Below are positions 1-64,000 of a stretch of 64,000 bases of DNA, piece by piece. Under the pieces are notes generated by a model. The model was not told the origin of the DNA. It ran no database searches and saw only the letters and a list, made by a program, of their open reading frames with translations. Every line of letters begins with the position of its first letter. The first letter of the stretch is position 1. The position numbers were made by a program, and so were the translations under genes. Source of the stretch: Amycolatopsis regifaucium (GTDB lineage Bacteria; Actinomycetota; Actinomycetes; Mycobacteriales; Pseudonocardiaceae); NCBI RefSeq assembly GCF_001613935.1, contig NZ_LQCI01000052.1, positions 147,651-211,650 of the forward strand. Direction: 5' to 3'.

Positions 1-1
1 C

Positions 2-35
2 GGCCCCGGTCCGCGCTTCGCGCCGGACCGGGGCC
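2..35. terminator. GC-rich hairpin, probable terminator
   Basis: The arms 2-16 and 20-35 pair almost perfectly over 15 bp, with a single bulged C at 23 and the three-base loop TTC at 17-19. No U-tract follows, which is usual for actinomycete terminators. The gene it would terminate lies outside the window. From here to about position 124 I see nothing else. Confidence 0.6.
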
Positions 36-316
36 CCGGCTCGACCAGAACGAGCCCGCGCGCCTGCCACTACACCGAGTCAAGACGTAGCATGGTGATC
101 AGGCAGCAGGCGTGACGCTGTTGACGGTGCCGATCGGGGCAAGCTCCCTGCTGCTGGTGCTCGCGGCTGTCGATTGGCCGACGCTGTCGTCTCTTCTCGA
201 TTCTGCCGCACACCACAGCCGGCTCTGGCCGGTCCGACTCACTCCACAGGAGACTCTCCATCAGCGTCCCAGTCGTTCTGCCGCACGCCGTCAGCGCTCC
301 TCGCTCTTTCACCGAC

Positions 317-1462
317 GTGTACGGTCCCGGCATCGCCGTCTGCGCGCGGCCCGAACTGGCCACCACCGAACCGGTGAACAAGCACCGCCACAGCCGCGAC
401 GTCGTCTCCGCGCGACCGATCGCTGTCGCGGCTGACACGCCGGTGATCTGCAGCGCGGGTGGCACGGACCCGGATTTGCTGGCGCACCTGCGTGACAGCG
501 GCCTGCCCGTCGGCACCGACCTGCGCGAGTTCCGAACCGAAAGAGAATTCGCCGCGCGTGTGGCCGAAGCGATGTCCGACGGCTTGCTGATGTCGATGGA
601 GTATCCGCAGCCGACCACGCTGTGCCCGGACGAACGCGCGCTCAAAAGCGCGCAACTCGTCGGCTACTTGAACAACAAGGCCAGCATCACCACGTTGGTC
701 GATCCACGTTTCCAGGCGCACCGCAGCGTCGTGACCCGCGGGCAACTCGCGGAGGCGGCACCGGTGGAGAAGTCGTGGGTGCTCAAGGCCGCGACCAACG
801 ACGCGCACGGCGGCAGCCTTGATGTCTATCTGCACCGGGCCCACGAGCAGCTCACCCTGCCGGCGTTCACCGAGGTGCTCACCGAGTTCGTCGTCGAGGA
901 GTACCTGCAGATCCTTCGCAACTGGGGCCTGCAGTTCTACGTGGGAGCGGACGCGCGGGCTCGCCTGCTGGCTGTGACCGAACAACGCGTCGACGCGACC
1001 GGTGTCTATACCGGCGGCAGGTTCGGTGCGGTCACCACTCCCCCTGCCGAACTGCTCGCCGAATGCCTGGCGATCACCCAGCGCGCGGCCGATGGCGGCT
1101 ACCGGGGTCTGTGCAGCCTTGACTGCGCCCGAACCCAGGACGGCCGTCAGGTCGTGCTCGACCTGAACTTCCGGATCACCAGCGGGTCGATCCCGTTGCT
1201 GGCGATGCAGTCCGTCCGCCCCGACGCCCTCGACCGCCCCGCCGAGTCCGTGAAGCTCACCGTCGACGGCGCACTCACCGACCTGCTCGCCGGGATACGC
1301 CCGGAATTGGCCGCCGGTGGCCTGCTCCTCGTGGCCGGTCATGACACCGGCCACACGGACAATCCGATCAGGCAAAGCACCTTGCAACTGCTGGTCCTCG
1401 GGGACGACCCCGACGAGGTGGCCGCTCGGCGCCGTATTCTGGAAGAGAAAACCGGCCGATAA
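317..1462 (+). CDS. ATP-grasp domain protein
   Basis: This 381-residue protein has the ATP-grasp layout: a lysine-bearing strand near residues 155-160 (SWVLKAATND), an acidic strand (TEFVVEEYLQI) and the C-terminal metal-binding segment VVLDLNFRITSGS. ATP-grasp enzymes join a carboxylate to an amine or thiol through an acyl phosphate; the substrate cannot be read here. GTG 317 is the first ordinary start. The frame is open back to 125, and an AGGAGA at 248-253 lies six bases before ATC 260, so translation may begin upstream and add residues such as SVPVVLPHAVSAPRSFTDV. It stands alone, far from the tandem ATP-grasp pair at 10-12.6 kb, and does not closely resemble them. The family call is sound; function and start are uncertain. 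Confidence 0.7.
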   Translation: MYGPGIAVCARPELATTEPVNKHRHSRDVVSARPIAVAADTPVICSAGGTDPDLLAHLRDSGLPVGTDLREFRTEREFAARVAEAMSDGLLMSMEYPQPTTLCPDERALKSAQLVGYLNNKASITTLVDPRFQAHRSVVTRGQLAEAAPVEKSWVLKAATNDAHGGSLDVYLHRAHEQLTLPAFTEVLTEFVVEEYLQILRNWGLQFYVGADARARLLAVTEQRVDATGVYTGGRFGAVTTPPAELLAECLAITQRAADGGYRGLCSLDCARTQDGRQVVLDLNFRITSGSIPLLAMQSVRPDALDRPAESVKLTVDGALTDLLAGIRPELAAGGLLLVAGHDTGHTDNPIRQSTLQLLVLGDDPDEVAARRRILEEKTGR

Positions 1463-1559
1463 CGTTCCTCCTGCCCCAGCCCGGCTCGGTTGAACTTCTG
1501 CCCCGGACATACGACTGGGTCGACAAGTGGTTCGCAACGGAGCACCGGCGGCGGCGCGC

Positions 1560-1859
1560 TCAGCTCAAGGTGTCCAGGCCGCGCTGCCACCGTTGCCGCC
1601 GCTCGGCGGAATCCTGTTCCCACCACGGGGTACCGCGCTCGCCCAAAGCGACCTTGGCGGTGTGCACCCGCGCCCGGGCTTCCCGCTCGGCTTCGGAATC
1701 CCGGGCGCGGCGGGCCGCGCCGACGTCCCGGCGAGCCCGCATCAGCAGACCACGCAACCGAGTCGCCGCTTCTTCCGGGATCTCCGGATCGGTCGCCCGC
1801 CAGCGACGGCCGTCGATCACGATGAAGCGCCCGTCGGGCGTGCGGTCCGGCTCAGCCAT
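1560..1859 (-). CDS. small conserved protein ('biopolymer transporter Tol'-type)
   Basis: This 99-residue protein starts MAEPDRTPDGRFIVIDGRRW and ends in a basic helical stretch containing KVALGERGTPWWE. I recognise it as a small actinobacterial family often annotated 'biopolymer transporter Tol'. That name is a legacy label: there is no signal peptide or membrane segment, and no function is established. Its ATG lies inside the end of the DUF3253 gene (eight-base overlap, ATGGCTGA), so the two are probably translated together. This pairing is common in actinobacteria as far as I recall. The start is fixed by the overlap and by the conserved N-terminus. Confidence 0.7.
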   Translation of the reverse strand: MAEPDRTPDGRFIVIDGRRWRATDPEIPEEAATRLRGLLMRARRDVGAARRARDSEAEREARARVHTAKVALGERGTPWWEQDSAERRQRWQRGLDTLS

Positions 1860-2205
1860 GCGCGTGCCCCGCCAGGCGGATCCTGATCGGCCCCTCCCAC
1901 TGTCCATCCGGGTCGAGCGACCGGCCACTCTGGGTCAGCCGCACCTCACCGGCTCGCGCGAGTTCGCGGGCCAGTTCCCGCGCCTGCGGCAACAGCGGGC
2001 GCCACTCGTCCGCCAGCGCCCTGGCCGCGTCCGACGGACACGTGCTGCTGCCTTCACCTCGTGCGCAAGCCAAGGCCAGGATCGCGGCCCGCAACCGATC
2101 GGGAAGCGGCCCGGCGCCCAGCGCGATCCGGGAATGAGCCGCACCCGGCCCAGCACTCTCCCGAATCCGCTCCAGTTCTCGCCGTGGCCCCGGCCGATCG
2201 ATCAT
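1852..2205 (-). CDS. DUF3253 family protein
   Basis: This 117-residue protein has a C-terminal winged-helix-like DUF3253 region (about residues 40-112: LPDRLRAAILALACARGEG, then CPSDAARAL and GEVRLTQSGRSLDP). The SxxAARAL helix followed by a glycine-rich wing is typical of the family, which has no known function but resembles DNA-binding folds. GGAGG lies only one base before ATG 2205, so initiation may be weak or may use a later codon. Its 3' end overlaps the start of the next gene by eight bases, indicating a two-gene operon. Confidence 0.7.
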   Translation of the reverse strand: MIDRPGPRRELERIRESAGPGAAHSRIALGAGPLPDRLRAAILALACARGEGSSTCPSDAARALADEWRPLLPQARELARELARAGEVRLTQSGRSLDPDGQWEGPIRIRLAGHAHG

Positions 2206-2255
2206 GCCTCCAGAATCGCACCGACCGGCCTCCGCCGCCGGGCAGCGGGCGGCTG

Positions 2256-3044
2256 TCAGCGGGACAGTGCGGCGATGAGCGGGCCCGGGTCGGGATGGCG
2301 CGACGTGCTTTGCAGGATGACGGAGGTTGCCCCGGCCGCGGCCAGTTCGTCGATCAGAGCGCGGGCACGGTCGCCGAGGGCGGGTACGTCCGGTTCGATC
2401 TCCGCGAAAACGATGACCTGCGGCGCCGGTCGGCCCACGGCCTGTGCGGCCTCGGCGACCCGGGCGGCCTCCGAAGCGACATAGCCCGGGTTGACGAGCC
2501 CGGCGTCCAGGAGCACACCGTCGCCCACCTCTCCGGCCAGCGCGACGGTCTTCGGCCCCCGTCCGCCGATGATGAGGGGCGGGACCTGCACCGGCGGCCA
2601 GTCCAGCGCCACCGCGTCGAGGTTCACATAACGCCCGGCCACGCTGACGGTCTCGCCGTGCAGCAGCCGCCGGACGGCGCCGGCGTGTTCGCGCAGCAAT
2701 GTCATCGGTGACGTGACCCGGGCGCCGACCTGCCCCATCCAGTCGAGCACCCCGTGCCCGGCGGCCGGGACGAACCGGCCGGGGAACATCCGTGCCAGCG
2801 TCGCGATCTCCATGGCGGCGACGGCCGGGTTGCGCAGCGGCACCGGCATCAGGCCGATCCCGACGGTGAGTCGCTCGCTCCACGCCAGCGCGGCCGCGGC
2901 ACTGGTGAGACCACCTTCGAGAAAGCAGTCCTCCCACAGCCATAACTGGTCGATACCGGCCGCGTCGGCCGCGACGACGGTCTCCCGCAGCTCCTCCGGC
3001 GGCGATTGCGGACGGAACACCACTCCCACACGAACCTCGGCCAT
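2256..3044 (-). CDS. LLM-class (luciferase-like) oxidoreductase
   Basis: This protein of about 262 residues has a TIM-barrel luciferase-like fold: N-terminal VRVGVVFRPQSPPEELRE, the segment SERLTVGIGLMPVPLRNP and the late glycine motif PLIIGGRGPKTVALAGEVGDG. Members reduce or oxidise small substrates with F420H2 or FMNH2; actinobacterial examples are often F420-dependent. Neither cofactor nor substrate can be read from the sequence. ATG 3044 is chosen because GTGGAG lies just ahead; a GTG at 3053 would add three residues. It is a single gene between the DUF3253 pair and the osmolyte importer. Confidence 0.8.
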   Translation of the reverse strand: MAEVRVGVVFRPQSPPEELRETVVAADAAGIDQLWLWEDCFLEGGLTSAAAALAWSERLTVGIGLMPVPLRNPAVAAMEIATLARMFPGRFVPAAGHGVLDWMGQVGARVTSPMTLLREHAGAVRRLLHGETVSVAGRYVNLDAVALDWPPVQVPPLIIGGRGPKTVALAGEVGDGVLLDAGLVNPGYVASEAARVAEAAQAVGRPAPQVIVFAEIEPDVPALGDRARALIDELAAAGATSVILQSTSRHPDPGPLIAALSR

Positions 3045-3063
3045 GGTCTCCACGCTAGTCCCA

Positions 3064-3084
3064 CCCCTGCGCTCCGCCGCGGGG
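3064..3084. terminator. short hairpin after importer operon
   Basis: CCCC(T)GCG at 3064-3071 can pair with CGCGGGG at 3078-3084 around a six-base loop. It lies 23 bases beyond the stop of the substrate-binding protein on the minus strand, where the importer operon would end. It is short and has one bulge. Confidence 0.35.
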
Positions 3085-3106
3085 TGATCAGCTCACCACA
3101 GGGACT

Positions 3107-4081
3107 TCAGCTGATGAAGCCCGCCGACTTGAGCCAGTCGCGGGCGACGGTGGCGGGCTTCAGGCCGTCGACGCTGACCTTCTTGTTCAGATCCGTGAGC
3201 GTCGCCGTGTCGAGCTTCGTGGCGATCGGTGTGAAGACCTGCTCCAGCTGGGGATATTTCCGGGCGAGCGGAGTGGCGATCGTGATCGCGGGGTTGTACG
3301 TCGGGAAGAAGTGCTTGTCGTCTTCGAGCACGGTGAGGTTCTGCGCGGCCACGCGTCCGTCGGTGGAGGCGACCGAGCCGAAGCCGCAGGGGTCTCCCTT
3401 GCCGACGCTCGGGTAGACGACGGCGTCGTTGAGCAGGTGCACGTGCGGGTCGGGCAGGGTGAACCCGTAGGTCTTCGCCAGCCCGGGGAAACCGTCGTCC
3501 CGGCTCTTGAATTCCGGCCCCATACAGGTCGAGGCCGCGGCCGGGTCCCGCTGCACCAGGGCCGCGTAGTCGGACAGCGTCTTGACGCCGGTCCGGTCCA
3601 GTGTCGCCGGGTTGCCGGCGAGGGCGTAGGTGTCGTTGGCGGGCGAGCGTGCCCACCAGGTGACGCCGTTGGCGGTGTCGGCTTGTTTGACCGCGTCGTA
3701 CTGCGCCTGCGCATCGCTGATCGGCTTGGTCTGGTTGAGGTAGCTGATCCAGGCGGTGCCGGTGTATTCCCAATACAGGTCGACCGCGCCGCTCGTGAGC
3801 GCTTGGCGGACGTTGCTCGAACCGGTGATGTTGGTCTTGTCCTGCGGGCTCGCCCCGGCCGCTTGCAGTGCGACGAGAGCGATCTGGCCGAGCAGCAGCT
3901 GCTCGTCGAACTCCTTGGAGCTGACGCGGATCTGGGCACCGTTCAGCGCGTCGATCTTCTTGATGGAGCCCGCGCCGACCTGGGCGCCGGTCTCGTCCTT
4001 GCCGATCGTGCAGCCGGCCGTGAGCGCCGCCGCCGCGACGAGCGCGAGCGCGGCGGCTGTTGTGCGCTGAAGCATCCGCAT
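3107..4081 (-). CDS. glycine betaine/choline-type ABC substrate-binding lipoprotein
   Basis: This 324-residue lipoprotein has a signal sequence ending in the lipobox LTAGC, with Cys24 as the predicted lipidated residue. The mature part is an OpuAC-type binding protein: IRVSSKEFDEQLLLGQI, then SNVRQALTSGAVDLYWEYTG, both typical of the ProX/OsmF/OpuBC group that binds quaternary ammonium osmolytes. Several Trp and Tyr residues (WEYTG, WISY, WWARS) could form the aromatic cage. It lies 27 bases downstream of the fused permease/ATPase gene and is its obvious partner. The exact ligand (betaine, choline, proline or another) is inferred only at family level. Confidence 0.88.
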   Translation of the reverse strand: MRMLQRTTAAALALVAAAALTAGCTIGKDETGAQVGAGSIKKIDALNGAQIRVSSKEFDEQLLLGQIALVALQAAGASPQDKTNITGSSNVRQALTSGAVDLYWEYTGTAWISYLNQTKPISDAQAQYDAVKQADTANGVTWWARSPANDTYALAGNPATLDRTGVKTLSDYAALVQRDPAAASTCMGPEFKSRDDGFPGLAKTYGFTLPDPHVHLLNDAVVYPSVGKGDPCGFGSVASTDGRVAAQNLTVLEDDKHFFPTYNPAITIATPLARKYPQLEQVFTPIATKLDTATLTDLNKKVSVDGLKPATVARDWLKSAGFIS

Positions 4082-4108
4082 GGTTGGTCCTCCTCGAAGT
4101 CGGTCGGG

Positions 4109-6598
4109 CTAACTGCCGCGCGGGTGCAGGAGCTCCTCGGCGACCAGTCCCAGCCAGTCGACGAAGAGCGCCAGGACGGCGACGATGATGCCGAAAGTCA
4201 GGCTCAAGATCGGGCGGTACAGCCCGATGCCGGCGACCAGCCCGCCGCCGAGACCGCCGCCGTCGATGAACGTCGCGAGCGTCGCGCTCGCGACGGTGAG
4301 CACCAGCGCGGTCCGGATCCCGGCGAGAATCACCGGGACGGCCAGCGGTAGTTCGATCCGCCACAGGATGGCCGTCTTGCTCATGCCCATGCCTCGCGCG
4401 GCGTCGACGACGGCCGGGTCGACGCCGTCGAGCCCGACGATCGTGTTGCGCAGCACCGGCAAGGTCGCGTAGACGACGAGTGCCGTCACCGCTGTCGCGG
4501 TACCCGTGCCCATCCAGAGCGCGAGCAGCACGACAAGCCCGATCGACGGGATCGCCTGGCCGAGATTGCCCAGTCCCAGGCCGATGGGCCGGGCCCAGCG
4601 GGCGCCGGCACGGGTGAGCAGGATGCCGAGCGGGAGGGCGATGGCGATGGTGCACGCCGTGGAGATCAGGGTGAGCCGCAAGTGCGCGCCCAGTTCGGTG
4701 AAGATCTCGCCGGAGTTGAGAAAACGCTGTTCGATCGAGTCGATCGGGTGCGCCCGCACGATCATGAAGAGCGCCAGCAGGACAAAGGTCAGCAGGACCG
4801 GGCGCACCAGTAACCCGAGACGGCGGCGAGGCCGCGCGGGCACCGTGGTGCCCGGCCCCGGCCCGGGCGCTTCCTCCGCGTCCGGGATCGCGGGCGCGGG
4901 CCCCTCTTCGGTCGGCCTGAGCGCCGCGACGAGGCCGGGCAGATCGCACACCCCCAGCGGTTGCCCGGCGCCGTCCCCGGTGACCATGACCGCGGTGCTG
5001 CCGGTCCGCACCATCACGTCCAGCACGTCCCGCAGGGTGGCGTCGAGCCGGACCGAAGGCAGGCCGTCCGGCCCGGCCGCCGGCCGGAGGTCCAGGTCCC
5101 CCACCCGGATCAGCGCGAGCCGTTTCAGGTTCCGCTTCGGGCCGATGAAACTCGCGACGTAGTCGTCCGCCGGCGCGGCGAGGATCGCCTCGGGCGTGTC
5201 GTACTGAGCGAGCACCGACCGCGGCCGCAGTACGGCGATCCGGTCGCCGACCTTCAGCGCCTCGTCAAAGTCGTGCGTGACGAACACGATCGTCTTGCGC
5301 ACTTCCCGTTGCAGGCGAAGCAATTCGTCCTGCAGCCGGGCGCGTGTGATCGGGTCGGTGGAGCCGAACGGCTCGTCCATCAGCATGACCGGCGGGTCCG
5401 CGGCCATCGCCCGCGCCACCCCGGCGCGCTGTTGCTGACCACCGGAAAGCTCACGCGGATAGCGGAGGCCGTGCTCGCGGGTCAAGCCGACGACGTCGAG
5501 CAACTCGCGCACACGGTCGGCGATGCGTCGCCGAGTCCAACCGAGCAGCCGCGGCACCACGCCGATGTTGGCGTCCACTCGCAGGTGCGGGAAAAGCCCG
5601 ACCTGCTGGATGACGTAGCCGGTGTGGCGCCGATGTTCGTCGAGGTCGAGTGCCGACACGTCGGTGCCGCCGATCGTGACGACGCCCGAGGTGGGCTCGA
5701 CGAGCCGGTTGATCATCCGCATGGTCGTCGTCTTGCCGCATCCCGACGGACCGGTCAGCACGACGATTTCCCCCGCGGGGATGCGCATCGTCAGGTTTTC
5801 GACCGCCGGTACCGCTCGCCCGGGATAGAGCTGGCAGACGTTCCGCAGCTCGATCGTCTCGCCACCCATTCCGGCCGCTCCCCCGGACGTAGCCGAAGCA
5901 GCCGCCCGGCGGGCACGGGGACGTCGCCGGGTGGTCAGCTTGCCGACCACCACGAAGGCCAGGTCGAACAGCAGCGCCAGCACCATGATCCCGAGCGTTC
6001 CGGTGAGCACCTGGTTCAGCGAGTTGACCGAGCCGAACCGGCCGAGCCCGTCGAAGATCTCGTTGCCGAGGCCGGGGCCCTTGACATACGCGCCGATGGC
6101 CGCGATACCGATCGTGATCTGCGTCGAGACCCGGATGCCGGAGAGGATCACCGGCCAGGCAAGCGGCAGGCGCACGCGAAACAGCAGCCGCGCGCGGCCG
6201 AATCCCATGCCTCGCGCCGCGTCCACCACGGCCGGATCGACGCCACGCAGCCCGACGATCGTGTTGCGCGTGATCGGCAAAAGCGCGTAGAGCACGAGTG
6301 CGAACAGGACGTTCGTCAGCCCCAGCCCGAACGGGCCGATCAGGATGCCCAGCAGCGCGATCGACGGGACGGTCAGGAACGCCGCTGTCGTCGTGGTCGC
6401 CATCGCGCCGAGCCACCGACGCCGGTAGGTGAGCAGACCGATCGTCATGCCGACCAGCACGGCCAGTGCCATCGCCACCAGCGTGAGATCCACGTGCAGG
6501 ATCGCGTCGTTCACGACGTCGATCCAATTCTCCCGGAGGTACTCCGACAGGCTCAGGGCGCCGCTCCTCGACGTCGCAGGGCACGAACAGCCGACCAC
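4109..6598 (-). CDS. fused osmolyte ABC importer: permease-ATPase-CBS-permease
   Basis: One uninterrupted 829-residue chain holds subunits that are normally separate. Residues about 20-225 are a permease with the EAA loop GVDPAVVDAARGMGFGRA. Residues about 246-480 are an OpuCA/ProV-type ATPase with Walker A GPSGCGKTTT (near 286), signature LSGGQQQRAG (near 384) and Walker B VMLMDEPFGSTDP. Residues about 500-560 are a CBS-like segment, and about 595-829 are a second permease with a nearly identical EAA loop (GVDPAVVDAARGMGMSKT). With the lipoprotein at 3107-4081 this forms a complete betaine/choline-type uptake system. GTG 6598 is the longest start but has no good ribosome site; GAGGAG lies just upstream of SLSEYLRENW, so the true start may be slightly internal. 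The two permease halves look like an ancient duplication. Confidence 0.85.
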   Translation of the reverse strand: MVGCSCPATSRSGALSLSEYLRENWIDVVNDAILHVDLTLVAMALAVLVGMTIGLLTYRRRWLGAMATTTTAAFLTVPSIALLGILIGPFGLGLTNVLFALVLYALLPITRNTIVGLRGVDPAVVDAARGMGFGRARLLFRVRLPLAWPVILSGIRVSTQITIGIAAIGAYVKGPGLGNEIFDGLGRFGSVNSLNQVLTGTLGIMVLALLFDLAFVVVGKLTTRRRPRARRAAASATSGGAAGMGGETIELRNVCQLYPGRAVPAVENLTMRIPAGEIVVLTGPSGCGKTTTMRMINRLVEPTSGVVTIGGTDVSALDLDEHRRHTGYVIQQVGLFPHLRVDANIGVVPRLLGWTRRRIADRVRELLDVVGLTREHGLRYPRELSGGQQQRAGVARAMAADPPVMLMDEPFGSTDPITRARLQDELLRLQREVRKTIVFVTHDFDEALKVGDRIAVLRPRSVLAQYDTPEAILAAPADDYVASFIGPKRNLKRLALIRVGDLDLRPAAGPDGLPSVRLDATLRDVLDVMVRTGSTAVMVTGDGAGQPLGVCDLPGLVAALRPTEEGPAPAIPDAEEAPGPGPGTTVPARPRRRLGLLVRPVLLTFVLLALFMIVRAHPIDSIEQRFLNSGEIFTELGAHLRLTLISTACTIAIALPLGILLTRAGARWARPIGLGLGNLGQAIPSIGLVVLLALWMGTGTATAVTALVVYATLPVLRNTIVGLDGVDPAVVDAARGMGMSKTAILWRIELPLAVPVILAGIRTALVLTVASATLATFIDGGGLGGGLVAGIGLYRPILSLTFGIIVAVLALFVDWLGLVAEELLHPRGS

Positions 6599-6677
6599 CC
6601 CGGTTCGGCCGCGTCTCAGCCCAACATGTCCGCGGCGCTTCTGTCCACAGCTCGACGTAAAGATTCGGTGCTTGCGT

Positions 6678-7028
6678 TCAGCGGAGGGCGTTCTCGACCA
6701 GCGCGACGGTCGTGCGAGGGTCGTCGACTTGGAGGACCAGGCGGGCGTAACGCTCGTCGGCGAGTTCGATCACGACGGCCTTCGACGGATCCTTGACGTC
6801 CCAGAAGACCTTCTCGCCGTCGAGGTGGAACGTGCCCGCCGTGATCACACCGGGCAAGTGGGCACCCGGCGCTCGGATTCCCTTGGGATCGGCGGCGATG
6901 CCCGGGTCCTCGGTCGCGCCGCGGACGTTGGCCAGCGGGATGGTCAGACTGCTCTTGAAGGCCCAGAGCTTGTCGAGCCCCTCGATCACGACGACGAGGT
7001 CGTTGCCGTCGATGTGGACCAGTGCCAT
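6678..7028 (-). CDS. conserved hypothetical protein beside a TetR gene
   Basis: This 116-residue soluble protein begins MALVHIDGNDLVVVIEGLDK and is mostly beta-strand, with the conserved-looking segments IRAPGAHLPGVITAG and VVIELADERYARLVLQVDDP. It suggests a compact beta-sandwich or PH-like fold, but I do not recognise a named family. AAAGGAAAA precedes ATG 7028. It lies 14 bases downstream of the TetR gene on the same strand, so it is likely co-transcribed with TetR and controlled by the inverted repeat at 7556-7601. Confidence 0.7.
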   Translation of the reverse strand: MALVHIDGNDLVVVIEGLDKLWAFKSSLTIPLANVRGATEDPGIAADPKGIRAPGAHLPGVITAGTFHLDGEKVFWDVKDPSKAVVIELADERYARLVLQVDDPRTTVALVENALR

Positions 7029-7042
7029 GTCGGTTTTCCTTT

Positions 7043-7543
7043 TCAGTCAAGAGGATCGAGCCGCCGGGTCAGCGCGGTGCCGACGCCGTCGGGGTCACCG
7101 CGCAGGAGGATGCCCAGTGCGGCGGATGTGAGGGCGGCGGCCAGGGCGGGGGGAATGCCGAGCGCGTCGGCGATCGCCTGGTCGACGGAGGCCAACGCGG
7201 CGGCCACCTCGGCGGCGACCTCCTCGTCGACCGGTGCCCGCTCGACCGCCGCGAGCAGCAGCAGACCGAGGTCGGCCGACGTGACCAGCCGCAGCGCGGT
7301 CGCGGCATCCGTCGCCGCGGCGAGTGCTTCGGCCAAGGGGCGGACATCGTCGGCGAAATGGCGGCGCAGTGCGACCAGGTAGAGGCCGCGCTTGCTGCCG
7401 AACGTCTTGTAAAGGCTGTTGCGGTGCACGCCGAGGTGAGTGACGAGGTCGTCGATGGACACCCCGTCGTACGCGCGGCCACCGAACAATCCCACGGCGG
7501 CGCGCACCGCCTTCTCTTCGTCGAACGCCCTTGGCCTGCCCAT
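7043..7543 (-). CDS. TetR/AcrR family regulator
   Basis: This 166-residue repressor has an N-terminal helix-turn-helix (about residues 5-50: GRPRAFDEEKAVRAAVGLF, then VSIDDLVTHLGVHRNSLYKT) and an alanine-rich ligand domain. The start MGRPRAFDEE is typical of the family and begins just downstream of a perfect operator-like repeat. A GTG start at 7618 would place the N-terminus across that operator and is unlikely. It probably represses itself and the adjacent 116-residue gene. The ligand is unknown. Confidence 0.88.
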   Translation of the reverse strand: MGRPRAFDEEKAVRAAVGLFGGRAYDGVSIDDLVTHLGVHRNSLYKTFGSKRGLYLVALRRHFADDVRPLAEALAAATDAATALRLVTSADLGLLLLAAVERAPVDEEVAAEVAAALASVDQAIADALGIPPALAAALTSAALGILLRGDPDGVGTALTRRLDPLD

Positions 7544-7555
7544 GACACGACCGTA

Positions 7556-7601
7556 GACCATTAAGGAACGTTCAGTCAAGAACGACCGTTCCTTAATGGT
7601 C
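7556..7601. promoter_or_regulatory. perfect 15-bp inverted repeat, probable TetR operator
   Basis: GACCATTAAGGAACG at 7556-7570 is repeated exactly in inverted form as CGTTCCTTAATGGTC at 7587-7601, with a 16-base spacer. The left arm begins 13 bases upstream of the TetR start, the usual position of an autoregulatory operator. The right arm overlaps the last codons and stop of the broken HxlR gene. Confidence 0.75.
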
Positions 7602-7997
7602 CGGCTTGGCGTGCTCACTGGCCGCGTTGGCCAGGTCGATGGCCGCCATGTGCGTCTCCGCCCAGTCGCGAAGGGCGGCGAGGGGCGCTTCGAGAGCGGC
7701 CCAGATCGGTGAGTCGATAGTGGACCTTGGGTGGCACCGTGGGTTCGACCCGCCGCGAGACCAGGCCGTCACGGGTCAGGTTCGGCGGGGTCACGACAAC
7801 GTCTTCTGGGAACCACCGGGGATACGGCGTTGTAGATCGGCGAAGCGAATCTCCTCGCGTCCGGCTTCGCCGAGCACCTTGACCACCATCGAAGTCCACT
7901 TCGTACCGATGCGGTCCAGTAATCGTCGAGTGGGGCACTGCGGGTCGAAGAGATCGCCGCGCACGCCTCGGGCCGCCCGGGAGGTCACCTGGAGCAC
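7593..7997 (-). pseudogene. decayed HxlR-family regulator
   Basis: Three reading frames in succession encode one HxlR-type winged-helix protein. Frame one gives DLFDPQCPTRRLLDRIGTKW and LQRRIPGGSQKTLS before a stop at 7791. The next frame supplies TRDGLVSRRVEPTVPPKVHY and RLTDLG. After a one-base loss near 7707 a third frame gives LEAPLAALRDWAETHMAAID and stops at 7593-7595. Order and sequence match a complete HxlR protein of about 120 residues, so at least two frameshifts have inactivated it unless they are sequencing errors. HxlR proteins sense thiol or carbonyl stress and often repress a divergent gene. Confidence 0.8.
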
Positions 7998-8098
7998 CAG
8001 GTCGGTTGAGCGGCGGGATCCGCTGCCCGCGGTCGTCGCCGATCCCGCTCATGGGTATCCGGCCCTTGACGAAGTGGATCTACCCTGCCAAGCTGAAG

Positions 8099-8121
8099 TG
8101 ACATTCACAGACGATATGTCA
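8099..8121. promoter_or_regulatory. TGACAT..ATGTCA inverted repeat
   Basis: TGACAT at 8099-8104 and ATGTCA at 8116-8121 form a 6-bp inverted repeat with an 11-base spacer. They lie between the broken HxlR gene and the secreted-protein gene (region 7998-8296, which otherwise holds no gene). It may be the old HxlR operator or an element of the downstream promoter. Confidence 0.3.
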
Positions 8122-8296
8122 CAGACGGGCCCGGTCCGGTGCACACCGGAGCGACGACGTCATCTGGGGACCGCCAAGCCGGGGCGGACCGGCATTTGGT
8201 GTCCGATGAAATCCGAAAGCGACCGGCCACCCGAGGCTTTCGATGTTCAGCTTCGAGACCGTCATATCGAAAACATGACCAGCGCAAGGAGTGATG

Positions 8297-8719
8297 ATGC
8301 AGAAATCGAAGTCGAAAATGAGCGGCGCGGTGAAATTCCGCAAGGTATTCGTGGGGGCGGCCATGGTGGCCGCGGCTTGCGGCGGCACCGTGCTCACGGC
8401 ACCGGCGGCTTCCGCACACGACGCGTCAGTGCCTGTGAACCATTGCGGGGTTTTCCCCCAGCTGGCATCGCAATGCGGCTATGGAGGCGTCACCAACAAC
8501 CACACCCGCGCCTACTCATGCGACACCTACAGCGACGGCATCGGCGTCCGCACCGAATTCACGCTCCGCAACGGCACGCCGGGGCACGTGGATGACGCGA
8601 ATGGCAGCGACAAGGGCTGCAGTGCCGTCATTTCGGGGTCATCGTCCAATCCGATCGTCTCTTTCCGCGTCTGCCAGAAATCGAACGTGTGGTTCTGCAC
8701 CCGCTGGAGTCCCGCGTGA
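8297..8719 (+). CDS. small secreted six-cysteine protein
   Basis: This 140-residue protein has a clear Sec signal peptide: basic N-terminus (MQKSKSKMSGAVKFRK), hydrophobic core (VFVGAAMVAAACGG) and cleavage after APAASA at residue 40. The mature part of about 100 residues contains six cysteines (HCG, QCG, SCD, GCS, VCQ, FCT), enough for three disulfides, and ends in FCTRWSPA. I do not recognise a family; it may be a small extracellular binding or inhibitor protein. AAGGA at 8286-8290 gives good spacing to ATG 8297, though GTG 8291 and ATG 8294 are in frame. Confidence 0.75.
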   Translation: MQKSKSKMSGAVKFRKVFVGAAMVAAACGGTVLTAPAASAHDASVPVNHCGVFPQLASQCGYGGVTNNHTRAYSCDTYSDGIGVRTEFTLRNGTPGHVDDANGSDKGCSAVISGSSSNPIVSFRVCQKSNVWFCTRWSPA

Positions 8720-9084
8720 GCCTTGTTTCCAGTGAGGGGTAAGTCAACTTTGACGTGATCGGCTCCTTGCCGTGAAGGTCCCCTTGCTTACCCTGAAGGT
8801 AGTGAACGAGGCCTTCGCTACTTGGTTGCAGTCCCCGGTGAGACGCGGCGCGTCCTTGACTGTCCACAAGGGACATTGTTAGGCAACTCTGTGTCCGATT
8901 CATGCCTTCGTGTGCGGTTTTGAGCGGGGTCGTGAGTGCTGATTAGGGTTAGAACCCCACTTGGCACTCACGACCCCTGTCGAAACCGGGCAGACCCAAA
9001 GCGGGCACCGCGATGTCGAATCGTGTTCTTGTGGACATTCGAGCAGGCGCAGGTCGTTGACACTCGGCCCCGGCGACGCCCGGG
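8720..9084. other. intergenic region with repeat-like sequence
   Basis: No coding sequence is evident here. The stretch 8770-8825 (GTGAAGGTCCCCTTGC, then CTGAAGGTAGTGAACG) looks like remnants of short dispersed imperfect palindromes that I recall as common in Amycolatopsis intergenic DNA. The strong hairpin at 8926-8977 lies within it. The region separates two converging transcripts. Confidence 0.45.
8926..8977. terminator. 13-bp perfect hairpin ending the NRPS-PKS operon
   Basis: GGGGTCGTGAGTG at 8926-8938 is exactly complementary to CACTCACGACCCC at 8965-8977, with a 26-base loop. It lies about 107 bases past the last gene of the 24-kb minus-strand operon and past the end of the plus-strand secreted-protein gene, so it can act on both. 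Its GTGAGTG/CACTCAC core recurs in the hairpin at 21074-21117. Confidence 0.65.
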
Positions 9085-10026
9085 TCACGTCATCGCGACC
9101 AGGGTCCGCCGCTTGCCCGTGAACGGCTCGCGTCCGTGGGCCATCAGCATGTTGTTGATCACCATGATGTCGCCCGGCTGCCACGGGAACGCGTAGCTGA
9201 CCTCGTCGTAGGTCGCCTTGATCGTGGCCAGGTCCGCCCGCGGGATCGGCGAGCCGTCGGCGAAGTACGCGTTGCGGGGCAGGTCTTCCTCGGGGTACAG
9301 CTCCAGCAGCGCCTCGCTGACCTCCTCCCCCAGGCTCGACACGTGGAACAGGTTGGCTTGGTTGAACCACACCGTCGCGCGGGTGTGCGGTTCCTCGACG
9401 AAAGACGGCCGCACGTGCCGGGTGCGCAGGCCCTCGTCGGTCCATTCGTAGGTCTGCCCGTTGCCGGTGCAGTAGTCCTCGACCACCTGGCGGTCGCCGG
9501 TCTGGAACGCCTCCTGCCAGGTCAGCCCGAGGCCCTCACGGAATGCCCGCGTGTAGGTGACGCCGCCCGCGAACCGCTCGCGCAGGTCGGCCGGCAGCAG
9601 GCGGTACATCGCGCGGCTGTCGGCGATCGGTGTGGCGCCGCCGGTTTCGGCCGCCGTGTCGCACAGGAAGAACAAACGGTCCGGCCAGTGCGCCGAGTAC
9701 GAGTTCTCGTTGTGCATCGGGATCGACTCGGCAGGCGGGTACTCCGTCGAGGTGTAGATGTTGCCCGAAACCGCCGACCGCGGTGTCGATCGTTCCGTGT
9801 AGGTCAGCAGCGAGCCGCCGATCTCCTCGGTGACTTCGTTGAACAGTGTCAGGTCGGCGGGCATCCCGCGCAGCAGGATCGCGCCGTGCTCGCGCAGCCG
9901 GTCCTGCAGGACTTCGCGGTGCGCGCGCACCCAGTCCAGGCCCGTGGCCGCGTACGTGGTGATCTTCGTGTGTTCGTTGCCCTCCACGTCGTGGGCGCTG
10001 TCGAGGTTCGCCGCGAGTTCGGTCAT
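9085..10026 (-). CDS. TauD/SyrP-like Fe(II)/2-oxoglutarate dioxygenase
   Basis: This 313-residue dioxygenase has the SyrP/TauD pattern: metal ligands His105 and Glu107 in MHNENSY, a distal His297 in MAHGREPF and a 2-oxoglutarate-binding Arg at 306/307. The segments WPDRLFFLCDTAAETGGATP and DSRAMYRLLP are typical of the SyrP subgroup, which beta-hydroxylates amino acids, often on a carrier protein. It ends the operon, with its ATG overlapping the stop of the preceding ATP-grasp gene (ATGA). The Asn code of the neighbouring NRPS suggests hydroxylation of Asn, as AsnO does in CDA biosynthesis, but Ser or another residue is possible. Confidence 0.87.
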   Translation of the reverse strand: MTELAANLDSAHDVEGNEHTKITTYAATGLDWVRAHREVLQDRLREHGAILLRGMPADLTLFNEVTEEIGGSLLTYTERSTPRSAVSGNIYTSTEYPPAESIPMHNENSYSAHWPDRLFFLCDTAAETGGATPIADSRAMYRLLPADLRERFAGGVTYTRAFREGLGLTWQEAFQTGDRQVVEDYCTGNGQTYEWTDEGLRTRHVRPSFVEEPHTRATVWFNQANLFHVSSLGEEVSEALLELYPEEDLPRNAYFADGSPIPRADLATIKATYDEVSYAFPWQPGDIMVINNMLMAHGREPFTGKRRTLVAMT

Positions 10027-11300
10027 GACTCCTCCAGTTCGAATCGGATCAGCTTGGCGGCCTCGGCGTGCAGCGCGGCGAGGTCTTCGGTGTCGCCGAA
10101 CCCCGCGGCGAGCACGTTCACCGCGTAGATCTCCTGGTCGTCGGTGAGCAGCTGCCCCGGGCGCACGATGGTGACGACCTCCAGGACCTCGGGCAGGTCG
10201 GCGACCTCGTCGGTGCCCTCGACGCGGACCAGCCGCCCGGAGCCCTCGGCGTAGAAGATCAGGTAGCCCACCGGCACCGGCAGGCCCGCACCTCGCGCGG
10301 GCGGTGGCGTGCCCAGTGCCAGCGACACGGCCTCGGCGATGACGTCGATGCCGGTCGCCAGCTTCAGCAGCACCGGCTGGGCGCCCCCCGCGGGGCGGCC
10401 CGCGTTCACCTCGACGATCGTCGGGCCCAGCTCGGCGTCGTCGATCAGCTCCAGATGAGCGCAGGTGTTGTCCAGGCCCAGCGCGAGCACGGCGGCCGTG
10501 GCGGCCGAGAACAGCCGCTGACTGTCCTCTTCGGACAGGTCGACCGGTGGGCAGACCATGCCCAGTTCGAACTTGCGCTCGTCGATCAGCGACTTCTCCA
10601 CCACGGCCACCGGCTCCGCGACACCGTCGCGCACCAGGACGTCGACCGCGTACTCCGGCCCGCGCAGCAGGCCTTCCACGAGGAACACCTTCGTCGGGTC
10701 GATCGGCGCCGGTCCGCCACCGATGAAGCGGTGGTATCTGGCGTCCTCCGACAGCGGCAACCGCTCGGACAGCAGCCGGTACGCCGCCGCCAGTTCGTCC
10801 ACAGTGGACACCGTCCGTACCAGATTGCTCGCCGCGCCGTTCACCGGCTTGACGATCGCCGGGAGCCCGACCGCCGAAGCCACCGACGCCGCCTCGGCAG
10901 CCGACGAGATCAGCGCGCAGCGCGGCCCCGGCAACCCGGCCGCGGCCAGCGTCCGCCGGACCGCGAACTTGTTGTGTGTCACGGTGAACACCGACGCCGG
11001 GCAGCGCGCGACACCGAGCAGCTCGGCCGCACGGGCGACCTTCGCGATGATCCCTTCGGCGGCGGTCACCACCCCGGCCGGACGGGCGTCCCGCGCCCGG
11101 ATGGCCTCGGCGACGGCTTCGGCGTCACGGACGTCGTCGACAACGACGAAACCGTCCACGAGTTCCGTGAGCTGTGCCTGCTCGGCCGGTTCCAGGGGCT
11201 GGGTGACCAGTTCGGCCCGCAGGCCGGTCGCGTGCACGGCGGCCACGACGTCGGCGATCCACTGTCCGGCGGTCTCCCGGACCACGAACGCGGTGCTCAC
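10023..11300 (-). CDS. ATP-grasp carboxylate-amine ligase, second copy
   Basis: This 425-residue ATP-grasp ligase is a close paralogue of the gene just upstream (11297-12568). Landmarks are ELLGVARCPASVF, the lysine strand GLPAIVKPVNGAASNLVR, the acidic strand VFLVEGLLRGPEYAVDV and the metal-binding segment GPTIVEVNAGRPAGG. Enzymes of this kind, including BacD-like amino acid ligases, form amide or peptide bonds through acyl phosphates. GTG 11300 overlaps the upstream stop (GTGA), and its own stop overlaps the dioxygenase start. Compared with its twin it has a six-residue-scale insertion (FIGGGPAPIDP). It probably adds or caps a residue on the NRPS product. Confidence 0.85.
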   Translation of the reverse strand: MSTAFVVRETAGQWIADVVAAVHATGLRAELVTQPLEPAEQAQLTELVDGFVVVDDVRDAEAVAEAIRARDARPAGVVTAAEGIIAKVARAAELLGVARCPASVFTVTHNKFAVRRTLAAAGLPGPRCALISSAAEAASVASAVGLPAIVKPVNGAASNLVRTVSTVDELAAAYRLLSERLPLSEDARYHRFIGGGPAPIDPTKVFLVEGLLRGPEYAVDVLVRDGVAEPVAVVEKSLIDERKFELGMVCPPVDLSEEDSQRLFSAATAAVLALGLDNTCAHLELIDDAELGPTIVEVNAGRPAGGAQPVLLKLATGIDVIAEAVSLALGTPPPARGAGLPVPVGYLIFYAEGSGRLVRVEGTDEVADLPEVLEVVTIVRPGQLLTDDQEIYAVNVLAAGFGDTEDLAALHAEAAKLIRFELEES

Positions 11301-12564
11301 ACGTCCTCCAGTTCCAGACGGACGAGTTTGCTCGCCTCCGCGTGCAGGGCGGCGAGGTCGTCGTGATCGGCGAACCCGGCCACGACGAGGTTGACCGCGT
11401 AGATCTCCTGTTCGTCGGTGAGCACCTGTCCCGGCGAGACGGTGGTGACGACGTCGATCACCTCGGGCAGCTCGGCGATCTCGTCGAGTCCGCCGATGCC
11501 GGTCAACCGGCCCGAACCGGCCGCGTAGAGGATCAGCATGCCCAGTGGGATCGGCAGTTTCGCGGGTTCCCGCACCGGCGGCGGAGCGCCCACCGCGAGT
11601 GCCGCCAGCTCGGCGAACACGTCGATGCCGGTGCGCAGCTTCGCCAGCAGCGGCATGATCGACCCGGCGGGCCTGCCCGCGTTGACCTCGACGATCGTCG
11701 GACCGCGGTCGACGTCGTCGATCAGCTCGACGTGGGCGCAGGTGTTGTCGAGTCCCAGCGCGCGGACAGCGGCGACCGCGGCCGCGGTGACCAGCTCGGC
11801 CCGGTCGGCGGTGAGCCCGGCGGGCGGGCACGACAGGGCCAGCTCGAACTTCCGCTCGTCGATCAGGGGCTTGTCGAGGATCTCGACCGGCTCGGCCACG
11901 CCATCGCGGACCAGCACGTCCACCGCGTACTCCGGACCAGACAGGAATCCTTCGACGAGGAACGTCTTCGACGGGTCCAATGTCCCCAGTGGACGATGGT
12001 AGCGCGGATCCGCGGACTCGGGCAGCCGCGCGGCCAGCAGTTCGTACGCCGCCGCCAGTTCGTCCACAGTAGACACAGAGCGGACGAGGTTGCTGCCCGC
12101 GCCGTTGACCGGCTTGACGATCGCCGGGAGCCCGACCGCCGAAGCCACCGACGCCGCCTCGGCAGGCGACGAGATCAAGGCATACGCGGGTCCGGGCAGC
12201 CCGGCCGCGGCGAGCGTCTCCCGGACCGCGAACTTGTTCGCGCACAAGGCGAACACCGACGCCGGGCAGCGCGCCACCCCGAGTAGCTCCGCGGCGAGGG
12301 CGGTGCTCGCGATGGCGCCGTCCGAGCCGGTGAAGATCCCGGCCAACGCGCCGCCGTCGATCTCCCGGACCTTCGCCGCGACGGCTTCCGGGTCGTGGAC
12401 GTCGTCGAGCGCGACGACGTCGTCCACCACCCCGGCCAGCGCGGCCCGCTCGGCCGCGTCCATCGGCGGGGCGAGCAGCACCACACGGTGCCCGGCCGCC
12501 CGCAGTGTCGGCGCGACCTCGCCGATCCAGTGCCCGCGGGCCTCCCTGACCAGCACTGCCGTAC

Positions 12565-12568
<4 letters not shown>
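11297..12568 (-). CDS. ATP-grasp carboxylate-amine ligase, first copy
   Basis: This 423-residue ATP-grasp ligase begins MSTAVLVREARGHWIGEV. Its features are the lysine strand GLPAIVKPVNGAGSNLVR, TFLVEGFLSGPEYAVDVLV and the catalytic segment GPTIVEVNAGRPAGS. It starts inside the stop of the NRPS-MFS gene (ATGA) and runs straight into its paralogue (GTGA), so both are part of the biosynthetic operon. Two ligases suggest two ATP-driven couplings, or a heteromeric enzyme, outside the assembly line. The shared DNA (58 identical bases at 12108-12165 and 10843-10900) points to recent duplication or gene conversion. Confidence 0.86.
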
Positions 12569-17993
<5,425 letters not shown>

Positions 17994-17997
<4 letters not shown>

Positions 17998-20900
17998 GAG
18001 TGCTCGCCTTCGGCCAGCTGGCGCTGGACCTCTTCGTCGCTGAGCTGGTCGAGGTCTGCCTCGAGCCGCCGCTCGATCTCGGCGGCGAGCCCGGCGATGG
18101 TCGTGAGAGTGAACAGCCCCCGCACCGGGATGTCGACCTCGATCTGCTTGCGGAGCCGGGCCATCGCGCGGATCGCCAGCAGCGAGTTGCCGCCACGGGC
18201 GAAGAAGTCGTCGTGCACGCCGAGGTCATCGACGCCCAGCAGCTCACCGAGCACCTCGGCGACGAGTTCTTCGGCGGCGGTCCGGGGTGCGACGTAGGCC
18301 GTCGCCTCGCCGGGTTCGGGATCCGGCAGCGCGGCCCGGTCGAGCTTGCCGCTGGCCGCCATCGGCAGCGCGTCGAGCGTGACGAACCGGGTCGGCACCA
18401 GGTAGTCCGGCAACGTCTTCCGCAGGGCCTCGGCCGCCCGCTCGGTGCTGCCGACGACATAGCCGACGAGCGTGTCTCCGCGCACCGCCACGGCCGCGTC
18501 CCGGACCTCCGGCAGCTCGCGCAGCGCCGCTTCGACCTCGCCGGGCTCGATGCGGTAGCCGCGCAGCTTCACCTGCTCGTCGACGCGGCCGAGGTAGTCG
18601 AGCGTGCCGTCACGGCGCCGGCGGACGAGGTCGCCCGTGGCGTACATCCGGCCGAAGGGGCCCTCGGTGAACTTCCCGGCGGTCTGGTCCGGCAACCCGA
18701 GGTAGCCGCGAGCGAGCTGCGGCCCGGTGACATACAGCTCACCGGGGACGCCCGGCGGCACCGGCTGCCGCCGCTCGTCGAGGACGTACACGCGAGTGCC
18801 GGGCACCGGACGGCCGATCGGGACGGGTCCGGACGCCGGCTGGTCCCCTGGTTCGATCCGGTGGACGACGCAGCCGACCGTGGCCTCGGTCGGGCCGTAT
18901 TCGTTGACCACGAGTGTGCCGGGGTGCCGCTCCCGCCACGGCTGGACGGCCTCGGCGGTCAGGGCTTCGCCACCGAGCACCAGCTCACCCGTCGGGAACA
19001 GCTCCTCGGCGAGGACGGCGAGGTGCGTCGGGGTCGCCTTCACGAACGTCGGGCGGCCACCATCGACCACCGCGCCCCCGGCGGTCAGGGTGCCGAGCAG
19101 CGTCGTCACGGTGAGGTCGAACGACGGCGACGTGTGCAGCAACGCGCTTCCGGCCAGACCGGGGTACGCCTCACGCGCCCACGCCAGGTACGTGTCGACG
19201 GCCCGGTGCTCGACCTCGACGCCCTTCGGCCGTCCGGTCGAGCCCGACGTATAGATCACGTAGGCGACGTCGCCCGGCCCTGCCGCCGGTTCGGCGTTTT
19301 CGGTGGCCGCGGCGGACCACTCGCCCGGGTCGTCGAGGGCCAGCGTCTTGGTGTCCAGTGTGGACTGCCCGGTGACCAGTACGAACGGGACCCCGGCGTC
19401 GGCGAGGATCAGCGCCTGCCGGGGTGCCGGGTTGGCCGGGTCGAGCGGGACGTAGGCCGCGCCGCTCTTCAGCACCCCGAGCACGCCGGTCAGCAGATCC
19501 GCCGAGTTCGGCACGCATACGCCGACAACGGTGCCGGGACCGGCGCCCAGCTCGCGCAACCGGTGTGCGACCCGGTTGGCCCGCGCGTTCAACTCCGCGT
19601 ACGTCAGGCGAATCCCGCCGAAGTCGACGGCGGGCGCGTCCGGTGTCCGCCGGACCTGGGCCTCGAACCTGGCATGCACCGGCATAGTGTCCGAAGTGGA
19701 CACCGTGGCTGCCGTATTCCACTCGGTCAGGACCAGTTCTCGCTCGACGTCCGACAGCAACGGCAGGTCAGCGATCGACCGGGCGGGTTCGGCCAGCGCC
19801 GCGGTCAACAGCCGCAGATACCGCTCGGCCATCGCTTCGGCGGTCTCGCGGTCGAACAGGTCGGTACGGTAGACGAGCCTGCCGTCCACGGCGGTCAGGT
19901 CGATCGCGATGTCGTCCTTCGCGGTGGCCGAGCGGATCGGCTCCAGCCCCGAATCGGGCAGGAAGTTGAACCCGAGCTGATACAGCGTCTGCACGCCGGG
20001 GTCCCGCTCGGCCCCGACCGCCTCCGCGACCGCCTGGAACGGCACCTGGCTGTGGTCGATCGCCTCCAGCAGCGTGGTTCGGACCCGGCCGACCAGCTCG
20101 GTGAAGGCGGGCGCGCCCGAGCAGTCGACGCGGACGGCCATCTGGTTGACGAACATGCCGATGAGGTCGGCCAGCTCGGGCAGGTCGCGACCGGCGACCG
20201 GAACGCCGACGACGACGTCGTCCACTCGGGACAGTCGCGAAAGGAGTGCCGCGTAACCGGCCAGCAGCACCATGAACGGCGACGCCGAAAGCTCCCGGCC
20301 CAGCTCGCCGACCCGGTCGATCAGTCCGTCCGGGAGGGGGAAGTCCACCTGGTCACCGGCGAACGTCAGCTCCGCCGGACGCGGCCGGTCGGTGGGCAGG
20401 CCGTGCACCGGCGGGAGACCGGCGAGCCGCGTTCGCCAGTAGTCCAGCTGCGCGCCGGCCGTTTCGAGCTGCCCGCGCTGCCAGGCCGAGTAGTCCGGGT
20501 ACTGGATGGCCAGCTCGGGCAGCTTCGGCTCGCGGCCTTCGAACACGGCGTCGCACGCCTCACCCAGCTCGGCGCCCAGCACCAGCACCGAGCCGGCGTC
20601 GAACACGGTGTGGTGCACGACGAACGTGAGCACCCACTCGTCGTCGGCCATCCGGCACACCTGTGCCCGCCACGGCGGCGGCGAGTCGAGCGGGATGGCC
20701 TCGCGCGACACACCACCGGCGAGTTCGGCGAGCCGGGCTTCACGGGCGTCGGCGGGCAGGTCACGCAGGTCGTGCACCTCGGGCTCGATCGGCACCTCGG
20801 CGTGCACCACCTGCATGAGCGCGCCGCCGTCCATGCGGAACGACGTGCGCAACGCCTCGTGCCGTCCGACGATGACGCCGAGCGCGGCGCGCCACTGCTC

Positions 20901-21035
20901 GGCGGTCAGCGGGCGGTCCAGCCGGGCGCGGCAGTGCAGGTTGTACACCGGGGACGCCGGGTCGAGCTGGCCCGACAGCCAGATCCGCTCCTGGCCGAAC
21001 GAGGCCGGGAACGTCCATTCCTTCGTGTCGCTCAT
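17994..21035 (-). CDS. NRPS module C-A(Asn)-PCP
   Basis: This 1013-residue elongation module has a condensation domain (about 1-430) with motif HHTVFDA near 141, where the usual final Gly is Ala. Its adenylation domain (about 450-880) has YTSGSTG near 596 and a hand-read code DLTKVGEVGK, which matches known asparagine codes. The carrier has GGNSLLA (Ser near 947). It follows the PKS gene and should condense the polyketide-extended chain with Asn. A C-terminal acidic tail (LDQLSDEEVQRQLAEGEHS) may be a docking segment for the next protein. It is the first gene after the 91-base gap holding the hairpin, and overlaps the next gene by four bases. Confidence 0.92.
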
Positions 21036-21073
21036 GATTTCCTGTTCTCAGTCTCTGTGGCGGCTGCCGGGAG

Positions 21074-21117
21074 TCGTGCGTGTTTTGGGTCGTCAGAACG
21101 ACCCAAAACACTCACGA
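21074..21117. repeat. palindromic hairpin inside the biosynthetic operon
   Basis: GTGTTTTGGGTCGT (21080-21093) pairs with ACGACCCAAAACAC (21098-21111) around the loop CAGA. After one mismatch the stem continues for five more pairs (TCGTG with CACGA). It fills the only sizeable gap in the operon, between the PKS stop at 21127 and the NRPS start at 21035. It could attenuate transcription or protect mRNA ends. It shares the GTGAGTG/CACTCAC-type ends with the hairpin at 8926-8977 and looks like a dispersed palindromic element. Confidence 0.65.
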
Positions 21118-21126
21118 GTCACCGCT

Positions 21127-24100
21127 TCAGCGCTCGAGCTTGGGGATGGTGGTCCGGGCGGCTTCGGCCGGCGCCTCGGCCTTGTCGGCGCGCAGCTCCT
21201 CGATCCGCTCGACCAGCGTGGCCACTGTGGACGCTTCGAACAGCGTCTTCATCGCCAGCCGCGTGCCGGTGGCCTTGCGCACCTGGGCGATGAGCTGGAT
21301 GGCGACCAGCGAGTTGCCGCCGAGGGCGAAGAAGTCGTCGTGCACGCCGATCTTCTCCACCCCGAGCAGCTCGGTCCACTGGCGGGCGATCTCGGCCTCC
21401 AGGTCGGTGCGCGGGGCGACGTAGTCGTCCTCCGACACCTTCACCGGCGCTTCCCCGGGTTCGTCCAGCTCCTCGGCACTGACGCGGCGTTCGATCAGCT
21501 CCCGCACCGGCAGGGTGGTGATCACCACCTGCCCGCCGAGTCCGGGTGCCAGCGCCCGGACGAACGCCTCGGCGCCGTCCACCGGCCGGATCCCGGTCGA
21601 CGTCTTGTCCACAGTGGACACAGTGGACACGGTGGACGCCGAGGTCAGGCCGCCGCCGACGGCGTCCTGATCGACCTGGCGCAGCACGAAGTCCTCGATC
21701 GCGACCAGGACGCGGCCGGTCTCGTCGCACAGCGACAGGTCGGCCGCCACCACCTGGTCACCGCCGGAGTCGCGGTAGCGCAGGTGGCTGCGGAAACTCG
21801 CCGGGAGCGCGTCGTGCACGACGATCCGGCCGTAGCTCATCGGCAGATAGGTGCCGCTCCCCCGGCCGCGGCCGAACGCGGTCGCGATGTCCAGCAGCGC
21901 CGGATGCAGCCCCCACGCCCCGATGTCATCCGCCGCCGCCTCGGGCGCCGTGATCGTCGCCAGCTCTTCCTGTGCGCCGATGCGATGTTCGCGCAGTGCC
22001 GCCCACCGCGGGCCGAAGGTCACCATGCTGGTGCGGCCGGTGCCGAAGCCGTGCCCGTCGTCGATCGGCTCGGTCCGCCCGGTCACCGCCTCGATGTCCA
22101 CGGTGGACGTCGTCCCGGCCGCGACCCACCCGGCGGATCCACGCACGTGGGTCCGGCTCGCGCCGGCGATGTGGCTGGTCACGGTGAAGTCGTCGCCGTC
22201 GAACTCCACGCGGTACTCCGCGGTGGAACCGTCCGGGACACCGAACGGCTCCAGGAACGCGACATCCCGCAACTCGACGACGTGCCCGTCACCGGGCTTC
22301 GGCAGTGCCGCGGCCACCGCCGCGCGGACGGTCTCCAGATGTCCCGTGCCCGGTACCACCGGCACCCCGGCGATACGGTGCTCGTCGAGCAGCCAGTGCG
22401 TGGCCGCCGAGACGAGCCCGTGCGCGCCGTCCTCGGTGCGGGTGGTGAGCACGGGGTGCTCGACCGGGCCGAGCGACCGCGACCGGGCGGCACGGATCGT
22501 GGTCGGCGCGGCCACCTCGGCCGCCATGCCGACCTCGTCCCAGCCACCCCAGGCGTGCGAGACCAGCCGCGCCCGCCAGCCGTGGCCGCCCCGCGCGTAG
22601 GCGTCGAGGAAGTTGTTGGCGGCGCAGTAATCGACCTGCCCGATACCGCCGATCACCGCGGTGATCGACGAGCACAGCGCGACGAAGTCCATCGGCAGGT
22701 CGGCGAACGCCTCGGCCAGAGCCAGCGTCCCGGCGATCTTCGGGACCAGCACGGCCTCGGCCGCGGCCCGCTCCTTCACCTCGGCGACACCGCCGCCGGG
22801 CATTCCGGCGGCGTGCACGATCCCGTCGAGACCGCCGAACTCGCGCTCGGCCAGCTCACGCACCTCGCGCAGGCGCGCCGCGTCGGTGACGTCGGCGGCG
22901 ACGACGTGCACCACCGCGCCCGCGGCCTCCATCCGCCGCACGGCGAGCATCGTGCGCCCGGCGCGGTCGGTGCCGCCGTGCGCGGCGAGGTGCGCGTCCC
23001 ATTCCGCTCGCGGCGGCAGCCCGGTGCGGGCGAGCAGCACGAGCTTCGCCCGCACGCGCCGGGCGAGGTCCTCGGCGAGCGTGATGCCGATACCGCCGGT
23101 CCCGCCCGTGATCAAATACCGGCCGCCGTCTCGCAGCACCGGCTCGGCGGCCGGGGGCAGCTCGATCTGGGTGTGCTCCAGTACCCAGCGACGCCCGGCC
23201 CGCAGCGCGACCTCGGCCGCCGCGTCGGCCGGTCGGAACAGCTCGGCGACGGCGTCTTGCGGACGGTCGACGTCGATCCGGCGCACCACCGTGCCCGCGA
23301 CCTCCAGCGGCACCACCCGGGCGATACCGGCGAGGGTCGCGTGCTCGGGGCGGGTCAGGTCGGTGCCGGTGACGTCGGCGGTGCCGGTGCTCAGCACGTC
23401 GATCCGCACCGGCTCTCCCCAGGCCTGGACGAGGTTGAGCAGGCTGAAGAACCCGAGGTCCTGTGCGGCCATGCCGCGCTCGTCCCCGGCCAGTGTCCAG
23501 GCGTGGACGACCCGCTCGGGCCGGGTGGGCAGCGCGGCCACGAGCGCGTCGTAGTCCTCGCGCACCCCGGGCCGGACGGTGAACCCGGTCTCCGTCGCGG
23601 CGAACCCCTCACCGGGACGCACTTCGGTGACCGTCACATCCGCGTCGCGCAGCAGTCCGGGCAGGACGTCGTCGGCGGCGAAGACGAGCGCGTGCGCGAA
23701 GGGCTCGCGTCTCAGATCCGGTTCCGCCTGCCGCCACACCGGGACCGCGAACCACTCGGAAAGGGGCAGCGGACCACTCCGCCGCGCGGGCTGGGTGGCC
23801 GTGACCGGATCCGGGTCGACCCAGTACCGCTTGCGCGCGTACGGGTAGCCGGGCAGTGGTACCCGGTGGCCGGGCGCGCCGAACATCCGCGTCTGGAGGG
23901 CAACCCCGTTCGTCCACAAGAGACCGGCCGCGCCATACAGCGTTTCGACGTCGCCGATGCGCTCGGTACGGCCCGGCAGGCTCGGCTGCGGCGCGGGCAT
24001 CCCCTTCGGGACCTGTCCGCGAGCCAGCCCGGACAGCTGATGTCCCGGTCCGCATTCGACGAGCGCCCAGCGGCCGCCGCGCGCGAACAGATTCTTGACA

Positions 24101-26451
24101 CAGTCACCGAACCGGACGGCCTGGCGCAGGTGGGAGGCCCAGTACGCGGGATCGGTGGCCTGGGCGTCGGTGATCCAGTCGCCGGTGACGTTCGACAGGA
24201 ACGGCAGCGCGGGCGCGGTGCGGGCGACGGCCGCGACGGCCTCGGTGAACCCGGCGAGGATCGGGTCCATCATCGGCGAGTGGAACGCGTGCGAGGTCAC
24301 CAGCTCGCGGCACTGCACGCCGCTGGCCTTGAGCGTCGCCGCGAAGTCCGCGATCGCGTCCGACGGCCCGGCCACGACGCACGTGCCGGGCCCGTTCACC
24401 CCGGAGATCGCGAGCGTGCCCGGCAGCCGTGTGGCGACGCTCTCCTCGTCGAGCTGGACGGCCAGCATCGCCCCGGCGGGCATCGACTGCATCAGGCGGC
24501 CGCGCGTGGCGACCAGGTTCAGCGCGTCCGGCAGGGTGAAGACCCCGGCGACGGTCGCGGCGACGTACTCGCCGACCGAGTGCCCGATCATCGCCGCGGG
24601 CCGCACACCCCAGCTCTGCCACAGTTTCGCCAGCGCGTACTCGACGACGAACAGCGCGGGCTGGGTCACGCGGGTCTCCCGCAGCGCCTGCTCACCGCCG
24701 GGCCGGAAGATCAGCTCGCGCAGCTCCGGCAGTTCGGATTCGAGCAGCCGCAGGCATTCGTCGACGGCCGCGGCGAACACCGGCTCGGCCCGGTACAGCT
24801 CGGCGCCCATCCCGGCGTATTGGGAACCCTGCCCGGGAAAGAGGAACGCCACGTTCGTCTCTCCGGCCTGTCCGGACATCAGGCGCCGGGGGTCCCGCAG
24901 CCCATCGACCGCGTCTTCCAGGTCACGGGCGACGACGACCGCGCGGTGCGGGTACTCGGTGCGCCCGGCGGCCAGGGTGTGGGCCACGTCGGCGAGATCG
25001 AGGTCGACGTCCCCGGCCAGCCGCTCGGCCAGCCGGTCGACCGCGGCCGAGAGCGCTTCCGCGGTGTTGGCCGACACCCGCAGCAGGTGCGCCGGGTGCG
25101 GCGTCCGGTGCCGCTCGAGAACCGGCGCCTCCTCCAGCACGACGTGCGCGTTGGTACCGCCGACGCCGAACGAGCTGACGCCCGCCCGCCGCGGCACCCG
25201 GTCCGCCTCCCACTTCGTCACCCCGCGCGCGGGGTAGAACGGGGTCGCCGGGAAGTCGATGCCCGGGTTGGGTTCGTCGTAGTTGATGGTCGGCGGGATC
25301 AGCCCGTGCTCCATGACGAGCACGGCCTTGATCAGTGAGACCACACCCGCCGCCTGCGACAGGTGGCCGATGTTGGACTTCACCGAGCCGATCGCGCACC
25401 AGCCGGTGTCCGCGACCCCGTTCCCGTACACAGTGGACAGTGCGGTGATCTCCATCGGGTCGCCCAGCGCGGTGCCGGTGCCGTGCGCTTCGACGTAGCC
25501 GATGGTGCGCGGATCGACACCGGCCATGCCGACGGCCTGCGCGATCGCCTCGGTCTGCCCGGACACACTGGGCGCGGAGAAGCCGACCTTGGTGGCGCCG
25601 TCGTTGTTGATCGCGTTGCCCAGCACGACACCCCGGATGTGGTCGCCGTCCTCGATCGCCTGCGACAGCCGCTTCACCAGCACGACCCCGGCGCCGCTGC
25701 TCCATACCGTGCCGTTGGCACCGGCGTCGAACGCGCGCACGTGGCCGTCGGGCGAGGTGAAGCCCTCGACGCCCAGGTAGCCGATGCCGTGCGGCATCTC
25801 CAGGTTCACCCCGCCGGCCAGCGCCATGTCGCATTCCCCGTTGCGCAGCGCCTCACAGGCCAGGTGCACCGCGACCAGGGACGTCGAGCAGGCGGTGAAC
25901 ACCGCGAGGCTGGGGCCGCGCAGGTCGAGCTTGTACGACACCGAGGTCGTCAGGTAGCTCGGCTGATTGCCGGTCGAGATGCCGATACCACCGTGCTGCG
26001 AGGCCATGATGCGCTCGTTGCGCAGCAGGTTCTCCTTCAGGTAACCGGTGCCACCGGACCCGCCATACACGCCGATCGCGCCGTCGAAACGGGCCGGGTC
26101 GTAGCCCGCGTCGGTCAGCGCGGCGTGACACGACTGGAGGAACAACCGATGCTGCGGGTCGGTGATCTCGGCCTCGCGGCTGGTCATGCCGAACAGCTCG
26201 GCGTCGAACTCGTCGAAGCCGTCGACCACGGCGGTCGCGTTCACCCAGCTCGGATCGTCCACAGTGGCCTCTTCGGCGCCGCGGGCGATCATCTCCTCGC
26301 GGGTGGCGGGCACGATCGACTCGACACCGTCGACGAGGTTGCGCCAGAACTGCCGCGCGTCGCGGGCGCCGGGCACGCGCACGTCCAAGCCGACGATCGC
26401 GATCGGTTCGGCTCCGGGATCGCCGGCGCCGGTTTCGGGAAGGTGGGTCAC
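21127..26451 (-). CDS. type I PKS module KS-AT-KR-DH-ACP
   Basis: This 1774-residue polyketide synthase starts at GTG 26451 with GGAG seven bases ahead. The domains, read in order, are KS (TACSTSL, Cys near 187; EAHGTGT; NIGHL), AT (GHSVGE near 625; HAFHSP, which suits malonyl-CoA), KR (GGTGGIGI near 1117 and SSITAVIGGIGQVDYCAANN), a dehydratase-like domain (HRIAGVPVVP near 1357 with the HxxxGxxxxP motif; HPALLD near 1515) and ACP (LGGNSLVA, Ser near 1708). The KR comes before the DH, the reverse of most cis-AT modules. If all act, the module adds an unsaturated two-carbon unit. A malonyl reading of the AT is tentative. The C-terminal region IPKLER may dock to the next protein. Confidence 0.9.
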   Translation of the reverse strand: MTHLPETGAGDPGAEPIAIVGLDVRVPGARDARQFWRNLVDGVESIVPATREEMIARGAEEATVDDPSWVNATAVVDGFDEFDAELFGMTSREAEITDPQHRLFLQSCHAALTDAGYDPARFDGAIGVYGGSGGTGYLKENLLRNERIMASQHGGIGISTGNQPSYLTTSVSYKLDLRGPSLAVFTACSTSLVAVHLACEALRNGECDMALAGGVNLEMPHGIGYLGVEGFTSPDGHVRAFDAGANGTVWSSGAGVVLVKRLSQAIEDGDHIRGVVLGNAINNDGATKVGFSAPSVSGQTEAIAQAVGMAGVDPRTIGYVEAHGTGTALGDPMEITALSTVYGNGVADTGWCAIGSVKSNIGHLSQAAGVVSLIKAVLVMEHGLIPPTINYDEPNPGIDFPATPFYPARGVTKWEADRVPRRAGVSSFGVGGTNAHVVLEEAPVLERHRTPHPAHLLRVSANTAEALSAAVDRLAERLAGDVDLDLADVAHTLAAGRTEYPHRAVVVARDLEDAVDGLRDPRRLMSGQAGETNVAFLFPGQGSQYAGMGAELYRAEPVFAAAVDECLRLLESELPELRELIFRPGGEQALRETRVTQPALFVVEYALAKLWQSWGVRPAAMIGHSVGEYVAATVAGVFTLPDALNLVATRGRLMQSMPAGAMLAVQLDEESVATRLPGTLAISGVNGPGTCVVAGPSDAIADFAATLKASGVQCRELVTSHAFHSPMMDPILAGFTEAVAAVARTAPALPFLSNVTGDWITDAQATDPAYWASHLRQAVRFGDCVKNLFARGGRWALVECGPGHQLSGLARGQVPKGMPAPQPSLPGRTERIGDVETLYGAAGLLWTNGVALQTRMFGAPGHRVPLPGYPYARKRYWVDPDPVTATQPARRSGPLPLSEWFAVPVWRQAEPDLRREPFAHALVFAADDVLPGLLRDADVTVTEVRPGEGFAATETGFTVRPGVREDYDALVAALPTRPERVVHAWTLAGDERGMAAQDLGFFSLLNLVQAWGEPVRIDVLSTGTADVTGTDLTRPEHATLAGIARVVPLEVAGTVVRRIDVDRPQDAVAELFRPADAAAEVALRAGRRWVLEHTQIELPPAAEPVLRDGGRYLITGGTGGIGITLAEDLARRVRAKLVLLARTGLPPRAEWDAHLAAHGGTDRAGRTMLAVRRMEAAGAVVHVVAADVTDAARLREVRELAEREFGGLDGIVHAAGMPGGGVAEVKERAAAEAVLVPKIAGTLALAEAFADLPMDFVALCSSITAVIGGIGQVDYCAANNFLDAYARGGHGWRARLVSHAWGGWDEVGMAAEVAAPTTIRAARSRSLGPVEHPVLTTRTEDGAHGLVSAATHWLLDEHRIAGVPVVPGTGHLETVRAAVAAALPKPGDGHVVELRDVAFLEPFGVPDGSTAEYRVEFDGDDFTVTSHIAGASRTHVRGSAGWVAAGTTSTVDIEAVTGRTEPIDDGHGFGTGRTSMVTFGPRWAALREHRIGAQEELATITAPEAAADDIGAWGLHPALLDIATAFGRGRGSGTYLPMSYGRIVVHDALPASFRSHLRYRDSGGDQVVAADLSLCDETGRVLVAIEDFVLRQVDQDAVGGGLTSASTVSTVSTVDKTSTGIRPVDGAEAFVRALAPGLGGQVVITTLPVRELIERRVSAEELDEPGEAPVKVSEDDYVAPRTDLEAEIARQWTELLGVEKIGVHDDFFALGGNSLVAIQLIAQVRKATGTRLAMKTLFEASTVATLVERIEELRADKAEAPAEAARTTIPKLER

Positions 26452-26461
26452 GGTGGTGCTC

Positions 26462-29400
26462 CTATCCGAGGCCGGCCGGGCCGGCGGTGCTACGGGGTCT
26501 TCTGGTCTGGGTGCGGGCGCGGCGGGCGGCGACGCGTTCGGCGGCGCGGGCCAGCTCCGGGCCCGCGGTGCCGCCGGAGTGCAGGTGCGCGGCGAGGGCG
26601 CGGACGGTGGGATGGCTGAACAGGTCGACCATCGGGATCCGGCGGCCGAGCCGGGCGGTGACCTGGGCGTGCACCCGGGCCAGCGCGAGCGAATGCCCGC
26701 CGACGTCGAAGAAGTTGTCGGTGTGCCCGACTTCGGCGACGCCGAGGATGTCGCACCAGGCACGCGCGATCACGGCCTCGGTCGCGGCGAGCGCCGCCGG
26801 ATCCGCGACCGCCGCCGGTGGCCGTGCCGGGGCACGGGTCATCGCGGCGGGCGCGGCGGTGCGGACGCCTGCCCGCGGCAGCTCCGGCGCGCTCGTCCCG
26901 ACCGGCGCGTCCGGCGCCGCGGCGAGCACGTCGAGCAGGGCGACGTAGTCCTCGGCGAGCCCGGCCATCCGGGCCTGGTCGAACAGGTCCGGGTTGTACA
27001 GCAGCTCGACGCCGTCGTCGTGGACGTACACCGTGAGGTCGAACGGCGATCCCGGCTTGTCCACCGGCAGCCACGCCGAGGCCACGCCGGGCAGGTCCAG
27101 CCGCGGCTCGGTGAAGTTCAGGACGTTGAACATCACCTGCACGAGCGGCGCGTACGCGGGATCACGGGGCACGCCGAGCGCCTCGACGAGCCGCTCGACC
27201 GGCGCGGCCGGATGCGCGGTCGCGGCGAGGAGTTCCGCGGCGCCACCACGGACGTGCGTCGCGAAGTCCGCCGCGTCGTCGGCCCGCAGCCGCACCGGCA
27301 CGATGTCCACGAAGAACCCCGCGACCTGTTGGAACTCGGCGAGCTGCCGGTCCGCGACGACCGTGGCGACCAGGTGATCGGCCGCGCCGGTGAGCCGCCG
27401 CAACAGCTGGCCGAACGCGGCGAGCAGCACCCCGGCACGCGTCGCGCCGGTGCGGGCGGCCAGTGCCCGGACCGAATCGGCGGTGCCGTCCGGAAAGGAC
27501 TGACGCAGGCTCGCGCCCCGGTAGGTCTGCACGGCCGGGCGCGGCCGGTCCCGCGGCAGGTCCACTGTGGTCGGTGCACCCGCGAGATGTCCGGTCCACC
27601 AGGCGACGTCCACGGCCTCCCGGCGTTCGTCGCGCCCGGCCCGCCACACCGCGTAGTCCGCATAGGACGCCACCGGCGGCGGCAGCGGCTCACCACGGTA
27701 GGCCGCCGACAGGTCAGCACAGAGCAGCTCCTGCGACCAGCCGTCGAACACCGCGTGATGCAGCGTGAGGCCGAGTACGTGCTCGGTCTCACCGAGCCGG
27801 TAGAGCCGCACGCGCCAGGGAGCATCGCGGTCGAGGTGCACCGGCGTCGCGACGTCGGCGGCCAGCCGGGACCGCAACCCCTCCTCGGTCACCGGCGCCA
27901 CCGACAGCGGAACTTCCGCGGGCGGCAGGCGATCCGCCAGCGGCGCGCCGTCGACGGCCCGGATCCGCCACCGGAGCACGTCGTGCCGCTCGGTGACCGC
28001 GCGCAACGCGTGGCGCAGCGCGTCCACGTCGAGTACGCCGGTCAACCGGAACGCCATCGCGATGTTGTACGGCGCGGCGTCCGGAGCGAGCTGGTCGAGG
28101 AACCACAAACGCCGTTGCGGCGGGGACAGCGCGGGCGCGTGCCCGGTGGTCAGGCCCGGTCCGGTCAGCGGCGGCGCGGCCGCGACCCGCCGGGTGAGCC
28201 CGTCGAGCGTGCCGCCTGCGAACACGTCGTCGGTGGCGATGTCCGCGGCCAGTTCCGCCCGCAGTGCCGCGACCAGCCGCATCGCGGCGATCGAGTTCCC
28301 ACCCGAGGCCAGGAAATCCGGCCCCGCGCCGTCACCGAGCACCCGCCGCCAGATGGCCGCGACCGCGCGTTCGGCCGGGGTGTCCAGCGGGCCGAGGTCC
28401 GCCCGTGCTCCCGCCAGGACCGCTTCGGCCAGATCGCGCAGGGCTGGCCGGTCGATCTTGCCGGTGACCGGGTTGACCGGCAGGCGGTCGAGCACCCGGA
28501 CCGCGGCGGGGCGCATCGCCGCGGTGAGCCGGTCCCGGCCGAGTTCGTCCACATCGGACGGTGCGGACGCCGGTGTCAGGAAGGCCACCAGCCGGGTTCC
28601 GCCCGGTCCGGGGACGGCCGCCACGGCGGCGGTGTCGACGTCCGGGTGAGCCGTGAGCGCGGCCTCCACCTCGCCCAGCTCGATCCGCTGGCCGCGGACC
28701 TTCACCTGCCGGTCGGCGCGGCCGGCGAACTCGAGACGGCCGTCGGGCAGCTCACGGGCCAGGTCGCCGGTGCGGTAAAGCCGTTCACCCGGGGTGGCCG
28801 GGTCGTCGACGAACTTCGCGGCGGTCAGCTCCAGGCTGCCCAGATAACCGAGCGCGAGGCCAGGCCCGCCGATGAGCAGCTCGCCGACCTCGCCGGGCGC
28901 GACCGGCCGGAGCCCGGCGTCCACGACGTAAGCCCGGTGGTTCGGCGTCGGACGGCCGAGCGGCAGCGGGTCGGCGGGGATGCCGGTCACTTCGTCGGTG
29001 AGGACCACCACGGTGGTCTCGGTCGGGCCGTAGGCGTTGAAGAACCGCCGTCCCGGCAGCCAGCGCGCGGCGAGTTCCGCGGGCACCGGCTCGCCACCGC
29101 AGGCGATGACGCGCCAGCCAGGGACGGCCGCGGGGTCCAGCATGGACAGCAGCGTCGGCGTGACGAAGCCCCACTCGACGTCGTGCTCGACGAGGAACCG
29201 CCGCAGCCGTTCGGGATCGGCCCGGTCGGCGGTACCGGCGAGCTGGACCGATCCGCCGTGCGCCAACGGGACGAACACGTCCATGGTGAAGGCGTCGAAG
29301 GCGAGGGAGGAGATGCCGAGCGCCCGGGCGCCGGGCCGGATCCCGAGGGCGGCGGCGAACCCGGTGACGAACGCGACCACGTTGCGGTGAGTGGTCAGCA

Positions 29401-29920
29401 CGCCCTTGGGGCGACCGGTGGAGCCGGAGGTGTAAAGGAGGTGGACGAGGTCGTCCGGCCCGGCGGGGCACTCGGCCGGCCCGTCCGCGGGCCGGGGCAC
29501 GTCAAGCGCCTCGATGCCTTCCCTGGCACCGAATTCGGCCCGGGCGCGATCACCGACGACGAGGGAGACCTCGGCGTCCGCGGCGATTTCGGCGAGCCGC
29601 GCCTTCGGGCCGCCGGGTTCGAGGGGCACGTAGGCGGCCCCGGACAGCAGCACCCCCACGACGGCCGAGATCAGCTCCGGCCGCCGGTCGGCGCAGACGC
29701 CGACGCGGGCACCGGGACCGGCGCCGCGAGCCCGCAGCAGCCGGGCGACGCCGGTCGCCGACGCGACCAGTTCGCGGTAGGTGAGCCGGGCCTCGCCCTG
29801 GCGGACGGCGACGGCGTCCGGGGTGCGCGCGGCCTGGTCGAGGATCAGCGCGGTGAGCGTGGTGTCCGGAGAGGACAGTGGCGGGCCGTGGCCGCCCGCG
29901 ACGGGCAAGGTGTCGGTCAC
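26462..29920 (-). CDS. NRPS A-PCP-C-PCP
   Basis: This 1152-residue protein has an unusual order. The adenylation domain (about 25-520) has YTSGSTG near 163. Carrier one has SGGNSIAA (Ser near 540), followed by a condensation domain (about 600-1020) with intact HHAVFDG near 723. Carrier two has GGHSLAL (Ser near 1075) and no adenylation domain of its own. The hand-read A code DAMFAGAVVK keeps the alpha-amino Asp but matches no substrate I can name; an aliphatic or aromatic side chain is possible. The second carrier must be loaded in trans or serve as a transfer station to the PKS. GTG 29920 overlaps the upstream stop; ten bases separate it from the PKS start. Confidence 0.9.
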   Translation of the reverse strand: MTDTLPVAGGHGPPLSSPDTTLTALILDQAARTPDAVAVRQGEARLTYRELVASATGVARLLRARGAGPGARVGVCADRRPELISAVVGVLLSGAAYVPLEPGGPKARLAEIAADAEVSLVVGDRARAEFGAREGIEALDVPRPADGPAECPAGPDDLVHLLYTSGSTGRPKGVLTTHRNVVAFVTGFAAALGIRPGARALGISSLAFDAFTMDVFVPLAHGGSVQLAGTADRADPERLRRFLVEHDVEWGFVTPTLLSMLDPAAVPGWRVIACGGEPVPAELAARWLPGRRFFNAYGPTETTVVVLTDEVTGIPADPLPLGRPTPNHRAYVVDAGLRPVAPGEVGELLIGGPGLALGYLGSLELTAAKFVDDPATPGERLYRTGDLARELPDGRLEFAGRADRQVKVRGQRIELGEVEAALTAHPDVDTAAVAAVPGPGGTRLVAFLTPASAPSDVDELGRDRLTAAMRPAAVRVLDRLPVNPVTGKIDRPALRDLAEAVLAGARADLGPLDTPAERAVAAIWRRVLGDGAGPDFLASGGNSIAAMRLVAALRAELAADIATDDVFAGGTLDGLTRRVAAAPPLTGPGLTTGHAPALSPPQRRLWFLDQLAPDAAPYNIAMAFRLTGVLDVDALRHALRAVTERHDVLRWRIRAVDGAPLADRLPPAEVPLSVAPVTEEGLRSRLAADVATPVHLDRDAPWRVRLYRLGETEHVLGLTLHHAVFDGWSQELLCADLSAAYRGEPLPPPVASYADYAVWRAGRDERREAVDVAWWTGHLAGAPTTVDLPRDRPRPAVQTYRGASLRQSFPDGTADSVRALAARTGATRAGVLLAAFGQLLRRLTGAADHLVATVVADRQLAEFQQVAGFFVDIVPVRLRADDAADFATHVRGGAAELLAATAHPAAPVERLVEALGVPRDPAYAPLVQVMFNVLNFTEPRLDLPGVASAWLPVDKPGSPFDLTVYVHDDGVELLYNPDLFDQARMAGLAEDYVALLDVLAAAPDAPVGTSAPELPRAGVRTAAPAAMTRAPARPPAAVADPAALAATEAVIARAWCDILGVAEVGHTDNFFDVGGHSLALARVHAQVTARLGRRIPMVDLFSHPTVRALAAHLHSGGTAGPELARAAERVAARRARTQTRRPRSTAGPAGLG

Positions 29921-32900
29921 CGAGGGCTCCCCTGGTCGGATGTGTGATGAGGCGGTGGGTCGATCCAGTGCCGCTCCCGCTGGAACGGGTAACCCGGCAA
30001 CGGGACGCGGCCCGGTTCACCGCCCGCGAACCGGGCGGCCCACTCGACGTCGCCGCCCCCGGTCCACTGGACAGCCAGGTCCCGCTCCGGCCCGGCCGGG
30101 CCTTCGACGTCGGTTCCGTTCGCCAGCACCGCGTCGAGCGCGGTGACCGCCGACGTGACCGAGTCCGCCACCACGGCGGCCCGGTGTCCGAACGTCCGTC
30201 GGGCCGAAAGCGTGTACGCCGCGTCCCCGAGGTCCGGCGCGTCGGTGGCGAGCCGCTCGCGCAGCCGGGCCACCGCTTCGCGCAACACCTTCGCGTCACG
30301 CGCGGACACCGGCAGCACGAACGGACCGCTCGCCGCCTGCCGTGGCGGGAGAGCCGGGGCCTCCGCCACGATCATGTGCACGTTCGTGCCGCCCATGCCG
30401 AACGAGCTGACCCCGGCCACCCGCCGGTCGCGGGCGGGCCAGTCGGCGGCCTTCGCCGGCACGTACCAGGGGCCGCCCGCCAGGTCGACCTCCGGGTGCG
30501 GGGCCGTGAAGTGCAGGCTCGGCGGGATGACGCCGTGCCGCACGGACAGCACGGCCTTGATCAGCCCGGCGATGCCCGCCGCCGCGTCGAGGTGCCCGAT
30601 GTTCGTCTTCACCGAGCCCAGGGCGCACGTCTCCGGCGACGCGTCCCGGTAGACGCGGTTGAGCGCGGCGACCTCGATCGCGTCACCGAGCGGGGTGCCG
30701 CTGCCATGGGCTTCCAGCAGCGCGACCTCGTCCGGGGTGACCTCCGCGATGGCCAACGCCTCGGCCACCGCGGCCGCCTGACCGGCCGGTCCCGGCACGG
30801 CGTAGCCCGCGCGGTCCGGGCCGTCGTTTGTGATCGCCCAGCCGGGTAGCACGGCGTAGACGTGGTCGCGGTCGGCGAGCGCGTCCGCCAGCCGCCGCAG
30901 CACGACCACCCCGGCGCCCGAACTGAACCCGGCGCCCGCCGCGGCGACGTCGAACGCGCGGCACCGGCCGTCCGGCGAGACGAGCCCGCCGCCGCGGTAC
31001 CGAGGCCACGTCACGTTCGCCCCGCCGGCCAGCGCGACGTCGCACCGGTAGTCCGCGAGGCTCTGCGCCGCCAGCGCCACGGCCGCGAGCGAGCTGGAGC
31101 ACGCGCTCTGCACGGCCACCGCGGGGCCGGTCAGCCCGAGCCGGTAGGCGACCTGGCCGGGCAGGTGGTCGGTGAGCTGGCGACCGGTCAGCCGCCCCTC
31201 CCAGTCGTCCGGGTCGACGTCGCCGGTCACCGCCGGGTTGCCGAACAGGTGGAACAGGAAGTAACGGTTCACCGAGGCGGCCGTGAACACCCCGACCGGC
31301 CCGGTCTCGGTGGCGGGGTCACGTCCCGCGTCCTCGAGGGCCCGCCACGCCGTTTCGAGGAACAGCCGGTGCTGCGGGTCGGTCCGCGCGGCCTCGTCGG
31401 CGGTGAGCCCGAAGAACCCGGCGTCGAACTCCTCGACACCCTCGATCCGGCCACCCGCCCGCACGTACGCCGGGTCGGCACGCAGGCCCGGCCCGATGCC
31501 CAGCGCCGCCAGCTCGTCGTCGGCGTAGTCGTGGATCGAGTCGGCACCCGCGCACAGGTTCCACCAGAACGAGGCGGCGTCCGGCGCGCCGGGGAACCGG
31601 CAGGCCAGCCCGACGACGGCGATGAGATCCCCGGCCGGCTCCTCCGCGGCGACCGTTGGCTGAATGTCCGAAGTGGACTCCGTGAGCCAGGCCGCCTGTC
31701 CGGCGATCGTCGTGCGCTCGAACAGGGCGAGCAGCGGGACGTCCCTCTCGAACTCGTCGGCCAGCCGCACCTGTACCCGGCCGAGCCGCAGCGAGTCACC
31801 GCCCGCGTCGAAGAACGCCTCGGTACGCCCGACCCGGTCGCGGCCCAGCACCGCGCACCAGATCCGGTGCACGCGTTCCTCGGCCGGGGTCAGCCGCTCG
31901 GCCGGACCGGTCGAGGCCGTCCGCGGGTCCGGCAGCGCTCGTTCGTCGAGTTTTCCGGTGACGGTCAAGGGGAACTCGTCCAGCACCGCGACGGCCGCGG
32001 GTACCGAGTAGCCGGGCAGGACGTCCGCCAGCGCGGCCCGCAGCGCCCGGCCGTCCGGCCGTGAGCCGGCCGTGGTCACGTAGGCGAGCAGGTCACCGGC
32101 ACGCACGATCGCGCGGGCTTCGGCGACGCCGGGCTGTTCGGCGAGCCGGGTCTCGATCTCGGTCAGCTCCACCCGGAAGCCGCGGACCTTGACCTGCCGG
32201 TCGAGGCGACCGAGACACACGAGGTTCCCGTCCGGCAGCAGCCTGCCGAGGTCGCCGGTCCGGTAGCGACGGCCGCCGTCGGTCGTCACCCCGAACGCCG
32301 GGCTGGGCTGGTCGAGGTAGCCGTCGACGAGATGGCTTCCGCGCACTTCGAGTTCGCCGCTGTCCAGCACGGTGAGGGCGAACCCGGGCAGCGCGCGCCC
32401 GATCGGCAACGGCCCGTCGACGTCGGGATCCAGCTCGGCGGCGGTCGTGCGGTACTGGGCGGCGAAAGTCACCTCGGTGGCGCCGTAGCCGTTGACGAAC
32501 ACGCACCCCGGCGCGAACCGGCCGCGGCGGACGTCGGCGTGGGTCGCTTGCTCGCCGCCGAGCAGCACGGTGCGCACGGACGGGAGGCCGGTCTCGCCGA
32601 GGACGTCGAGCAGGTGCCGATAGACCGTGGGCGTCGAGTGGTAGACGGTCACCTCGTGCCGGGCCAGCTCGCGCGCGGCATGGGCGAGGCCGTGCGCGCG
32701 CAGGTCGACCGGCACGAGTGCGGCGCCGGTGAGCAGTGCCGGGTAGAGGTCGGGGATCGCCGCGTCGAAGCCGAACGACGCGAGCAGGCTGAGCCGGTCG
32801 GCGGCGGTGATGCCGAGCGCGGCGATCTGGTTGTCGACGACGTGCAGGAGGTTGCGGTGGGTCTGCGCGACGGCCTTCGGCCTGCCGGTGGACCCGGAGG

Positions 32901-33354
32901 TGAACAGCACGTACGCCGGACTGTCCGGATCGGTTTCGGGCACCGGGAGCGGCGCGGTCTCCGTGCCAGGGTGCACGAGCCGCGCGGATCCCGTGCGGCA
33001 CAAGAACTCTGCCAGCTCGACGTACTCGGGATCGGCGAGTACGGCGGTCACCCGCGCTGCCGCGAGCTGGTACTCCAGGCGCTCCCGGGGGAAGGTCGGG
33101 TCCAGCGGGACGTAGGTGCAGCCCGCGGCGAGGGTGCCGAAGAGCGCCGCGATCGTGGCGCTGCCGTGCCCGGTGACGAGCCCGACCCGCTCCCCCGGCT
33201 GGACACCGGCGTCGCGCAACCTCAGCGCGCGGCCGCCCGCGAGCCCGGCGAGCCGGGCGTAGGAGAGGCCGGTGCCGTCCTCGAAGACCGCGATCCGGTC
33301 GGGCGATCGCCGGACGTGTCCGTCGAATCGGCCGACGCAGCCGGATTGGGTCAT
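29917..33354 (-). CDS. hybrid A-PCP-KS loading protein, no AT
   Basis: This 1145-residue first enzyme of the line has an adenylation domain (about 1-480; FTSGSTG near 151) and a carrier (DAGGDSLRLG, Ser near 520). A ketosynthase (about 575-1010) has the full triad: SACSSSL with Cys near 750, EAHGSGT and NIGHL. After the KS there is only the linker normally found around an AT (VPLPGYPFQRERHWI at the C-terminus), but no AT, KR or ACP. The hand-read code DAPHLGGFAK is not one I can assign. No condensation domain precedes the A domain, so this is the loading module. ATG 33354 lies in the stop of a 21-codon leader; no good ribosome site precedes it, which suggests coupled translation. Confidence 0.88.
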   Translation of the reverse strand: MTQSGCVGRFDGHVRRSPDRIAVFEDGTGLSYARLAGLAGGRALRLRDAGVQPGERVGLVTGHGSATIAALFGTLAAGCTYVPLDPTFPRERLEYQLAAARVTAVLADPEYVELAEFLCRTGSARLVHPGTETAPLPVPETDPDSPAYVLFTSGSTGRPKAVAQTHRNLLHVVDNQIAALGITAADRLSLLASFGFDAAIPDLYPALLTGAALVPVDLRAHGLAHAARELARHEVTVYHSTPTVYRHLLDVLGETGLPSVRTVLLGGEQATHADVRRGRFAPGCVFVNGYGATEVTFAAQYRTTAAELDPDVDGPLPIGRALPGFALTVLDSGELEVRGSHLVDGYLDQPSPAFGVTTDGGRRYRTGDLGRLLPDGNLVCLGRLDRQVKVRGFRVELTEIETRLAEQPGVAEARAIVRAGDLLAYVTTAGSRPDGRALRAALADVLPGYSVPAAVAVLDEFPLTVTGKLDERALPDPRTASTGPAERLTPAEERVHRIWCAVLGRDRVGRTEAFFDAGGDSLRLGRVQVRLADEFERDVPLLALFERTTIAGQAAWLTESTSDIQPTVAAEEPAGDLIAVVGLACRFPGAPDAASFWWNLCAGADSIHDYADDELAALGIGPGLRADPAYVRAGGRIEGVEEFDAGFFGLTADEAARTDPQHRLFLETAWRALEDAGRDPATETGPVGVFTAASVNRYFLFHLFGNPAVTGDVDPDDWEGRLTGRQLTDHLPGQVAYRLGLTGPAVAVQSACSSSLAAVALAAQSLADYRCDVALAGGANVTWPRYRGGGLVSPDGRCRAFDVAAAGAGFSSGAGVVVLRRLADALADRDHVYAVLPGWAITNDGPDRAGYAVPGPAGQAAAVAEALAIAEVTPDEVALLEAHGSGTPLGDAIEVAALNRVYRDASPETCALGSVKTNIGHLDAAAGIAGLIKAVLSVRHGVIPPSLHFTAPHPEVDLAGGPWYVPAKAADWPARDRRVAGVSSFGMGGTNVHMIVAEAPALPPRQAASGPFVLPVSARDAKVLREAVARLRERLATDAPDLGDAAYTLSARRTFGHRAAVVADSVTSAVTALDAVLANGTDVEGPAGPERDLAVQWTGGGDVEWAARFAGGEPGRVPLPGYPFQRERHWIDPPPHHTSDQGSPR

Positions 33355-33416
33355 CGGGCGTCGAGCAGTCGCTCCGAGGTTTTCCGAACGCGCGACGACA
33401 ACGGCGTGGACTTCAT
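33351..33416 (-). CDS. 21-residue leader peptide coupled to the NRPS-PKS operon
   Basis: The reading frame ATG 33416 to TGA 33351-33353 encodes 21 mostly basic and polar residues (MKSTPLSSRV, then RKTSERLLDAR). GGGGAG lies four bases before its ATG, the best ribosome site in this stretch, and its TGA overlaps the ATG of the first biosynthetic gene (ATGA). Ribosomes finishing the leader could start the NRPS gene directly. I know of no homologue; it is called on position, ribosome site and overlap alone. An in-frame upstream ATG at 33435 of the NRPS frame lacks a ribosome site. Confidence 0.5.
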   Translation of the reverse strand: MKSTPLSSRVRKTSERLLDAR

Positions 33417-34027
33417 CTTGCTCCCCAGTGACCATTCAAGTGAAGAATTACGCAAGGTTAAGTCGACCGGCCGCGTCGAGGAATACGAATTCCATCGATT
33501 TAGGCCAAATAGCCCACGATCTTGGACCGCATGTTGCAGTTATCGACGTCTTTCAGCCCAATCTGCGCACTGGTTCGCACTTCACGCTCGATTTCTCGAC
33601 CACCTTCGACACTCGATCGATTACGTTCGGTAATGTGTCGGAGATTAACCGACACCTTGTTGCGGAATACGTTCACGAACCACTCGCAGGCGAATTCTCT
33701 GTAATCGATTCAGATATACGACGCCGGTCGTACCGCCTCCGAGGAAATGTCGCGTTCGCGTAACTTGTTCGGCACGGTGGCGTGCTTGACACCCGGTCGG
33801 CCGCCGGATCGAGCCAGGGTCGGCCGGGCTGCCTGTCCCGAGCGCCAGATGCTTCGACGCTGGGCAGTGGCAACGTGTCGCGAGCGAAAACTTCGAAGAA
33901 ACGCGCACCGCGAAGATTCCAGCCACGACAACTTCGCCTCGCCTCCGGCCGCGGTGTGACCTCGGGGAGTGATATGTCTAATGTGGACAGTTACGATCGG
34001 ATACCCTCTCGCTCTACAGTCGGCGAC
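33417..34027. other. divergent promoter region between NRPS-PKS operon and HIT gene
   Basis: About 600 bases carry no convincing gene; both adjacent genes are transcribed outward. The part from 33440 to 33760 is clearly richer in A and T than the rest of the window, as expected of a major promoter region. It contains the inverted repeat at 33635-33655. The HIT-proximal part (33770-34020) is GC-rich, without recognisable signals. Confidence 0.6.
33635..33655. promoter_or_regulatory. GTGTCGG-N7-CCGACAC inverted repeat
   Basis: GTGTCGG at 33635-33641 and CCGACAC at 33649-33655 are perfect inverted copies with the AT-rich spacer AGATTAA. The site lies about 220 bases upstream of the leader peptide, in the AT-rich part of the promoter region. 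It is a candidate operator for the 24-kb operon; no regulator gene lies inside the cluster. Confidence 0.4.
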
Positions 34028-34471
34028 ATGACTGAAACCGACACCGCTTGCGTGTTCTGCGAGATCGCGGCCGGGCGCGAAGGCGCCGGGCGCGTGCTGT
34101 TCGAGGACGAGCGGACGATCGCGTTCCTCGATCACACCGCCGTGATGCCGGGGCACACCCTCGTGGTGCCCCGGGTCCACGCCGCGGACATCTGGGAGAT
34201 ATCCACCGAGGACGCGGCCACCGTCATGCGGACCGTTCACTCGATGGCCGCCCGGATCCGCGACGTGCTGCGGCCGGACGGACTCACTTTGTTCCAGGCC
34301 AATCGATCCGCCGGCTGGCAGGACGTCTTCCACCTTCACGTTCACCTGGTACCCAGGGCGACGGGTGATCATTTGACCAGGCCCTGGGTCGCGTCGGCGA
34401 AACGCGACGAGGAGCTGGCGGCCGTGCGCGCCCTGCTCCTGGACGGCCGGTCAAGCCCGCTCGAACCGTGA
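34028..34471 (+). CDS. HIT family nucleotide-binding hydrolase
   Basis: This 147-residue histidine-triad protein has CVFCEIAAG at residues 8-16, a central DHTAVMPGHTLVVPRVHA and the catalytic triad FHLHVHLVPR near residue 105. HIT proteins hydrolyse nucleotide phosphoramidates or dinucleotides in the cytoplasm. It is divergent from the NRPS-PKS operon and upstream of the exporter-led operon, with no evident tie to either. ATG 34028 gives the standard length. Confidence 0.9.
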   Translation: MTETDTACVFCEIAAGREGAGRVLFEDERTIAFLDHTAVMPGHTLVVPRVHAADIWEISTEDAATVMRTVHSMAARIRDVLRPDGLTLFQANRSAGWQDVFHLHVHLVPRATGDHLTRPWVASAKRDEELAAVRALLLDGRSSPLEP

Positions 34472-34512
34472 GTTGTCACTTGACAGCGGGACCTCCGGGC
34501 CTGCATCCTTAA

Positions 34513-34529
34513 TTAGGAAAGTTTCTTTA
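34513..34529. promoter_or_regulatory. TTAGGAAAGTTTCTTTA palindrome ahead of the exporter-led operon
   Basis: This 17-base site is symmetric about 34521 with GAAA-G-TTTC perfectly paired and two outer mismatches. It lies 123 bases before the MFS gene, in an AT-rich patch with TTTACTATAT downstream that could be a -10 element. GGAAAGTTTCC-type palindromes are common repressor sites in actinomycetes; the cognate regulator is not in the window. Confidence 0.45.
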
Positions 34530-34652
34530 CTATATCGGCCGCACCGTCGCGGATCCGGTCGAACTGGGGGACAGTTCACGGCTTTGTCCTATCTGGACAG
34601 TGAATGATTCCTCCTTCGTCATGCCCACCGGCAAAGAAGGAAGTCCACTGCT

Positions 34653-35858
34653 GTGACGCATCCCGACCCCACCGTTCGTCGCGCCAGAATGGCCGTGGTG
34701 GGCGTTTTCGGGCTCTGCGGGCTGATCTGCGCGGTCTGGAGCGCGTCACTGCCGTCGATCAACGCCCGGCTCCACCTCGGCGAGGGCCGGATCGGACTGG
34801 TGCTGCTGGTCACCGCGCTCGGCTCGATGAGCTGCATGCCGGTGGCCGGGCGGCTGGCCGACGCCTGGTCGAGCCGCGCGGTGTCGCGGGTGGTGGCGCC
34901 CGTCGCGGCGCTCACGCTGCTCGGTCCCGCGCTGGCCCCGAGTTTTCCGGTACTGCTGGCCGCCGCGTTCGTGCTCGGCGGTGCGCTCGGTTCCTTGGAC
35001 GTGGCGATGAACGGGCAGGCCGTCGAGGTGGAAACCCGATACGGCCGCCCGATCATGTCGGCGTTCCACGGGGTGTGGAGCCTGGGCGGGGTGGCCGGTG
35101 GCCTGACGATCACCGTCGGACTGCATCTCGACACGGACGGCACGGCGTTGATGGTCGGCGCCGGCGTGGTCGCGGCGGTGCTGTTCTTCCTGCCGGGCAG
35201 GCATTTGCTGTCCGGCGCGGCCCGGCGCGAGGTGGCCGGTGAACCGGTCGTCTCTTCCGGTGGGCTGCCGACGAGCACCATCATGCTGCTCGGCCTGGTC
35301 GCGCTCGCCGGTTTCGTCAGCGAAGGCGCGGGTTACAGCTGGGCTTCACTGCACGCACAAGAAGCGCTCGGCGCGGACCCGGCGACGGCGTCGTTCGCGT
35401 ACACGGCGTTCGCCGCCGCGCTGACCGTCTCCCGGCTCACCGCCGATCGGCTCCGGTCGAAAGTGCGCCCGGCGAACTGGATGCGGTGCGCGGGATCGGT
35501 CGCCGTCCTGGGTTACGCGCTCGTTCTCGCCGCACCTCTGCTTCCCGCGGGACGGCTGGCTTTCGGCCTGGTCGGCTGGGTGGTCGTGGCGGCCGGTCTG
35601 GCGACCGTCGTACCGGCGATCTTCAGCGCCGTCGGCGCGGGTGGCGCGAACGTCGGGCGCGCGCTTTCCTGGGTGACCACCATGGCCTACGCCGGTCAGC
35701 TGGGCGGACCCGCGGTCATCGGCCCGCTCGCCGACGCCACCTCGCTGGGCACCGCCATGGTGGTACCCGGCCTGCTCGCGGCGGTGATCGCCATCGCCGG
35801 ACCGATCGTCGTCCGGCGGGCGACCGACCGGCGACTCACCACAGCCCGACTCGACTGA
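34653..35858 (+). CDS. MFS transporter, probable exporter
   Basis: This 401-residue transporter has 12 predicted membrane helices and the MFS loop GRLADAWSSRAVSR after helix 2. Helix-rich segments include VFGLCGLICAVWSASLPSIN and FHGVWSLGGVAGGLTITVGL; the latter resembles the YbjJ-type subgroup. GTG 34653 follows AAGGAAG by nine bases. It lies 26 bases before the deacetylase gene that opens a chain of overlapping genes, so it likely heads that operon and exports its product. The substrate cannot be read from sequence. Confidence 0.85.
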   Translation: MTHPDPTVRRARMAVVGVFGLCGLICAVWSASLPSINARLHLGEGRIGLVLLVTALGSMSCMPVAGRLADAWSSRAVSRVVAPVAALTLLGPALAPSFPVLLAAAFVLGGALGSLDVAMNGQAVEVETRYGRPIMSAFHGVWSLGGVAGGLTITVGLHLDTDGTALMVGAGVVAAVLFFLPGRHLLSGAARREVAGEPVVSSGGLPTSTIMLLGLVALAGFVSEGAGYSWASLHAQEALGADPATASFAYTAFAAALTVSRLTADRLRSKVRPANWMRCAGSVAVLGYALVLAAPLLPAGRLAFGLVGWVVVAAGLATVVPAIFSAVGAGGANVGRALSWVTTMAYAGQLGGPAVIGPLADATSLGTAMVVPGLLAAVIAIAGPIVVRRATDRRLTTARLD

Positions 35859-35884
35859 GTGACACGCACCATGGGGGTAAATCG

Positions 35885-36925
35885 ATGCTCTATGCCGGAA
35901 TCAGCTGGACCGCCGCGGGTTTCGAGATCGCGGTTCTCGACGGGAACGGGCACGGTGACCGGCCGCCCGTGCGGTTCGCCGCGGACCGGACCAAGGAGAT
36001 CGCGTCCTATCTGAAAGGTCTCGGCGGCCCCGTCACCACGGTCGTCGACAGCACCAACGGCATGCTCGACGGCGGCTTCATGGCCGCCGGCCTGGACATG
36101 TACCGCGCCGACCCGGCCATCCTGCCGCCGAGGCCTGCCTTCGGCTCGGTGTCCGCCGTCGAGCTGGCGCGCGCGGCCTGGCGGGATCCCGCTTCCGTGG
36201 TACGACTGAAGATCGATCCGGGTTCGCTCACCGGGCGGATGGACGAACACTTTGCGGCGATGGCCTCCAGTGACGAAGCGTTGGCCACGATGACAGCCGC
36301 CGGACGCTCGCTGGAGCACGGCGATCGGACGCGTGGGCAGATCGCGCTCACCTTCGACGACGGCCCAAATCCTCCTTACACAGGGCGGATTCTCGACATT
36401 CTCGAGTCTTACGGCGTCTGCGCCACCTTCTTCTGTGTCGGGCTGAACGCGGGCGCGCGCGGCGAGGACCTGCGACGCATGGCGGAACAAGGCCATGGCA
36501 TCGGCAATCACACGTGGTCCCATCCCTACCTGCCGGATCTCTCGCCGACGGAGCTGGCCGACCAGCTGAACCGCACCGGCGACGTGGTCGCGGCGGCCGT
36601 CGGCACCGCGCCCGCGTTCTTCCGCCCGCCCTACGGATCACGGACGCCCGAGGTGCTCCGTTCGCTGACGAACCTCGGCACGCGGCTCGCGCTGTGGGAC
36701 GTCGACACCGAGGACTGGGCGATGCGCGGCCCGGACGTGATCGCGCGAACCGTGCTTCGGCGAACGAAACCCGGCTCGATCGTGCTGATGCACGACGGAG
36801 GCGGCGACCGTTCCCAGACCGTCACCGCCTTGCCGTCGGTGATCGAAGGACTGCTTGCCCGCGGACTCGAATTCGTCCGCGTCGAAGACCTGGTGACCCC
36901 GAACTTCGCGACAGGAAAGAGATGA
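35885..36925 (+). CDS. polysaccharide deacetylase (CE4) with extra N-terminal domain
   Basis: In this 346-residue protein the C-terminal half (about 145-340) is a NodB/CE4 deacetylase: TFDDGP with the catalytic and metal Asp pair, HTWSHP with the two metal histidines, RPPYGSRTP and DVDTEDW, and LMHDGGGDRSQT with the catalytic His. Such enzymes remove acetyl groups from N-acetylamino sugars. There is no signal peptide, so it acts in the cytoplasm. Residues 1-130 (YAGISWTAAGFEIAVLDGNG, then VVDSTNGMLDGGFMAAGLDM) do not belong to CE4 and resemble the RNase-H-like N-terminal domain of IS110-type transposases without its key acids. It overlaps the N-oxygenase gene by four bases. Confidence 0.85.
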   Translation: MLYAGISWTAAGFEIAVLDGNGHGDRPPVRFAADRTKEIASYLKGLGGPVTTVVDSTNGMLDGGFMAAGLDMYRADPAILPPRPAFGSVSAVELARAAWRDPASVVRLKIDPGSLTGRMDEHFAAMASSDEALATMTAAGRSLEHGDRTRGQIALTFDDGPNPPYTGRILDILESYGVCATFFCVGLNAGARGEDLRRMAEQGHGIGNHTWSHPYLPDLSPTELADQLNRTGDVVAAAVGTAPAFFRPPYGSRTPEVLRSLTNLGTRLALWDVDTEDWAMRGPDVIARTVLRRTKPGSIVLMHDGGGDRSQTVTALPSVIEGLLARGLEFVRVEDLVTPNFATGKR

Positions 36926-37890
36926 CGATGCATCCCATCGAGCTTGCGGAGACCCACGTCGGACCGAGCATGCTGCGCAGGCTGGCGGCGGCCTGGCCCA
37001 AGCGCGCGACCATCCGCACCGACATGGCCGGGGTGGTCAACCCCGGCGAATACGACCCCAGCCTGCTGGACTACCCGCTGCACCTCATGCCGTTCTCGGA
37101 GCACCCGCGGTTCCTCGAAGCGTCGGAAAAGCAGCGGTTGCTGGTCAACACACTGGCGTGGATCGCCTACAACGAACGTGTCATCGCCGCCGAGGAACAC
37201 GTGGCGAACCCGACCTTCGAAAAACTCGCGCACGGCGTCTTCTCCGGCGTCGACCGCTACGAGGTCAAGGAGGTCGTCCAGCAGTCCCACATCGACGAGG
37301 TGTGGCACACCTACATGCACATGATGGCGATGCAGCGCACCCGCGAAGCACGCGAGATCGACCTCGAAGAGTCCTTTGTGGAGCCGGTCACGAACCGCAG
37401 GCTCTACGCGCTCGCCGAGAGCATGGCCGAGCAGTGGCAGCGCGACCTGCTCTATCTCATGTGGACGGTCGTCGGCGAGGTCAGCATCAACGCCTTCCTC
37501 GACCTGCTGGCCGGTGACAAGTCCATCCAGCCGATGCACGCGCTGATCGCCCGGCTGCACGCCCGCGACGAGGCGGCGCACGGTCCCGTGCTCGCCGAGC
37601 TGATGAAGGAGATCTACCCGAAGCTGGAACCGGAGCGGCAGGAGTTCTTCATCCGGTACCTCCCCGAGGCGATCACCGCGTTCGGCGCCGAGGACTACGA
37701 GCTGTGGCCGCAGGTGCTCCGGTTCGCCGGTATCGAGCACGTCGACGAGATCATCGCCGACTGCCGGGCCGCGGAGGACGGCGAGGTCATGATGAACGAT
37801 TTCGCCACCGTGCACCGGCTGCTGCGGGACCTCGGGATCGAAGACAAGGTGAAGTACCACTTCGTGACGGCCAAGGGCGGGGTGAAATGA
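36922..37890 (+). CDS. AurF-type di-iron N-oxygenase
   Basis: This 322-residue protein keeps the whole AurF metal site: Glu91 (AEEH), Glu126 and His129 (DEVWH), Glu186 (VVGEVSIN), His213, Glu217 and His220 (LHARDEAAH). Spacings match AurF, which oxidises an aryl amine to a nitro group; relatives oxidise amines to hydroxylamines or act on other amine substrates. It directly follows and overlaps the deacetylase (ATGA), which could unmask the amine it oxidises. Catalytic competence is well supported; the substrate is inference. Confidence 0.87.
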   Translation: MTMHPIELAETHVGPSMLRRLAAAWPKRATIRTDMAGVVNPGEYDPSLLDYPLHLMPFSEHPRFLEASEKQRLLVNTLAWIAYNERVIAAEEHVANPTFEKLAHGVFSGVDRYEVKEVVQQSHIDEVWHTYMHMMAMQRTREAREIDLEESFVEPVTNRRLYALAESMAEQWQRDLLYLMWTVVGEVSINAFLDLLAGDKSIQPMHALIARLHARDEAAHGPVLAELMKEIYPKLEPERQEFFIRYLPEAITAFGAEDYELWPQVLRFAGIEHVDEIIADCRAAEDGEVMMNDFATVHRLLRDLGIEDKVKYHFVTAKGGVK

Positions 37891-38417
37891 TCCTGACCGG
37901 GCCGGAGATCACCGAGTCGGTGACCGACGGCCGGATCGCGATCTCCCCGTTCAGCCCGGATCAGGTCAATCCGAACAGCTACAACGTCAAGCTCGGCGGC
38001 ACGCTGATGTCCTACCGGGACAAGATCGTCGACGCCTACCATCCGAACCCGACCAAGACGATCCAGCTGCCCGAGGACGGGTACGTGCTCCAGCCCGACC
38101 AGCTCTATCTCGGGCACACCGAGGAGCGGATCGGCTCGGACATCTACGTGCCGCTGTTGTTCGGCCGGTCCTCGGTCGGCAGGCTCGGGTTGTTCGTCGA
38201 GATCACCGCCCCGATCGGGGACATCGGATTCCACGGCCAGTGGACGCTCATGCTCTCCCCCGTGCAGCCGTTGCGCGTCTACCGCGGTATGAAGATCGGC
38301 CAGATCATGTTCTTCGTGTCCTCCGGTGAGATCGACCTCTACGCGGGGAAGTACCAGTCGGCGGTCGGCCCGCAGGAGTCCCGCTACTGGCGCGACAGAG
38401 TGGCGGTGACCTCGTGA
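37887..38417 (+). CDS. dCTP deaminase-like protein 1 (catalytic Glu missing)
   Basis: This 176-residue member of the dCTP deaminase/dUTPase fold has the phosphate-binding motif GRSSVGRLGLFVEITAP and the C-terminal tail KYQSAVGPQESRYW typical of Dcd. Where Dcd has the catalytic Glu (VLEF in Escherichia coli, Glu138) this protein reads TLML, with Met. It is therefore unlikely to deaminate on its own. It overlaps the N-oxygenase gene upstream and its own paralogue downstream, each by four bases. It may bind a nucleotide, or pair with protein 2, which keeps the Glu. A role in the operon's pathway is more likely than housekeeping. Confidence 0.82.
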   Translation: MILTGPEITESVTDGRIAISPFSPDQVNPNSYNVKLGGTLMSYRDKIVDAYHPNPTKTIQLPEDGYVLQPDQLYLGHTEERIGSDIYVPLLFGRSSVGRLGLFVEITAPIGDIGFHGQWTLMLSPVQPLRVYRGMKIGQIMFFVSSGEIDLYAGKYQSAVGPQESRYWRDRVAVTS

Positions 38418-38938
38418 TCCTCACCCGCAAGGCGATCGAAAAGGCGCTGGAGAGCGGGGACATCGCGATCGACCCGTTCGAGGCGGACCGGTTGTCGCCC
38501 AACGCCTACGACTGGCGCCTCGGCGAGAAGATGCGAGTGTTCGACACGGAACTGGACGCGGCCAGATCGACGCCGTTCACCGAGCTCGTCATCCCGCCCG
38601 AGGGTCTCGTGCTCGAACCGGGGAGGCTGTACCTCGGGGTCACCCACGAGCGGACCCATTCCGAGCGATACGCGCAGATGATCAACGGTGACCACACCAT
38701 CGGCGGGCTCGGCATCTGGGTCCATGTGTCGGCGCCGCTCGGGCACGTCGGCCACGCGATCAACTGGACATTGGAGATCAGGGTGGCCAGGCCGGTCCGG
38801 GTCTATCCGCTGATGACCTTCGGCAAGATCATCTTCCTGGTGGCGCACGGATCGCCGTCGAGCTACCAACGGATCGGGACGAAGTACACGAACACGGCCG
38901 GTATCGACATTTCCCGGCTGTACGAGGAATTGTCGTGA
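38414..38938 (+). CDS. dCTP deaminase-like protein 2 (RSS motif missing, Glu kept)
   Basis: This 174-residue paralogue of the preceding gene shares the N-terminal pattern (MILTRKAIEKALESGDIAID against MILTGPEITESVTDGRIAIS) and overall fold. The phosphate-binding RSSxxRLG is replaced by HTIGGLG, but the catalytic Glu position is kept (NWTLEIRVA). The tail KYTNTAGIDISRLYEE is a diverged Dcd tail. Losses in the two paralogues are complementary, which suggests a mixed trimer with composite active sites. GTG 38414 overlaps the upstream stop; its stop overlaps the next GTG. Confidence 0.8.
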   Translation: MILTRKAIEKALESGDIAIDPFEADRLSPNAYDWRLGEKMRVFDTELDAARSTPFTELVIPPEGLVLEPGRLYLGVTHERTHSERYAQMINGDHTIGGLGIWVHVSAPLGHVGHAINWTLEIRVARPVRVYPLMTFGKIIFLVAHGSPSSYQRIGTKYTNTAGIDISRLYEELS

Positions 38939-39987
38939 AGACGCTGACCGGGATCGACCTCCCGCCGGGCAGCCCCGGCGGGAGCGTCGAGCTGCTCAAG
39001 GATCTCTACCTCGCGCCGGAAGCACCGATCGAGGCCGGTGTCTTCATGCTCGGCTCCGGCGCCACCCCCGGCGGGCCGGAACTGCTCGACGTGCCGGGCA
39101 AGCAGCTCGGCGGACCAGGGTTCTGGTCCTATGTAGACGATCTGGCGATGGCCATCCGGTGCCGTTTCGATCCGGCCGATTTCGACGCGGTGCACTGGCA
39201 GCACCTGAGTTTCGGTGCCACACCCGCGTTGCTCCGCGCGTTCCCCGACCACCCGCGGATCGCGCTGGTGCACGGCACCGACCTGCTCTTCGCGGCGGAG
39301 CATCCCACCCAGCGTGAGGTGCTGCGCGAGGCCGCGGCGGCGGCGGGCGCGGTCGTCGTGCCGACCTCGGCGATGGCCGACCTCCTGCGCACGGTCACGC
39401 CGGTCGAACCGAAGCGGATCGTCCACCTGCCATGGGGAATCCCCGATCGGCTGCTGCACTCACCGCCGCCCCGGCCCGAACGGCGGGACGGCTTCCGGGT
39501 GCTGTACGCGGGGCGCCTGACCGCGGAGAAGGGAGCGGCCGAGCTGATCGCGGACCTGACGGGGCTGCCCGATGTGACGTTGTGCGTCGCGGCGCCCGAG
39601 CACGAGTTCGCCGCACTCCCGGTGGACACGGCGCAAGTCGACTACCTCGGCTGGTTCGACCGGCCCGCGTTGTGGCAGGCCTTCGCGCGGCACGACCTGC
39701 TCGTGGTGCCGTCGACGACCTTGGAGGCATTCGGACTCGTCGCGGTCGAGGCGCAGGCCTGCGGACTGCCGGTGGCGTATCAGCCGGTGCCGGGGCTGAC
39801 CGAGGTGCTGGGCGACTCGGCCATCCGGGTCGCCCGGTCCACGCTCGCGGACACCGTCCGGCTGCTGGCCGAGGACGACAGCGCCCTGACGGACCTGCGT
39901 GCGGCCGGGCTGTGCAACGCGGCCCGGTTCCCGCTGTCCAGTACCGCGGCCGGGCTGGAAGCGCTGACCGCCGGGGTGCGCCGGTGA
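38935..39987 (+). CDS. GT4-family glycosyltransferase
   Basis: This 350-residue GT-B glycosyltransferase has the nucleotide-binding half RVLYAGRLTAEKGAAELIAD and the family-4 signature EAFGLVAVEAQACGLPVAY (the E-x7-E motif near residue 260). The N-terminal half contains VHWQHLSFGATPALL and IALVHGTDLLF. It would transfer a sugar from a nucleotide donor with retention of configuration. No membrane segment is present. It overlaps both neighbours by four bases and follows the nucleotide-type proteins, so its acceptor may be the pathway's nucleoside or amino-sugar intermediate. Confidence 0.87.
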   Translation: MKTLTGIDLPPGSPGGSVELLKDLYLAPEAPIEAGVFMLGSGATPGGPELLDVPGKQLGGPGFWSYVDDLAMAIRCRFDPADFDAVHWQHLSFGATPALLRAFPDHPRIALVHGTDLLFAAEHPTQREVLREAAAAAGAVVVPTSAMADLLRTVTPVEPKRIVHLPWGIPDRLLHSPPPRPERRDGFRVLYAGRLTAEKGAAELIADLTGLPDVTLCVAAPEHEFAALPVDTAQVDYLGWFDRPALWQAFARHDLLVVPSTTLEAFGLVAVEAQACGLPVAYQPVPGLTEVLGDSAIRVARSTLADTVRLLAEDDSALTDLRAAGLCNAARFPLSSTAAGLEALTAGVRR

Positions 39988-41765
39988 TCGCGCAGCGCGG
40001 GCTGTTCGCCGGGCCCGATCCGGTGATCAGCAAGGATCTCTACGCTCAGCTCGTCTCGGGCGGCGCCCGCCGCGACCGGACCACGCTCACGCTCGAACCG
40101 GCGTCGAAGGTCTCCGGCAACACCTACTTCGGGCGGTTCCCGGCCGGCTACTGGCAGCGCTGGACGAGCGCCGGCGTGGTCGAGGTCGAACTGGAGGCCA
40201 GTGGTTCCGGCACGGTTTCTTTGCTGGCATCGGATTTCGAGGGCGAGCCACGGGTGGTGGCGGCGCAGGTCGTCGACGGCGCACCGATCTCGCTGGCCGC
40301 TCCCCTCGACCGGTTCGTCGACGGCGGTGCGCTGTGGCTGGACTGGGAAACCGAACCGGGCGAACGACTCGTCGTCCGCGACGTGCGCTGGACGGTTCCG
40401 GCGGCGGAGCGGGCACGGCCGACGGTGGTGACCATCTGCACGATGAACCGCCCGGCCGACTGCCTCGCCACGCTGACCGCGATCGCCGGTGACGACCTGG
40501 CGCTGGCCGCGGTGCACGCCGTGTACGTCGTCGATCAGGGCACAGACCACGTTTCGGCCGAGGACGTTTTGCCGCCGGCCAAGCTCCGGTACCTGCGGCA
40601 GCCGAACCGGGGTGGCGCGGGCGGCTTCACACGCGGCCTGTACGAGGTCGCGGGCGAGCACGTGAACGTGCTGTTCATGGACGACGACATCGTGCTGGAA
40701 CCCGACCTGATCGTCCGGATGACGGCGTTCTCGGCGGCCACGGCGGAACCGCTGATCCTCGGCGGCCAGATGCTGAACCTGCTGCACCCCACGCGCTTGC
40801 ACGCGGCGGCCGAGTACACCGACCTGGACGGCATCCGGCCGGGCAGGCCGGTCCGGCACAGCCTGCACGCGGTCGACCTGCTGGCCACCGATCCGGCCAC
40901 CGGCAGGCCGTACCGGCAGGAGTTCCGCGTCGACGCGGGCTACAACGGCTGGTGGGCGTGCCTGATCCCGGCCGAAGTGGTCAAGGAGGTCGGCTATCCA
41001 CTCCCCCTGTTCTTCCAGGGCGACGACGCCGAGTACTCCTACCGGGCCAGGGAACAGGGGTTCCCGACGGTGACGCTGCCGGGCGCGGGCCTGTGGCACA
41101 CCGACTTCCCGTGGAAGGACGCCGACGAGCTCAATCGGTATTTCATCCTGCGCAACTACACGATCATCTCGGCGCTGCACGGTGATTTCCCCGTGCTGAA
41201 GATCGCCGGAACCCTGCTCGCCGAGCTGGTCGAGGCCCTGCTGGGCATGCGGTACGGCGCCGCGGCGACACTGATCCAAGCGGTGTCGGACTTTCTCGAC
41301 GGGCCGGACATCCTGCGCGACGGCGGGGTTTCGGCGCTCGCCCGGATCCGCGAGGTGCGTTCCCGCCATCCTGAGACCGTCGTACATCCACCGACGGCCG
41401 TGCCCGGACTCGCGTCGAACGACATCGTGATCAGCGAACCGGGTGTCTTCGACCGGCTGGCACTCGGGCCGTTGCTCGGCGTGCACCGGCTCGCCGTGGG
41501 CTCCGTGCCGGTTTCGGAGGCCGACTGGTGGCGTGTCGGCGCGTTGCGCACGGCGGTCGTGACCGACGCGTCGCAGCGGGGCGTCCGTGTCCGCACGTAC
41601 GACCGGGGGCACCTGGCCCGGCTGGCGTACCAGGGCGCGCGGGTGCTCACCAGGTTCATCCGCGACGGCGCCGCCGTCCGCGAGCAGTACCGCGCGGCGC
41701 TGCCGCGGCTGACCAGCCGGGACGCCTGGACCGGATTGTTCTCGGACGAAGGATTGATCGCATGA
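39984..41765 (+). CDS. GlfT2-like family 2 glycosyltransferase
   Basis: In this 593-residue protein the N-terminal 130 residues form a beta-sandwich, followed by a GT-A domain with TVVTICTMNRPADCL, NRGGAGGFTRGL and the metal motif FMDDDIVLEPD; later come GYNGWWACLIP and LWHTDFPWKD. This arrangement matches GlfT2, the galactofuranosyltransferase of mycobacterial arabinogalactan (about 640 residues), though the substrate may differ. GTG 39984 overlaps the stop of the GT4 gene. With two glycosyltransferases, the operon probably builds at least a two-sugar product. Confidence 0.85.
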   Translation: MIAQRGLFAGPDPVISKDLYAQLVSGGARRDRTTLTLEPASKVSGNTYFGRFPAGYWQRWTSAGVVEVELEASGSGTVSLLASDFEGEPRVVAAQVVDGAPISLAAPLDRFVDGGALWLDWETEPGERLVVRDVRWTVPAAERARPTVVTICTMNRPADCLATLTAIAGDDLALAAVHAVYVVDQGTDHVSAEDVLPPAKLRYLRQPNRGGAGGFTRGLYEVAGEHVNVLFMDDDIVLEPDLIVRMTAFSAATAEPLILGGQMLNLLHPTRLHAAAEYTDLDGIRPGRPVRHSLHAVDLLATDPATGRPYRQEFRVDAGYNGWWACLIPAEVVKEVGYPLPLFFQGDDAEYSYRAREQGFPTVTLPGAGLWHTDFPWKDADELNRYFILRNYTIISALHGDFPVLKIAGTLLAELVEALLGMRYGAAATLIQAVSDFLDGPDILRDGGVSALARIREVRSRHPETVVHPPTAVPGLASNDIVISEPGVFDRLALGPLLGVHRLAVGSVPVSEADWWRVGALRTAVVTDASQRGVRVRTYDRGHLARLAYQGARVLTRFIRDGAAVREQYRAALPRLTSRDAWTGLFSDEGLIA

Positions 41766-42577
41766 AGCCCTTGCTGGTGGCGACGGATCTCGACGGCACG
41801 GTGGTGCGCCCGGACGGCACGATCTCCGACCGCACGGTGTCGGCGTTCGCGCTGGTCGAAGAAGCGGGTGCCGAATTCGTGGTCGCCACCGGCCGTCCGC
41901 CGCGGCTGGTGGCCGAGATCGCCGGGAGATTCGGTGACCGGGGCCTCGCGATCTGCTCCAACGGCGCCTATCTGTACGACATGCACACCAGGACGGTCGT
42001 CGAGGAGTACGCCATCACGACACCGGATCTCGTCGAGGCGGTCGCCAGGCTGCGTGCGGTGATCCCCGGCATCGGCATCGCCGTGGAGCACGCCGACCGG
42101 TTGGTCGCGGACTCGATTTACGAGCCGTGGGAATGGGACCGCGGCGCCACGGTCGAGCGCGCCGACGACGCGACGCTGCTGAGTCTGCCCGCGCCGAAGC
42201 TGCTCGGCAGGCACCCGTCGCTTTCCGCCGACGAACTCCTCGCACTGGCCAAGCCGGCCTTGGACGGGCTCGTCGCCGCGTACCACTCCAACGGCTCACG
42301 CCTGGTCGAAGCGATCGCGATCGGGGTGAACAAGGCGGCCGCGCTGGCCCGGCTCGCCGAGCGGAGCGGGGTGGCGGCCTCGGACGTGATCGCGTTCGGG
42401 GACATGCCCAACGACCTGCCGATGCTGTCCTGGGCGGGTACGGCGTACGGCGTCGCCAACGCGCACCCCGACGTGCTCGCGCTGGTCGACCACGTGATCG
42501 GCAGCAACAGCGAAGACGGCGTCGCCGTCGTACTCGAACAGCTCTACGCGAAGGAGAACTCCGTTGTCGGTGAATGA
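41762..42577 (+). CDS. Cof-type HAD phosphatase
   Basis: This 271-residue HAD-IIB protein has motif I DLDGTVVRPDG (nucleophile Asp9, acid Asp11), motif II VVATGRPP, the lysine of motif III in GVNKAAALARL and motif IV IAFGDMPNDLPML. Such enzymes remove phosphate from sugar phosphates or other small phosphates in the cytoplasm. It overlaps the GlfT2-like gene (ATGA) and the GH3 gene (14 bases). In this operon it may dephosphorylate a glycosyl- or nucleotide-phosphate intermediate. Confidence 0.88.
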   Translation: MKPLLVATDLDGTVVRPDGTISDRTVSAFALVEEAGAEFVVATGRPPRLVAEIAGRFGDRGLAICSNGAYLYDMHTRTVVEEYAITTPDLVEAVARLRAVIPGIGIAVEHADRLVADSIYEPWEWDRGATVERADDATLLSLPAPKLLGRHPSLSADELLALAKPALDGLVAAYHSNGSRLVEAIAIGVNKAAALARLAERSGVAASDVIAFGDMPNDLPMLSWAGTAYGVANAHPDVLALVDHVIGSNSEDGVAVVLEQLYAKENSVVGE

Positions 42578-43985
42578 GTTGGACCGGCTCGTCAACGCCT
42601 GCCTGCTGGCCGGGTACACCGGGGCCGAACCGCCGTCGTGGGTGCATTCGGCGCTCGACGAGGGGCTCGCCGGGGTCACCCTGTTCCCGGCCAATCTGGC
42701 CGGTGGCAGGCAAGCGATCGTCCGGCACACCCGCGCGCTGCGGCGGACGGCCCCCGACGCGCTGATCGCGCTGGACGAGGAGGGGGGTGACGTCACCCGT
42801 CTCGACCACGAAACCGGCAGCGCGTATCCGGGCAACCTGGCGCTCGGTGAGATCGACGACCTGGCCTTGACCGCCGAAGTCGCCGCGGCCATCGCGGCCG
42901 AGCTGAAGGCCTGCGGGGTCAACCTCAACCTGGCCCCGTCGATCGACGTCAACAGCGATCCCGACAACCCGATCATCGGCGTCCGGTCTTTCGGCGCCCG
43001 GCCGGAGCTGGTCGCTTCCCACGGCGCGGCGTTCATCGAGTCCATGCAGGACGGTGGCGTGTCCGTCTGCGCCAAGCATTTTCCCGGTCACGGCGCGACG
43101 GTGACCGATCCACATCACGCACTGCCCATTGTGGACTCTCCGGCCGCGACCTTCCGCGAGCGCGAGCTGGCGCCCTTCGTGTCGGCGATCAAGGCGGGCG
43201 TCCACGCGATGATGACCGCCCACGTGCTCTATCCCGCACTGGACCCGGACAACCCGGCGACGCTGAGCCGCCGTCTCCTCCACGACCTCGTCCGCGAAGA
43301 GCTGGGCTACGAAGGCGTGCTGCTCTCCAGCGCGATCGCCATCGAGGTCGGTCAAGGCAACCAGGACATCGGCGCGGTGGCCGTCCGTGCTCTGCGGGCG
43401 GGATCGGATCTGCTGCTGCTCGGGCCGACCGAGGGCGCGGAGCTCGCCGCGGTCATCCGGGCGTCGGTCGCCGAAGCCGTCCGCGCGGGCACACTTTCGT
43501 GGGAAACCCTGGAAACCGCAGCCGCACGGGTGTCCACCTTGCGCACCCTGGCCGCACCCCGCCCGCTCGGACTCGAAGCCGCGCGGCGCGCTCTGCGCGT
43601 CGAGGGACCGGTCACCTTGACCGCTCCCGCCTTCGTGGTCGAACTGCGCGCCGGTGGCAACGCGCTGGGTGAAGCCCACTGGAGCCTCGCCGGCCGGTTG
43701 ACCGAACTCGGCGCCGCCCACTCGACGGTGCTCGCCGCCGAAGACGACCCGGTGGTCCTGCCGTCTACCGGCCCGGTGGTGCTGGTGGTCCGGGACGCTT
43801 ACCGGACCCCTTGGCAGGCGGCCCGGCTCGCCGAGGCGCTGGCCGCCCGGCCCGACGCGATCGTGGTGGCCGTCGGTATGCCGGACGACGTGACTCCGCA
43901 GGTCAAGGCCAGTATCCGGACCTACGGCGCCGGTGCGGTCAACATCGAGGCGGCGGTGGAACAGCTCACCGCACAGTGGCCGTGA
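42564..43985 (+). CDS. GH3/NagZ-like protein lacking the nucleophile Asp
   Basis: This 473-residue homologue of beta-N-acetylhexosaminidase NagZ has LIALDEEGGDVTRL, the signature KHFPGHGATVTDPHH (normally D-S/T-H, here DPH) and an added C-terminal region of about 130 residues. In NagZ the nucleophile lies in SDDLSM; here the same place reads SSAIAI, so the nucleophilic Asp is absent. Hydrolysis by the usual double displacement is unlikely; the protein may bind a sugar, act by another mechanism or be structural. TTG 42564 is preferred because AAGGAG lies seven bases ahead; GTG 42570 is an alternative. It ends the operon. Confidence 0.82.
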   Translation: MSVNELDRLVNACLLAGYTGAEPPSWVHSALDEGLAGVTLFPANLAGGRQAIVRHTRALRRTAPDALIALDEEGGDVTRLDHETGSAYPGNLALGEIDDLALTAEVAAAIAAELKACGVNLNLAPSIDVNSDPDNPIIGVRSFGARPELVASHGAAFIESMQDGGVSVCAKHFPGHGATVTDPHHALPIVDSPAATFRERELAPFVSAIKAGVHAMMTAHVLYPALDPDNPATLSRRLLHDLVREELGYEGVLLSSAIAIEVGQGNQDIGAVAVRALRAGSDLLLLGPTEGAELAAVIRASVAEAVRAGTLSWETLETAAARVSTLRTLAAPRPLGLEAARRALRVEGPVTLTAPAFVVELRAGGNALGEAHWSLAGRLTELGAAHSTVLAAEDDPVVLPSTGPVVLVVRDAYRTPWQAARLAEALAARPDAIVVAVGMPDDVTPQVKASIRTYGAGAVNIEAAVEQLTAQWP

Positions 43986-44123
43986 GCGGCCGACATCGGC
44001 GCTCGGACCTGTTTGCGCGATCCCGCCACCGCCGTCTATCTTCCTCCGTGTCCGGATAACGGCTCAAGATGTCCGCATATCGAACGCGGCACCTGCTCCG
44101 GCCGACGCGACGAGGAGCGAAAG

Positions 44124-45470
44124 TTGACGAACGTGCCCGCCTCGCACGACACGGCCGGTTCGCGGTCCGGCGGCGTCAGCCGGTCGGCGTTCAGGCGGGT
44201 CCTGGCGGGCAGTACCGCCGGCGCGGTGCTGGAGTGGTACGACTTCGCGCTCTACGGAATCCTGGCGGCCACCGTGCTCGGGCCGCTGTTCTTCCCCGGT
44301 GGCGACGGGTTCGCCCAGCTGCTGCTCGCGCTGGCGACACAGGGACTCGGCTTCGTCGCGCGCCCGATCGGCGGCATCGTCTTCGGGCATCTCGGTGATC
44401 GCCTCGGGCGCAAACCCATGCTGGTGACCACTTTCCTGCTGCTCGGGCTGTCGACGTCGGCGATCGGGCTGCTCCCCACCTACGCCCAGGCCGGCATCGG
44501 CGCGACGATCTCGCTCGTCGTGCTGAGGCTGATCCAGGGGTTCGCCCTCGGCGGCGAGTTCGGCGCGGCGGTGCTGATGGTCAGCGAGTACGGAAGCCCG
44601 AAGCGGCGCGGCTTCTGGTCGGCGTGGCCACAGGCGGGAGCGCCGCTGGGCACGGTGCTGGCCACGGCCGTGGTCGGCGGGATCGCCTTGGTATTCCCCG
44701 AGAACACCTTCGACCAGTGGGGGTGGCGCGTCGGTTTCCTGTTCGCGATCCCGCTCCTGGTCATCGGTTTCTGGATCCGGCGGCGCATCGACGAGTCGCC
44801 GGTGTTCCAGGAGGCGCGAGCGCGGGCCACGGCGGCCACGGACGTCGTCCGGGAGCGATCGAGCATCGTCGAGACACTCGCCCACCCCGGTCCCCTCCTC
44901 CGCGGTCTCGGCGTGCGGCTGGGCGAGAACGTGGCGTTCTACGTCTACACCGTCTTCGTGGTCGCCTATGCCACGAAGACCTTCGGCTACGACAAGCCCG
45001 ACGTCCTCCTCGCCGTGGCCGTCGGGTCACTGCTGCAGTTCGCCGGGATGCTGACCGGCGGCTACTGGTCGGACCTCGTCGGGCGGCGTCTCGCCATGCT
45101 GGTCCCGGCGGCGGGCCTCGCGATCTGGGCACCGGTCTTCTTCGCCGTCGTCCAGGCCGACAACCTGTTTCTGCTCTATCTCGGCGTCGGCGTCGGCGCG
45201 GCACTGCACGGCCTCCTGGCCGGGCCGGAAGCCGCGTGGATCGCCGAGCTCTTCCCGACCCGCCGCCGGTTCGCCGGTGCTTCCCTGGTGTTCCAGGGCT
45301 CCTCGATCATCGCCGGCGCACCCGCGCCGCTCATCGCCGTGTGGCTGGCCGGAAAACACGGTCCCACGGCGGTCGTGCTGTACCTCGTCGGCACGATCGC
45401 CGTCACCCTTCTCGCGCTGCTCCTCAGCACCGAAACCCGGGGCGCCGACCTGAACTCCGACAGCAGGTGA
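44124..45470 (+). CDS. MHS-type MFS metabolite:proton symporter
   Basis: This transporter of about 448 residues belongs to the metabolite:H+ symporter subgroup (ProP, ShiA, KgtP). It has GAVLEWYDFALYGILA in helix 1, GHLGDRLGRKPMLV after helix 2 and RLIQGFALGGEFGAAVLMV in helix 4; twelve helices are expected. TTG 44124 follows GAGGAG by six bases; GTG 44133 is in frame. It lies 138 bases beyond the GH3 gene and may belong to that operon or stand alone. Family members import small carboxylates, betaine or shikimate. Confidence 0.85.
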   Translation: MTNVPASHDTAGSRSGGVSRSAFRRVLAGSTAGAVLEWYDFALYGILAATVLGPLFFPGGDGFAQLLLALATQGLGFVARPIGGIVFGHLGDRLGRKPMLVTTFLLLGLSTSAIGLLPTYAQAGIGATISLVVLRLIQGFALGGEFGAAVLMVSEYGSPKRRGFWSAWPQAGAPLGTVLATAVVGGIALVFPENTFDQWGWRVGFLFAIPLLVIGFWIRRRIDESPVFQEARARATAATDVVRERSSIVETLAHPGPLLRGLGVRLGENVAFYVYTVFVVAYATKTFGYDKPDVLLAVAVGSLLQFAGMLTGGYWSDLVGRRLAMLVPAAGLAIWAPVFFAVVQADNLFLLYLGVGVGAALHGLLAGPEAAWIAELFPTRRRFAGASLVFQGSSIIAGAPAPLIAVWLAGKHGPTAVVLYLVGTIAVTLLALLLSTETRGADLNSDSR

Positions 45471-45539
45471 CCAGCCACTTTTCGAGCCGTCCGGCCGGAC
45501 ATCCTCCTGTTCCGGGCAGGACACCGGTCCGGACGTGTC

Positions 45540-45926
45540 CTACGCGCCGCCGGATCCATACGGGCGGGTAAGGATTTCCAGCACGTGACCGTCCGGATCG
45601 TCGAAGTAGACACCCCGGCCGCCGTCATTGGTGTTGATCTCCCCCGCGCCGCGGTGTCCCGGCCCCGCCCAGTACGTCAGGCCTTTTTCGCGGATCCGCC
45701 CGAAAATCGTGTCGAACTCGTTCTCCTCGACCAGGAAAGCGTAGTGCTGCCTGGAGAACTCCTCGGTGCTGTGCATGACGTCGAGCGAAACCCCGTTATC
45801 GGTCTGGACGACCAGGAAGGGTCCGAATTCGGCTGCCTCGGGCAGTCCGAGGATCGAAACCAGGAAATCCGCCGTGGCGGACCGATCGGTTGCGTGGATG
45901 ATGGTGTGATTCAGCTGAACTGTCAT
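45540..45926 (-). CDS. VOC (glyoxalase/dioxygenase-fold) protein
   Basis: This 128-residue VOC protein has two beta-alpha-beta-beta-beta halves: LNHTIIHATDRSATADFL and LGLPEAAEFGPFLVVQ, then the end motif GVYFDDPDGHVLEILTRPYG. The metal-ligand positions look kept (His in the first strand, Glu in HVLEIL). The role may be lyase, dioxygenase or small-molecule binding; the sequence does not decide. ATG 45926 gives a normal start; ATG 45938 would add MVFS. Confidence 0.85.
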   Translation of the reverse strand: MTVQLNHTIIHATDRSATADFLVSILGLPEAAEFGPFLVVQTDNGVSLDVMHSTEEFSRQHYAFLVEENEFDTIFGRIREKGLTYWAGPGHRGAGEINTNDGGRGVYFDDPDGHVLEILTRPYGSGGA

Positions 45927-46032
45927 GGAAAACACCATGACACCTCGAGTTCGCTGGAGGTCAACACGGTCGCCCGTAACGTTTCACGACCCGTCACGAC
46001 TTGACTACGGGAGCCGACACGAAGGGGACGTG

Positions 46033-47010
46033 ATGCGTGCTTTGGTGATGGCCGGTGTGGCCGGTCTGCTCATCCTGACTCTCGCGCCACCGGCCGCCGC
46101 GTCCGGCGTCCCGGAGCAGTGGTCGGCCGGGCCGTTCACAGCGCAGGTCGCGGTCATGGCCGGGGACGTCGACGGCGACGGCAAGGACGACCTGGTCAGC
46201 TACAACACCTATCTGTACGGGTGCTACGTGCTGCGGTCGAGCGGCTCCGCCTTCCAGCCACAACAGAACTGGGGTGCCGGAGACTTCCTGAGCAGCGGCT
46301 TCAACGGTAACGCCAACTTCGTCGGCGACATGGACGGCGACGGCCGCGCGGACGCCATCGCCGTCCGGCGGTCCACGGCCTCGACACCTCGCGGCATCTT
46401 CGTGGCGAGGTCGATCGTGGACCACTTCGGCGTGGAACGCTTCGGAACGCCCAAGCAGTGGCTGAACAACACCATCGCCGGTGACTACGGGAACCTGGCC
46501 GCCGATCTGGACGGCGACGGGGACACCGACGTGATCGGCCTGTTCGACGTGGCCACCCTGGCGGCGAGGTCCGACGGCGGCACGACCCTTCCGCTGGTCG
46601 CGTGGGCACCGCCCATCCGCGGCGGGAAGGCGACCCTGGCGGCCGACGCGACGGGTGACGGCAAGGCCGACCTCATCCTCGTCGACGCGGACGGCACGAG
46701 GGTGGTGACCGGCACCGCGAACCGCTGGTTCGACGCTCCGGTGTCGTGGTCGGCGATTCCCTTCCACGGCGGCAAGAAGACGCTCACCGCGGACATCGAC
46801 GGCGACGGCGACGCGGACCTCGTCGCGATCAACGAAAACGACGTGCGGGTGATGCGCTCCACCGGGTCGAGCTATTCCCCGCCGGAATCGTGGTACGCGG
46901 GCTCCTTCTACGGCACGAAGGAGACACTCACGGCCGACGTCGACGGAGACGGCGACGCGGACCTTGTCGCGGTGAACGCCGACGACGTCCGGGTTCTGCG
47001 CTCGCAGTAG
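46033..47010 (+). CDS. secreted FG-GAP/VCBS calcium-repeat protein
   Basis: This 325-residue secreted protein has a signal peptide MRALVMAGVAGLLILTLAPP ending near AAAS (residue 24). Six repeats with calcium-loop motifs follow: GDVDGDGKDD, GDMDGDGRAD, ADLDGDGDTD, ADATGDGKAD, ADIDGDGDAD and ADVDGDGDAD, each joined to an FG-GAP-like strand (for example WSAIPFHGGKKTLT). It should fold as a beta-propeller, often used for binding carbohydrate or protein outside the cell. No catalytic domain is attached. AAGGGG at 46022-46027 precedes the ATG. Confidence 0.87.
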   Translation: MRALVMAGVAGLLILTLAPPAAASGVPEQWSAGPFTAQVAVMAGDVDGDGKDDLVSYNTYLYGCYVLRSSGSAFQPQQNWGAGDFLSSGFNGNANFVGDMDGDGRADAIAVRRSTASTPRGIFVARSIVDHFGVERFGTPKQWLNNTIAGDYGNLAADLDGDGDTDVIGLFDVATLAARSDGGTTLPLVAWAPPIRGGKATLAADATGDGKADLILVDADGTRVVTGTANRWFDAPVSWSAIPFHGGKKTLTADIDGDGDADLVAINENDVRVMRSTGSSYSPPESWYAGSFYGTKETLTADVDGDGDADLVAVNADDVRVLRSQ

Positions 47011-47094
47011 CGAGTCTGCCTTCACCGATCAGAAATCCTCCGCCGCGGCGTCAGTTCTGGTAGCCCCCTCGCCCCGGTGGAAGGATTGACGACC

Positions 47095-48093
47095 ATGACC
47101 GACGCCAGACCGCTGGACGCCGACGAGGCCACGTTCATCGCGGCGGCCCGCTCAGGCGATACCGCTCGGTTCGCGCTGCTCACCGAGCGCCACCGGCGTG
47201 AGCTGCAGGTGCACTGCTACCGGATGCTCGCGCACTACGAGGACGCTCAGGACATGACGCAGGAGACGTTCCTGCGAGCGTGGAACAAGCGGGAGTCGTT
47301 CAAGGGCGACGCCGCGCTGCGGACCTGGCTGTACCGGATCGCGACGAACGTCTGCCTGGACTTCCTGGAGAAGCGCACCCCCGTGCCGTCCGGCCTCTCG
47401 GACTCCGGTTCCGGAATGCGGTACCTGCAGCCGTACCCCGACCGGATGCTCCCCGAGGACCCGCAGGAATCGGCGGTGGCGCGGGAGACGATCGAGCTGG
47501 CGTTCATCGTCGCCGTCCAGCACCTGCCGCCGCGGCAGCGAGCGGTGTTCATCCTGCGCGACGTCCTCGGCTGGCCGGCGTCGAAGGCCGCCGACGCCCT
47601 CGATTCGACCGTCGCGTCGGTGACCAGCGCCCTGCAGCGGGCCCGCGTGACGATGCGCGGGCAACTGCCCGCCCACCGCCTCGACTGGCGCGGCCCCGCC
47701 ACCCACGAACTGTCGGATGACGAACGCGACGTGGTGAAGGCGTACATCGACGCCCATGAGCGCAACGACCTCGACGGGCTGATGTCCCTGCTGCGCGACG
47801 AGCTGCGCTTCGCGATGCTGCCCGAGCTGGGCCCAGTACTCATGACGGCCGAGGACGCGGTCGGCGGCTGGGTTTCCGGTGGGCTCTTCCAGCCAGGCCA
47901 CGACGACTGGCGCGGGATCGCCACGACCGTCAACCGCATGCCCGCCGCCGCGCTGTACCTCCGCACCCCCGCGGACCGGGAGTACCGGCTGTTCGCCATC
48001 GCGGTCCTGCGCGTCGTCGACGGGAAGATCGCCGATCTCACCGGATTCGACGCCACCGGCAAACCATGGCTGGCGCTGCCCCCGACGCTGTGA
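47095..48093 (+). CDS. ECF sigma factor with SnoaL-like C-terminal domain
   Basis: In this 332-residue protein region 2 (about 15-85) includes VHCYRMLAHYEDAQDMTQET and FLRAWNKRESF, and region 4 (about 130-190) includes HLPPRQRAVFILRDVLGWPA. The C-terminal 120 residues (DVVKAYIDAHERNDLDGLMS) form a SnoaL/NTF2-like domain, as in ECF41/SigJ-type factors, where it modulates activity in place of an anti-sigma factor. It converges on the reductase gene 48098-48682 with a four-base gap. Confidence 0.9.
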   Translation: MTDARPLDADEATFIAAARSGDTARFALLTERHRRELQVHCYRMLAHYEDAQDMTQETFLRAWNKRESFKGDAALRTWLYRIATNVCLDFLEKRTPVPSGLSDSGSGMRYLQPYPDRMLPEDPQESAVARETIELAFIVAVQHLPPRQRAVFILRDVLGWPASKAADALDSTVASVTSALQRARVTMRGQLPAHRLDWRGPATHELSDDERDVVKAYIDAHERNDLDGLMSLLRDELRFAMLPELGPVLMTAEDAVGGWVSGGLFQPGHDDWRGIATTVNRMPAAALYLRTPADREYRLFAIAVLRVVDGKIADLTGFDATGKPWLALPPTL

Positions 48094-48097
48094 CCAC

Positions 48098-48682
48098 TCA
48101 GCGCCTTGTCTCGTATCGGGTCATCAGCACGCCACCGGGAAACGTCCGCGTCTCCACCAGGGTCAGGTTCACCCAGCTGTCCAGCGCGGTGAAGAACGGC
48201 GTGCCGCCGCCCACCAGAACCGGCACGGTGACCAGCACGTACTCGTCGATCAACCCGGCCCGCATGGCGGCCCCCGCGAGGGTCGCGCCGCCGATGTCCA
48301 TCGGGCCGGCGTCCTCGTCCCTGAGCCGGGTGATTTCGGTGACCGCGTCGCCGGTGACCAGGCGGGTGTTCCCGTCGACCGTGCCGGTCGTCGAGGAGAA
48401 CACGACCTTCGGCATGGCCCGCCAGCGGCGGGCGTACTCGATCACCGCCGGTGTGGCGCCGGGCTGCCGGTCGGCGGTCGGCCAGTGGGAACTCATCGCC
48501 TCCCACAGCTTGCGTCCGTACAACGCCAGCCCCGTCGCCGCCACCCGGTCGGACCACCAGCCGAACAGCTCGTCGTTCGGCGACGAGTCCGGTCCCTCAC
48601 CACCGCCCCAGCCGAGGTCGTCCCCGGGCGCGGCGATGTAGCCGTCCAGGGTCACATTCATGCCGAAGGTCAGTTTCCGCAT
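48098..48682 (-). CDS. RibD/dihydrofolate-reductase-like oxidoreductase
   Basis: This 194-residue protein has the RibD C-terminal/DHFR-like fold: MRKLTFGMNVTLDGYIAAPG, LYGRKLWEAMSSHW, MPKVVFSSTTG and the NADPH-binding DIGGATLAGAAMRAGLIDEY. It is probably an NADPH-dependent reductase of unknown substrate, common in actinobacteria. GAAGGC lies ahead of ATG 48682. It faces the ECF sigma gene tail to tail. Confidence 0.85.
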   Translation of the reverse strand: MRKLTFGMNVTLDGYIAAPGDDLGWGGGEGPDSSPNDELFGWWSDRVAATGLALYGRKLWEAMSSHWPTADRQPGATPAVIEYARRWRAMPKVVFSSTTGTVDGNTRLVTGDAVTEITRLRDEDAGPMDIGGATLAGAAMRAGLIDEYVLVTVPVLVGGGTPFFTALDSWVNLTLVETRTFPGGVLMTRYETRR

Positions 48683-48780
48683 GGCGTCAGCCTTCCGTGA
48701 GTCGATCTCACACGTACAGACGGTCGCGGCGCGAAAACCTCATCGGTGCGCGAAAGACCGGGCAGCCCGGATCCCCGGCG

Positions 48781-49581
48781 TCAACCGGCATGAGCCGCGG
48801 CGAAGGCCAGGAGCGGTACAGCGGTCCGCGGCGGATCCTCGATGTTGGGCGAATGCCCGAGCGCGGGCAGCATCTCGACTGCCGCGCCTGGAACAGCGCG
48901 GTAGTCGCCGGCGGAGGACGGGCGCCACCGACGGTCCTCCTCGCCGAAGATCACCAGCAGCGGTTTGCCGAGCGGCGCCAGCCGTTGCGGGAGCGCCCGC
49001 TCGTCCAGGTACGCGCGGATCGCCTGCGACATCGCGCCGAACACGGAGAAGTCGATGTCACGGAACTGGTCCACGAACGATTGGGGGATCTCGAATCCGG
49101 TGCGGAATCCGTCGTTCATGGCCTGACGGATCTGAACGTCGGTCAACTCCGCCGATGACGCCGCCCGGATGGGGACCTCCTTCGCGATGTATGCGGCCAT
49201 GCTGGGGCCGGTGTTGATGAACACCAGCGCGGTCACCAGGTCGGGTCGTTGCTCGGCAAGGGCGGTGGCGAACACCCCGCCACTGGAGTGGCCGACGATG
49301 ACGACGTGTTCGACACCGAGCCCGTCCAGTACCGCGCCGACCCGGTATGCCTGGTCCGGGACCGCATAGCTCGCGGCGTCCGGTTGGGCCGACCGGCCGC
49401 ACCCCGGAAGGTCGATCCGGATGACGCGATGGGATCGGGTCAACAGCGGCACCATCGGCTCCCACGAGCGGGCCGAGGCGGCGGTCCCGTGGATGAGCAG
49501 GAGCGCCGGGGCGTCGCGCGGGCCGTCCTGGCACACGTGGATCCCGCCGCGGCTCAGGACTTCGTCGTTGGAAACAGTCAT
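48781..49581 (-). CDS. alpha/beta hydrolase
   Basis: This 266-residue alpha/beta hydrolase has the oxyanion HGTAASARSW, nucleophile elbow GHSSGG (Ser99), an acid in VIFGEEDRRW and a catalytic His in LGHSPNIEDP near residue 247. It may be an esterase, lactonase or C-C hydrolase. ATG 49581 is 73 bases from the divergent AraC-type regulator, which probably controls it. Confidence 0.87.
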   Translation of the reverse strand: MTVSNDEVLSRGGIHVCQDGPRDAPALLLIHGTAASARSWEPMVPLLTRSHRVIRIDLPGCGRSAQPDAASYAVPDQAYRVGAVLDGLGVEHVVIVGHSSGGVFATALAEQRPDLVTALVFINTGPSMAAYIAKEVPIRAASSAELTDVQIRQAMNDGFRTGFEIPQSFVDQFRDIDFSVFGAMSQAIRAYLDERALPQRLAPLGKPLLVIFGEEDRRWRPSSAGDYRAVPGAAVEMLPALGHSPNIEDPPRTAVPLLAFAAAHAG

Positions 49582-49654
49582 GCGTGCACTGTGACCGCCG
49601 GTGCGCGCCCGCGGCTTGTACGAATGTTCCGGCCGGCATGCGTAGCATGGCGGA

Positions 49655-50518
49655 ATGGGGGGCGGCTTGTCCGAACGGGACTTGGCTGAACGGGACGACG
49701 CGGTGTTCTGGGACATCACCTGCCCGAACCGGCCCAGCCGGGTGCCCGGGGTCTCCATGGCCGGGTTCGGTGACCGCGGCATCACCCCACCCGGCCTCCG
49801 GTTGATCCCGCACCCGACGGTGACCCTGGTCCTGGTGTTCGGCGGCACGGTTGCCGTGGAGGACGCCACCGGTCGCCGGCAGCAGGGCAGCTTCGCCACC
49901 GGGCTCGGGTTCGGCGACGTCGTCCGCTCGCTGCGGACGGACGACGTCGAAGCCCTGCAGGTGCGTCTGTCACCGGTGGTCGCACACAAGGTTCTGGGCA
50001 CCACCGACCCGGTCGACGCCGTGGTGACCCTCGACGAGCTGTGCGGCCGGGAGGCAGCCCGGATCAGCGACCGGCTGGGCGACCTTTCCTCGTGGGAGGA
50101 CCGCTTCGCGTGGACCGATACTTGGCTCGCCCGGCGCTGTGCGGCGGCGTCGCCGGTCGCCCCGGAGGTGGCCTGGGCCTGGCGACAGATCGTCGCCACC
50201 CGCGGGATGGTCCGGGTCGAGCAGTTGGCGGCCGAACTCGGCTGGAGCCGCAAACGGCTGTGGTCCCGGTTCCGGTCACAGCTCGGCCTGCCGCCCAAAC
50301 GCGCCGCGAAGCTGGTCCGCTTCGACCACGCCGTCCATCGCCTGGTCGCGGGGCAGGACGCGGCCGGAGTCGCGGCCGACGGCGGCTACACCGACCAGTC
50401 CCACCTACACCGGGACATCGTGGCGTTCACCGGGCTGACCCCCACCACAGTGGTCAACGAACCATTTCTCGCGGTCGACCACATCGCATGGGGCTGGCCC
50501 AGACCGCGGAAGCCCTGA
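49655..50518 (+). CDS. AraC-family regulator
   Basis: This 287-residue regulator has an N-terminal sensing half (GLRLIPHPTVTLVLVFGG) and a C-terminal double helix-turn-helix: VRVEQLAAELGWSRKRLWSR with FRSQLGLPPKRAAKLVRFDH, then DGGYTDQSHLHRDIVAFTGL. It is divergent from the alpha/beta hydrolase gene, and the short gap should hold the shared promoter. No ribosome site is obvious at ATG 49655, so the start could be a little downstream. Confidence 0.88.
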   Translation: MGGGLSERDLAERDDAVFWDITCPNRPSRVPGVSMAGFGDRGITPPGLRLIPHPTVTLVLVFGGTVAVEDATGRRQQGSFATGLGFGDVVRSLRTDDVEALQVRLSPVVAHKVLGTTDPVDAVVTLDELCGREAARISDRLGDLSSWEDRFAWTDTWLARRCAAASPVAPEVAWAWRQIVATRGMVRVEQLAAELGWSRKRLWSRFRSQLGLPPKRAAKLVRFDHAVHRLVAGQDAAGVAADGGYTDQSHLHRDIVAFTGLTPTTVVNEPFLAVDHIAWGWPRPRKP

Positions 50519-50679
50519 CGCCGAGCCCTTTCCCGCACCGCCTGGACCGGTAGGTAGCGCAGGCGCTACCCCCGGCGTCGGGGCGGCGCCACCGCGGATC
50601 GGCGGGTTGACCCGATGGTGCGAAACGCGGCTGACGGAGATGCTTGGTGAAGACCGAAGCCATCGAACGAAGGAAAAGC

Positions 50680-51492
50680 ATGTCGAGAGTGAATTCCCTG
50701 CGCCGTAACACTCTTCGTGCCGCCAGTGTGGCGTTGGCCGCGGCTTTCTGCGCGGTCGCGGTACCCGGCGGCGCCGGTGCCGTGGTGAACGGGAAGAACT
50801 CCACCGAGCGTTACGAGTTCATGGCCTCGATCCCGGAGGTCGTGCCCGAGATGAACAACGCGAAGGGCGTCTGCGGGGCCGTTCTGGTGCATCCGCAGTG
50901 GGTGGTGACCGCGGCGCACTGCGTCGACCCGGACAACAACCCGGCCAGGCCGGAAGGGACCGTGCGCATCGGCAGCGAACGGCGGACGACCGGCGGCACC
51001 GTACGCAAGATCGACCGCTGGGTTCGCCACCCCGGCTACCAGCCGGGCGCGCCGAACAAGAACGACATCGCGCTGGTGCGCCTGGACCGCCCGGTCTCCG
51101 AGCGGCCCATCCGCATCGCCGACCGTCCCGGTCGTCCCGGCACGCCGACCCGCTTGATGGGCTTCGGCACCACGGTCGACACCGCCGACTTGGAAAAAGT
51201 CGTGTTCCCCGAACGGCTCCAGCAGCTCGACACCCGCATCGGCGCCGTGTCCGAATGCTCCCCCGGGTACGCGGATTCGACCCGGCTGTGCACCATCAGC
51301 CGCAAGCGCGGCGCGATGGCGTGCATGGGCGACTCCGGCGGGCCGCAGGTCCAGCGCGGGAAGGGTGGCCGCTGGGAGCTGATCGGCGTCACCTCCGGTC
51401 CCGGCGACGACGACGTGCCCTGCGCCAACGGGCCCGGCCTCTACACCAACGTGCCGGCCTACACCGGCTGGATCCGCCACACCATCCGCTGA
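50680..51492 (+). CDS. secreted trypsin-like serine protease
   Basis: This 270-residue preproprotein has a signal peptide ending GGAGA near residue 34, followed by a short VVNGKNSTERYEF start typical of S1 proteases. The catalytic triad is His80 (VTAAHC), Asp129 (NKNDIALVRL) and Ser219 (CMGDSGGP). Cysteine pairs fit trypsin-type disulfides. ATG 50680 is chosen because AAGGAAA lies just ahead; ATG-like starts upstream (50644) would spoil the signal peptide. It stands alone and should act outside the cell. Confidence 0.9.
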   Translation: MSRVNSLRRNTLRAASVALAAAFCAVAVPGGAGAVVNGKNSTERYEFMASIPEVVPEMNNAKGVCGAVLVHPQWVVTAAHCVDPDNNPARPEGTVRIGSERRTTGGTVRKIDRWVRHPGYQPGAPNKNDIALVRLDRPVSERPIRIADRPGRPGTPTRLMGFGTTVDTADLEKVVFPERLQQLDTRIGAVSECSPGYADSTRLCTISRKRGAMACMGDSGGPQVQRGKGGRWELIGVTSGPGDDDVPCANGPGLYTNVPAYTGWIRHTIR

Positions 51493-51730
51493 GGTGATCG
51501 GCCCGGTCGTGCCCGAACCGCGCCAGAACCGGTCGAACGCCCGGAGCTGGTCGGCCCGGGCGGACCGGGCCCTTCATCGGGCACCTCGCTCGGAGAGCAA
51601 GTTGTCCGGCACCCGCGCGCAGGTGCACACCACGTTCCGCGGCGAAGGTAAGATCAAGCGGCGCGTCCGTGGGCATCGGCGACCTCGTCCGAGGCGAGGC
51701 AGTCTGCCACCTGATCCGACGGGAGGTCCC

Positions 51731-52102
51731 GTGGCACTCGAACCTTCGTTCTCCGCCGAGGTGTTCCGTCGAGCCGCCGCGCGGCCGGATTGTTCGCCTC
51801 GGCTCTCGCGGGCCGCCGACGCCGTTCGCGAGGGCAAGTTCACCTGGGAGGACGTCGCCGCGGGCACGTGCGAGCATCCGCTGGCACTCGCGTTGTTCGC
51901 GCCGCAGGCGAAGGAGAAGGTCTGGCCCGTCCTGGCCGCCATCGAAGCGGAACTCGCCGACGAACAGCTACCCGAGGCTCCCCCACCGCCACCACGTCCC
52001 CGCCGGACGCCTGTCGCGGACGAGGACTTCAGCGACGTCACCTATCTCGAAGACCTCGCCGAACCGCCCAGCCATCCCGCCTGGCCCAGGCGGCCTCGCT
52101 AG
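51731..52102 (+). CDS. conserved hypothetical protein
   Basis: This 123-residue protein begins ALEPSFSAEVFRRAAARPDC and contains SRAADAVREGKFTWEDVAAG, then a proline-rich linker (EAPPPPPRPRRTP) and an acidic tail (DEDFSDVTYLEDL). GGGAGG lies just before GTG 51731. I recognise no domain; it resembles small uncharacterised actinobacterial proteins. The 238 bases upstream (51493-51730) show no other gene. Confidence 0.6.
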   Translation: MALEPSFSAEVFRRAAARPDCSPRLSRAADAVREGKFTWEDVAAGTCEHPLALALFAPQAKEKVWPVLAAIEAELADEQLPEAPPPPPRPRRTPVADEDFSDVTYLEDLAEPPSHPAWPRRPR

Positions 52103-52139
52103 CTTCCCGGGTGCACGCTCGAACGGGCGGCCTCGGTCG

Positions 52140-53480
52140 TCAGGGAGCGACGCCCCGCCGGGCGTTGCGCCGGCTTCCGTTCACGAAGTCGTTGAAGCGG
52201 TCCACCAGCCAGACGGTGCGGAGTCCCAAGGGGCTCATCATCATCGGGCGCGGGAACTCAGGCTCTTCCCGCCACAGTTCTTCCAGGTCCTCGTGTCGCT
52301 CGCCGTCGACGATCAGATCGGCGATGAGAGAGCCGACATAGGGTGCTTGGGCCAGACCGTGGCCGTTGCAGGCGATCGAGTAATACGTACTGTCGTCGAG
52401 TTGTCCGGCGATGGGCAGCCAGGACGAGGTGATCGCGATCCAACCTCCCCACGCACGGTCGACCGCGACGTCGGACAGCGCCGGAAACCGGGTCGCGAAG
52501 GCTCCCGCGAGTTCTTCGACGAGCGCCGGATCCGGTGCCTTCTGCGGGAGCGGGTAGGTCCTGCCCCGTTCGAGGCGCCGGACGCCGAACACGATGGTGC
52601 CGCGCGGCGTCAGGCGGTAGTTCTCCATGATGTTGTGCTGAGTGACGAGTCCCGAGCGGCTCGTCCACCCCAGTGCGGCCAACCTGGCGGGGTCGATGGG
52701 CTCGGTCTCCACCTCGATGACCCAAATGGGCACGGAGAGCCGTGGCGGAGTGATGTCCCACTCTCCCGCGTACGCGTTCGTCGCCAGCACCACCTTGTCC
52801 GCACGCACTTCACCCCACGGAGTGCTGAGGACCACCTGACCGCGGTCGTGTGCGACGTCGGTGACCTTCGTCTGTTCGAAGACTCGCGCGGGCGTGCGGA
52901 GCAGGGCACGTCGCAGCCCCAAGGTGAATCGGCCGGGATTCATGATCCCACCGATCTTCTCGCGCATCCCGCCGAGGAATCCGCGGGGGATTCCGAGCTC
53001 TTCACTCGTGCCCAGTTCCACGTCGGCGCCGACGCGCCGAAGGAGCTTGGCCACCCGGCGCACGCGCCCCAGCTGGCCACGGGACACCGCCGCGAAGACA
53101 TTGCCTGTCTGTTCGTAGTCGCAGTCGATGTCGTGCTTCTTGATGAGGTCCTCGACGTGGTACGCCGCATGCTCGGCAAGGCGGATCATTCCCGGCATCT
53201 TCTTGCGGTACAAGAGATCGAGGAGCTGAAGATCCCCGCCCGGAGCACCGGCCAGTTGCCCGGCGTTGCGGGAACTGGCGCCGTGTCCACAGAATTCGGC
53301 CTCCAGCAGCACCACGTCCTGGCCACGTTCGGCCAGCCGCAGCGCCGTCGACATGCCGCCGATGCCACCACCGACGACCGCGACCTCGCAGGTGAGGTCG
53401 CCGGTCAGGGAAGGCAGGACATCCGAGGGCGGATCGACCCAGCCGCTGAAGGCGGTGTACTCGACGTTGCCGGTCTTCAT
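52140..53480 (-). CDS. FAD-dependent amine oxidoreductase, PuuB-like
   Basis: This 446-residue flavoprotein of the D-amino-acid-oxidase fold has the FAD-binding VAVVGGGIGGMSTALRLAER, HGASSRNAGQL typical of gamma-glutamylputrescine oxidases, and the C-terminal FAD segment ACNGHGLAQAPYVGSLIAD. PuuB-type enzymes oxidise the free amino end of gamma-glutamylated amines to an aldehyde. A GS-like ligase, PuuD-like hydrolase and aldehyde dehydrogenase nearby support that role. ATG 53480 overlaps the stop of the upstream membrane-protein gene. Confidence 0.87.
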   Translation of the reverse strand: MKTGNVEYTAFSGWVDPPSDVLPSLTGDLTCEVAVVGGGIGGMSTALRLAERGQDVVLLEAEFCGHGASSRNAGQLAGAPGGDLQLLDLLYRKKMPGMIRLAEHAAYHVEDLIKKHDIDCDYEQTGNVFAAVSRGQLGRVRRVAKLLRRVGADVELGTSEELGIPRGFLGGMREKIGGIMNPGRFTLGLRRALLRTPARVFEQTKVTDVAHDRGQVVLSTPWGEVRADKVVLATNAYAGEWDITPPRLSVPIWVIEVETEPIDPARLAALGWTSRSGLVTQHNIMENYRLTPRGTIVFGVRRLERGRTYPLPQKAPDPALVEELAGAFATRFPALSDVAVDRAWGGWIAITSSWLPIAGQLDDSTYYSIACNGHGLAQAPYVGSLIADLIVDGERHEDLEELWREEPEFPRPMMMSPLGLRTVWLVDRFNDFVNGSRRNARRGVAP

Positions 53481-54178
53481 CGCACGCTCCGGACAACGCT
53501 GTGTTCGTCCGAAGCCGGTTCGGCACCGGTCGTCACGTTGTGCTCGTGCAGGGCGCGATAGGCGAAGAAGACCACGAACATCTGGAATCCCCAGGTCGCC
53601 AGCGCCGCGGTGTAGAAGAGCGTCCGGTGCGCGTCGTCGCCCGGGATCGGGAAGAAGTCGTACGTGATCGCGATGGCGGATCCCGCGAGGGTGACCAGCC
53701 CGGTGCAGACGGCCTGCTTTTTGGCGCCGATCCGCCAGAGCCGCCGGATGAAGTAGGCGAGGAAGATCGTCGTGAGCACGTTGACCACGACGTAGAACGT
53801 CGCCGGGCCGAGGTGCAGCTTGTCGGCGCGGAATTGCTGGAGGTACAGCCCGGCCACGGCGGCGAGGGCGAACACGCCGACATCGACCGCGACGGACGGC
53901 CTGTATCGGTGCGTCACGCGCATCAGCCCCATCACGAGGATGAGGGTGATGCCGACGGAGCGGGAGAAGGCGTCGAAGAAATACGCGATGGTGTAAAGAA
54001 AGCTGTTCTGGTCTCCGCCCAGCAATGCCCACAGGAGAAAGTTCGAGCCGGACGTGGCGACGATCATCCATTCCAGGCCGAGCAGATAGTTCTTGTAATG
54101 CCGGATGAATTTCCAGCCGAAACAGAAGCCGGCGAAGATCATCCAGAGATCGGCCAGCATGAAGAGCATTTCCTTCAT
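53477..54178 (-). CDS. seven-helix membrane protein
   Basis: This 233-residue protein has seven hydrophobic segments, among them LADLWMIFAGFCFGWKFI, TFYVVVNVLTTIFLAYFI and ALATWGFQMFVVFFAYRAL. I do not recognise the family. AAGGAAACAAGGAC gives a strong ribosome site for ATG 54178. It starts the oxidase transcript (ATGA overlap) and is controlled by the operator pair at 54310-54363. A channel, sensor or uptake role for the amine substrate is possible but unproven. Confidence 0.75.
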   Translation of the reverse strand: MKEMLFMLADLWMIFAGFCFGWKFIRHYKNYLLGLEWMIVATSGSNFLLWALLGGDQNSFLYTIAYFFDAFSRSVGITLILVMGLMRVTHRYRPSVAVDVGVFALAAVAGLYLQQFRADKLHLGPATFYVVVNVLTTIFLAYFIRRLWRIGAKKQAVCTGLVTLAGSAIAITYDFFPIPGDDAHRTLFYTAALATWGFQMFVVFFAYRALHEHNVTTGAEPASDEHSVVRSVR

Positions 54179-54309
54179 GTCCTTGTTTCCTTCGAGTCGT
54201 GCCTTCACCGCTGAACTGAAGGCGGTGTGCGGGCCGGCGGCCGGAGCCCTGGAGACGCTGAGCGGATTTGTGATCCGGCCCATATGCTACGCCGCTCTTA
54301 GCCATCCGA

Positions 54310-54363
54310 TCAAGTCACTTGACTAAGATTTTCCGCTGCTAAGCTGGTCTTGACTTAATCAAG
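54310..54363. promoter_or_regulatory. two palindromic operators in the divergent TetR promoter
   Basis: TCAAGTCACTTGA at 54310-54322 and CTTGACTTAATCAAG at 54349-54363 are both symmetric and share TCAAG/CTTGA half-sites. They lie between the membrane-protein gene and the divergent TetR gene, 30 bases ahead of its start. The core TGACTTAATC recurs exactly at 62837-62846, and related half-sites occur at 62710-62733. Confidence 0.7.
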
Positions 54364-54392
54364 CGTCCAACTACGTGCACCGGGAGGATTTC

Positions 54393-55001
54393 GTGCCACG
54401 GATCTCCGCCGCCCAACGGCGTAGCGACTTCATCAAGGCCGCGGTGGAGGTCATCGCGACCTACGGCATCGAAGGCGCGACGACCCGGCGGATCGCCGAG
54501 CAGGCTCAGGCGAACCTGGCGATGCTGCACTACTGCTACGACTCCAAAGAGGATCTCTTCGCCGATGTCTACGAGTTCGTGGCGAGCCGGTACCGCGACG
54601 CGCTCGAGAACAACGACTCCCCCGGCGACGTGGCGGAGACGGCCCGACGGCTCCTGCGCGGAGTCATGGAGTGCTATCTGGAGTCAATCAGCTTCACCGC
54701 GGCGACGGCGGAACTCATCAGCTGGGCGCGGCGCCAGCACGGAGACCGCGGGATCGCGGTGTACGACAAAGCCCTCGAGACGGTGCGCACCGCACTGCGT
54801 GACGCCGCTTCCGACCAACCGCTCGAACCGGAGATCGTCGAAGAAATCGCTTTCGTCATCGCCACCCTCGCCGACGGCTTCGCCGCGAACTGGTTGACCT
54901 ATGGGGATCGGTCCGCCGCGCTCGCCCAGATGGAGCTCGCCACTTCGGTTCTCGACAGCTGGCTCGCGGCGAGGCTCGGCTCCGCACCGGTGGCACCGTG
55001 A
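54393..55001 (+). CDS. TetR/AcrR regulator of the amine catabolic island
   Basis: In this 202-residue repressor the N-terminal helix-turn-helix reads AAVEVIATYGIEGATTRRIA and EQAQANLAMLHYCYDSKEDL, followed by an all-helical ligand domain. GGGAGG lies six bases before GTG 54393. It is divergent from the membrane-protein/oxidase pair and followed, tail to tail, by the aldehyde dehydrogenase gene. The shared palindromes at three island promoters make it the likely local regulator; the inducer is probably an amine or a CoA intermediate. Confidence 0.87.
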   Translation: MPRISAAQRRSDFIKAAVEVIATYGIEGATTRRIAEQAQANLAMLHYCYDSKEDLFADVYEFVASRYRDALENNDSPGDVAETARRLLRGVMECYLESISFTAATAELISWARRQHGDRGIAVYDKALETVRTALRDAASDQPLEPEIVEEIAFVIATLADGFAANWLTYGDRSAALAQMELATSVLDSWLAARLGSAPVAP

Positions 55002-55008
55002 CCTGGCG

Positions 55009-56469
55009 TCACAACGGCAAGTCGGCCGAATCGACACCGACGACCCGGTCGCCGCAGAAGACGCGTACCGACTCCGCCGGCCCGTGGCCGCCGATGCCCG
55101 CCAGGCCCCAGAAGCTCTGAGCCGAGTCGTCGCCGAGGTCGGCGATCTTGGCGCCGTTGACCCGCACCTCGCCGGACAGGATGCGGGAGCCGACGTCGAT
55201 CGCGCGGCCGGTGTCGGCACCGAACACGTAGGCGTCGAGGCCCGACGGGCTGGCGTTGGCGACGCGCAACGCCCCTTCGTCGGAGTCCACGGCGTGCAGC
55301 GAAACGACCGGGCCGAACAGTTCGGCGGTGGCCTGGGCGGGGTCGGCGCCGACGGCGATGGTCGGCGACAGGAAGTAGCCGCCGAGTTCGGGCAGCCTTG
55401 CGGGCCGGTGGAGGGTCGCCCCGAGGTTCCACAGTTGCTCGATCCTGTCTTGCAGGGTCCGGAAGTGCGGGGCGTTGGAGATCGGGCCGAGCTGGACGTC
55501 CTCGTCGAGTGAGTGGCCGACGACGAGCTTGGAGATCCGCTCGGTCAGCGCGTCGAGAAGAGGGGCGACCAGGCTGCGGTGCGCGAGGATCTTGCCCGGC
55601 CCTTCACACCATTGACCGTTGAGTTTGGTCATGCCGTCGAGGATGCCGTCGGCGGTCACGTCGAGATCGGCGTCGTCGAGCACGAGCACCGGGTTGTTGC
55701 CGCCCAGCTCCAGCTGCAGGACCTTGAAGTCCTCCGCGGCCGCCCGCGCGATGGCGCGTCCGGCGCCGGGTCCGCCGGTGAACGAGACGATCTTGACGCG
55801 CGGGTCGGCGGTCAGCCTGGCGCCGACGTCACCGCCGCCGTGCACCAGCTGCAGCGCGCCGCTGGGCAGCCCCGCCGCGAGGAAGCACTCGACGATGAGC
55901 TGCGCGCTGCCGGGCGCGTGCTCGGACGGCTTGAGGATGACGGGGCAGCCCGCGGCGATCGCGCTGGCGATCTTGGCGGCGGGGATGAAGCTGGGCCCGT
56001 TCCACGGCGTGAGGATCGCGGCGGGCCCCCACGGTACCTTGTAGAGGCGGACGTCGCGGCCGCCCGCCGCCAGCGCGGTGACCCGGGGGATGTTCACCAG
56101 ATCCGCCGCCGACGCCCGGATCCTCGCGGGCAGGAAGGCCGCGACCTCGCGTGTGACGCCGATCGGTGTGCCGCTGGTCAGCGAGTCCGTACGGGCGATG
56201 TCCTCGATACGGGTCTCGACGATGTCGGCGACGCGCTCCAGTATCTCGGCGCGCTCACGGCGGGCGTCCTCGTCCCAGTGGCCGACGTCGTACACGCGCT
56301 CCGCGTGCCGCAGCGCGCGTTCGACGTCGTCGGGTGCCGTCGTGACGGAGCGGTGGACGCGCTCGCGCGTGTTGGGGTCGAGGTTCCACGCGTCGGGGAC
56401 CGTCTCGGCTTCGCTCCAGGCGTCGGCGATGTAGTTCACCGGCTGGGAGATCGTGCTCTCGTTGCTCAT
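55009..56469 (-). CDS. aldehyde dehydrogenase
   Basis: This 486-residue NAD(P)-dependent aldehyde dehydrogenase has WGPAAILTPWNGPSFIPAAK, the glutamate motif LELGGNNPVLVLDDADLD and the cysteine motif NGQWCEGPG. In this island it should oxidise a gamma-glutamylamino aldehyde, made by the PuuB-like oxidase, to the acid, or an aldehyde made by the neighbouring alcohol dehydrogenase. It lies 19 bases downstream of the alcohol dehydrogenase gene, in the same transcript. Confidence 0.9.
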   Translation of the reverse strand: MSNESTISQPVNYIADAWSEAETVPDAWNLDPNTRERVHRSVTTAPDDVERALRHAERVYDVGHWDEDARRERAEILERVADIVETRIEDIARTDSLTSGTPIGVTREVAAFLPARIRASAADLVNIPRVTALAAGGRDVRLYKVPWGPAAILTPWNGPSFIPAAKIASAIAAGCPVILKPSEHAPGSAQLIVECFLAAGLPSGALQLVHGGGDVGARLTADPRVKIVSFTGGPGAGRAIARAAAEDFKVLQLELGGNNPVLVLDDADLDVTADGILDGMTKLNGQWCEGPGKILAHRSLVAPLLDALTERISKLVVGHSLDEDVQLGPISNAPHFRTLQDRIEQLWNLGATLHRPARLPELGGYFLSPTIAVGADPAQATAELFGPVVSLHAVDSDEGALRVANASPSGLDAYVFGADTGRAIDVGSRILSGEVRVNGAKIADLGDDSAQSFWGLAGIGGHGPAESVRVFCGDRVVGVDSADLPL

Positions 56470-56488
56470 CTTCGCGTTCCTTCGTTGG

Positions 56489-57586
56489 TCAGGATTGGAC
56501 GTCGACGACGATGCGGGTCACGTCGCCGGATTTCATCGCCTCGAAGCCCTCGTTGATCTCGCCGAAGGGGATGACACGCGTGACCATCTCGTCGAGCAGC
56601 AGGCGTCCCTGCTGGTACAGGCGCGCGAGCTGGAGGATGTCCTGCCGCGCCTGCCCCGAGCCCATGTAGGAGCCGATGAGCCGCTTCTCCTCGAAGAAGA
56701 AGTCCGCCGCCGGGATGCTGAGTTCGGTGCCTCCTGGCGCGATGCCGACCAGGCAGGCGGTACCGGTCGGGCGCACGAGGGCCAGCGCCGTCGCCGCGGT
56801 GCGGGCCGAGCCGACCGCCTCGAACGAGTAGTCCACGCCGTCACCCAACTGGCGGTGGAGTTCCGCGACCGGGTCGCCGTCCCCGCCGTTGACGACGTGG
56901 GTGGCGCCGTAGCCGCGCGCGGCCTTGAGACGCGCGTCGTCCAGGTCGATCGCGACGATGGCCGAGGCTCCGGCGAGCCTGGCGCCTTGGATGATGGCCG
57001 ATCCGACGCCGCCGCAACCGACGACCGCGACCGTGCTGCCCGGCCGTACGCGGGCGCCGCGGAAGACGGCACCGACGCCGGTGACGACGCAGCAGGCCAG
57101 GAGACAGCCGACGTGCGGCGGAACGTCGTCAGGGAGTCGCACCAGCGAGTTCTCGCGCATGAGGACGTGCCGGGAGAACGCCCCGATGTCACCGAGCCGC
57201 TCGATCGGCGCGCCGTCCGTGGTCTGGAACGCGGGCCGGGGGCGGCGGCGGATCTCCTCCACCCGCCCGCACTGGGTCGACCGTCCCGCCTCACAGTTGG
57301 CGCACCGGCCACAGGACGGTGTCAGCGCGCCGACCACGCGGTCCCCGGCGCGCAGCCCGGACACCTGCGAACCGACCGCCTCGACCACGCCCGCGACCTC
57401 GTGCCCGACCACGACCGGCAGTTCGGTCGGCACCGTTCCGGTCATGTAGTGCAGATCGCTGTGGCACAGCCCCACGTTCGTGACCGCGACCCGCACCTCG
57501 TGCGGCTCCGGGTCGTCCACCCGGATGACGGTCAGTTCGAGCGGCTCGCCGACGGCGGTCAGCACCGCGGCCTGGGTATCGATCAT
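56489..57586 (-). CDS. zinc-dependent alcohol dehydrogenase (class III-like)
   Basis: This 365-residue medium-chain dehydrogenase has catalytic-zinc ligands in GLCHSDLHYMTG and GHEVAGVVE, structural-zinc cysteines in PSCGRCANCEAGRSTQC and the nucleotide motif VAVVGCGGVGSAIIQGAR. AAGGAG lies nine bases before ATG 57586, which overlaps the stop of the upstream CoA-ligase fusion. The substrate could be 3-hydroxypropionate or a related hydroxy acid or alcohol arising from the CoA branch; this is inference from context. Confidence 0.88.
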   Translation of the reverse strand: MIDTQAAVLTAVGEPLELTVIRVDDPEPHEVRVAVTNVGLCHSDLHYMTGTVPTELPVVVGHEVAGVVEAVGSQVSGLRAGDRVVGALTPSCGRCANCEAGRSTQCGRVEEIRRRPRPAFQTTDGAPIERLGDIGAFSRHVLMRENSLVRLPDDVPPHVGCLLACCVVTGVGAVFRGARVRPGSTVAVVGCGGVGSAIIQGARLAGASAIVAIDLDDARLKAARGYGATHVVNGGDGDPVAELHRQLGDGVDYSFEAVGSARTAATALALVRPTGTACLVGIAPGGTELSIPAADFFFEEKRLIGSYMGSGQARQDILQLARLYQQGRLLLDEMVTRVIPFGEINEGFEAMKSGDVTRIVVDVQS

Positions 57587-59931
57587 GTCGAGGTCTCCTT
57601 TTCGGCTCCTGCGGTGTCCCTTGTGGACAGAAATCCCTCGATGCCCGCGGTCAGAACCCCGCTCTCCCACGCCTGGGCGGCGGCGAGGTCTTCCCGGGCG
57701 AAGGCCGCTTCGACGTCTTCTGCCCGCGGACGCAGGAGCGCGAGGTGAAGCGCCGTCGTGTTCCCCTCGGGCGTCCACTCGATGACGGTGTCGACAGCGC
57801 GGCCGATGAGGGCGCCGGGCTCGACGATTTCGTCGAGAAGCCCGACTCGCAGGGCTTCGTCGGCCCGGATACGAGGGGAGCCGAGGACCACGCGCATCGC
57901 GTGGTTCCCGACGAGGCGCCTCAACAGCACGCTGGAGGCGTTCGAGATGGTGATGCCCCGGCCGTTTTCCGGTTGGTAGTACTCGGCTTCCGGAGTTCCG
58001 ATGCGGGCGTCGCAGCACAGCGTGAGTTCCGAGGCTCCCCCGACCGCGATTCCGTTGACGGCCGCGACCACGGGCACTCGCGTCTCAAGAATCGCCCTGG
58101 TGAGGTCGTGGAAACTGGCGAACGCTTCCCGCATCTCGGCGTCCGTGGACGGCGCGCTCTGGAGATCCATTCCGGCGGAGAAGGCTCGGCCCTCGCCGGT
58201 GAGCACGATCCCGCGCACGCGCTCGCCGGTGCCGAATTCGCGGATGGCGGCCGCCAGTCGCAACCGGGTGGCGACATCCAGTGCGTTGAGTCTTCCGGGC
58301 CGCCGGAGGGTCAGCACCGCCACGTCCCGGACGAGGTCGACGCCGAGGAATCCCCGTCGTGCGCCGAGGTCGTAGGTCACGCCGGGATCGTCCGCGGCAC
58401 GGGCCTTCAGCGCCGGTTTGGAAACGCGTTCGGACGGGGTCCGGGGAAAATCGGCGACGAATTCGACATAGCGCGGCACCTTGAAGCGCGCGAGTTCCTT
58501 GCCCGCCCGCTCGACGATCCGCTCGGCCGTCGCACGACAGGAAGGCACTCCGGCCGCCAGCTGGACGAAAGCCTTGACCTCCTCGCCGAGGGTCTCGTCG
58601 GGTTCGGCGACGACGGCGGCCGAGACCACCAGATCGTCCCGCTCCAGGGCGGCTTCGACCTCGACGCTCGCGACGTTCTCGCCACCGCGCCGCACCATGT
58701 CCTTGATCCGGCCGACCAGCCGGATTCCGCCGTCCGGGCGCCGGACGACGACATCGCCGGTGTGGAGCCAGCCGTCCCGAAGCACCCGGGCGGTGTCCTC
58801 CGGACGGTTCCAGTAACCGTTCATCATCGGCGTGCCCGCGACGACCAGCTCCCCGGCCTCGCCGTCGGGCACCTCGGTGCCGCAGGGATCGACGACGCGG
58901 ACCTGTTTCGTCGGGACCGGCCTCCCCAGGTTCCCGCTTCCCACCGCGTCGGTGTCACCGAACGGGCTGAACAGGTCGATCCCGGACTCGGTCATCCCGT
59001 AGATCTCGCGCCACGGCGCGCCCCAGCGCTCCTCCAGCCGAGCGTGCAGCCCGACCGGGATTCCCGAGCAGAACACGAGCCGGAGGTCGTTGTCGCGGTC
59101 TTCGGGCGTGGGCGGCTGTTTGAACAGCAGCGTCGGCATGGACCCGAGGACGTAGAAGAAGGTCGCACGATGCCGCCGGACGTCCGCCATGAAGGTCGAC
59201 GCGGAAAACCGGGGCACTACGACCAGCGGGGCGCCGACCGTGAGGGCCAGCGCGGTGTTCCACTGTGGATCCATGTAGGAAAACGGTTGCGCCGTGAGAA
59301 GAACGTCTTCGGGTCCGAGCCCGGTCGCCGACGCGCAGATCCAGCCCAGCCGCACCCAGTAGTCGTGGGTGAGCATGCACGCCTTGGGGAAACCGGTCGT
59401 GCCCGAGGTGTACTGCAGGTTCGCCAGCGTCCCGCCGTCGATCGGCACCGCCGGAGGCGCCACCGGGAACGGCTCCGACCCGTCGTCGGCGACATCGACG
59501 ACGCGGACACCGGCGAGTTCGTCCTCACCGGCGATGACACCGGCGATCAGCTCCACGCGATCGGCGTCGGTGAACACGACGCGTGCGCCCGAGTCCCGCA
59601 GGACGAAGGCGAGGTCGGCCCGCCGGTAGGAGCTGTTGACCGGGACGGTGACCGCACCCGCCTTCAGCGCGGCGAGCCACACCACGGGCCAGTGCACGAC
59701 GTTCGGGAGCATGATCGCGACACGGTCGCCCTGCCCGACGCCGTCGGCCTCGATCAGCCGGTGGGCCAGCCTGGAGGTCCAGTCGTCGATCTCGGCGAAG
59801 CTCCAGGACCACTCGCCGAACCGCAGGAACTCCCGTTCCGGGGAGTCCCGCGCCCGGTGCGCCAGCAACTCGGTCAACGTCGGGACGGCGGGGTCGTCGC
59901 CCGCCTGTCCGGCTGTCACTTTCGCGGTCAT
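57583..59931 (-). CDS. acyl-CoA ligase fused to enoyl-CoA hydratase
   Basis: In this 782-residue protein residues about 15-530 form an AMP-forming acyl-CoA ligase: YTSGTTGFPKACMLTHDYW near 172, YGMTESG, GWLHTGD, GRIKDMVRRGGENVA and a C-terminal catalytic Lys in VSKPALK. Residues about 540-780 form a crotonase-fold hydratase/isomerase: GIVLTGEGRAFSAGMDL and VNGIAVGGASELTLCCDARI. The fused halves could activate an acid to its CoA ester and hydrate the enoyl-CoA formed after ammonia loss. GAGGAG lies six bases before ATG 59931, which overlaps the PuuD-like gene upstream. Confidence 0.9.
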   Translation of the reverse strand: MTAKVTAGQAGDDPAVPTLTELLAHRARDSPEREFLRFGEWSWSFAEIDDWTSRLAHRLIEADGVGQGDRVAIMLPNVVHWPVVWLAALKAGAVTVPVNSSYRRADLAFVLRDSGARVVFTDADRVELIAGVIAGEDELAGVRVVDVADDGSEPFPVAPPAVPIDGGTLANLQYTSGTTGFPKACMLTHDYWVRLGWICASATGLGPEDVLLTAQPFSYMDPQWNTALALTVGAPLVVVPRFSASTFMADVRRHRATFFYVLGSMPTLLFKQPPTPEDRDNDLRLVFCSGIPVGLHARLEERWGAPWREIYGMTESGIDLFSPFGDTDAVGSGNLGRPVPTKQVRVVDPCGTEVPDGEAGELVVAGTPMMNGYWNRPEDTARVLRDGWLHTGDVVVRRPDGGIRLVGRIKDMVRRGGENVASVEVEAALERDDLVVSAAVVAEPDETLGEEVKAFVQLAAGVPSCRATAERIVERAGKELARFKVPRYVEFVADFPRTPSERVSKPALKARAADDPGVTYDLGARRGFLGVDLVRDVAVLTLRRPGRLNALDVATRLRLAAAIREFGTGERVRGIVLTGEGRAFSAGMDLQSAPSTDAEMREAFASFHDLTRAILETRVPVVAAVNGIAVGGASELTLCCDARIGTPEAEYYQPENGRGITISNASSVLLRRLVGNHAMRVVLGSPRIRADEALRVGLLDEIVEPGALIGRAVDTVIEWTPEGNTTALHLALLRPRAEDVEAAFAREDLAAAQAWESGVLTAGIEGFLSTRDTAGAEKETST

Positions 59932-60689
59932 GGCGAACTCCTCTGCCTCTTCGCCGCGGCCTGGACGATCCACGTCATGGCCGGGTCCTCGCTCTTCATC
60001 CACTCCGGATGCCACTGGACGCCGAGCACCGGGGCACCTGGCAGTTCGACCGACTCGACCACGCCATCGCTCGTCCGCCCGGTCACGACCAGACCGGTGC
60101 CGCAGCGGTCGACGGCCTGGTGGTGCCAGGAGTTGGTCATCGCGCGCTCACCGAACAGGCCGGCGGCGATCGAACCTTTCTCGAACGACACGAGGTGCTC
60201 AGCGGTGCCATCGGTGGGCGCGGCCTCCGCCGACAGGTGACTCACGGACCCGGCCGGAAGATCGGCGACGAGGGTGCCGCCGAGCGCGACGTTGAGCACC
60301 TGCATCCCCCGGCACACACCGAGCACCGGAATCCCCGCCTCCAGCGCGGCACGGACGAGTGCGATCTCGTACTCGTCCCGGGCCGTGTCGTGGGCCATCG
60401 GGTCCAGTCGTGGATCGATGTCGCCGACCACCGCCGGGTCGCCACCCCAGAACGCCGGGTGGACGTCTTGCCCGCCGGTGATCACGACGCCGGACAACCA
60501 CTGACAGATCGCCGTCGCGTCGGTGTCGTAGGAGAGATGCACCGGGAGGCCACCGGCCCGCGCGATCCGGCTCGCGAAGTCCGACATGTAGCTGTCGAGA
60601 CAACGGTCTCCGTACCGCTCGTCGGCTCCCTTGACCAGCTCCAGCCGGAACCGCCTGCCGGTGGTGCCGATCAGCGGACGCGCGCTCAC
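59928..60689 (-). CDS. PuuD-like gamma-glutamyl hydrolase
   Basis: This 253-residue class I glutamine-amidotransferase-fold hydrolase has VLGVCRGMQVLNVALGG with the catalytic Cys, NSWHHQAVD and GVQWHPEW with the catalytic His and Glu. PuuD-type enzymes cleave gamma-glutamyl amides such as gamma-glutamyl-GABA to Glu and the amino acid. GTG 60689 overlaps the stop of the glutamine-synthetase-like gene (GTGA), linking synthesis and cleavage of the gamma-glutamyl bond. Confidence 0.9.
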   Translation of the reverse strand: MSARPLIGTTGRRFRLELVKGADERYGDRCLDSYMSDFASRIARAGGLPVHLSYDTDATAICQWLSGVVITGGQDVHPAFWGGDPAVVGDIDPRLDPMAHDTARDEYEIALVRAALEAGIPVLGVCRGMQVLNVALGGTLVADLPAGSVSHLSAEAAPTDGTAEHLVSFEKGSIAAGLFGERAMTNSWHHQAVDRCGTGLVVTGRTSDGVVESVELPGAPVLGVQWHPEWMKSEDPAMTWIVQAAAKRQRSSP

Positions 60690-62017
60690 GGGAACTCGAA
60701 GTAACGGGTGGATTCCCACTGCGAGAGTTCAGCGAAGGGATCGCCGCCTTTGGTGTGGAACTCCATCCACTCCCATCGCCGCGACGCGACCCAGAAGCCC
60801 ACGAACTCGTCGCCGAGGTACTCGCGCAGCAGAGGATCGGCGTCCAGGGCCGCGCCCGCCTTCGACATCGTGTCCGGGATCCGGGTCACTCCGTGGCCTT
60901 CGGGCAGGCACCACGCCATGTCCGTGACCTGCTCCGGCGGCTCGATCCCCCGCTCGATGCCCGCCAGCACTCCGGCCAACACCCCGGCCAACGCCAGGTA
61001 GGGATTGACGTCGGCGCCGGGGAGCCGGTACTCGAGGCGCGAGTACCGGGGGTGCCCGGTGATGGCGCGCACCGCGGCCGTCTTGTTGTTCACGCCCCAG
61101 CTCACGGTGGTGGGCGGCCCGGTGAAGTCCACCAGTCGCCGGTAGGAGGTGATCTGCGGCAACGCGAGCGAGGTGTTGCCCTCCATCGTGGCCAGCAGTC
61201 CTCCGACCGCGTGCCGCATCAGCGGGGACGGGCCGTCTTCGGCGAAGAACCGGTTCTCTCCGTCGCGCTGGAGCGACAGGTTGAGGTGGGCGCCTTGTCC
61301 GTAACCTGCCGTCGGCTTGGCCATGAAGGTCACGGTGTGGCCTTGGTCGAACGCGACCTCCCGCATGATCTGCCGGGTCCGCGCCCAGGAGTCGGCCAGC
61401 GTGATCGGATCCGTCGGCGCCAGATTCAGCTCCGTCTGCCCGGCGGCGGCCTCGTCGGTCCATGCCTCCCAAGCGATACCGACGCTATCGAGGCGGCCGA
61501 CGACCGCTTCCATGTAGTCGATCCAGTCCTTGGACCTCGCCAAGTGATACGTCGCTCCCGTGCCGCCGCCCAACGGCGTCAGACCCCGGTACCCGAGTTT
61601 TCGCGCCTCTTGAACGGATTCCTCGAACAGCGTCGCTTCGATCTCCACGGCGACGGTCGCGGTGTACCCGAGCACCGCAAGCCGCGCCACCAGCTTCCGC
61701 ACGAGATTCCGCGGACAGATCGGCACGGGCGTGCCGTCCTTCAGCCAGTAGTCGCCGATGACCGAGTCCAGCCCCGGCTTCCACTCGACCAGGGTCGACA
61801 GGTCGGGGACCAGCTGGATGTCGTGGAGATTGCCACGCCAGTCCGGAAAAGCGTCACCGAGGACGATCTCGTTGCCCAGGTCGATCGCGAACAGGATGTC
61901 GGCGAAGGCGAAGCCGGATTCCTTGCCCGAGGCGAACTTCGTCATCGACACGTTCTTGCCCAGAAAGCTTCCGTCGTGATTGGTCGCCTCGAGGCGCACG
62001 GCGCGGGTATCAGACAT
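60686..62017 (-). CDS. glutamine synthetase-like gamma-glutamylamine ligase
   Basis: This 443-residue glutamine-synthetase-fold protein has EIEATLFEES, the ATP/Glu segment AKPTAGYGQGAHLNLSL and the arginine motif RLEYRLPGADVNPYLALAG. Its place beside PuuD-, PuuB- and aldehyde dehydrogenase-like genes shows it is a gamma-glutamylpolyamine/amine synthetase (PuuA, GlnA3 or AtdA1 type) rather than the nitrogen-assimilation enzyme. It overlaps the upstream gene by eight bases. The amine is not defined by sequence. Confidence 0.9.
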   Translation of the reverse strand: MSDTRAVRLEATNHDGSFLGKNVSMTKFASGKESGFAFADILFAIDLGNEIVLGDAFPDWRGNLHDIQLVPDLSTLVEWKPGLDSVIGDYWLKDGTPVPICPRNLVRKLVARLAVLGYTATVAVEIEATLFEESVQEARKLGYRGLTPLGGGTGATYHLARSKDWIDYMEAVVGRLDSVGIAWEAWTDEAAAGQTELNLAPTDPITLADSWARTRQIMREVAFDQGHTVTFMAKPTAGYGQGAHLNLSLQRDGENRFFAEDGPSPLMRHAVGGLLATMEGNTSLALPQITSYRRLVDFTGPPTTVSWGVNNKTAAVRAITGHPRYSRLEYRLPGADVNPYLALAGVLAGVLAGIERGIEPPEQVTDMAWCLPEGHGVTRIPDTMSKAGAALDADPLLREYLGDEFVGFWVASRRWEWMEFHTKGGDPFAELSQWESTRYFEFP

Positions 62018-62669
62018 CGAAGCGAACCCTCCAGGACGCGGCCGTCATGACCGACATCTGTGCCAGCGTGCCCTTGAGCCGCAGACCGGCCGCCAAGGAG
62101 GCGACGAAGTCGTCCGCGCCGCTGAACACACCCGCGAGAACGTCGGGCGGCCCCGCCATCAGATACTCGGTCGTCCCGTCGCCGAACCGATGCCGTTCCG
62201 GACCGCCGGGGCCGTCGGCGTCGACGATCAGCACCTCGGGAATGCCCGGTATTCCCCTTGTCACCGCCCAGAAATGCCGGGCGGACTCGCGCCAATGCGG
62301 TAACGGCGGCGTCAGCGCGCGCAGGATGCCCGCGGCCAGGACGACATCACCGGCGGGCTCCCGCGTGGACGCGAAGCGCCTTCGCAGATCGACGACGACC
62401 GTCGCGTCGGGCTCGCCGAAGACTCCACCGGTCACCGTGATCGCCTTGTGGCCTGAGGAAATCGTGGCGGCCTGTGGCGTGTCGTGGGAGCGGATCGCCA
62501 CGGTGCCGTCGGCTCGGCCCAAGAGCTCGTGTGCGTGACCGATCCGCGAGGAGTCGCGCAAGGTGCGTCCGATCAGCCGGACGACCGGACTCGCGTCGTC
62601 TTCGATCGTGATGGGGAAGGTGGAGCCCTCCCGCACGGGCGCCTCGGGAAACGTCATGATCTCGGCCAT
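62010..62669 (-). CDS. conserved protein with SCP2-like C-terminus
   Basis: In this 219-residue protein the N-terminal part (FPITIEDDASPVVRLIGRTL) is not recognised. The C-terminal 60 residues (EYLMAGPPDVLAGVFSGADD, then GLRLKGTLAQMSVM) resemble the sterol-carrier-protein-2 fold, which binds lipids or acyl chains. It is the first gene of the ligase transcript, just downstream of the operator-like region 62710-62733, and overlaps the GS-like gene. ATG 62669 has AAAGG ahead; ATG 62657 is a second option. Confidence 0.65.
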   Translation of the reverse strand: MAEIMTFPEAPVREGSTFPITIEDDASPVVRLIGRTLRDSSRIGHAHELLGRADGTVAIRSHDTPQAATISSGHKAITVTGGVFGEPDATVVVDLRRRFASTREPAGDVVLAAGILRALTPPLPHWRESARHFWAVTRGIPGIPEVLIVDADGPGGPERHRFGDGTTEYLMAGPPDVLAGVFSGADDFVASLAAGLRLKGTLAQMSVMTAASWRVRFDV

Positions 62670-62709
62670 CGCGGGCCCTTTCGATCTTGGCGAGTGTCGC
62701 GTCATAGTT

Positions 62710-62846
62710 AGTCAAATGACTCGATCAATTGACAAAGATGATGGGCGTCCCGTCGCGCGTTGTCAACAGACCCTTTCGAGCGAGCGCCTGAACCGCCCCT
62801 TGACGAGAGATGAAAGTTGCCACACACTCGGCCAACTGACTTAATC
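62710..62846. promoter_or_regulatory. divergent promoter with copies of the island operator
   Basis: The 204-base gap between divergent genes holds AGTCAAATGACT (62710-62721), TCAATTGA (62725-62732) and, near the hotdog gene, TGACTTAATC (62837-62846), which exactly matches the core of the TetR-proximal operator at 54351-54360. Both divergent transcripts would be under the same TetR protein. Confidence 0.65.
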
Positions 62847-62873
62847 GGATGACCTACTCGGTCAGGAGCTCTC

Positions 62874-63269
62874 ATGAAAGTCATCCATCGGCGCTACGTC
62901 GCCTACTCCGAAACCCACTACGCCGGCAATCTCGTCGACGGGGCGTTCGGCCTGGCGCTGTTCGGCGACGCCGGAACCCATCTCGCGATCGTCACGGACG
63001 GCCACGAAAGTCTCTTCGCGGGTTACTCGTCCGTGGAATTCCTGTCGCCGGTGCGTGGCGGGGACGTCATCGAGGTCGAAGCCCGGCTCGCGGCCAAGGG
63101 AAACCGGAGCCGGACGATCGACTTCGAGCTGCGCGTCATCGCCAGGGCTCTCGACCACACGGGCAGAGCGGAAGTCCTCGCCGAGCCCATCGTCGCCACC
63201 CGGGCTCGCGGGACCGGCGTCGTCCCCGTCCTCCCGCAGGACCGAAACCCAGAAGGAAGTGCAGCATGA
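62874..63269 (+). CDS. hotdog protein like beta-aminoacyl-CoA ammonia lyase
   Basis: This 131-residue single-hotdog protein has ETHYAGNLVDGAFGLALFGD, SLFAGYSSVEFLSPVRGGDV and EPIVATRARGTGVVP. These segments line up with 3-aminobutyryl-CoA ammonia lyase (Kal) and beta-alanyl-CoA ammonia lyase of clostridia (about 130-145 residues), which remove ammonia from beta-amino-acyl-CoA to give an enoyl-CoA. The island also has an acyl-CoA ligase fused to a hydratase, the enzymes needed before and after that step. It overlaps the monooxygenase gene (ATGA). Confidence 0.78.
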   Translation: MKVIHRRYVAYSETHYAGNLVDGAFGLALFGDAGTHLAIVTDGHESLFAGYSSVEFLSPVRGGDVIEVEARLAAKGNRSRTIDFELRVIARALDHTGRAEVLAEPIVATRARGTGVVPVLPQDRNPEGSAA

Positions 63270-64000
63270 AGGACACAGACGCGTCGGAGTCCGCCGACAT
63301 CGTCGTCATCGGCGCCGGAATCTCCGGTATCGGCGCGGCCCGGCATCTGATGGCCGACTTCCCGGGCAAGAAGGTCATCCTGCTGGAGTCCCGCGACTCG
63401 ATCGGCGGCACCTGGGACCTGTTCCGCTATCCGGGTGTCCGGTCCGATTCCGACCTGCACACCTACGCCTACGAGTTCAAGCCGTGGCGGCACCGGAGCG
63501 CGATCGCCGAAGCGCCGTTGATCCGCGAATACCTCGGCGAGACGGTGCGCGAGTTCGGCCTCGACGACATCCTGCGGCTCCGGCACCGAGTGACCGCCGC
63601 CGACTGGTCCAGCGACGAGGCACGGTGGACGCTTCAGGTCACCGCGACCGACGAAGCCGGTACCGAACGCACGAAGACCATCAAAACCCGCTTCGTCTTC
63701 AGCGCCACCGGCTACTACCGATACGAAGAGGGGTACACGCCCCCCTTCGAGGGCCGTGGCGATTTCCGGGGGGACATCCTGCATCCCCAGCACTGGCCCG
63801 AAGACTACGACCACAGCGGCAAACGCGTGGTGATCATCGGCAGCGGCGCCACGGCGGTGACGATGCTCCCGGCCATGCTGATGGGTGAGGGGGCCGCGGC
63901 GCACGTGACGATGCTCCAGCGCACACCGAGCTACATCGCCTCCCAGCCGCGAGTCGACAACATCGCCGTCAAGCTCACCAAGCTGCTCGGGGCCAAACGC
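63266..64000 (+). CDS. flavin-containing/Baeyer-Villiger-type monooxygenase (cut by window end)
   Basis: The first 245 residues are visible. They show FAD-binding VIGAGISGIGAARHLM, the GGTWDLFRYPGVRSDSD region, the fingerprint FRGDILHPQHWP (FxGxxxHxxxWP) and the NADPH-binding VVIIGSGATAV. This identifies a class B flavoprotein monooxygenase. AAGGAAG precedes ATG 63266, which overlaps the ammonia-lyase-like gene. It might oxygenate an N- or S-containing substrate, or insert oxygen next to a carbonyl, before or alongside the gamma-glutamyl pathway. The rest of the gene lies outside the window. Confidence 0.88.
   Translation, partial: MKDTDASESADIVVIGAGISGIGAARHLMADFPGKKVILLESRDSIGGTWDLFRYPGVRSDSDLHTYAYEFKPWRHRSAIAEAPLIREYLGETVREFGLDDILRLRHRVTAADWSSDEARWTLQVTATDEAGTERTKTIKTRFVFSATGYYRYEEGYTPPFEGRGDFRGDILHPQHWPEDYDHSGKRVVIIGSGATAVTMLPAMLMGEGAAAHVTMLQRTPSYIASQPRVDNIAVKLTKLLGAKR

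What the first reader, a model, noticed from the sequence alone, without database searches (positions are those of the whole stretch)
34653..43985. Undescribed operon: deacetylase, N-oxygenase, paired Dcd-like proteins, two glycosyltransferases, HAD and dead NagZ
Nine genes with almost continuous four-base overlaps form one unit. A logical chain is deacetylation of an N-acetyl sugar, oxidation of the freed amine by the AurF-type enzyme (hydroxylamine, nitroso or nitro), glycosyl transfers, dephosphorylation and export. The nucleotide-fold pair suggests a cytidine/uridine-type component. I know no characterised pathway with this set.
Basis: inference. Interest (0 to 1): 0.85.

Follow-up and report, generated by a model that had tools for sequence, protein, structure and literature searches.

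The report
Sugar operon with split Dcd pair
A soil actinomycete carries a conserved, undescribed gene set that seems to build a sugar-bearing small molecule, using two look-alike nucleotide enzymes that have each lost a different catalytic residue; related pairs sit in many bacterial clusters, and a pair given the same annotation lies in the cluster for a known phosphorus-nitrogen toxin.

Summary
In detail: nine + strand genes (34653-43985), six 4-base overlaps and one of 14, plus a conserved HIT gene upstream (33974). All ten genes recur in two unnamed congeners and Amycolatopsis xylanica; parts recur in Planotetraspora and a Streptomyces-like genome; the adjoining NRPS/PKS gene does not. The core is Dcd1-Dcd2-GT4, found in 33 of 326 genomes of a family I take to be Streptomycetaceae; there the GT4 occurs without an intact pair only once, in a decayed remnant. 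The Dcds look like complementary half-enzymes: in 52 of 52 pairs examined one keeps the motif-3 Asp but not the deaminase Glu (M/Q), the other keeps Glu but not Asp (H/N/Q), and they are inherited together (Mantel r 0.94). An intact housekeeping Dcd lies elsewhere. Published annotation puts a tandem 'dCTP deaminase' pair in the phaseolotoxin (phosphoramidate) cluster. Best reading: a pathway to a glycosylated, nucleotide-derived, N-oxidised metabolite, most likely with a P-N bond. The chemistry is untested.

The parts
33974..34471 (+). HIT-family protein with intact HxHxHxx triad; conserved member of the set (first ATG; ATG 34028 also possible)
   Evidence: PF01230 E 5e-20; sequence; present in L029, L030, L035, L036, L090 at 62-85%
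34653..35858 (+). MFS transporter, presumed exporter
   Evidence: PF07690; conserved in L029, L030, L035, no hit in L036 or L090
35885..36925 (+). CE4 N-deacetylase with intact motifs (TFDDGP, HTWSH, RPPYGSRTP, LMHDG), no signal peptide seen by eye, plus N-terminal RuvC/IS110-like domain (residues 1-147)
   Evidence: PF01522; motifs invariant in 5 homologues; N-domain best fold hit IS621 recombinase, Foldseek E 0.01, model pLDDT 66
36922..37890 (+). AurF-type diiron N-oxygenase, iron-ligand motifs kept; Arg86 = AurF position 96
   Evidence: PF11583 121.7 bits; NF045603 312 bits, below its 620 cut-off; PDB 3chh E 2.6e-78, 5hyg/5hyh (which I take to be CmlI) E 2.5e-50; 68/61/50% in L036/L090/L037
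37887..38417 (+). Dcd1 = alpha half: motif-3 Asp and motif-2 Ser/Arg kept, deaminase Glu replaced by Met
38414..38938 (+). Dcd2 = beta half: Glu kept, motif-3 Asp replaced by His, motif-2 Ser/Arg lost
38935..39987 (+). GT4 glycosyltransferase, constant partner of the Dcd pair
   Evidence: PF00534; 3 of 249 family genomes at E 1e-60, own and the two congeners with the operon; 34 of 326 genomes of the second family at E 1e-50, 33 of them with the close alpha Dcd
39984..41765 (+). GlfT2-like GT2 (galactofuranosyltransferase family)
   Evidence: GlfT2_domain3, Glft2_N; PDB 4fix E 9e-90; 62% to a second GlfT2-like copy at G000:C34; no hit in L036 or L090
41762..42577 (+). Cof-type HAD-IIB phosphatase
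   Evidence: PF08282; TIGR00099 140.2 bits over 137; no hit in L036 or L090
42564..43985 (+). NagZ-like GH3 with nucleophile Asp replaced by Ser
   Evidence: PF00933; alignments to 6k5j and 3tev; Ser in four, Thr in the fifth homologue

Best explanation
A specialised-metabolite operon that makes a small glycosylated molecule from a nucleotide-activated, N-oxidised amine, most likely one with a phosphorus-nitrogen (phosphoramidate) linkage. Proposed course: AurF oxidises an amine, probably an arylamine that bears a carboxylate (inferred). Dcd-alpha and Dcd-beta form a hetero-oligomer (inferred from complementary losses) that binds a pyrimidine nucleotide but does not deaminate it as a normal Dcd does; the kept motif-3 Asp suggests phosphorus-centred, dUTPase-like chemistry with the amine or hydroxylamine in place of water (inferred). 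GT4 adds a sugar, plausibly GlcNAc since a deacetylase and a NagZ-like binder are present (inferred); the CE4 enzyme removes the acetyl; the GlfT2-like enzyme adds a furanose; HAD removes a phosphate; HIT cleaves a nucleotidyl intermediate or protects the host; MFS exports (all inferred from family). The NagZ-like protein binds but probably does not hydrolyse by the normal route. Shown here by sequence: conservation, the core Dcd1-Dcd2-GT4, the alpha/beta losses, and HIT or metallophosphoesterase as alternatives.
For: Operon conserved in two congeners and A. xylanica, partly in Planotetraspora and in L090. Alpha/beta complementarity in 52 of 52 pairs; beta one group, 100/99; distances correlate, r 0.94, 0 of 2000 permutations as high, 40 representatives. 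GT4 tied to the pair. Each of 33 GT4-type loci read has exactly one of HIT (10) or a metallophosphoesterase (23), so a phosphoryl-cleaving step looks constant. A tandem 'deoxycytidine triphosphate deaminase' pair (phtJ, phtK) followed by a PPDK-like gene lies in the phaseolotoxin cluster; of 14 genes mutated there 11 gave no toxin (PMC3927611, section 10 read), and phaseolotoxins are phosphoramidates (PMC4887976, start of abstract in a listing; PMC6429109, passages). L112 joins Dcd-alpha to a PPDK domain and carries a desaturase, HAD, ArgD-like aminotransferase and ATP-grasp-like protein; its beta groups with the window's type at 100/98. HIT enzymes cleave nucleotide P-N bonds (PMC7157772, passages).
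Against: No P-N forming kinase (PPDK-like, P-loop) is among the ten products, unlike the phaseolotoxin-like loci. PhtJ/PhtK sequences were not compared; the link rests on published annotation and gene content. The HIT/metallophosphoesterase split follows one branch of the Dcd tree, so it is one replacement, not 33 independent cases. Motif 2 is not complementary throughout: 13 of the 19 other betas keep Ser and Arg, and 7 of 52 alphas have Gly for the Ser. Alpha is one side of a branch in only 8% of bootstrap trees, though one origin is not ruled out. HIT proteins have other substrates. Dcd-alpha still passes the dCTP deaminase model (96.5 over 92.8 bits), so some deaminase-like activity is not excluded. 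Pairs also occur beside cytidine-deaminase and nucleotide-sugar genes (L133), which fits a nucleoside product too.
Confidence: 0.4

Rival explanations
1. Nucleoside-type antibiotic: the Dcd pair supplies or modifies a pyrimidine nucleotide, GT4 and the GlfT2-like enzyme glycosylate it, and AurF oxidises the base amine or another amine (for instance to an N4-hydroxycytosine-like group).
For: The Dcd fold binds pyrimidine nucleotides (family knowledge); related pairs lie beside genes annotated cytidine deaminase, UTP-glucose-1-phosphate uridylyltransferase, methyltransferases and sugar enzymes; MurA-like and UshA/SoxB-like genes in the common cassette.
Against: No nucleoside hydrolase or base-handling family among the ten products; both halves lack a residue that the housekeeping deaminase keeps; the listed rows link no Dcd pair to a nucleoside antibiotic (one search listed 15 of 53).
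Confidence: 0.28
2. One reading: CE4 deacetylates an N-acetyl sugar and AurF oxidises the freed sugar amine, giving an N-oxidised amino sugar; the Dcd pair is ancillary.
For: Deacetylase and AurF adjacent with a 4-base overlap and both kept in Planotetraspora; CE4 motifs intact.
Against: L090 keeps AurF-Dcd-Dcd-GT4-HIT with no deacetylase hit in 19.5 kb; AurF keeps the aureothin-type Arg absent from the CmlI chain, and the AurF-like enzymes met in the passages read act on arylamines or glutamine; the Dcd genes are the best conserved in Planotetraspora, 80 and 78%, so not ancillary.
Confidence: 0.12
3. Cell-surface glycan or glycolipid modification system, with GlfT2-like and CE4 enzymes acting on a wall polymer.
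For: GlfT2 family and GlcNAc-directed enzymes.
Against: No polyprenyl-transferase or flippase family among the ten products; no secretion signal seen by eye on the CE4 or NagZ-like protein; patchy distribution (Dcd-beta of this type in 3 of 297 family genomes); AurF and Dcd have no obvious place there.
Confidence: 0.08
4. Phage-defence or signalling cassette built on nucleotide depletion.
For: The HIT protein has a PADLOC hit to ThsC (E 4e-14, 50.6 bits); in L101 the cassette lies between a relaxase and CRISPR-associated genes, and it occurs on a plasmid.
Against: None of the other nine proteins tested hits PADLOC; multi-enzyme sugar and N-oxygenase tailoring genes are unlike the defence systems I know.
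Confidence: 0.06

Closest known systems
Phaseolotoxin (argK-tox/pht) cluster of Pseudomonas syringae
   Same: A tandem pair annotated dCTP deaminase (phtJ, phtK) in a cluster for a phosphoramidate; HAD and ligase genes nearby (PMC3927611, section 10).
   Different: The window lacks the PPDK-like phtL, desaturases, amidinotransferase and APS-kinase-like gene; it adds GT4, GlfT2-like, CE4, AurF and HIT. Pht sequences not compared.
Phosphoramidon/talopeptin (deoxysugar phosphoramidates of Streptomyces)
   Same: Sugar joined through P-N (structures: PMC6429109, passages; the dipeptide part recalled); four GT4-type loci (L093, L094, L096, L100) carry HIT, GT4 and ATP-grasp-like genes, a possible match.
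   Different: The cluster paper is not held, so its Dcd content is unknown to me; I recall only a phosphoramidate-forming kinase (TalE) and a glycosyltransferase (TalC) from it.
AurF of the aureothin pathway; CmlI
   Same: Clear homology, iron-ligand motifs; Arg at AurF position 96 kept.
   Different: Below the NCBIfam AurF cut-off (312 of 620 bits); that Arg is Asn in the CmlI chain; different neighbourhood.
dCTP deaminase (Dcd), bifunctional dCTP deaminase-dUTPase
   Same: Fold family (PF22769, TIGR02274).
   Different: Each subunit lacks one of the Asp/Glu pair that the housekeeping Dcd of the same genome keeps.
Campylobacter O-methyl phosphoramidate pathway
   Same: P-N chemistry through glutamine kinase and 3'-phospho-cytidine diphosphoramidate (PMC6429109, passages), a parallel for cytidine nucleotides in P-N work.
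   Different: As far as I recall no Dcd proteins there; no homologue was sought.

Membership tests
AurF N-oxygenase family (PF11583) | Profile match over Pfam cut-off | tested here: met
   121.7 bits over 29.6
AurF N-oxygenase family (PF11583) | Diiron ligand motifs (E...ExxH, E...ExxH) | tested here: met
   Aligned to 3chh
AurF N-oxygenase family (PF11583) | 4-aminobenzoate N-oxygenase in the strict NCBIfam sense | tested here: not met
   312 bits under 620
dCTP deaminase | Fold family | tested here: met
   PF22769 138 and 88.7 bits over 27
dCTP deaminase | Strict NCBIfam model TIGR02274 | tested here: inconclusive
   Dcd1 96.5 bits, over 92.8; Dcd2 66.2, under
dCTP deaminase | Catalytic Glu (TLEL) and motif-3 Asp in the same chain | tested here: not met
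   alpha D+/E-, beta D-/E+; housekeeping copy has both
dCTP deaminase | Deamination of dCTP | not testable with these tools
   needs assay
Phosphoramidate (P-N) natural product clusters | Tandem Dcd-like genes as in phaseolotoxin | tested here: inconclusive
   Pair present; Pht sequences not compared, published annotation only
Phosphoramidate (P-N) natural product clusters | P-N forming kinase (PPDK-like or other) | tested here: not met
   None among the ten products; rest of genome not searched
Phosphoramidate (P-N) natural product clusters | Product with P-N bond | not testable with these tools
   needs metabolite
NagZ (GH3 beta-N-acetylglucosaminidase) | Nucleophile Asp | tested here: not met
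   Ser (Thr in L036)
NagZ (GH3 beta-N-acetylglucosaminidase) | KHFPGHG and D-x-H loop | tested here: met
CE4 deacetylase | TFDDG, H(S/T)xxH and downstream motifs | tested here: met
HIT family | HxHxHxx triad | tested here: met

The most novel reading that the evidence does not exclude
The Dcd alpha/beta pair is a new enzyme class, a hetero-oligomeric Dcd-fold catalyst that has swapped deamination for nucleotidyl or phosphoryl transfer to nitrogen. It would then mark P-N natural products across actinobacteria, rhizobia and the phaseolotoxin cluster, and the window operon would make the first glycosylated, N-oxidised phosphoramidate of this kind.
Probability: 0.28. Interest if true: 0.9.

Novelty: new variant of a known kind. 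Interest (0 to 1): 0.7.

Why it matters
Genes named 'dCTP deaminase' in dozens of clusters are probably not deaminases of the usual kind. A conserved split pair with a constant glycosyltransferase partner gives a searchable marker for a group of unexplored clusters and a concrete target for the open question of how P-N bonds, the phaseolotoxin warhead among them, are made. It also supplies an AurF enzyme in a new context.

Tried and rejected
Part of the NRPS/PKS next door: rejected, since its operon-proximal protein (the only one tested) has no hit beside the operon in L029, L030, L035 or L036. Downstream sugar-transporter-like MFS (44133-45470) as a member: left out, as it sits next to NagZ in L029, lies beyond an extra reading frame in L030, and gives no hit in L035. 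Promoter/terminator scan: nothing above shuffles. Paper searches: no paper; 57 (15 of 53 listed), 58 (2), 59 (12 of 7,728 listed), 65 (9) no match to the combination, but led to PMC3927611. Phosphoramidon cluster paper by DOI: not held. Full-length model of the deacetylase: CE4 fold only among the rows shown that matter; the N-domain alone gave the IS621/RuvC hint. PADLOC: only HIT to ThsC.

Rows dropped: L095 was fetched at wrong coordinates by my error and left out. The reference translation of L013 was in the wrong orientation and not used. Row L002 was in the wrong orientation and is not relied on. Of the 49 genomes with hits I read 37 loci from 34; of the 33 genomes with the close alpha Dcd, 27 were read and 6 (G1153, G1214, G1308, G1224, G1067, G1283) are counted from hit coordinates only. 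Eight family genomes with a single Dcd-like frame of about 196 aa or so were not examined.
Full report
OBSERVATION. Junctions: 26 bases, then six overlaps of 4 and one of 14. Families are as in 'parts'. A HIT gene at 33974-34471 precedes MFS by 181 bases and belongs to the set.

NAMES. I take the own genus to be Amycolatopsis from its nearest named relative, and the family of G802 to be Streptomycetaceae from the Streptomyces plasmid with the same cassette; both are inferences.

CONSERVATION. Dcd2 searched against 297 genomes of the own family found 94% copies only in two congeners besides the own genome. Fifteen genomes had any match at E 1e-15; of the other twelve, four hold other tandem pairs (read as L031-L034) and eight a single Dcd-like match, not examined. 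Both congeners carry HIT-MFS-CE4-AurF-Dcd1-Dcd2-GT4-GlfT2-HAD-NagZ in the same order, at 83-98%. The genome-contig scan with AurF gave three loci: Amycolatopsis xylanica (L035) with all ten genes at 83-97%; Planotetraspora (L036) with CE4, AurF, Dcd1 (80%), Dcd2 (78%), GT4, NagZ and HIT but no MFS, GlfT2-like or HAD hit; and Nonomuraea (L037), where AurF (50%) is the only operon gene and an NRPS-like frame is near. The NRPS/PKS protein next to the operon in the window has no hit in L029, L030, L035 or L036.

THE CORE. Searching Dcd1 in 396 genomes of the phylum gave one hit beyond the own genome. In the family of that hit 49 of 326 genomes matched at E 1e-30, 33 of them in a close class of 69% identity or more. 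I read 27 of those 33: in all 27 Dcd1, Dcd2 and a GT4 relative (50-63% to the window's) stand together; for the other six the hit coordinates say the same. A search of the same 326 genomes with the GT4 gave 34 at E 1e-50: those 33 plus one, which on reading holds only a fragment of Dcd2 beside GT4 and the serine hydrolase, a decayed copy. In the own family GT4 occurs in 3 of 249 genomes, own and the two congeners. So this GT4 and the Dcd pair go together.

VARIABLE PARTS. The GT4-type loci read are 33: the window, L029, L030, L035, L036, the 27 above and the plasmid locus L128. Ten have a HIT gene; 23 have a UshA/SoxB-like metallophosphoesterase with a serine hydrolase and a MurA-like gene; none has both, none neither (families). 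The split follows one branch of the Dcd tree, so it is one replacement, not many. AurF is in 6 of the 33 (window, L029, L030, L035, L036, L090). L090 has no hit to the deacetylase, NagZ, GlfT2 or HAD-IIB in 19.5 kb; it has a P450, an O-methyltransferase, another HAD and a CutC-family gene. L093, L094, L096 and L100 carry HIT plus MFS, ATP-grasp-like, ROK and ArgG-like genes (clusters; families tested on L093 and L094; the ATP-grasp matches are under the Pfam cut-off in one of two proteins).

THE DCD PAIR. Aligned with intact Dcds (L125-L127), the pairs show a fixed pattern. One partner (alpha, the window's Dcd1) keeps the motif-3 Asp but not the Glu of TLEL: Met in all 33 GT4-type rows, Gln in the other 19. 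The other (beta, Dcd2) keeps the Glu but has His, Asn or Gln for the Asp. All 52 loci with a pair have exactly one alpha and one beta; the one further locus, Paenibacillus L134, has a single intact Dcd. The 33 GT4-type betas have also lost motif-2 Ser and Arg, except that L090 keeps the Ser; of the other 19 betas, 13 keep both, and 7 of 52 alphas have Gly for the Ser, so motif 2 is not complementary throughout. The own genome has a separate intact Dcd (L135). In the tree beta is one group (100/99); alpha needs two changes, one in 8% of bootstrap trees, and one origin is not ruled out; the program warns of long branches. Alpha and beta distances correlate at 0.94 over 40 representatives, none of 2000 permutations as high. 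Partners are adjacent in 48 of 52 loci. In dUTPase the motif-3 Asp is catalytic and Asp-to-Asn nearly abolishes activity (PMC4827122, passages); that active sites are shared between subunits is family knowledge, also stated in a title cited there. I infer a hetero-oligomer with asymmetric sites.

LINK TO P-N PRODUCTS. In L110-L113 alpha opens a frame of 825-835 residues, tested on L112, where Pfam finds DCD then PPDK_N and PEP-utilizers; in L032 and L034 a separate PPDK-like gene follows alpha. L112 also has a desaturase, HAD, phosphodiesterase, a weak P-loop match under its cut-off, an ArgD-like aminotransferase and an ATP-grasp-like protein. The published phaseolotoxin cluster has ornithine aminotransferase, two desaturases, two adjacent dCTP deaminases, PPDK, HAD, adenylylsulfate kinase and L-amino acid ligase; of 14 genes mutated 11 gave no toxin, the passage not naming each (PMC3927611, section 10 read). 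Phaseolotoxins are phosphoramidates (PMC4887976, start of abstract in a listing; PMC6429109, passages). The betas of these six loci and of the GT4 type form one group, 100/98. HIT enzymes hydrolyse nucleotide phosphoramidates (PMC7157772, passages). Campylobacter builds its phosphoramidate by way of N-phospho-glutamine and a cytidine diphosphoramidate (PMC6429109, passages). This makes P-N chemistry the leading guess, not a result. I did not compare PhtJ/PhtK sequences.

AURF. Closest solved structure is AurF (3chh, E 2.6e-78), then 5hyg/5hyh (E 2.5e-50), which I take to be CmlI (the entry says uncharacterised protein). Arg86 falls on AurF position 96 and is Asn in that chain; that Arg96 binds the 4-aminobenzoate carboxylate is recalled. 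It is kept in L036, L090 and L037. Some related N-oxygenases stop at hydroxylamine or nitroso, on arylamines or glutamine (PMC6783550, passages).

OTHER PARTS. CE4 motifs are invariant in five homologues. The NagZ-like protein has Ser or Thr for the nucleophile Asp but keeps the KHFPGHG and D-x-H motifs, so 'dead' by the normal route, perhaps a binder. The GlfT2-like enzyme is 62% identical to another copy in the genome.

VERDICT. A real, conserved operon that I could not find described. The most interesting part is the split Dcd pair with its constant GT4, which reaches far beyond this window. Function is inferred; no listed paper in the searches describes this combination, in a library that lacks most subscription journals and with two capped lists.

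Noticed in passing
window 35885-36325: The deacetylase carries an N-terminal domain with no Pfam match whose model is nearest to the IS110-family IS621 recombinase and RuvC (E 0.01, pLDDT 66); by eye the usual acidic residues look lost. A possibly domesticated transposase-like domain fused to a CE4 enzyme, kept in Planotetraspora at 54%.
   Followed up: partly
window 12565-33435, - strand: Large NRPS/PKS-like genes beside the operon; the operon-proximal protein (29917-33435) has no hit beside the operon in L029, L030, L035 or L036.
   Followed up: partly
L125, L126, L127: The Dcd-Dcd-GT4 cassette lies about 6 kb from an intact Dcd gene.
   Followed up: no
L101: The cassette lies between a relaxase gene (715-2403, PF03432) and CRISPR-associated genes (17010-19009, Cas_CT1975 and Cas_Cas5d).
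   Followed up: partly
L142 (G1149): Decayed cassette: fragment of Dcd2, GT4 and serine hydrolase remain.
   Followed up: yes
L128-L133: Tandem Dcd pairs on plasmids of Streptomyces, Nonomuraea, Nocardiopsis and Rhizobium etli; neighbours include HIT, PIG-L, aaRS-like and radical SAM genes (L129) or methyltransferases.
   Followed up: partly
L036 1168-7748: Upstream of its operon Planotetraspora has an NMT1-type binding protein (weaker phosphonate-binding match) and, by eye, ABC transport and LLM-monooxygenase-like genes.
   Followed up: no
window 37887-38417: Dcd1 passes the NCBI dCTP deaminase cut-off (96.5 over 92.8 bits) though it lacks the Glu, so automatic naming probably misleads.
   Followed up: yes
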